A stretch of 24,475 nt of DNA. Source: a virus. Position numbers and translations under genes: made by a program. Positions within the stretch are counted from its first letter, which is position 1; every line of letters begins with the position of its first letter. The notes beneath the pieces are model-generated. The model did not search any database. It was given only the letters and a program-made list of their open reading frames with translations, and was not told where the DNA came from. Where the stretch lies: positions 1 to 24,475 of IMG/VR virus record IMGVR_UViG_3300025132_000284; one strand, given 5' to 3'. Below, piece after piece: positions 1 through 24,475 of the stretch.

Positions 1-3000
1 GCCACTGTCTGATTATCGCTAAAGAATCCAAACTGGTTGGTGTGATCTGTGGACCACTCATTCAATGGGCGGCGGACATTTAAATTTCTCCATGGCAGAG
101 AATTGTAAACACTATACTCTCCAGCTGCAAGATCAAGCATTCCCTGGCCCATGGTTGCTGGGGAGCCAGGCGACGAGAAGCGATTCACAATAATAGAATC
201 TGAGCTTCCTGTTAAATCTCGCCTTGGCATCGCAAAGTCAATAACTCCCGTAACAAAAGTCGAAGGAACATAGGTTGAAGGCAGCGCTCCAGCCTCTGCC
301 AAATATCTGTTATTGATAGATCGACCATTTGTCATGATCAAATCATAATTATGTGAATAATTTCCTATGTTTGTGGCATTAAGTACTTGATCTGGCCTTC
401 CTGGGATGTTTGTTGCAGAACCAGTAAACATCTTTATATTTTCAATATTTACTGGGCGTTTTGCCATCACACTCCTAAACATACTGCCTTTTTCAAGATT
501 GGGGTTGGGCGCCATGTTATTGCCATATCCCGAACCAAAGGCATATATGCTACTAGCGGAAAGCATGATTCTCCAACCCTCTATTCGATTTGTAACATTG
601 TCTGGAGTGGTGTTATGTGGTCTCAAGTTGCTATTAATGTGCCTGTATACTTTTCCTCCAACAAACTTCTCAGTGAAAGGACCCTGTACTGGACGGCCAT
701 ACATTGGCCCATAAGTGTCTTCATGAAGGTTGGTTAAGTCGACACCTTGCATAAAATTAGTGGCCAAGTCGTCATGGTAGCCGCCTGAGATAGATGCGCT
801 GTAAATATCAAAGAAGGCATATAGATCTCCCTTAGAAGTGAAATAAGAATTTTCTGCAGTGCTTAGCTTAAAATTATTAACACTTGAATTAAAAGATTGC
901 TTTCTTTTGCCATTGTTAAGAGCAAGATCGTCATTACACTCCTCAAAAGGCAGCACAGAAGAGCTTGGAACAACCATGTAGCTGCCGCTTGTGCTTTGTT
1001 TTATGAACGTAAGCAGATCTGTTTGTTTGTTTACAAACTCATTTACGCCGCCCTTAACTAGTGGAGACTCATCAACTTCAAGTCTCAAAGGCGGTGCTAG
1101 GCGCCTGAGTGCATAAGTTGAGCCGGCATATGTTGTTATGCCGCCTGAGCCGGTAGCGCCTAAAGTTGGCGCTGGTGTATTTGTGTCATTTACTATTGAG
1201 TCTAATATAGATTGTTTATCTACATTGACCCCCTCCACACTAGAACTCAAGGCAGCGTTTGATTTTTCAGCGCGCTGATCCCACCATAAACAGTTGTCTG
1301 CAGTGCTTTGCACTAATCTACAATTGCCATTTCCAGGGGCATCGACGTCAATTGTCAGATCAGATCCGCCAGCTTTTCTTGGTGTTGCATTGTTGCCGTT
1401 CCCAGATGAGTCTTTGATCCCCCCAGCAGCAACAGTATCTCCATCTCCCATCTTCCAATATCCAACAAGAGATGTGGCTGTGTTTAATTTCAAGGCGTCG
1501 TTGGGGCAGCCTGAATTATATAGCGCGGTGACCTGTGCGGCTGATAATTCTAGAGAACGATAAACAACCACCTCATCCATGTTTCCATTAAAAGTATTTG
1601 CAGTACTGGTAGCTGAACTTTGCTGGGCGCTGGCGATCCTGAATAGGCCAGTTGTATTTTCCATTGCGACATATGACCCCAAACCAAGAGTTGCCGCAGC
1701 TGCAACCACTGAGCCATTAACATAAAGTTTAATTCCATTTCTTGCGCTGGTTCCGCCCACGCCACTATATGTTATCGCGACGTGCGTCCAATTACCGATA
1801 TAAGACGCTGGATTGAAAGAAAACTCCGCATATTCGTATTTTGTTGAGGCGCCGTCGTAGAGTTGGACCCTTAGTCGGTTTGCAGATTTTCTAAAGTAAA
1901 TATCGTATTCCATTGGATTGGGTAACGCATTGCCCTTTGTGAAGAAATTTTCATCAGCGGACGGCGTTGAAGCCCACTTTATCCAAAAGCCAATGGAAAA
2001 TGCAACATCGTCTGTGCCATCCCCAAAAGATAAAGTATCTGTATCTGCAACAGTTAGCGCGTTACCAGAACCACTAACAAACAAAAGCGACTCTTTCGAC
2101 CAGGGGCCGCCAAGCGGGGCATGGCCGTGCTCCCAATCATAAAGAAGTTCATTGATCCCCGTAAGATTGCCTTCAATTGTTGGAGTCTTGTCTTCTAAGG
2201 TTGGATATTTCCATCTATATTTATTTCTTTGCAGTACTGTGTTTTCTACCATGGTTCGAATATTCGACCCGTACTGATCTGTCATATCGGAAGACATTGG
2301 TATCAAATATCCCAAAAGGGAATCTAGTGTAAGATCTATCCATTTATAGAAGTCAACATACTTATCCAAGTCGGGAGTGTTACCAACTCGTTCATAAAAC
2401 ATTTGTCGCAGCTTCGCCATGTTTTTATAATCATCGCGATATTTGTTGACAGGCTCTCCAACAAGATTATTAAAGTCTTTGACCGTGGAAAACATCTTTA
2501 TCATCTCATCCGAAATGGTCTGATACATACTCTTTTCAATAGATGTATAATAATTTGTTGGACGTGCTATCTCGCCTTTATTAAAGAACTCGTCATCGTC
2601 AGTTAAGATATTGACCATATCTGCACTAGTAATCGTCTCTGGAAGTTGTTTCTTCCCTGAGTTGACGTATTTTTTATTTATCGGCAGGGTTGAGCTAGCT
2701 AAGAATCCAAAACCTTTTGGCAAATATTGTTTACCCACAATCTGACCAAACGGCCCATATTTAGATACCTTTTGAACTGAACCTGAAGAATAATCTTCGC
2801 CAATGAACTGACCACTTGAATCAGAACCGGTTACAGTATCAAATGTCCAATTGAGCACCATCGTGTCGATTTCTGGTATTTTAGTGCCCGTTAGAGCCGT
2901 AGGGTATAAATACGTGCTCCTGAAGGGGTGCTCAGTACCATAATTTTTTACATCCTGAGTGTGCTGTTGAATAGTGCCTGTGGGCAAATGTTTAAACCAA

Positions 3001-5642
3001 ACTCTTGTTGAGGAGATGTTTCCATCCGCTTTTTGCAAAAGCGAGCCAGAAAAGTTAGTGCGATGTGCGCCAATGTAAGGCGCTTTCGGCTTATTTAGGA
3101 ACAGGCTCCCATTGTCAGCACTAATTGTTCCAGTGTGGTAAAATTCATTTTTTACATAATCTGCAATCTTCTCAACACCATAGAACTCAACCAGATAACC
3201 ATTAGTATTTACCGACCCCGACGAGCCGTCTGGCAAATTAGCGTTTACAGTCGGGGTTGGCCTAACTGAAACAGAGAATGTCCACCGTGTGTCATCAAAG
3301 ACATTATCAAAGTAACTACTTGAAAGATTAAGAGCGCCAATAGCGGAGCCGGCGGTACCAGTTAAAAGAAACCTTGCTCTTTGTGAATAGTCAGAAGCCC
3401 TAATTGCAAAAACTTGGAAGTTGGCAGTGTCTGTCGATGCCCATGTTAAATTATTCCCAGTAGCGGCATCCCTGACTTGGTGCATCCCAAATAGAGAAGC
3501 CGTGGTATAGGGAATATATGACCTAAACTGACGGCTTGGGCCCTCATCGGTTGTTGCAACTGTGTTTGTGTCGGCTATTGAAAAACGTATTGGAAAGTGA
3601 ACTTCGGACTCCATTGTAAAGCCCAGATAATCAGTTAGCCCATAAGTGCCTGATATTATAGCTTTTGAGTTAGAATTTGCACTTGAGGAGTGGGCAAAGA
3701 CAGTACCTTCTGCACTCCCAGTAAGTCCAAAATTTACATACTTTTTGTATTCTGCAATTGATTGGTAATTGTCTTTTAATTCGTAAGTTACTCTATTGCC
3801 ATACGTGTTTATTCTATAAATCTCATCACCCACCCCAAAACAATGAAGCATGTTCCTAAAAGACTTTTCTGTACCTTTTGTTTTGTTGATATAGATGATG
3901 TTGTTGTAGATGTTATTGTAGATCTTATTTTTAACATCGTAAAGCTTTTGTTCAAATAGGGTTCGATCATTTCGGCTTTGGTAATATTCCAACTCAGTAG
4001 CATCGGAAAACAGCTCAGGGAAATATTGAAATCCGATAGACTGCAAAAGCCTGTCATTAAATGGGGCGGGCTTGTGTTGGAAGCCGGCGTGTGATTTATA
4101 TTTTAATGTAGGCAGTGTGTTGATTTGCTCTGCCAGAGAGTCAAAATAAGAACCAACAACCTGAGTGAGATTCTTAAGGGGCGATGTCTCCTTATCTTCA
4201 TCTTCTTCTGTAATCCAGGCCGGCAGAGAATGGTAGATGGATGCATTGTTTGCAAAGTCGTGTATCTGCCCTTCTTCTTTTTTGTCCCTTAACGTTGATT
4301 GAACTGTGGGGTGGAAAGGGTATAAGATAGGGTCTTTAAATTCTCTAGAAACAAGACTGGATGAGACCATTGCAGATCCAACATTTCGCGAGTTTGAACT
4401 GTACCCAACAAAGACGCCATTACTAATTCGCCCTGAGTAATCTAGAATATTTCTATCTACCGAAGAAGTTTGAGTTATCCCTTCGTTAAATTTGTAATAT
4501 ACTCCCAGAGCGGTATTTGCGTCATCAGTATTTGTGCCGCCGCCGACTGGCTCAATCATATATCTAACCACTTCTGCAGAACTTCTCTTATCTTTCCAAA
4601 ATCTAAACTCATCTAGGGAGCCAGAGAGCTTACCCCAGCCTTTTGTGGGCTGAGTTGTTCCTAGAGGTGCAGTATAAAGAGATCCGATTGTTGCATTGAT
4701 GTTACCACTAACATATCCAACAGACGATCCGGTTAAAACTGTTTGATCACACTTGCCATCAACATAGAAATTTACTTCTATCTGGCTTCCAGTGTTTTTC
4801 ATTACAAAGGCATAGTGGTGCCATTTATTATCTGCAACTGAAGATGTTGTGACCGAAGAGCCAATAGTTGCCCACGCAACCCCTGTGGCTCCAGACATGT
4901 AGGTGACCCTAAATGGAGATGCAGCCGTTGTACCAGTCATCTCAATTGTTAAACGGCCATAACTAGGGTTTGAGGATATAAAATCTGACGTGCTGGCGTC
5001 GAAGATAACTTCTTTACCTGTTTTGGCTGTTGCAAAAGTAGACTTTTTCATCCAGAATTCAACCGTGTTTCCATCAATGCCGCCAATTTTTAGATTACAT
5101 TCACGGTTTTTTGATGGTTCCCACACATTAGCATAGCCGCTTTTATAGTCGCCAGAAACGTCTTGAATATCTTTATCTTTTGAGCGTTTGGATGTGTGAG
5201 GGCCGCCCTTTACAAAGATATACTCATAAGAGGCTGTTGCTGTTGCGCCATAGCCATTTTCATAGTCGACTTGTGTCCCCCACGATCTTGGAGAGATAAT
5301 AACATATCCGTTAGTTCGAGGATATACCTCTTCGAACACATACATATCAAAAAACGAAGAGCTTAACTCCCACTGAACTCTTTCTTTTAAGGAGCCGTCA
5401 TATGGGTAGGTGTCATAAATTCTATCAAATGCATCGACGTAATACTTCTTTGCAGAGCCAAACCTAGCAAAGTTTTTAAGATCAGAAAAGTCCACAGGGG
5501 GCTTAAAGCGTTCCCGCTGTACAAAATAATTTTTTAAGTAATCAACAGATTCCAGAGTCCCGTCTTTAACAAGGGAATCTGGGTTGGCATTCGTTAAAAT
5601 TATATCATGACTTTCATAAAGTTTTTTGTAATCGATCGGCAT
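1..5642 (-). CDS. Giant LamG-domain tail/baseplate protein, C-terminus beyond window
   Basis: The frame opens at an ATG (5642-5640) 13 bases after the preceding stop. It runs 1880 codons to the window edge without a stop, which I checked codon by codon, so the protein is incomplete at its C-terminus. Three concanavalin-A/LamG-like domains are visible: about residues 165-360 (NTVEFWMKK, KWHHYAFV, GSLDEFRFWK), a divergent one about 670-905 (DDTRWTFSVSV, SSTRVWFKHL), and about 1185-1390 (FSIGFWIKW, NWTHVAITY, GNMDEVVVY). Between the first two, residues about 485-630 contain TKGTEKSFRNMLHCFG, which resembles the core of tail protein I / gp7 wedge proteins. A later segment near residue 1645 (GPFTEKFVGG) resembles large tail proteins I associate with uncultured marine phages, from memory. 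Likely role: peripheral baseplate or fibre protein that binds host glycans, possibly with a wedge core. Virion location is inferred from family and neighbours. Confidence 0.85.
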   Translation of the reverse strand, partial: MPIDYKKLYESHDIILTNANPDSLVKDGTLESVDYLKNYFVQRERFKPPVDFSDLKNFARFGSAKKYYVDAFDRIYDTYPYDGSLKERVQWELSSSFFDMYVFEEVYPRTNGYVIISPRSWGTQVDYENGYGATATASYEYIFVKGGPHTSKRSKDKDIQDVSGDYKSGYANVWEPSKNRECNLKIGGIDGNTVEFWMKKSTFATAKTGKEVIFDASTSDFISSNPSYGRLTIEMTGTTAASPFRVTYMSGATGVAWATIGSSVTTSSVADNKWHHYAFVMKNTGSQIEVNFYVDGKCDQTVLTGSSVGYVSGNINATIGSLYTAPLGTTQPTKGWGKLSGSLDEFRFWKDKRSSAEVVRYMIEPVGGGTNTDDANTALGVYYKFNEGITQTSSVDRNILDYSGRISNGVFVGYSSNSRNVGSAMVSSSLVSREFKDPILYPFHPTVQSTLRDKKEEGQIHDFANNASIYHSLPAWITEEDEDKETSPLKNLTQVVGSYFDSLAEQINTLPTLKYKSHAGFQHKPAPFNDRLLQSIGFQYFPELFSDATELEYYQSRNDRTLFEQKLYDVKNKIYNNIYNNIIYINKTKGTEKSFRNMLHCFGVGDEIYRINTYGNRVTYELKDNYQSIAEYKKYVNFGLTGSAEGTVFAHSSSANSNSKAIISGTYGLTDYLGFTMESEVHFPIRFSIADTNTVATTDEGPSRQFRSYIPYTTASLFGMHQVRDAATGNNLTWASTDTANFQVFAIRASDYSQRARFLLTGTAGSAIGALNLSSSYFDNVFDDTRWTFSVSVRPTPTVNANLPDGSSGSVNTNGYLVEFYGVEKIADYVKNEFYHTGTISADNGSLFLNKPKAPYIGAHRTNFSGSLLQKADGNISSTRVWFKHLPTGTIQQHTQDVKNYGTEHPFRSTYLYPTALTGTKIPEIDTMVLNWTFDTVTGSDSSGQFIGEDYSSGSVQKVSKYGPFGQIVGKQYLPKGFGFLASSTLPINKKYVNSGKKQLPETITSADMVNILTDDDEFFNKGEIARPTNYYTSIEKSMYQTISDEMIKMFSTVKDFNNLVGEPVNKYRDDYKNMAKLRQMFYERVGNTPDLDKYVDFYKWIDLTLDSLLGYLIPMSSDMTDQYGSNIRTMVENTVLQRNKYRWKYPTLEDKTPTIEGNLTGINELLYDWEHGHAPLGGPWSKESLLFVSGSGNALTVADTDTLSFGDGTDDVAFSIGFWIKWASTPSADENFFTKGNALPNPMEYDIYFRKSANRLRVQLYDGASTKYEYAEFSFNPASYIGNWTHVAITYSGVGGTSARNGIKLYVNGSVVAAAATLGLGSYVAMENTTGLFRIASAQQSSATSTANTFNGNMDEVVVYRSLELSAAQVTALYNSGCPNDALKLNTATSLVGYWKMGDGDTVAAGGIKDSSGNGNNATPRKAGGSDLTIDVDAPGNGNCRLVQSTADNCLWWDQRAEKSNAALSSSVEGVNVDKQSILDSIVNDTNTPAPTLGATGSGGITTYAGSTYALRRLAPPLRLEVDESPLVKGGVNEFVNKQTDLLTFIKQSTSGSYMVVPSSSVLPFEECNDDLALNNGKRKQSFNSSVNNFKLSTAENSYFTSKGDLYAFFDIYSASISGGYHDDLATNFMQGVDLTNLHEDTYGPMYGRPVQGPFTEKFVGGKVYRHINSNLRPHNTTPDNVTNRIEGWRIMLSASSIYAFGSGYGNNMAPNPNLEKGSMFRSVMAKRPVNIENIKMFTGSATNIPGRPDQVLNATNIGNYSHNYDLIMTNGRSINNRYLAEAGALPSTYVPSTFVTGVIDFAMPRRDLTGSSDSIIVNRFSSPGSPATMGQGMLDLAAGEYSVYNSLPWRNLNVRRPLNEWSTDHTNQFGFFSDNQTV

Positions 5643-5655
5643 TCTATTCTACTCT

Positions 5656-7518
5656 TTATTCTACTTTAAATTTAAATTCTTCCGGCTGCTCAATATATTG
5701 TGAATTTAAGTAATATACAAATTTTATCCCGTAAACGTTGTCTGGCTCTAGTAGCGACATATCTAAGTCAAAATAACTCCCACTTGCATCAAACGACAGT
5801 CTAGTTTGATTATCACTACCTGTGCCGTAACTTATTACATCTAAATTATCATTTATTCTGTAAATTTTGTAATACGAATCCTCAACTAAATCAATTGGAG
5901 CTTTGTTTGACGATACCGTATAAATAGTTGGGCTCCAATCTTTTTTTCTCGTGTATAGTCGGAATCTTGCCGCTTTATTTTGACTTGAATATGAAGGTTT
6001 TAGATTAGTAATTGTGCTTACAAATTGTTGATTCGGGTTGGTCGCCTGGCCAGGCCAAAGTTGAGTTAAACTTTTGGGCTCAATCGATCCGGTGAAATAT
6101 TCAGAAGAACCAAAATGCCACACATCATATACTTTATTTAAACTAGTAGAACCAGTGAAAGCAAAAGATGCAGAATATATTCCCGTAGAGACGTACCCTC
6201 CCGTTACGTTAAAATCGCCATTTGTGACGACCCCGCCGCCCGGAAGCTTGGAGAGGGCCAATTTTGAGCCCGAAGGGGCTGTATTATCTGATGAGCCGGA
6301 ATATAAACTTACCAAAATAGCACCATTACCAATGCTGGGTATGTTTTTTAGTTGCCCGCGCACATAATTATAAAGATAAATGGTGTTTAAGTTATCTGCC
6401 ACAGGAGCCAGAGAACTGCTGTAATAAAAATTACCCCTATCATCTTTTGTCGAAGAATCCCACCTTGCTTCTATCGCCGGCCTATAAAAGAAATTTTCAG
6501 AACCCCTTGCAAAAAACTTTTTAATGTAATAGGATGTCTCTTGGGACTCTTCCGCGGAAGACAACTTTACGCCTACACCATAATTAGATTTGCTGCCTAA
6601 TACATTTCCAGCGCTATTGACCCACTGCTCTACTAATTCAGTAATATCCATTTCTAGATCTTCAAATCCAGTGCTAAAAGACGCAGTAAACGAGGAGGAA
6701 GTATCCGTGTAATAGTCTCCACCTTGGGTGACCCAAGATGTGTAATCGGCACCAACAGTGGTCGTTGAGAGGCCAATAAATTTTGCATTTCCAGTTGGGG
6801 CTGTTATGGCCCCTGCTGTGACATTTGCAACGCCGACAGCTGCAACGCTACGGACTGCGGTAAACGCTGACTGGGCGCCTACAACATTTTTAAATGTCTC
6901 AGCGTAATCAGAGGCTGCGGCGCCTGCCGAGATGTCTACTTCAACTTCAGTCCCATCTAGGTTGGGCGCCGTTTCTGCTGCAGACTTGAACCAAAAATTA
7001 TACCTATTGCTGCTTGCATCGTAAAGGCTTATATATTTTCCACCATAATCGCCTTTTGTGTTAGATGCAAAAGAGGCTGTTAAGATGTTTGAAATTTTAG
7101 TGTCATTCCGATAAAGCCAATTAGATGGCTCCTCATCAGAATAATTTTCCATATCCAACCCATTGCCTTCTTGCCAGGATTGAGATATTGCAGATACAAC
7201 TAAATTGAAGTCTTTTGGTGTTGTTTGGGAGTGTCTTGCATTATACATTCTCAAATAAAATGACACACTACCAGAGGCCGGTATATCGCCCTGAGTTCTG
7301 TCGTAGGATATATAATCAACTGCATTTCCAACCACAGGAAACTTAATTAACGTTCTGGCCTTTTCAGCCGAAGAGGATGAAGCTTGGCCGTATATTGAAA
7401 ATGTCTCCAATATGTCAGATTGCCCCATATTTCCGCTAACACCCCTGGTGGTTAAATTAGCCTTGTATGCGTTGGTGATTGTATTGTCTGCATCTGCGAT
7501 GTATCTTTTAATAGCCAT
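5656..7518 (-). CDS. DNRLRE-like tail/baseplate structural protein (620 aa)
   Basis: The protein opens with a pattern seen in DNRLRE/CBM96-like beta-sandwich modules: an early ADADNTIT strand, an RTLIKFPV strand near residue 55, SVSFYLRMYNARH near 85, and SWQEGNG near 110. A later segment (DLEMDITELVEQWVN, about residues 283-298) followed by YGVGVKLSS also fits this family, in which a helical element leads to a surface-binding sheet. The C-terminal 270 residues are beta-rich and full of Ser, Gly and Tyr, like fibre or neck modules, with no motif I recognise. No signal peptide or membrane segment is visible. Its ATG overlaps the gp6-like stop by one base (TAATG), suggesting translational coupling with the wedge gene. 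Its place between gp6 and the LamG giant suggests a baseplate-attached adhesin or fibre connector. The exact T4 counterpart is unknown. Confidence 0.8.
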   Translation of the reverse strand: MAIKRYIADADNTITNAYKANLTTRGVSGNMGQSDILETFSIYGQASSSSAEKARTLIKFPVVGNAVDYISYDRTQGDIPASGSVSFYLRMYNARHSQTTPKDFNLVVSAISQSWQEGNGLDMENYSDEEPSNWLYRNDTKISNILTASFASNTKGDYGGKYISLYDASSNRYNFWFKSAAETAPNLDGTEVEVDISAGAAASDYAETFKNVVGAQSAFTAVRSVAAVGVANVTAGAITAPTGNAKFIGLSTTTVGADYTSWVTQGGDYYTDTSSSFTASFSTGFEDLEMDITELVEQWVNSAGNVLGSKSNYGVGVKLSSAEESQETSYYIKKFFARGSENFFYRPAIEARWDSSTKDDRGNFYYSSSLAPVADNLNTIYLYNYVRGQLKNIPSIGNGAILVSLYSGSSDNTAPSGSKLALSKLPGGGVVTNGDFNVTGGYVSTGIYSASFAFTGSTSLNKVYDVWHFGSSEYFTGSIEPKSLTQLWPGQATNPNQQFVSTITNLKPSYSSQNKAARFRLYTRKKDWSPTIYTVSSNKAPIDLVEDSYYKIYRINDNLDVISYGTGSDNQTRLSFDASGSYFDLDMSLLEPDNVYGIKFVYYLNSQYIEQPEEFKFKVE

Positions 7519-9314
7519 TATTGTACGGTGCCTCCAATATCTAGATCTGGATATTTTATTTCAAAAATAGTATCTGTGGGTGGAAATAAAAATCTACCAT
7601 CGGGGGAGAGTGCTTCCTCTATAGATATTGGAGCATCAGCGTATCCATCACCAGTCATAACTTTCATTTTTACATCAACAACGTCCATTAAATCAGGTAT
7701 AGATTTTAATATTTGATATATGTCAGTGATAATGATTGGTTCTCCGATATAAAATGTCTTTCTGAATGCGTTTCTTAATGTTTGGTTGGCCTCGACCAAA
7801 ATATCATACTTGTTTGTACCAGGGAAAGGGACAATTTTAAATTCTATCCCAACATTACAAATATTTGCATCTAAAATATCAATTGTGTCGTTGACCATTT
7901 TATATTGATTTATCCAAGTTTTTAAGTTATTTTTAAGAGTAGTGTTCGCATTTGTCAAATCCCCATCAGAATCTTCAGCTAAAACATAATAATTTATATT
8001 TCGCTGATTATATGAATCTGAGTCTAGCTCCAGGGCCGCTCTTTTAATTTTGCCATATTTTGCCGGCATGTTATAAGCAAGTGCAATATAATCTTGCTTT
8101 GTGACAGCTCTGTTTTGCGAGGCAAAGTTAGACATGGCCCTCTCTTTTATTTCCTCAACACTGATCAGGCTTACGTCACCAGTGATCGGCTCTTCGTTTA
8201 AGACGGCCAAACTTCCTTGTACCTCTGAAATTATAGCCTCGCTCAGAAGCCCTTGTTGCTCGGCTGGAAAAGAAAAATCAGCAGTACCAATTCTTGTCAC
8301 TGTCTGTGCTCCAGTGTTGACGTTTTCATTTGTATTAATTCTGTATATTATAGTTAACGTAGTGTTTGACGGAGAAACTCCCAGCTTGTCTGTTTTGTTC
8401 AATATTGAAGGGTCGAAAGATGTGTCTGTGACATAATTTTTCCCATGCAACTCCAACACCACTTCTGAGGGATCTTTAACCTCTACCGGAGTCTCTTCGC
8501 TACCTTGGCCAAATTGCAAAAACAAGCCATCTGGTGTTGTGTCCACTCGGAAGCGCCTAGAGACAGAAACAGGCTTCAAAATAAAAGGCACTGTACTGTG
8601 GTCGGAATTTCTATTTATAACTGGTACAAAAAGTACATCTTGGCTTAGATAATCAACTTCAAAATATTGATTTCCATTATCATCAAAAACTGAAACTATT
8701 TCACTTATATTTTCACCAAGAAGAGTAACTCTTTGAAATGGAGTGTATTCTCCGATTTGTACTTCTTGAACTGCTAACTCTCCCGACATGATTTGGCCGG
8801 CGGCCCTAATTGCATACGATAAGGGGTTGCCAGTGGTTGCATCCTGATCGGCCACCACAACTGGGTTTTCAGATAAAGAAAAGTCTATATCTTCCAACAA
8901 AGAAAATATGGTATCATTTGTAGAAATAAAAGTCGACCCTTTTTTTAAGACGGGCATGTACCTTTCATCAGGAGCCTGAGATGCTGCTTCGGCCGGCACA
9001 GTAATATAGAAGTTGCACATACCGAAAGAGGAAGGGTAGGGCTTGTACTTGTATCCCATCTGCCGACTTAACTTAATTACATTGTCAAATTCAATTGCAG
9101 TATCTAAAAAAGACTCATTTGCTTGATAATCTGTATAAAAAGAGAGCATATCCCCAACATAGGCAACTGTATCTAACATCATAGAGCCAAAAGAGGCATC
9201 AGTGAAGTCCCTGTAATTGTCGGGATAGTATCGCTTAACGTAGGACTCAAGCTCGTTTCGAATCGAGGTGAAGTCTCTATTTGTGTAGTTTATTGCTGGT
9301 TTTTTCGGTGCCAT
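7518..9314 (-). CDS. 6: gp6-like baseplate wedge protein (baseplate J family)
   Basis: This 598-aa protein matches the pattern of T4-like gp6 / P2 J wedge proteins, which form the inner baseplate ring and link the wedges together. The N-terminus has the typical block NYTNRDFTSIRNELE followed by DASFGSMMLDTVAYVGDMLSF (about residues 10-60). This is the conserved region where the protein folds into the core bundle with gp25 and gp7. The middle is beta-rich. A later GDVSLISVEEIKERA...QNRAVTKQDY segment (about residues 380-408) and the C-terminal GEPIIITDIYQILKSIPDLMDV block are also typical of the J family. Length is close to T4 gp6 (about 660 aa). An AAAGGA-like ribosome site lies 12 bases before the ATG. 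It lies 32 bases after gp25, and the gp25-gp6 order matches W-J in simpler contractile tails. Confidence 0.9.
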   Translation of the reverse strand: MAPKKPAINYTNRDFTSIRNELESYVKRYYPDNYRDFTDASFGSMMLDTVAYVGDMLSFYTDYQANESFLDTAIEFDNVIKLSRQMGYKYKPYPSSFGMCNFYITVPAEAASQAPDERYMPVLKKGSTFISTNDTIFSLLEDIDFSLSENPVVVADQDATTGNPLSYAIRAAGQIMSGELAVQEVQIGEYTPFQRVTLLGENISEIVSVFDDNGNQYFEVDYLSQDVLFVPVINRNSDHSTVPFILKPVSVSRRFRVDTTPDGLFLQFGQGSEETPVEVKDPSEVVLELHGKNYVTDTSFDPSILNKTDKLGVSPSNTTLTIIYRINTNENVNTGAQTVTRIGTADFSFPAEQQGLLSEAIISEVQGSLAVLNEEPITGDVSLISVEEIKERAMSNFASQNRAVTKQDYIALAYNMPAKYGKIKRAALELDSDSYNQRNINYYVLAEDSDGDLTNANTTLKNNLKTWINQYKMVNDTIDILDANICNVGIEFKIVPFPGTNKYDILVEANQTLRNAFRKTFYIGEPIIITDIYQILKSIPDLMDVVDVKMKVMTGDGYADAPISIEEALSPDGRFLFPPTDTIFEIKYPDLDIGGTVQ

Positions 9315-9346
9315 GTTTTTAATAAATCCTTTTCATAATTAGACAC

Positions 9347-9742
9347 TTAAGCTTTAAAAGTAATAGCTAAAGTGTCATCAAATCCCACGCTTGGTATTGT
9401 ATATACAATTTCAACGCCTATAGAGTTTGTTGGTGCGGTTTCTCCTGGTGCGGCATCAATATTAGTCATCGATATTCCTATGATTTTAACAAATGGAACA
9501 TACTTTTTTACTTGCTCCATGATTTTGCTTCTTAGAGATGTGTGAGTTACAACCTCCGATTCAAAAAGGTAATTTCTTGCTCCAACACCGAATTCCGGAT
9601 CCATAATCCTTTCTCCTGGCGATGTTAGGACCACCATTTTGATATTCTGCCTAGCAACTTCTCCAATGGTTTTATTTAACTTATAATATCCATCGGTAGG
9701 GTCATAAAGCAGTGGTAATTTTGGAGAATAGCCGACTCCCAT
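9347..9742 (-). CDS. 25: gp25-like baseplate wedge protein (GPW/gp25 family)
   Basis: At 131 aa the protein is almost exactly the length of T4 gp25. It carries the family hallmark GERIMDPEFGVGARNYLFE at residues 43-61, followed by the amphipathic helix (SLRSKIMEQVKKYVP) and a C-terminal beta pair (IGVEIVYTIP). In the family this protein joins the inner baseplate core bundle and nucleates sheath assembly. The ATG is preceded by a strong GGAGGAG site, and a TATAAATA late-promoter sequence lies about 50 bases upstream. It is therefore likely the first gene of a separately promoted late unit with gp6, the 620-aa protein and the LamG giant. Confidence 0.92.
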   Translation of the reverse strand: MGVGYSPKLPLLYDPTDGYYKLNKTIGEVARQNIKMVVLTSPGERIMDPEFGVGARNYLFESEVVTHTSLRSKIMEQVKKYVPFVKIIGISMTNIDAAPGETAPTNSIGVEIVYTIPSVGFDDTLAITFKA

Positions 9743-9805
9743 TTATTTAATCTCCTCCAAATAAATAGATTTTAAAGATATTTTGTTTATAAAATATTTA
9801 TACAT
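9743..9805 (-). CDS. Possible 20-aa leader mini-ORF before gp25
   Basis: An ATG at 9805 opens a 20-codon frame, AT-rich and rich in Lys, Ile and Tyr. It ends in TAA immediately before the gp25 ATG and in the same phase. A GAGG lies 8 bases before its ATG. The late-promoter sequence overlaps its first codons, so only transcripts reading through from upstream would contain the start. It could serve translational coupling or be chance in an AT-rich gap. I do not recognise the peptide. Confidence 0.2.
   Translation of the reverse strand: MYKYFINKISLKSIYLEEIK
9751..9758 (-). promoter_or_regulatory. Strong ribosome binding site of the gp25 gene
   Basis: The minus strand reads GGAGGAGA here, 8 bases before the gp25 ATG at 9742. 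It is one of the two best Shine-Dalgarno matches in the window and supports this start codon. Confidence 0.75.
9795..9802 (-). promoter_or_regulatory. T4-type late promoter (TATAAATA) upstream of gp25
   Basis: The minus strand reads TATAAATA, the exact late-promoter -10 sequence recognised by the gp55 sigma factor in T4-like phages, which needs no -35 element. It sits in the 77-base gap after the 2364-aa gene and about 53 bases before the gp25 ATG, the expected distance. A gp55-like gene is present in the same window. An 8-base match is expected once or twice per strand by chance at this AT content, and two further copies occur inside genes, so position is the main support. Confidence 0.55.
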
Positions 9806-9819
9806 TTTAAATCCTCATG

Positions 9820-12800
9820 TTAGTTGTTTTCTGGAGTTTTATCCTCGCACTCACCTTCTGGGGCTGGCAAGCTCTCTTTATCTTTATCTGGCTCTTGTGC
9901 CATAAGCTTTGCTATGATGCCCACAGGGGTGAGTGGGCCAGGAAAGAACCATGGTGTTTTCCATGTTGGGTCTATTGTGTTGGCTGCTGCCTGAATAACT
10001 AACTCGAAGAACATCTTGGCTATTTCATTTGGTGCTGGTGACGATATGCTCAGCTTTTCCTCTTGTGTTTCCGGCTCTGGTGTCACGTATGAGTAATCGT
10101 CCTCAATAGCCTTTAAAGACTCAACAATAAAAGAGCCGACAAAGCCCTTGGTGGAGCTAAATAAATTTTCAAGCTCAGGGTATGAAGCAAGCATTCCATA
10201 TCGATATATCATGGCTGTTGTAAATGATGTTTGTTTGATCGGCAGCACTTCGTTAAGCAAATCAGAATTTTTTAGATTATCCATCAACTTGTTTTGCATT
10301 TTGTAAATAATTTCTTCGCGCATTGGATTAGGCTTTGTTTCTGGATTTGCTTCTAGGCGGCTATGTGGGGCCAACATTGTGTTTAAAAGTTTGCAAGTCG
10401 CCCACAAGGTGGGTCGCACAGGGTCGTCTTTTGTCGAAGCATCCATATAATATTGTTGAGGCTTTAAACCATCGGCCATTAGTGACTCATCCATAGAAAG
10501 AGGGCAAAACAAATTGTTATATAAGTTGGCGTGGGTGTCCATAGCGGAGCCGCGGGTGTAATTGTATTGAACCTGATTGGCGGCCAATCCAAGTTCTGAA
10601 ATTTTAGACATTATCAAGCTCCATGGGTTTTCTTCGAATGGCGCTTTTGCGGAATCGCTAAACGTAAAGTGCGGCGCAGAAACACCAAAGGTTGGTGGGG
10701 ATCCCGGTGGGTGCATTTTCTCATGCACCTGCTCCCAGTAATCTCTGAGATCGTATTCTTCAAATTCAATTGGCAGGCAAAGCCAATTTGTAGCAGTTGC
10801 AGAATCACCATCAGTCAATAAGAAAGTTTTGTCTTGAATATAATCCTTATCAATTTTTGCCTCAAGAGTGACATCTCTTAGTTCAGATATAATGTTCTCC
10901 ATATAGCTAGAATCTACACCTTCGCCCTTATAGGGTACAATTAGGTTTAATCTCATGCCCATCGATATATCAAACCAGTGATCAAAGGGTGCTTCCACTA
11001 CAATTCTTTTCAACCACTCACACATGCCGATCAAATTAAGTCCATTCTTTTCATAAAATTCATTAATTTTTCCCATACCACCCAACCCGTCCAAGGTGCC
11101 GGCAAATTCATCAAAACCATGACGTATCATAAATTCAGCAATTTTTTCAAAAAACACCCTTTGAAATGGTAGTGGTGAAATATTCTCATTGTTTTCTTTT
11201 AGCGTCTCGTTCCATTTGGTGTTGAACTCCGGGCCGTCCGGTTCGGACAACACATCGTCCATGAGAGCTTTATTTGCACCTGGATTGACTTCTTTTGCAG
11301 CAGAAAAAATATCAATAAATGAAAAATTCCAATTTTTAAACGTTTGATATGCCGTTTCAGAAAAATTGTGATATCCTATTGAATCTAGGCCCACAACCCC
11401 CCTATTGCGAAAATTAAGCTGAGACGGGAGGGGTATGCCGGCCGGATATTGTTGCCAATGATAGAAAGCATTATAAAATGATTTATCACCATAAGCAGAT
11501 GTTTCCTTCCCCTTGCCTACAATCGAATCGGACGGCGCAGGAAAATAAGAACTAACAGTGCTTTGAAAAATTGATCTTAAATTATGAAAAGAGCCGTCCG
11601 GTCCAGCGACTCCGTGCCCAAATTCGTGTTTCCAGGGGCGCCCATCCTTATCAACCGGGGAAAAGAAAGTTAAAAAGAAATCCCAAAAAGTAGAAAGCTC
11701 TTCATCACCATTGACAAAAAGCAATTTTCCATGCTCTTCGTACTCTTTTTCAATCTTGCCAATGATTTTTCTTATAAAATTGTGAATTGTTCTGATTACT
11801 GGATAGTGTTTTCTATAATTAAACTGCCCATATGGTCGACTTTCCGTCGATGGGATTATATCTTTATACAAAGAATTGCCACCGAGTTCAGTAAAGAAAG
11901 TTGCATCGATGGGATCTCCATCTTCAACGGGCGGTGGCCAACCCTTCAGCGCATCAAGCCCAAACCAATCAACCTTCTCTGGGACTTCACCCAACTGGGT
12001 ACCATCGTTAGCCACTCCTCCATATGCATTTACATCTTTAATGTTTCTAAATATTGCAGTTTCCCATAAAGAAAAGGCTTGCTTAAATCTTTTCCAAAAA
12101 TCTTGATAATAAACATCCGCAGCTTCAAGGCTGGTTGGCGGCTCGCTAGCTGTAGTTAGTTTAGACCTCATCCTTACGTAGGGCTCAAAAAATAAGCCAC
12201 CCTCCCTCTTGGATGGAAAAGGCTTAGGTGATTGACTATATACGGAGTAGTCCTCGTAGTTCACTAGAGACGGATCAGGCATCTGACGAAATAGGGGCAT
12301 CTTATTAACCTCCAGCTCTCCATTTTCTGTTTCCTGGCGAGTTGGGAATCTGCTCCCCTGCATTATTTCACGGTGGATAGAGTATTTGAAAAAGTCATTC
12401 TTAAAATAGTCCACATCATCCAGTTTTGTGAATTGATCTTTCCAAGCCGGATTTGCAAATTTACGGACTCGTTCATCCATCAATTTATCAACTTCAAGCG
12501 CAGTTTCAACAATAATCATGTCTAAGCTTTCTTCGCGCGTTTTAACTCTAGTCTGTTCCGCCTTTTGTGCTTTTGTTAGGGGGGAACCATCTTCGTTTGT
12601 CATTGAATCGACATCAACATCCGCAAGGCGCGCCCTGACAACTTTTTGTGAATAATCTAAAAGATTTTCATATCCACTTGAAAGCGAACTTTCTACTGAA
12701 GATCTAATCGCAGATTTTATAATCGACATATAAGCTTCATCTTCAATGATGTCAGAAATTTTTGCAAAAGAGAACATAAAGATATTCTTAAGATATTCCT

Positions 12801-15800
12801 CTGCAATACAAACTTTTATAAGCATCTTATATAGACCAAACATGTTCGCGATTTGGATCGCATCTGGAGTATCGAACATGCTAACCATGCATTCTAAACT
12901 TTTTCTAACCTCTTCCACGTCAGCTTTTGTTTTTTCTGGGTCTAACAGTGGTGTAGGGTTTGTTTCTAAGCATTTAGATTGTGCCTCTTCATTTGTGAGA
13001 GGTAGCGCATTAAAATTCTTTGCTTTAAAGAGATCTGTCTGAGAGGCGTTATCCCACACAGTTTCCAACATTAAGTTGGCTGCCAAGGGGAAAATGCCTT
13101 TAAAGATATTGTCAGCGATCTGAGTAGCCGCCATCATCGCGGCCACCACCGTACCCTTTGGTATATCGGGATTAAAAAGAAAATAATCAAAAAGTTCCTT
13201 CTGAAAATCGTCTAAATCGAATTTGTCAGCTTCCATTGCAATTTGCCCGGCAGGAGGATATTCATATTCCTTCACTCCACCATTATAAGATATGATTTTA
13301 ATTTGTGGTGAAGGAATGCTCATACCTTTGTGAACAATGTCAGTGCCAGAAAAATTAAAAACCATGTCCAAAGAATAGCTTGTTCCTGGTAAAACATACT
13401 CAAAAGAGCCTACTGCATTTTCTGGGTCATAAAAAATCAACTGCTCGTTTTGAGTGTTTGATGCGATAATATCAGAAATTAAACCCCGAAACTTCTTAGC
13501 AACTAATTTATTGTTTTCACCGTCTGTGTCTGCGTTATAACTCTCTTGAGAATTGTTTAACATACCAGTGACTGCCTTCATATATGCTAGTGAAGGATCA
13601 GCAGCTGTAGATTCGTTGCCGGCTGCAGACTTAATGCTGTTTAAAAGAGCAGTCATCATGTTAGGATTAAAGGTTTCTTTTATGAGTGGCTTATATGCTG
13701 CCAAGGTATTATTGAAACTGTCGTCAATTGCTTTGTAGGTTTTATCAGCTAGGCGCTCTTGCATAAAAAGCTGTGTTTCGTGAGTTTGGCTTGGCATTAA
13801 GGGTTTCATACCAATTTGATCTGGCGCACAAGGTCCGCAGAAAAGTGGCGGATAGAGGCTCTTCATCATATTTGGGTCAATAAATGGCAACATGCTGGTT
13901 GCGTCTTCGAGTGCCTGCTGTTGGTCCCCTTCTGCAATCGCTAAAATATCTTCAGGCCATATAGATTTTTCCAATTCATCGACGTTTATTGGGTCACAGA
14001 GCCCCACTAGCGCCTCTTGAAAAGCATTATATTCATCTATTGCGGCGTCATACACATCGCTATCAATAAGAGAGCCAAGGTCTAATAAGAGGGCCTGGGC
14101 TTGATCGGGCGAAATAAAGCCCGGAGGGAAAGGCAACACTGTGATGTCTCCAGTTGTAGGATCTTCTTTTTCATATGTTTGGTCTTTTTTATTAGGATCA
14201 TATCCAGTTTGCGCGGCAATGGCAGCAAGAGAAAGGCCGGGGAAGTTCACTTGAAGAGCCATGATTGTCCCCTCATCCATAAAGGCCAATGCAGCATCCT
14301 CATAACTTCCCTCAAAAGAATCATCTCCGCATTCTGTTGTAAAAAGCCTTTTTAGTTCACTAGGAGAAAATACATCTCCAAGCTTTTCAAATCCATCATA
14401 CAAAGTTTGAACATCCTGATTGAAGAAGTGCTTGGTCTTCAACTCCCCAAATTTATCCCAAAGCTCGTTATCTCCAGAATCTTTATATATGCTAGAATTT
14501 AATATCCAATCTCTTGGGCTGGTAAATCCAAATGGATCCCCCGTACCATTGCATAAGTCTTGAGTCAGGCCACCGTTAAATTGCTCTTTAACGTATTTTA
14601 AGACAACCATGGCAGTCGCATAGACTATGCTCATTGCCATGTCCTTGAGGCCCTTTGCAAAGGATTTCCTGAAGCTTTCTAGTTTGTCTGTGGATTTAAG
14701 ATATTTTTTGATTGGATCTACAAATCTATCAATTGCCAAAGTTCCATTTTGATCATTATCGTATAATTTATCTTTTGCTGCGGTTGTCATGCCATCAATG
14801 CTTTGATCAGTTAGTTCTTCCACATATTCTAGCATTTTTGTGATAGGGCCATATGAAGCTAGCACACAATCACATATTGCATCGCCGGCGACTTCTTCAG
14901 CCCAATCTAGCATTTCTTGATTAAAGTCTCCAGGAGATCTTCCCAATTTCTTTTGCATGTATGGGTCGGAACAATACAGTGGTATTAACTGAACCATGAT
15001 CTGAGTTTCAGTCCATGGCTCTGAAGGGTCTGGTGGGAATCTTTCAGGATATCTAGCACTGGCGATTTTATATACATCTCCAACGCGGCCCGTAATTTTT
15101 TCTTCTAGCTTTGCAATGGCCAAATCACCGTTTGGCACATTCCTTAAACAAGGATAAAGCTGTTGACGTATTTCTGATATGGGCACTGTCTTTAAGATTG
15201 TTTGGCACATGTGCCTTTTCATGGCGCTGTTTTTAGCACACTTGAAAATAAGAGCAGAGGCCATCTTGATTAATTCCGCTATAGGTATACGATTCAGCAA
15301 TTTATCAAAAAGCTCCGACATGGACTTAATTTCTCCAAACACAGCCTTTAATAAGTTTTCATCACCAGAATACATATTGGTGACATTCGATGTGCCGGCA
15401 ATTAAGTTCTTTACATCCGGAGACATTAAATTTGTAGGATCTTTTATATACTTTCCTGTAAATAAGAGATCTTTAAAAATGGGATTTTTTAACTGAAGTG
15501 GGTCAACTAAAGACTCTAATGTTGGTTTTGCCTCTCCATTGTAATTTGTTTCAGGCGTAGGATATACATACGTATTGATAAAATCAAGCCAAGATTGATG
15601 CATTGAAAACAGATCTGTGCTATAGTTTCCGCCCGATTTTAAGTATTTTCCATATCTCCTATTGATCTCAGGCAACATATGTAAGAAGTTATTAATTCTT
15701 GGTACCGAAAAAGGCCCAGAACCTCTAATTGAGTTTAAGCCTTCTTTTAAAATGTAGGGTGTAATATCGGCACCTTCCTCACACAAGCAATCCGCCACCT

Positions 15801-16914
15801 CACTAAAAGATACATATTGTAAAACATATTCTTCAGTGAACCCAAACTGAATTGCACCAAGGGGAGTATTCTCTTTTATGTCTTTTAGGCTTGGGAGGGA
15901 GTTTGCGCGGAAAAGGCCATTGATAACCCCATAAATTTCTTTTACAGAATTTGCTGAACATTTCGCATTAAAGCTAGTTTCGAAGCCCTCTTCTGCAAAT
16001 GCAATATTCATTTGGGCATCAAAGTGAAAAAGTATTTTTTGTAAATTTTTCAGATACTGATCGAAATCTTTAACTAAAACTAAAACTTCTCTACTGACCT
16101 TGGACATGTCTACTTTGTTGCTTTTTTGAGGAAGTGAATCAACCCAACCTCTGTCAAACATAATTTTAACCCACAAAGTCTGGTATTCTGGCCTTCGAGG
16201 GATAATGTGCCAAGCCTGTGCTGTAGGGACTTCTTTTTGGGCGCCAGTTGTAACATCTCGACCTCGATCAACTATTTTATTTTGCGGCATAAAACCAAAG
16301 TTGTGAGCTAAATCTACAATCTTGTCTTTTCGTATTTCTTTATCTAAATCTTTTTCCAATTTGCCCAAGGCCCATAGTTTACATTTATTTACAAACTCTG
16401 GATCGCCTAACAGGCCTCTTCCGCCGCCTTTTCCCTTGGGGGCTGGGTGTCCAACCTCTATCTTGCCAGAAGCGTCAACATAATCAGCCAAATTGGGGTT
16501 TTTGAGCATATTCTCGAATACAAGAGGTACTATGTAGTATTGTTTACGAGGGTCTGAAGAAAGGTGAGTTTTCTTTCTCTGCCACCAAGCCTGGGTATTT
16601 CCTATATTTTTTTGCTCATAATTTCTGTTTATTTCATCGCCATGACTGACGGAAGGCCCAATACCATAGCCCTTCTTGATTACACTTAATTTGTAAGCCC
16701 AACTGTAATTTTCATCCGGATCAAACATATCTGGATCGTTCATTTTACTTTGTATGATAGACTTAAATTCTTCTAACGTAGGCGAATAGCCGCTATGAAC
16801 TTTTTTTCCATTTTGAATAGAAAAAGTTTTTTCAACTGCGCCTTTCTCTGGTTCTTTGAGGAGGCGATCATATAATTTTTCTATCTGTGTGTCTTGTGTT
16901 GTCTTGCTAGCCAT
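9820..16914 (-). CDS. Giant 2364-aa protein of unknown fold, probable virion/baseplate component
   Basis: I do not recognise a family over this length. The protein is mixed alpha/beta, largely helical in the centre, with about 20 scattered cysteines including a CGPC near residue 1027, and no signal peptide. A few helices are hydrophobic (around SIVYATAMVVLKYV and VVAAMMAATQIADNIF) but none is a clear membrane anchor. A single HEFGH motif at residues 1763-1767 matches the HExxH zinc-protease signature, though the surrounding Pro/Gly-rich sequence is atypical. The C-terminus has TPWFFPGPLTPVGIIAKLM followed by an acidic, proline-rich tail. The protein is not coiled-coil and has many aromatic and cysteine residues, so it does not look like a tape measure. 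It lies between tail-tip and wedge genes, 25 bases after the 335-aa gene, so a baseplate or injected role is inferred. Confidence 0.85.
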   Translation of the reverse strand: MASKTTQDTQIEKLYDRLLKEPEKGAVEKTFSIQNGKKVHSGYSPTLEEFKSIIQSKMNDPDMFDPDENYSWAYKLSVIKKGYGIGPSVSHGDEINRNYEQKNIGNTQAWWQRKKTHLSSDPRKQYYIVPLVFENMLKNPNLADYVDASGKIEVGHPAPKGKGGGRGLLGDPEFVNKCKLWALGKLEKDLDKEIRKDKIVDLAHNFGFMPQNKIVDRGRDVTTGAQKEVPTAQAWHIIPRRPEYQTLWVKIMFDRGWVDSLPQKSNKVDMSKVSREVLVLVKDFDQYLKNLQKILFHFDAQMNIAFAEEGFETSFNAKCSANSVKEIYGVINGLFRANSLPSLKDIKENTPLGAIQFGFTEEYVLQYVSFSEVADCLCEEGADITPYILKEGLNSIRGSGPFSVPRINNFLHMLPEINRRYGKYLKSGGNYSTDLFSMHQSWLDFINTYVYPTPETNYNGEAKPTLESLVDPLQLKNPIFKDLLFTGKYIKDPTNLMSPDVKNLIAGTSNVTNMYSGDENLLKAVFGEIKSMSELFDKLLNRIPIAELIKMASALIFKCAKNSAMKRHMCQTILKTVPISEIRQQLYPCLRNVPNGDLAIAKLEEKITGRVGDVYKIASARYPERFPPDPSEPWTETQIMVQLIPLYCSDPYMQKKLGRSPGDFNQEMLDWAEEVAGDAICDCVLASYGPITKMLEYVEELTDQSIDGMTTAAKDKLYDNDQNGTLAIDRFVDPIKKYLKSTDKLESFRKSFAKGLKDMAMSIVYATAMVVLKYVKEQFNGGLTQDLCNGTGDPFGFTSPRDWILNSSIYKDSGDNELWDKFGELKTKHFFNQDVQTLYDGFEKLGDVFSPSELKRLFTTECGDDSFEGSYEDAALAFMDEGTIMALQVNFPGLSLAAIAAQTGYDPNKKDQTYEKEDPTTGDITVLPFPPGFISPDQAQALLLDLGSLIDSDVYDAAIDEYNAFQEALVGLCDPINVDELEKSIWPEDILAIAEGDQQQALEDATSMLPFIDPNMMKSLYPPLFCGPCAPDQIGMKPLMPSQTHETQLFMQERLADKTYKAIDDSFNNTLAAYKPLIKETFNPNMMTALLNSIKSAAGNESTAADPSLAYMKAVTGMLNNSQESYNADTDGENNKLVAKKFRGLISDIIASNTQNEQLIFYDPENAVGSFEYVLPGTSYSLDMVFNFSGTDIVHKGMSIPSPQIKIISYNGGVKEYEYPPAGQIAMEADKFDLDDFQKELFDYFLFNPDIPKGTVVAAMMAATQIADNIFKGIFPLAANLMLETVWDNASQTDLFKAKNFNALPLTNEEAQSKCLETNPTPLLDPEKTKADVEEVRKSLECMVSMFDTPDAIQIANMFGLYKMLIKVCIAEEYLKNIFMFSFAKISDIIEDEAYMSIIKSAIRSSVESSLSSGYENLLDYSQKVVRARLADVDVDSMTNEDGSPLTKAQKAEQTRVKTREESLDMIIVETALEVDKLMDERVRKFANPAWKDQFTKLDDVDYFKNDFFKYSIHREIMQGSRFPTRQETENGELEVNKMPLFRQMPDPSLVNYEDYSVYSQSPKPFPSKREGGLFFEPYVRMRSKLTTASEPPTSLEAADVYYQDFWKRFKQAFSLWETAIFRNIKDVNAYGGVANDGTQLGEVPEKVDWFGLDALKGWPPPVEDGDPIDATFFTELGGNSLYKDIIPSTESRPYGQFNYRKHYPVIRTIHNFIRKIIGKIEKEYEEHGKLLFVNGDEELSTFWDFFLTFFSPVDKDGRPWKHEFGHGVAGPDGSFHNLRSIFQSTVSSYFPAPSDSIVGKGKETSAYGDKSFYNAFYHWQQYPAGIPLPSQLNFRNRGVVGLDSIGYHNFSETAYQTFKNWNFSFIDIFSAAKEVNPGANKALMDDVLSEPDGPEFNTKWNETLKENNENISPLPFQRVFFEKIAEFMIRHGFDEFAGTLDGLGGMGKINEFYEKNGLNLIGMCEWLKRIVVEAPFDHWFDISMGMRLNLIVPYKGEGVDSSYMENIISELRDVTLEAKIDKDYIQDKTFLLTDGDSATATNWLCLPIEFEEYDLRDYWEQVHEKMHPPGSPPTFGVSAPHFTFSDSAKAPFEENPWSLIMSKISELGLAANQVQYNYTRGSAMDTHANLYNNLFCPLSMDESLMADGLKPQQYYMDASTKDDPVRPTLWATCKLLNTMLAPHSRLEANPETKPNPMREEIIYKMQNKLMDNLKNSDLLNEVLPIKQTSFTTAMIYRYGMLASYPELENLFSSTKGFVGSFIVESLKAIEDDYSYVTPEPETQEEKLSISSPAPNEIAKMFFELVIQAAANTIDPTWKTPWFFPGPLTPVGIIAKLMAQEPDKDKESLPAPEGECEDKTPENN

Positions 16915-16939
16915 TTTAATCTCTTTTTCGTTACCTTAA

Positions 16940-17947
16940 TTAGGTTGTAAATACTTGTCCGCTATTAATATAATCATTGCTAAATTGTTCTAATCTTTGC
17001 ACTTTGACGCCGGCGCCTCTCATAGAATGTAACATCAAGCTCTTCTTACATTTAAGGGCCTTTGTAATCGCTGTAAATCCAGCCGTCAAACAATCAAAAG
17101 AAGGTAATGTTTCGCCGCCGGCTAGAGCTGTTGGATTTCCGCTTGCCAAAGTTCCAATAGCCATTGACGTAGGTGACGGGTGTTTGTGCTCCATAAGTGC
17201 AGCGTTGAAATTATGTTGAAACATTAAAAAATTATCAACAATGCTGCTAAGTTCATTGATGGTGTCAACAATATCATTTAATGCTTCTAGTAAATTTTCT
17301 CCCTTTGGGATTGGTTGTAGCTTTTTTTCATGCAGCTCAGATGCGGTACCTGCAATTAAATTAATGCGGCCCGGAGAGCTAATTGGTTTTCCAAAAGAAT
17401 TTTTAATATCTATTCCGCTGCATATCTTAATGCTTTCTCGACCAATAATTCGCACATGGTCAGCTTTTACGACTCCGGCCGACTTACCCAAAACGTTTCC
17501 TATGTTGCCATCAGGAACTGCAAACATATCATCTACGTCGCATTTAGCAGAAACATAAAACCTTGCAGCATCTCGTTTTGCGTTCGGGTTAACTGGCTCT
17601 TCAGGTATATCCCCTGCTGCAGTTCCATGAGAATTTAAACCAGCATATATGTCCACTGCAGAGGCACCAAATGCGCCCACACCACCATAGCCGGCGCCGT
17701 ATTGAAAAGGCTTGCGGGTAGTCGGATCTGTTTTTTCATTCATTCTATCAGGCCCAATTCGAATGCCTGAGCCGTATGATCCCTCTACATGATCCTCTCC
17801 TTTCGGGTATCTTTTTATTTGTGAAACTAAATGAGGATTTGGATCCCCATCTATGCCACTATAAAATATACCATCATCCCTGTCTAAATTTAAGCCTGTT
17901 TTGTCTAAAAGTAAATCTTTATTTCTAAGTGGTAAGTTTAAGTCCAT
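16940..17947 (-). CDS. Phage structural protein, tail-tip associated (335 aa)
   Basis: The first half is Gly/Pro-rich and ends in beta-type segments (SAVDIYAG, ARFYVSAKCDVDD). The centre holds VKADHVRIIGRESIKI (about residues 160-175) and GRINLIAG, then LQPIPKGENLLEALNDI (about 210-226). A helix follows, ending in QHNFNAALMEHKHPSP. This combination of ADxVRIIGREsIKI, QPxxKGENLxEaL and a terminal HxH recurs, as I remember it, in virion proteins of large T4-like phages, but the exact role is not known to me. The short beta repeats resemble spike or beta-helix tips, and the HKH (254-256) could bind a metal. It lies between the OB-fold/peptidase gene and the 2364-aa gene, so a tail-tip or hub accessory role is inferred. 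Confidence 0.8.
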   Translation of the reverse strand: MDLNLPLRNKDLLLDKTGLNLDRDDGIFYSGIDGDPNPHLVSQIKRYPKGEDHVEGSYGSGIRIGPDRMNEKTDPTTRKPFQYGAGYGGVGAFGASAVDIYAGLNSHGTAAGDIPEEPVNPNAKRDAARFYVSAKCDVDDMFAVPDGNIGNVLGKSAGVVKADHVRIIGRESIKICSGIDIKNSFGKPISSPGRINLIAGTASELHEKKLQPIPKGENLLEALNDIVDTINELSSIVDNFLMFQHNFNAALMEHKHPSPTSMAIGTLASGNPTALAGGETLPSFDCLTAGFTAITKALKCKKSLMLHSMRGAGVKVQRLEQFSNDYINSGQVFTT

Positions 17948-17982
17948 ATTTCCATTCTCCTAATAAGTTCTCATAAATTGCG

Positions 17983-17990
17983 TATCTATA
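17983..17990 (-). promoter_or_regulatory. Weak late-promoter-like sequence (TATAGATA)
   Basis: The 47-base gap before the 335-aa gene contains TATAGATA on the minus strand, one base from the TATAAATA late consensus and about 36 bases before the ATG. Its position is suitable but the mismatch makes it uncertain. Confidence 0.2.
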
Positions 17991-17994
17991 GTCT

Positions 17995-20900
17995 TTAGGT
18001 TTTAGACTCGCCAGGTTTCCACCCTTTTTTCGGTTTAGTTTTTGATAAATCATAACCACTTCCATCCGCCTTGACCCATGCCTGCCAAATTCGCGGCGAT
18101 TTTGAATGCGGACCAGTATAATCGCAATTCTTTTTCTTAAGATTTGCCAGTGCTCTTTTGAAGCCGGCGCGCGCTGTTTGGTTTTTCTTTGCGACCCTTA
18201 CGTGATAATGGTTTTGGTGATTTTTTGCCATTGGGAACATATTGTATATAGCTCTTCCTATGGCGCCTTTTAGGCCCTCATCTTCCAATTGTTTAAAAAT
18301 TTGTCTAAATGCTGGGTCGGGCTCTTTCATCCATATTTTAGGATTGTCATAATCTTGAGTTTGGATTTGTTTTATGCGGACCTTAAGCCACTTCCTAAAA
18401 GAAGACCCGGGCTTACCCCCCCCAGCTCCGTTCGGCTCCCCAAAAAGAATTTTGCTGTTTTTAAACTTGCCCCCCATTGCAAGAGTTAGCAAGCCCATAA
18501 CAATTGTCTTGTCATAGTCAACAACAAGACCATTATACTTTGCGGCTTTCTCGGGACTTTCAAAATGCTGAAGATGACCTCCTTTTGTTGTTGTTCCTCG
18601 GCCGCTGAGAACCCGGTAGTTGTTCTTTGCATTGGAGGCTTGTGTGGAATATTTATACCATGTCGGTAAATTTAAATCAAAATCAGCTCCCTCTCTATGG
18701 GAAACATGACCCCTAACCATGTCAATAGCATTTGCCCATTCTGGAGAAACATCATGTATGATCCATTGTATGCCACTTCTACCATCTTTCATAGTGGCAT
18801 ATGCGTAGCCATATTTACTAGGCTTCTCTGCTCTACCCCAAATTGGATTTTCTAAAACTTTATCGATCCACGTAGCAACCTGATTGTTGCCCCATTGATA
18901 GCCTTTATTCCAAGAACTTTGCGCTGTATAGTTTTTCTTCTTGACGTGTGCTTTTATATCAAGAAGCCCAAGTGGGTTTTTTCCACATTCGACGGTACCA
19001 GGGGGTACAAGTTTTGCATTTGTTGTTTTTTTACCCTTTGCACTATCTTTACATTGTTTCTCGCATGCCTTAAGCTGTCTTGGTTTGTTAGTTTTAGCTC
19101 TTTGGTTTTTCTTTTTTCCTTTCTCACACTTTACGTTAGGATCTTTTAGCCCGTCTTTGTCTGGTAGTTTTTCACCTTTATGGTTGTATGCATTTCCTTC
19201 CTCATCATACGCAACGGGAACTTTTGCTGGACTGACTGTAACCTTCTTTACCTTAAGTGGGAACTCGCCTTCTTTTATGCCGGGAGAAGCTTTTGCTAAA
19301 AGTGACTTCGTTTTGAAGTAACTATCGAGAGGCTTGGTAGCGCTGCCTCCTGTGTTTAAATTTAAATATATTCCCTCAAACTTAGTCTTTGCGCCGTTAA
19401 GGAGCGTAGTCTCTTTGCATCCATTAAACTTTTCGCCCCCATCGAATTTAGGAGGCCCGCAGCCTTCTTTTTTATCAAGCTTCGAAACACCCGAATCTGT
19501 AACAGTTTCCTTATCCGTACTTCTGCTAGTATAAATATGAAATTCAAAATCTTCCCCAGCTTTCCAACTGCCCTTATTAGCACCGTAAACCGTGCCAAGG
19601 ATTGAGTTGACACCACTCGCATAAGATGCGTTCAACATATCTATTCTTTTAAGCTTTGTGCTTCCAACTGTTGGGCTATTCATTTTTTTCATAAGACCAG
19701 CTAAAGAAGTATATCCTTGCTTAAAGGCCTTGATGTTTACAAATTGAGGATCTGCAGTTGCGCCGAGGCCTTTTTTGGAATCCTTTTCTTTTATTATTCC
19801 AAGCACTTCATTGTGAAAATTAACAAATGAGCTTTCACTATTACCAAAAGTAGCGTCTTCAATATTTGTTTTATCAGCAACGTTTAGCTGGGTTGTTACA
19901 TATATAATATTCCTTCCCTGCTTGTCGACCATTTCGTGAAGTTGATTTTGAATGGCCTTCCTAAAGCCATGCCCAACCCACAAAGTAGGCAAAGGGCCGT
20001 TCCCGCTCGCACCATGAAGAAAATATATCAACTCATAAGGCTTTGACAAATCTACCCCTTGCGGTGCAACAATTGCTGTTTTACCTTTGAGTGCTTTTGT
20101 TTCTGCTGAATTATAGAGCATTGTGCGCCCTTTGAAATCCTCAAATCGAGACTCATCAGATTTAACGATGTCTCCACTCTTATCTGCAACTTTTATAACT
20201 TTTCCAGGAGTTTTCCCCACTTGAGTTGCTGCCGCGGCAGTTGGGGTGTTCGGCTCCTCAAGCCACGAAACCCAATCAAAATTTACAGAAGATTCAACAC
20301 CTCTAAAAATAAAATTAACCCAGCGGCCGGAGAGTCTTAATGTTTTTGAGCTATTACCATTGACAAAGCTTTCTCCATTTTTTGTTTTCTCCTCTAAGGT
20401 TTGAGTAAACATATCCTCATCTTCGGGCTTGATATCGGGGCCGGCTGTTTCGCCTGATTTTTTATATTTTAAAGCATTGGCATAAAATATTTGCAACTCG
20501 TTCCTTGCGTATATTAATGGATTGTTTTCTTTCGCTGGTGGGACTCCATTCCACTTGGATGTCATCGCAGACGTCTGCCCTATGTAAGCAGCTACAGCTT
20601 TTTTAGTAATCGCTGGTGCGTCTTTTGATAAATGAAATTCAACTTCTACCTTGTTGGGGTCTACCGCAATTATAATATCCTTAATATCATTATCATGATG
20701 CTTGTTGGTATCAGTTGAGCTATAATCTCCATTCCATAGCTTGATACTTTTTAGATTTTTACCAAACTTTTTTAAAAGCTTCATTCTAGCTAAGTTGGAA
20801 ATCGCAATGGAGCCGCGGCGGTCACCAACAAGTGTTATGTGCTTAAGCATCTTTTTATCAACACTGAGCTTCTCACTTAATACTTTTTCTATATTACCAA

Positions 20901-22116
20901 TAAATTTAGAAATATTTCCATACACCCTTCTGTCGGTGGCGCTGTTTATTTCAGCAAACAATGGGTGCCGGTCAAACACATTTTTGCCGTCCCATCCCCA
21001 CACCATCTGTTGCCTGTCTCCATATCCAGTTAGGCTGTCGAGCTTACTATCTGCTCTAGGCTTGACTGTTCCATTATTTTCTTTGGACCATGGCATTTCT
21101 GCCATTACAAAAACTAAATTTCTGCGGGCATTGTCAAGTTGAGGGTTGGGCTTTGTCATTTGTGTTATTGTTTTTCCGATCTCATTCCACTCACTTGCAT
21201 CATTTGCAAATTTTCCAACATCATGAAAAAAATAAATAACTTCTAGATGATTTGTTGGCCGAACCCCCACGGGCATATATATTAATGTATTTCGGCCTTC
21301 GCCATCAATCATCTTCTCATTATCTTTTGGTCCGTTACCCTCTAACTTGCCAATCCAAACTATTCCCTCAAAATTGCTATTTTTTGCGGGGTCGACTAGA
21401 GGCCCTAGCCAGCTTGAAGCGCCGTCATCAATAAGTTTTTTTTCTGCGTGGCCTGCATCTGTATTTAAAGGCAATGCAGAATCAAGGGCATGAACCTTTT
21501 TGTTTTTACCTTTACAATCTCCGCTAGCCCCCTGGCCAGTGTAAGTTTTCCTACAAGCATCAATACAGTCTTTAAGTTCTTGTGCTATATATCCAGTATC
21601 TTTGGGGTCCAGGGGGCCTGCAAAGTACATTCTAGTGATTGCACCCTTATTTGCCAATTCGACCTTTACAAGGTCTCCTGGCTGGGCCCCTTGGCGTTGT
21701 ACTAGGGTGTCTATTGCTTGTATATCTGGAAAGGCGTCAATTGCCAGCTTATCGGCCGCGGTGAGATTGCCCGTAATCTTGCTCGGTTTTTTGAGCATAA
21801 AATGAAGCTCTGGTATGTAAACTTTGTATGTGTTAAGTCCATATCTCTTAGAACCGCCCCGGGGTTCTGCCAAGGCAATCGCGCCATCTTGTGCTGTACA
21901 ATCAAGGTCAGTGTATTTATTATTAACCTTTAAGAGTACCCCAATCAAAGTTCCAGAAGTCTTAAACTTGTTTGGTGAAAATACCTTGTCTTTAATTCGA
22001 TTGATGATCGACTGTGGAGTTTCCGAATCTGAATCGATACTCTCCTGATCAATATCATCAACATTAAAGTCATTAAGATATCCTGGGGGCAAGTCTAGTA
22101 CGAGCGGTTTTCCCAT
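17995..22116 (-). CDS. Tail-tip protein: OB fold, two hydrolase-like domains and MepA-type murein endopeptidase
   Basis: I place the start at the ATG at 22116 (1373 aa). GGAG lies 9 bases upstream and the preceding stop is one base away; a GTG five codons earlier is also possible. Residues about 52-170 resemble the gp5 OB fold (YKVYIPELH, QPGDLVKVELANKG, MYFAGPLD). Residues about 270-505 and 660-875 each look like an alpha/beta hydrolase: VIYFFHDVGK then LVGDRRGS, and LIYFLHGASGNG then KQGYTSLAG. The serine nucleophile position is Arg in the first and unclear in the second. After a Lys/Cys-rich linker (about 995-1045), residues 1050-1330 form a penicillin-insensitive murein endopeptidase of family M74. 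It has SHREGADFD (H1140, D1147) and NHQNHYHVR (H1300, H1303, H1305), exactly the MepA spacing. It likely digests peptidoglycan during DNA entry, replacing the gp5 lysozyme. The peptidase call is strong, the hydrolase calls moderate. Confidence 0.88.
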   Translation of the reverse strand: MGKPLVLDLPPGYLNDFNVDDIDQESIDSDSETPQSIINRIKDKVFSPNKFKTSGTLIGVLLKVNNKYTDLDCTAQDGAIALAEPRGGSKRYGLNTYKVYIPELHFMLKKPSKITGNLTAADKLAIDAFPDIQAIDTLVQRQGAQPGDLVKVELANKGAITRMYFAGPLDPKDTGYIAQELKDCIDACRKTYTGQGASGDCKGKNKKVHALDSALPLNTDAGHAEKKLIDDGASSWLGPLVDPAKNSNFEGIVWIGKLEGNGPKDNEKMIDGEGRNTLIYMPVGVRPTNHLEVIYFFHDVGKFANDASEWNEIGKTITQMTKPNPQLDNARRNLVFVMAEMPWSKENNGTVKPRADSKLDSLTGYGDRQQMVWGWDGKNVFDRHPLFAEINSATDRRVYGNISKFIGNIEKVLSEKLSVDKKMLKHITLVGDRRGSIAISNLARMKLLKKFGKNLKSIKLWNGDYSSTDTNKHHDNDIKDIIIAVDPNKVEVEFHLSKDAPAITKKAVAAYIGQTSAMTSKWNGVPPAKENNPLIYARNELQIFYANALKYKKSGETAGPDIKPEDEDMFTQTLEEKTKNGESFVNGNSSKTLRLSGRWVNFIFRGVESSVNFDWVSWLEEPNTPTAAAATQVGKTPGKVIKVADKSGDIVKSDESRFEDFKGRTMLYNSAETKALKGKTAIVAPQGVDLSKPYELIYFLHGASGNGPLPTLWVGHGFRKAIQNQLHEMVDKQGRNIIYVTTQLNVADKTNIEDATFGNSESSFVNFHNEVLGIIKEKDSKKGLGATADPQFVNIKAFKQGYTSLAGLMKKMNSPTVGSTKLKRIDMLNASYASGVNSILGTVYGANKGSWKAGEDFEFHIYTSRSTDKETVTDSGVSKLDKKEGCGPPKFDGGEKFNGCKETTLLNGAKTKFEGIYLNLNTGGSATKPLDSYFKTKSLLAKASPGIKEGEFPLKVKKVTVSPAKVPVAYDEEGNAYNHKGEKLPDKDGLKDPNVKCEKGKKKNQRAKTNKPRQLKACEKQCKDSAKGKKTTNAKLVPPGTVECGKNPLGLLDIKAHVKKKNYTAQSSWNKGYQWGNNQVATWIDKVLENPIWGRAEKPSKYGYAYATMKDGRSGIQWIIHDVSPEWANAIDMVRGHVSHREGADFDLNLPTWYKYSTQASNAKNNYRVLSGRGTTTKGGHLQHFESPEKAAKYNGLVVDYDKTIVMGLLTLAMGGKFKNSKILFGEPNGAGGGKPGSSFRKWLKVRIKQIQTQDYDNPKIWMKEPDPAFRQIFKQLEDEGLKGAIGRAIYNMFPMAKNHQNHYHVRVAKKNQTARAGFKRALANLKKKNCDYTGPHSKSPRIWQAWVKADGSGYDLSKTKPKKGWKPGESKT

Positions 22117-22117
22117 A

Positions 22118-22423
22118 CTACTTGTCTCCACCCTGAATCAAATCAAAAAGCTGCTCTTTGTCTTCATCGTTTAGTTCGATTGAGCCGTCTTGTCTTTTAT
22201 TTAAAATAGCAGTGATTTTGACAAGTTGCTCGTTCGAACGCTGGAGGGTTTCAACATATTTAGATGCGATAAGACCTAATTGCTTGTGATTTTCTAAATC
22301 CGACGCCTTCTTCATTTCCAAAAGAAGGTCAGTTAGTAACGTATTGGTTACAGCTCGATCGTTTCGAATATTGTTTATTGATTCTTCAATATAGTCATTA
22401 ATATCTTCTACTCTTCGTCCCAT
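22118..22423 (-). CDS. Small helical phage protein; possible small terminase subunit
   Basis: This 101-aa protein is almost wholly helical and charged. A first helix (VEDINDYIEESINNIRNDRAV) is followed by a central pair ending in YVETLQRSNEQLVKITAIL, then an acidic C-terminus (ELNDEDKEQLFDLIQ). The helical pattern, with a central stretch ending in an N-x-x-L-x-K-like motif, resembles T4-like gp16 small terminase proteins, which recognise DNA for packaging. The protein is shorter than T4 gp16 (164 aa) and I cannot align it with confidence. A late-transcription co-activator of gp33 type is an alternative given the adjacent sigma gene. It overlaps the sigma gene by 16 bases and its stop lies one base before the next ATG, so it is translationally coupled on both sides. 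Confidence 0.8.
   Translation of the reverse strand: MGRRVEDINDYIEESINNIRNDRAVTNTLLTDLLLEMKKASDLENHKQLGLIASKYVETLQRSNEQLVKITAILNKRQDGSIELNDEDKEQLFDLIQGGDK
22126..22129 (-). promoter_or_regulatory. Ribosome binding site that decides the tail-tip protein start
   Basis: GGAG on the minus strand lies 9 bases before the ATG at 22116. It overlaps the alternative upstream GTG (22131-22129), which has no comparable site, so the ATG is preferred. Confidence 0.6.
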
Positions 22424-23097
22424 TTCTTTTTAAAATCCCTATACTTAACTCTTAGCTTGTTCAAGGAACTTACGACTTGTTTAGTATTTAAGCCGGTGAT
22501 TTCCCGTATGTATAGGTAAATAGCTTTCTTATTAAAAATTTCTATATTTTCAGACTCTTCGAAAAGAATCTTGACCGCTTGAATAACTTTTTTATCGTTT
22601 GCTCTGACAGCTGCACCTTCCCACAAGACAACGTTATCCCTAAAGCGATACCAAAATTCTTTTTTGATCGCCTCCTGCATTGACGTATTATAAATGACCA
22701 ATGGGTGGCTGTTGTTGATATCATCCCCATCGTTAATACAATAGTCCTCAATAAGCACTTCTCGCCTATATCTCTGGCTTGTTTTCTTAACTTTGTGGAT
22801 GAACCAATTTTTTGTGATCACACTAAAGTAAGAAAAAGCTTTTGAACCTTTGTTTGGGTCATACTTATCTAATATTGTGATAAGCCAGTTTTTACAATCT
22901 TCTTTTAAATAATCCACATTTGGTAGTGTGGTAAATTTATAAGTGTAGACAATCTTATCAACCATCTCATCGAACGCAGGCCCTATTAAGGATGCATATA
23001 ATTCATTTCTTATTTTAGGATCATTAGTGTTGCAATATTGTACAATTGCATCTTCGTGTACTTTTGTGAAGTACATGTTTTTTCTTTTACGGGCCAT
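22408..23097 (-). CDS. 55: gp55-like late-transcription sigma factor
   Basis: The 229-aa protein resembles the minimal sigma factors of T4-like phages, which direct host RNA polymerase to TATAAATA late promoters. Residues about 70-108 (WLITILDKYDPNKGSKAFSY, then FSVITKNWFIHKVKK) match sigma region 2 in layout: an FDP/YDP turn, an aromatic Y-F core and a basic helix contacting the -10 element. A C-terminal helix-turn-helix-like segment (IYLYIREITGLNTKQVVSSL, about residues 193-212) is typical of the marine T4-like branch. The C-terminus ends in KKKWDEE and shows no clear SLDDFL-type clamp-binding tail like that of T4 gp55. A small ECF-like sigma is the only alternative. It follows the membrane-protein gene by three bases and overlaps the next gene by 16. 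A matching late promoter occurs upstream of gp25. Confidence 0.75.
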   Translation of the reverse strand: MARKRKNMYFTKVHEDAIVQYCNTNDPKIRNELYASLIGPAFDEMVDKIVYTYKFTTLPNVDYLKEDCKNWLITILDKYDPNKGSKAFSYFSVITKNWFIHKVKKTSQRYRREVLIEDYCINDGDDINNSHPLVIYNTSMQEAIKKEFWYRFRDNVVLWEGAAVRANDKKVIQAVKILFEESENIEIFNKKAIYLYIREITGLNTKQVVSSLNKLRVKYRDFKKKWDEE

Positions 23098-23100
23098 GTT

Positions 23101-23400
23101 TTAAATATCTTCCTCATCGTACTCTTCTTGCTCGCTGTAATTAACATCGTAGGTGGCTCTAAAATTTTTAGCCGTTTCAGAAAGGGCTTTTGCGTGTCTT
23201 AGCAAATTTTCTAAAGTAGTATCTCCAAAAAATCTCTCTAAGTTGTACACAATATCAACGTGCTCTTCATACTCCTCCAAGCTCACAAACAGGCCCTCAA
23301 TTTCATCTGATATATTAAGAAAGCGCCGAAGCAGCTGCACTATATACCAAACAAAAAGCACATTTAATATAACTGATATGGTTAGAAGTATTTCAATCAT
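23101..23400 (-). CDS. Small single-pass membrane protein (99 aa)
   Basis: Residues 3-25 form one hydrophobic helix (IEILLTISVILNVLFVWYIV). A soluble helical domain follows with LEEYEEHVDIVYNLERFFGD and TLENLLRHAKALSETAKNF, then a very acidic tail. The pattern of an N-terminal anchor followed by a segment ending in FxGDxTLxxLLxHxK is one I associate with conserved hypothetical proteins in T4-like phages. No function is known to me. The protein probably sits in the inner membrane with its C-terminus in the cytoplasm. Its ATG overlaps the stop of the zinc-ribbon gene (ATGA), so the two are likely translated together. Confidence 0.8.
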   Translation of the reverse strand: MIEILLTISVILNVLFVWYIVQLLRRFLNISDEIEGLFVSLEEYEEHVDIVYNLERFFGDTTLENLLRHAKALSETAKNFRATYDVNYSEQEEYDEEDI

Positions 23401-23648
23401 CTTTTGTTGTTTAGATCCTCTTTTTGCCGATCAAGCTCTTTCTTGGAATTTTTTATAAATTCCTCAACGTGCGACCCAACTTTTTCTCTCTTTACCTCGG
23501 TTTGTTTTGATAAATTAGAGAACATGCTCGGTTTCCTATAGACATTTTGTGATTCGCACAATTTACATTCTTCAACTGTTTCGGTCATGCCATGATTTTC
23601 TTTCCATTCTTCTTCACAGTCATCACATGCATAAACATAAATTGGCAT
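23397..23648 (-). CDS. FmdB-type zinc-ribbon protein (83 aa)
   Basis: The protein begins MPIYVYACDDCEEEW, the classic start of the FmdB/CxxC-CxxC-SSSS family, and has paired cysteines C8-x2-C11 and C28-x2-C31 that would bind one zinc. Residues 20-27 hold the usual Met-Thr-Glu stretch. The C-terminal half is charged and helical (VEEFIKNSKKELDRQKEDL) without the serine-rich tail of bacterial members. Family members are called putative regulators, but no molecular role is established. T4-like phages often carry one near late genes. It lies two bases after the 77-aa gene and overlaps the membrane-protein gene by four bases. Confidence 0.85.
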   Translation of the reverse strand: MPIYVYACDDCEEEWKENHGMTETVEECKLCESQNVYRKPSMFSNLSKQTEVKREKVGSHVEEFIKNSKKELDRQKEDLNNKR

Positions 23649-23650
23649 AA

Positions 23651-23884
23651 TTATGCTTGACCGTCTGTTGTTTCTGTGTCTGTTGATTGTTTTAGGCTCT
23701 CTTCAAATTCATCATTAAATTTAACAATGGGTGGGTTAACAACAACCAGCCCTTGGGGTGTGTCTTGAATTTTAAAACCACTTAATACTGGAACAATATC
23801 AGATTGCTCCATAAGGCTTTTTTGGAGTGCCATCATAACTGCTCCGACTGCTTGGTCGGACATTCGCATTTCTTTCAATTTCAT
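23651..23884 (-). CDS. Conserved small phage protein (77 aa), function unknown
   Basis: The N-terminal half is a helix (MSDQAVGAVMMALQKSLMEQ), followed by a short beta segment (IVPVLSGFKIQDTPQGLVVV) with NPPIVKF, and a polar, acidic C-terminus. I recall very similar short proteins in T4-like marine phages but know no function. AAGGAGA lies 6 bases before the ATG, one of the two strongest ribosome sites in the window. It is the first gene of the tightly packed run that leads through the sigma factor to the tail-tip gene, after a 78-base gap. Confidence 0.78.
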   Translation of the reverse strand: MKLKEMRMSDQAVGAVMMALQKSLMEQSDIVPVLSGFKIQDTPQGLVVVNPPIVKFNDEFEESLKQSTDTETTDGQA

Positions 23885-23962
23885 TTGATTTCTCCTTTTT
23901 TGTTGCGAGACTTGATTTTAACATGCTTATTTTTATTTTTTAAGTAATGCTGCTATTTTTAT
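23885..23962 (-). promoter_or_regulatory. AT-rich intergenic gap with a direct repeat; possible promoter region
   Basis: This is one of two sizeable gaps in the window. On the minus strand it holds two copies of AAATAAAAATA followed by GCA (plus-strand 23951-23964, which runs two bases into the oxygenase stop, and 23924-23940) about 27 bases apart, and then the strong AAGGAGA site of the 77-aa gene (23891-23897). I find no TATAAATA and no convincing terminator hairpin. A promoter for the small-gene run is plausible from position only. Confidence 0.3.
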
Positions 23963-24475
23963 TTAATACTCTGTCTCTAGAGAGTTGGAATTTCCAGATC
24001 TATACTTTTGACCCTCAATCTTATAGATATCGGGGGGCACATTTTTAAATTTATCGGAGTGATATTCTTCATAAAAATTGCCGCACTCTGAGGGCGTATA
24101 TGTAAAAAATACTATAGTTCTAGATAAGTTTGAATTGTTTCCATAGGATGCATGTGGAACATAACTATCAAACAATATGACATCTCCAGCATTCGTTGGG
24201 CACGCCTCTAAGTATATGTTTTCATTAAGATCTTGAAAGTTTTCTGTCAACATGTGGCTTGTCTTTTTACCAAAAAATATACAACCATTTTCCTCGTTAG
24301 TGTCACAAAGCGGAATAGCAACTGAGACATGTCGATTACAATAATTACCCCAACTAGCAGCTATATCTTGGTGTGGCAAAAAGCCTTCCCCGCCGGGATA
24401 TTTAAAGTTAATTTTATCTTTAAACAGAACAGGAGTATCGCGCAACTTTTCTTGAACGAGAGATAAAAGTTTTGC
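23963..24475 (-). CDS. PhyH-type 2-oxoglutarate/Fe(II) dioxygenase, N-terminus beyond window
   Basis: The 171 visible residues are the C-terminal part of a phytanoyl-CoA-dioxygenase-like enzyme. The iron site is present: H35 and D37 in LPHQD, and the distal histidine in DSYVPHAS at residue 108. The 2-oxoglutarate-binding arginine is probably R119 in NLSRTIVFF. The segment before the iron site (VLFKDKINFKYPGGEGFLPHQD) and the NGCIFFGKKTSH stretch are typical of PhyH proteins that hydroxylate small molecules. A TTG at 24445 could be taken as a start, but the frame continues upstream with PhyH-like sequence to the window edge, so the gene is cut there. Phage PhyH genes are common in marine viruses; the substrate cannot be told from sequence. 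Confidence 0.85.
   Translation of the reverse strand, partial: AKLLSLVQEKLRDTPVLFKDKINFKYPGGEGFLPHQDIAASWGNYCNRHVSVAIPLCDTNEENGCIFFGKKTSHMLTENFQDLNENIYLEACPTNAGDVILFDSYVPHASYGNNSNLSRTIVFFTYTPSECGNFYEEYHSDKFKNVPPDIYKIEGQKYRSGNSNSLETEY

Follow-up and report, generated by a model that had tools for sequence, protein, structure and literature searches.

Two homologous, catalytically degenerate alpha/beta-hydrolase domains precede an M74-like peptidase in a putative tail-tip protein of a T4-type phage

Analysis of the window, i.e. the whole 24,475-nucleotide stretch of viral DNA under study (IMG/VR record IMGVR_UViG_3300025132_000284), revealed on the minus strand an open reading frame (17995..22131) that encodes a putative tail-tip/baseplate protein of 1378 amino acids when read from the GTG at 22131. 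The true start is probably the ATG at 22116, yielding 1373 residues, because a start at the GTG would overlap with the end of the preceding gene and M6 is invariant among relatives; residues are numbered here from the GTG at 22131, not from this ATG. The interval 18129-21309, to which an earlier note on this DNA had assigned the tail-tip protein, lies inside the frame but covers only residues ~275-1335 and not the whole protein. The gene sits in a baseplate module containing, on the same strand, homologues of the wedge proteins gp25 (9347..9742; PF04965, E 1.1e-8), which marks the module as T4-type, and gp6 (7518..9314; phrog_219, E 1.2e-22), with the same neighbours present in relatives. The next gene (16940..17947, minus strand), a conserved neighbour in these relatives, encodes a probable spike-like protein of 335 amino acids, for which no family match was found in Pfam or PHROGs. 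From this gene order we infer that the protein occupies the hub position of the baseplate. Single-sequence searches with the window protein gave no match in Pfam, PHROGs, PDB (by sequence), INPHARED (tblastn) or an initial IMG/VR scan, and relatives were reached through the neighbouring gp6 gene after these searches had come up empty. Matches to Rpb5, lumazine synthase and CdiA_helical were weak only and were put down to chance.

The protein consists of an N-terminal domain, two hydrolase-like domains (D1 and D2) and a C-terminal M74-like LAS metallopeptidase, in this order. The N-terminal domain (residues 1-225; 21457..22131, minus strand) is kept in all hub relatives in the alignment and has an OB-like pattern by eye only: none of the HMM or profile comparisons made supported an OB fold, Pfam and PHROGs returned nothing, and hhalign comparison with the OB domain of gp5 reached a probability of only 0.2-0.4%. 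Profile searches of PDB with alignments of this domain, of the M74 domain and of the standalone hydrolases described below gave nothing significant. The peptidase domain (residues ~1040-1378; 17998..19014, minus strand) is supported by the alignment and by PF03411, to which 9/10 family members show a match (best E 1.3e-6); the window protein itself reaches only E 0.075 and 13.1 bits, below the cut-off of 25 bits. It had been described as active-looking, and its motifs are indeed intact in the alignment, with both zinc-ligand signatures present, namely H1142-VS-H1145-REGADF-D1152 (18676..18708), of the HxxxxxxD type (H1145-x6-D1152), and H1305-QN-H1308-Y-H1310 (18202..18219), containing HxH (H1308-x-H1310). 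The ligands are lost in several relatives (L037, L059, L060, L061 and L068), so that the function of the protein may not lie in the peptidase in every case.

D1 comprises residues about 235-645 (20197..21429, minus strand; HMM, hhalign and structure model) and D2 residues about 645-960 (19252..20199, minus strand; HMM and hhalign), with an HMM-matched core at 682-840; drawn more narrowly, the two domains span residues ~245-645 and ~665-930. An HMM built from relatives outside the two-domain family, thus without any two-domain member, matched the window protein twice (residues 250-354, iE 9.9e-17, and 682-840, iE 6.2e-11), and also matched both domains in its relatives. Direct comparison of the D1 and D2 profiles gave an hhalign probability of 97.9% (E 4.4e-13); two unrelated pairs of profiles taken from these proteins as negative controls reached only 0.3 and 1.7%. 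Comparison with the standalone hydrolases gave 99.1% (E 8.8e-19) for D1 and 92.3% (E 5.6e-7) for D2. D1 and D2 are therefore homologous alpha/beta-hydrolase domains, and their predicted strand/helix order and fold are those of this superfamily. The AlphaFold model, of moderate quality (mean pLDDT 75, pTM 0.56; D1 core mostly 80-93), contains two strand-helix units sharing elbow geometry, and a fold search with it found, besides other esterases, feruloyl esterase domains (E 3.9e-7, prob 1.0), the matched domain (D1 or D2) not being told apart. In a fold search of BFVD, most matches were esterases from actinophages or giant viruses, and no hub of the D1-D2-M74 kind appeared. Two hydrolase-like domains upstream of the peptidase, proposed in the earlier note from the order of motifs, are borne out by HMM, profile and predicted-structure comparisons; the suggested match to PHB-depolymerase or esterase families failed to appear, with no profile above cut-off and the best ones being PF00756 (E 0.046, in the single-domain hub relative L089) and NF050058 (E 0.012, in one member). 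In the tree, D1 and D2 each form one clade, with matching splits between them. The occurrence of D2 elsewhere was considered and rejected, as D2-like matches came from two-domain hubs only.

In both window copies the catalytic residues are gone. In D1, the oxyanion-strand motif, HG in active relatives, reads H303-D304 (21220..21225, minus strand), and the nucleophile elbow G436-D-R438-R-G440 (20812..20826) has Arg at the nucleophile position, in agreement with the HD and GDRRGS motifs already read from the sequence. In D2, H706-G707 (20011..20016, minus strand) had likewise been recognized correctly, but the elbow had been placed at GYTSLAG; according to the alignment and the strand/helix positions, that string begins at the last Gly of the true elbow, A802-F-K804-Q-G806 (19714..19728), some four residues away, where Lys occupies the nucleophile position. 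R438 and K804 thus replace the Ser of active relatives, so that neither elbow conforms to Sm-x-Nu-x-Sm with Ser, and the catalytic His near the domain C-terminus, found within THxxIGD in the standalone family, is absent from both copies, the alignment in this region being weak for D1. Judging from these residues, neither D1 nor D2 can function as a serine hydrolase in the window phage. Ser never occurs at the nucleophile position of D1 (11/11 D1-clade proteins), in which HG is changed to HD or HN, whereas D2 of four relatives retains Ser together with HG and D, three of the four also keeping a His. The presumed inactivity of both domains therefore holds for the window protein but not for D2 across the family, and D2 of the window phage has lost its Ser recently. 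The nucleophile was lost independently in many hubs.

The family to which D1 and D2 belong has no entry in Pfam, PHROGs or NCBIfam. Its active members bear GHSAGG. Some are secreted proteins whose genes lie next to those of M15 (M15_3) and GH25 endolysins (17/25 viral loci); others are single domains of different hubs, together with M15 or amidase (VanY/Amidase_2); still others form part of secreted proteins of Woesearchaeota-related archaea, where they are fused to M74, M15 (M15_4), M23 or SLT. This association of active relatives with peptidoglycan-lytic enzymes, in phage lysis genes as well as in archaea, was not foreseen in the earlier note. The intact elbows in 25/25 of these loci result partly from selection, as the search patterns themselves included the GHSAGG elbow; a search without the elbow pattern and an archaeal HMM search, both free of that bias, showed the elbow to be intact in every standalone match and every strong archaeal one. 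Among hub relatives with a single domain, the closest is L089, which has retained HG and GHSAGG and branches as sister of the D1 clade (support 100/99); this supports the proposed descent of D1 and D2 from catalytic ancestors.

The reading to which we incline, with modest confidence, is that of a hub lysin in which the two hydrolase domains, catalytically dead, bind the envelope or position it for the peptidase. In a marine myophage of the T4 type, the protein would serve as baseplate hub or tail-tip lysin, with the M74-like domain as the working enzyme, cutting peptidoglycan cross-links and so allowing the tail tube to pass. D1 and D2 would descend from a family of enzymes that act upon the envelope of bacteria alongside peptidoglycan hydrolases, and would most likely have been kept as binding or positioning modules holding an envelope polymer near the peptidase; the earlier note had suggested that they may bind glycans or lipids. 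A purely structural role, as spacers or trimer-forming hub parts without a ligand, is a less probable alternative. Relative L082 lacks D2, which is thus dispensable there, and the oxyanion and elbow residues, a potential pocket lining, vary among D1s, as a spacer would allow; D1 nevertheless has an invariant polar set of its own (N476, H479, D482, E498 and H500, in nine sequences with 29-60% identity to the window), which is more like a ligand site. This set of residues, specific to hubs, could alternatively make D1 (or D2) an enzyme working through other residues, possibly with a metal, as its invariance and the retention of its N, D, E and H columns in L082 and L089 might suggest; we regard this as improbable, since L089 has these residues alongside an intact GHSAGG, and they did not arise as its replacement. 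Equally doubtful is the decay of D1 and D2 as relics under relaxed selection, for which the independent nucleophile losses, the losses in M74 and the status of D2 as the fastest-evolving domain between the window and L033 could speak. Against it, about ten distinct phages have kept the frames intact and the domains at full length, and protein identities to L033 remain at 61% (D1), 51% (D2) and 56% (M74) although degenerate third positions are nearly randomised (18-44% identical), which indicates roughly equal constraint on the dead domains and on the peptidase. For dN/dS, the available pairs of relatives were either identical or saturated.

Beyond the hub lysin with a binding pair, a wider and more tentative proposal is that the family comprises new envelope-acting hydrolases with their own bond specificity, employed in phage lysis, at the tail tip and in secreted multi-enzyme lysins of Woesearchaeota-related archaea, and that in the lineage of this phage the domain was duplicated, inactivated and converted to an arm that binds the wall, D1 having gained a new ligand site. 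The active domain is found repeatedly next to, or fused with, enzymes of the M15, M74, M23, SLT, amidase and GH25 types, in phages as well as in archaea, and this recurring pairing with wall-cutting enzymes suggests a step in the breakdown of bacterial envelopes that has not been described.

The usual picture of a tail-tip lysin is that of a single cell-wall enzyme carried on a hub, whereas this phage lineage retains two large pseudo-enzymes ahead of the enzyme. Like the T4 gp5 hub with its tail lysozyme, the protein is a putative tail-tip component from a module with gp25- and gp6-like genes, in which an N-terminal domain is followed by a peptidoglycan-cutting domain; unlike gp5, it has an M74-like peptidase instead of a lysozyme, two inserted hydrolase domains and an N-terminus with no detectable sequence link to the gp5 OB domain. 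It has the HxxxxxxD and HxH motifs in common with MepA and peptidase family M74, whose profile PF03411 is matched by 9/10 family members, and differs from them in its own score under the curated cut-off, in being embedded in a probable virion protein and in the ligand losses of relatives. Among solved structures, the folds nearest to D1-D2 and to the standalone relative are feruloyl esterase domains (1gkk, 1jjf), acetyl esterase and S-formylglutathione hydrolase, but identity is about 10-15%, the window protein lacks the catalytic triad, and no Pfam or NCBIfam family is matched. Archaeal proteins carrying peptidoglycan-lytic domains have been described, namely peptidoglycan hydrolases (PMC12352652) and GH23 of Woesearchaeota (PMC9723730), and the main texts of these two papers, by term search, do not mention a beta-hydrolase or esterase partner. 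Finally, the lysis-gene setting of the standalone relatives resembles that of the LysB mycolylarabinogalactan esterases of mycobacteriophages, alpha/beta-hydrolases of the lysis cassette that act on the envelope beside peptidoglycan lysins (PMC7022511, PMC5707550). This likeness is meant as a functional analogy only, and the D1/D2 family is distinguished from LysB by other hosts, a signal-like N-terminus and a tail-tip branch.

The tail-tip (hub) gene of the window is a single long ORF (17995-22131, minus strand; 1378 aa counted from the GTG start), of which the interval delimited in the earlier note (18129-21309) encodes residues ~275-1335. On sequence grounds, translation more likely begins at the ATG at 22116: the GTG falls within the final part of the upstream gene, and the ATG methionine is invariant among relatives. 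Searches of Pfam, PHROGs, PDB sequences and INPHARED with the hub protein alone gave no convincing match. Relatives were located via gp6, which yielded 32 IMG/VR loci whose contigs were then searched with the hub protein; 12 of the 20 gp6-linked contigs gave matches, and an alignment-based scan added further relatives. Nine aligned full-length proteins, including that of the window, share a common architecture, the eight others being 28-58% identical to the window protein.

As the earlier note proposed, the window protein contains two hydrolase domains, D1 and D2. Both are related to standalone, secreted-looking hydrolases characterized by the invariant or near-invariant motifs HGLGGF, PEMPWSK and GHSAGGS, plus a THxxIGD motif; the 190-kb contig encoding the hub relative G014 also carries such a protein (320 aa), matching D1 and with an intact GHSAGG elbow. 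An HMM trained on standalone and single-domain hub members, with two-domain members excluded, matched the window protein twice, at residues 250-354 (iE 9.9e-17) and 682-840 (iE 6.2e-11), the iE values assuming a nominal database size of 10,000. Profile comparison with hhalign linked the standalone family to D1 (probability 99.1%, E 8.8e-19) and D2 (92.3%, E 5.6e-7), and the two halves to each other (97.9%, E 4.4e-13), with two unrelated control pairs scoring 0.3% and 1.7%. An AlphaFold prediction for residues 235-960 (mean pLDDT 75.1) gave both halves the order strand-strand-strand-helix-strand-helix-strand-elbow-helix-strand. Its top fold-search matches were feruloyl esterases (for 1gkk, E 3.9e-7, prob 1.0 and a target-normalised TM-score of 0.52), followed by many further esterases, which the standalone model also matched at lower TM-scores; the search leaves the matched half unspecified, and the assignment of D2 is based on HMM, profile and secondary structure.

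In the standalone model, S197 directly follows strand 5, two residues before the helix; models and alignment place R438 of D1 and K804 of D2 at this position. The earlier note had set the second elbow, at GYTSLAG, about four residues too far along. In the window, D1 has HD in place of HG and no His aligned with the THxxIGD motif, while D2 keeps HG, carries Asn in place of the relatives' Asp in the LDSSY-type motif, and has no His. The view that both domains are degenerate thus holds for the window, but not for D2 throughout the family. None of 11 proteins has Ser at the D1 nucleophile position (R, R, G, R, G, K, G, H, G, K, R), whereas D2 of L033, L035, L036 and L037 retains SFSGG, HG and Asp, with a nearby His in the first three; in the remaining half of the family the D2 elbow is HGG or similar. 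Given these retained residues, D2 could still be an active enzyme in sister phages, and its loss in this phage is recent.

We propose that the tail tip would reach the periplasm, where D1 and D2 would hold a wall or membrane component while the M74 domain would cut cross-links and open the way. The main rival reading takes D1 and D2 as a spacer. Between the window and L033, degenerate third codon positions are nearly randomised, yet residue identity stays at 51-61% in D1 and D2, which argues that the dead domains are under constraint. D1 is marked by a set of invariant polar residues of its own (N476, H479, D482, E498 and H500). As for the peptidase, nine proteins in a family of ten match PF03411, with 1.3e-6 as the best E-value; the match of the window protein itself is weak. 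The window retains H1145-x6-D1152 and H1308-x-H1310, and one or more of these ligand residues are gone in L037, L059, L060, L061 and L068, so it appears that some lineages tolerate decay across all the enzymatic domains of the hub. The hub-encoding phage contig L067 also carries a second M74-like protein (2511-4412, 633 aa; PF03411 E 1.4e-4, just under the cut-off).

The window, which spans a virus record of 24,475 bases from end to end, holds a T4-type baseplate module with gp25-like (PF04965, E 1.1e-8) and gp6-like (phrog_219, E 1.2e-22) genes and a 335-aa, probably spike-like neighbour. Between this neighbour and gp25 lies a 2364-aa protein (9820-16914, minus strand) with no Pfam match or assigned family, whose slot is filled by a 2767-3304-aa ORF in the divergent relatives L063-L065. 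Directly upstream of the hub, as in relatives, is a late sigma factor-like gene (22408-23097, minus strand; phrog_234, E 1.4e-5). The minus strand also encodes a large ORF with two Laminin_G_3 stretches (3-5642, extending past the contig end; E 1.6e-27) and a PhyH (phytanoyl-CoA dioxygenase) domain (23963-24445; E 1.2e-15), possibly a host-derived metabolic gene.

In the tree, D1, D2 and the standalone proteins form one clade each. The L089 hub, incomplete at a contig end, retains both HG and the GHSAGG elbow and branches as the sister of all dead D1s (100/99). The L082 hub carries D1 with an amidase (PF01510, E 8.6e-11) in place of D2, and since it nests within the D1 clade, a loss is the simplest account of its missing D2; D2-like matches were confined to two-domain hubs. 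Other single-hydrolase hubs have either an intact elbow (L090, AHSAGG; L094, WSAGG; L153, GHSNGG) or a lost one (L091, L150, L151), always followed by a VanY-type M15 domain and in some cases an amidase. In more divergent phages the hub slot holds an M15-like ORF or an amidase without hydrolase; the slots of L063 (11875-15558), L064 (9950-11359) and L065 (5634-6899) contain one hydrolase domain with an M15-like end, an Amidase_2 protein or an M15-like protein.

No hydrolase family member had a convincing NCBIfam, Pfam or PHROGs match. A genome-collection search returned only two matches, both archaeal MAG contigs, in which the hydrolase domain is joined to Peptidase_M15_4 (L095, E 6.2e-21) or PF03411 M74 (L096, E 6.5e-20). 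An HMM search of the same phylum gave matches in 8 of 279 genomes, with SLT (L117), M23 (L120), M74 (L119) and M15_4 (L122) as partners in further strong matches and a below-cut-off M23 in L118; all seven fusion proteins are Woesearchaeota-related. Misbinning, which can affect MAG contigs, would be an unlikely full explanation, because several separate archaeal genomes carry fusions. Neither such a hub nor the archaeal pairing was described in the open-access papers searched, which is weak evidence. Mainly because of the recurring partnership with peptidoglycan-lytic domains, there is reason to think that the ancestral hydrolase acted on the bacterial envelope. The viral scan recovered 25 standalone ORFs (191-336 aa), 17 of them with an M15_3 and/or GH25 endolysin homologue within about 5 kb, some contigs being near-duplicates. 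These secreted-looking GHSAGG hydrolases beside M15_3 and GH25 endolysins (L066, 5349-6326, minus strand; L069, L071-L075, L124-L145) may serve large marine phages as an additional lysis protein, resembling LysB in position.
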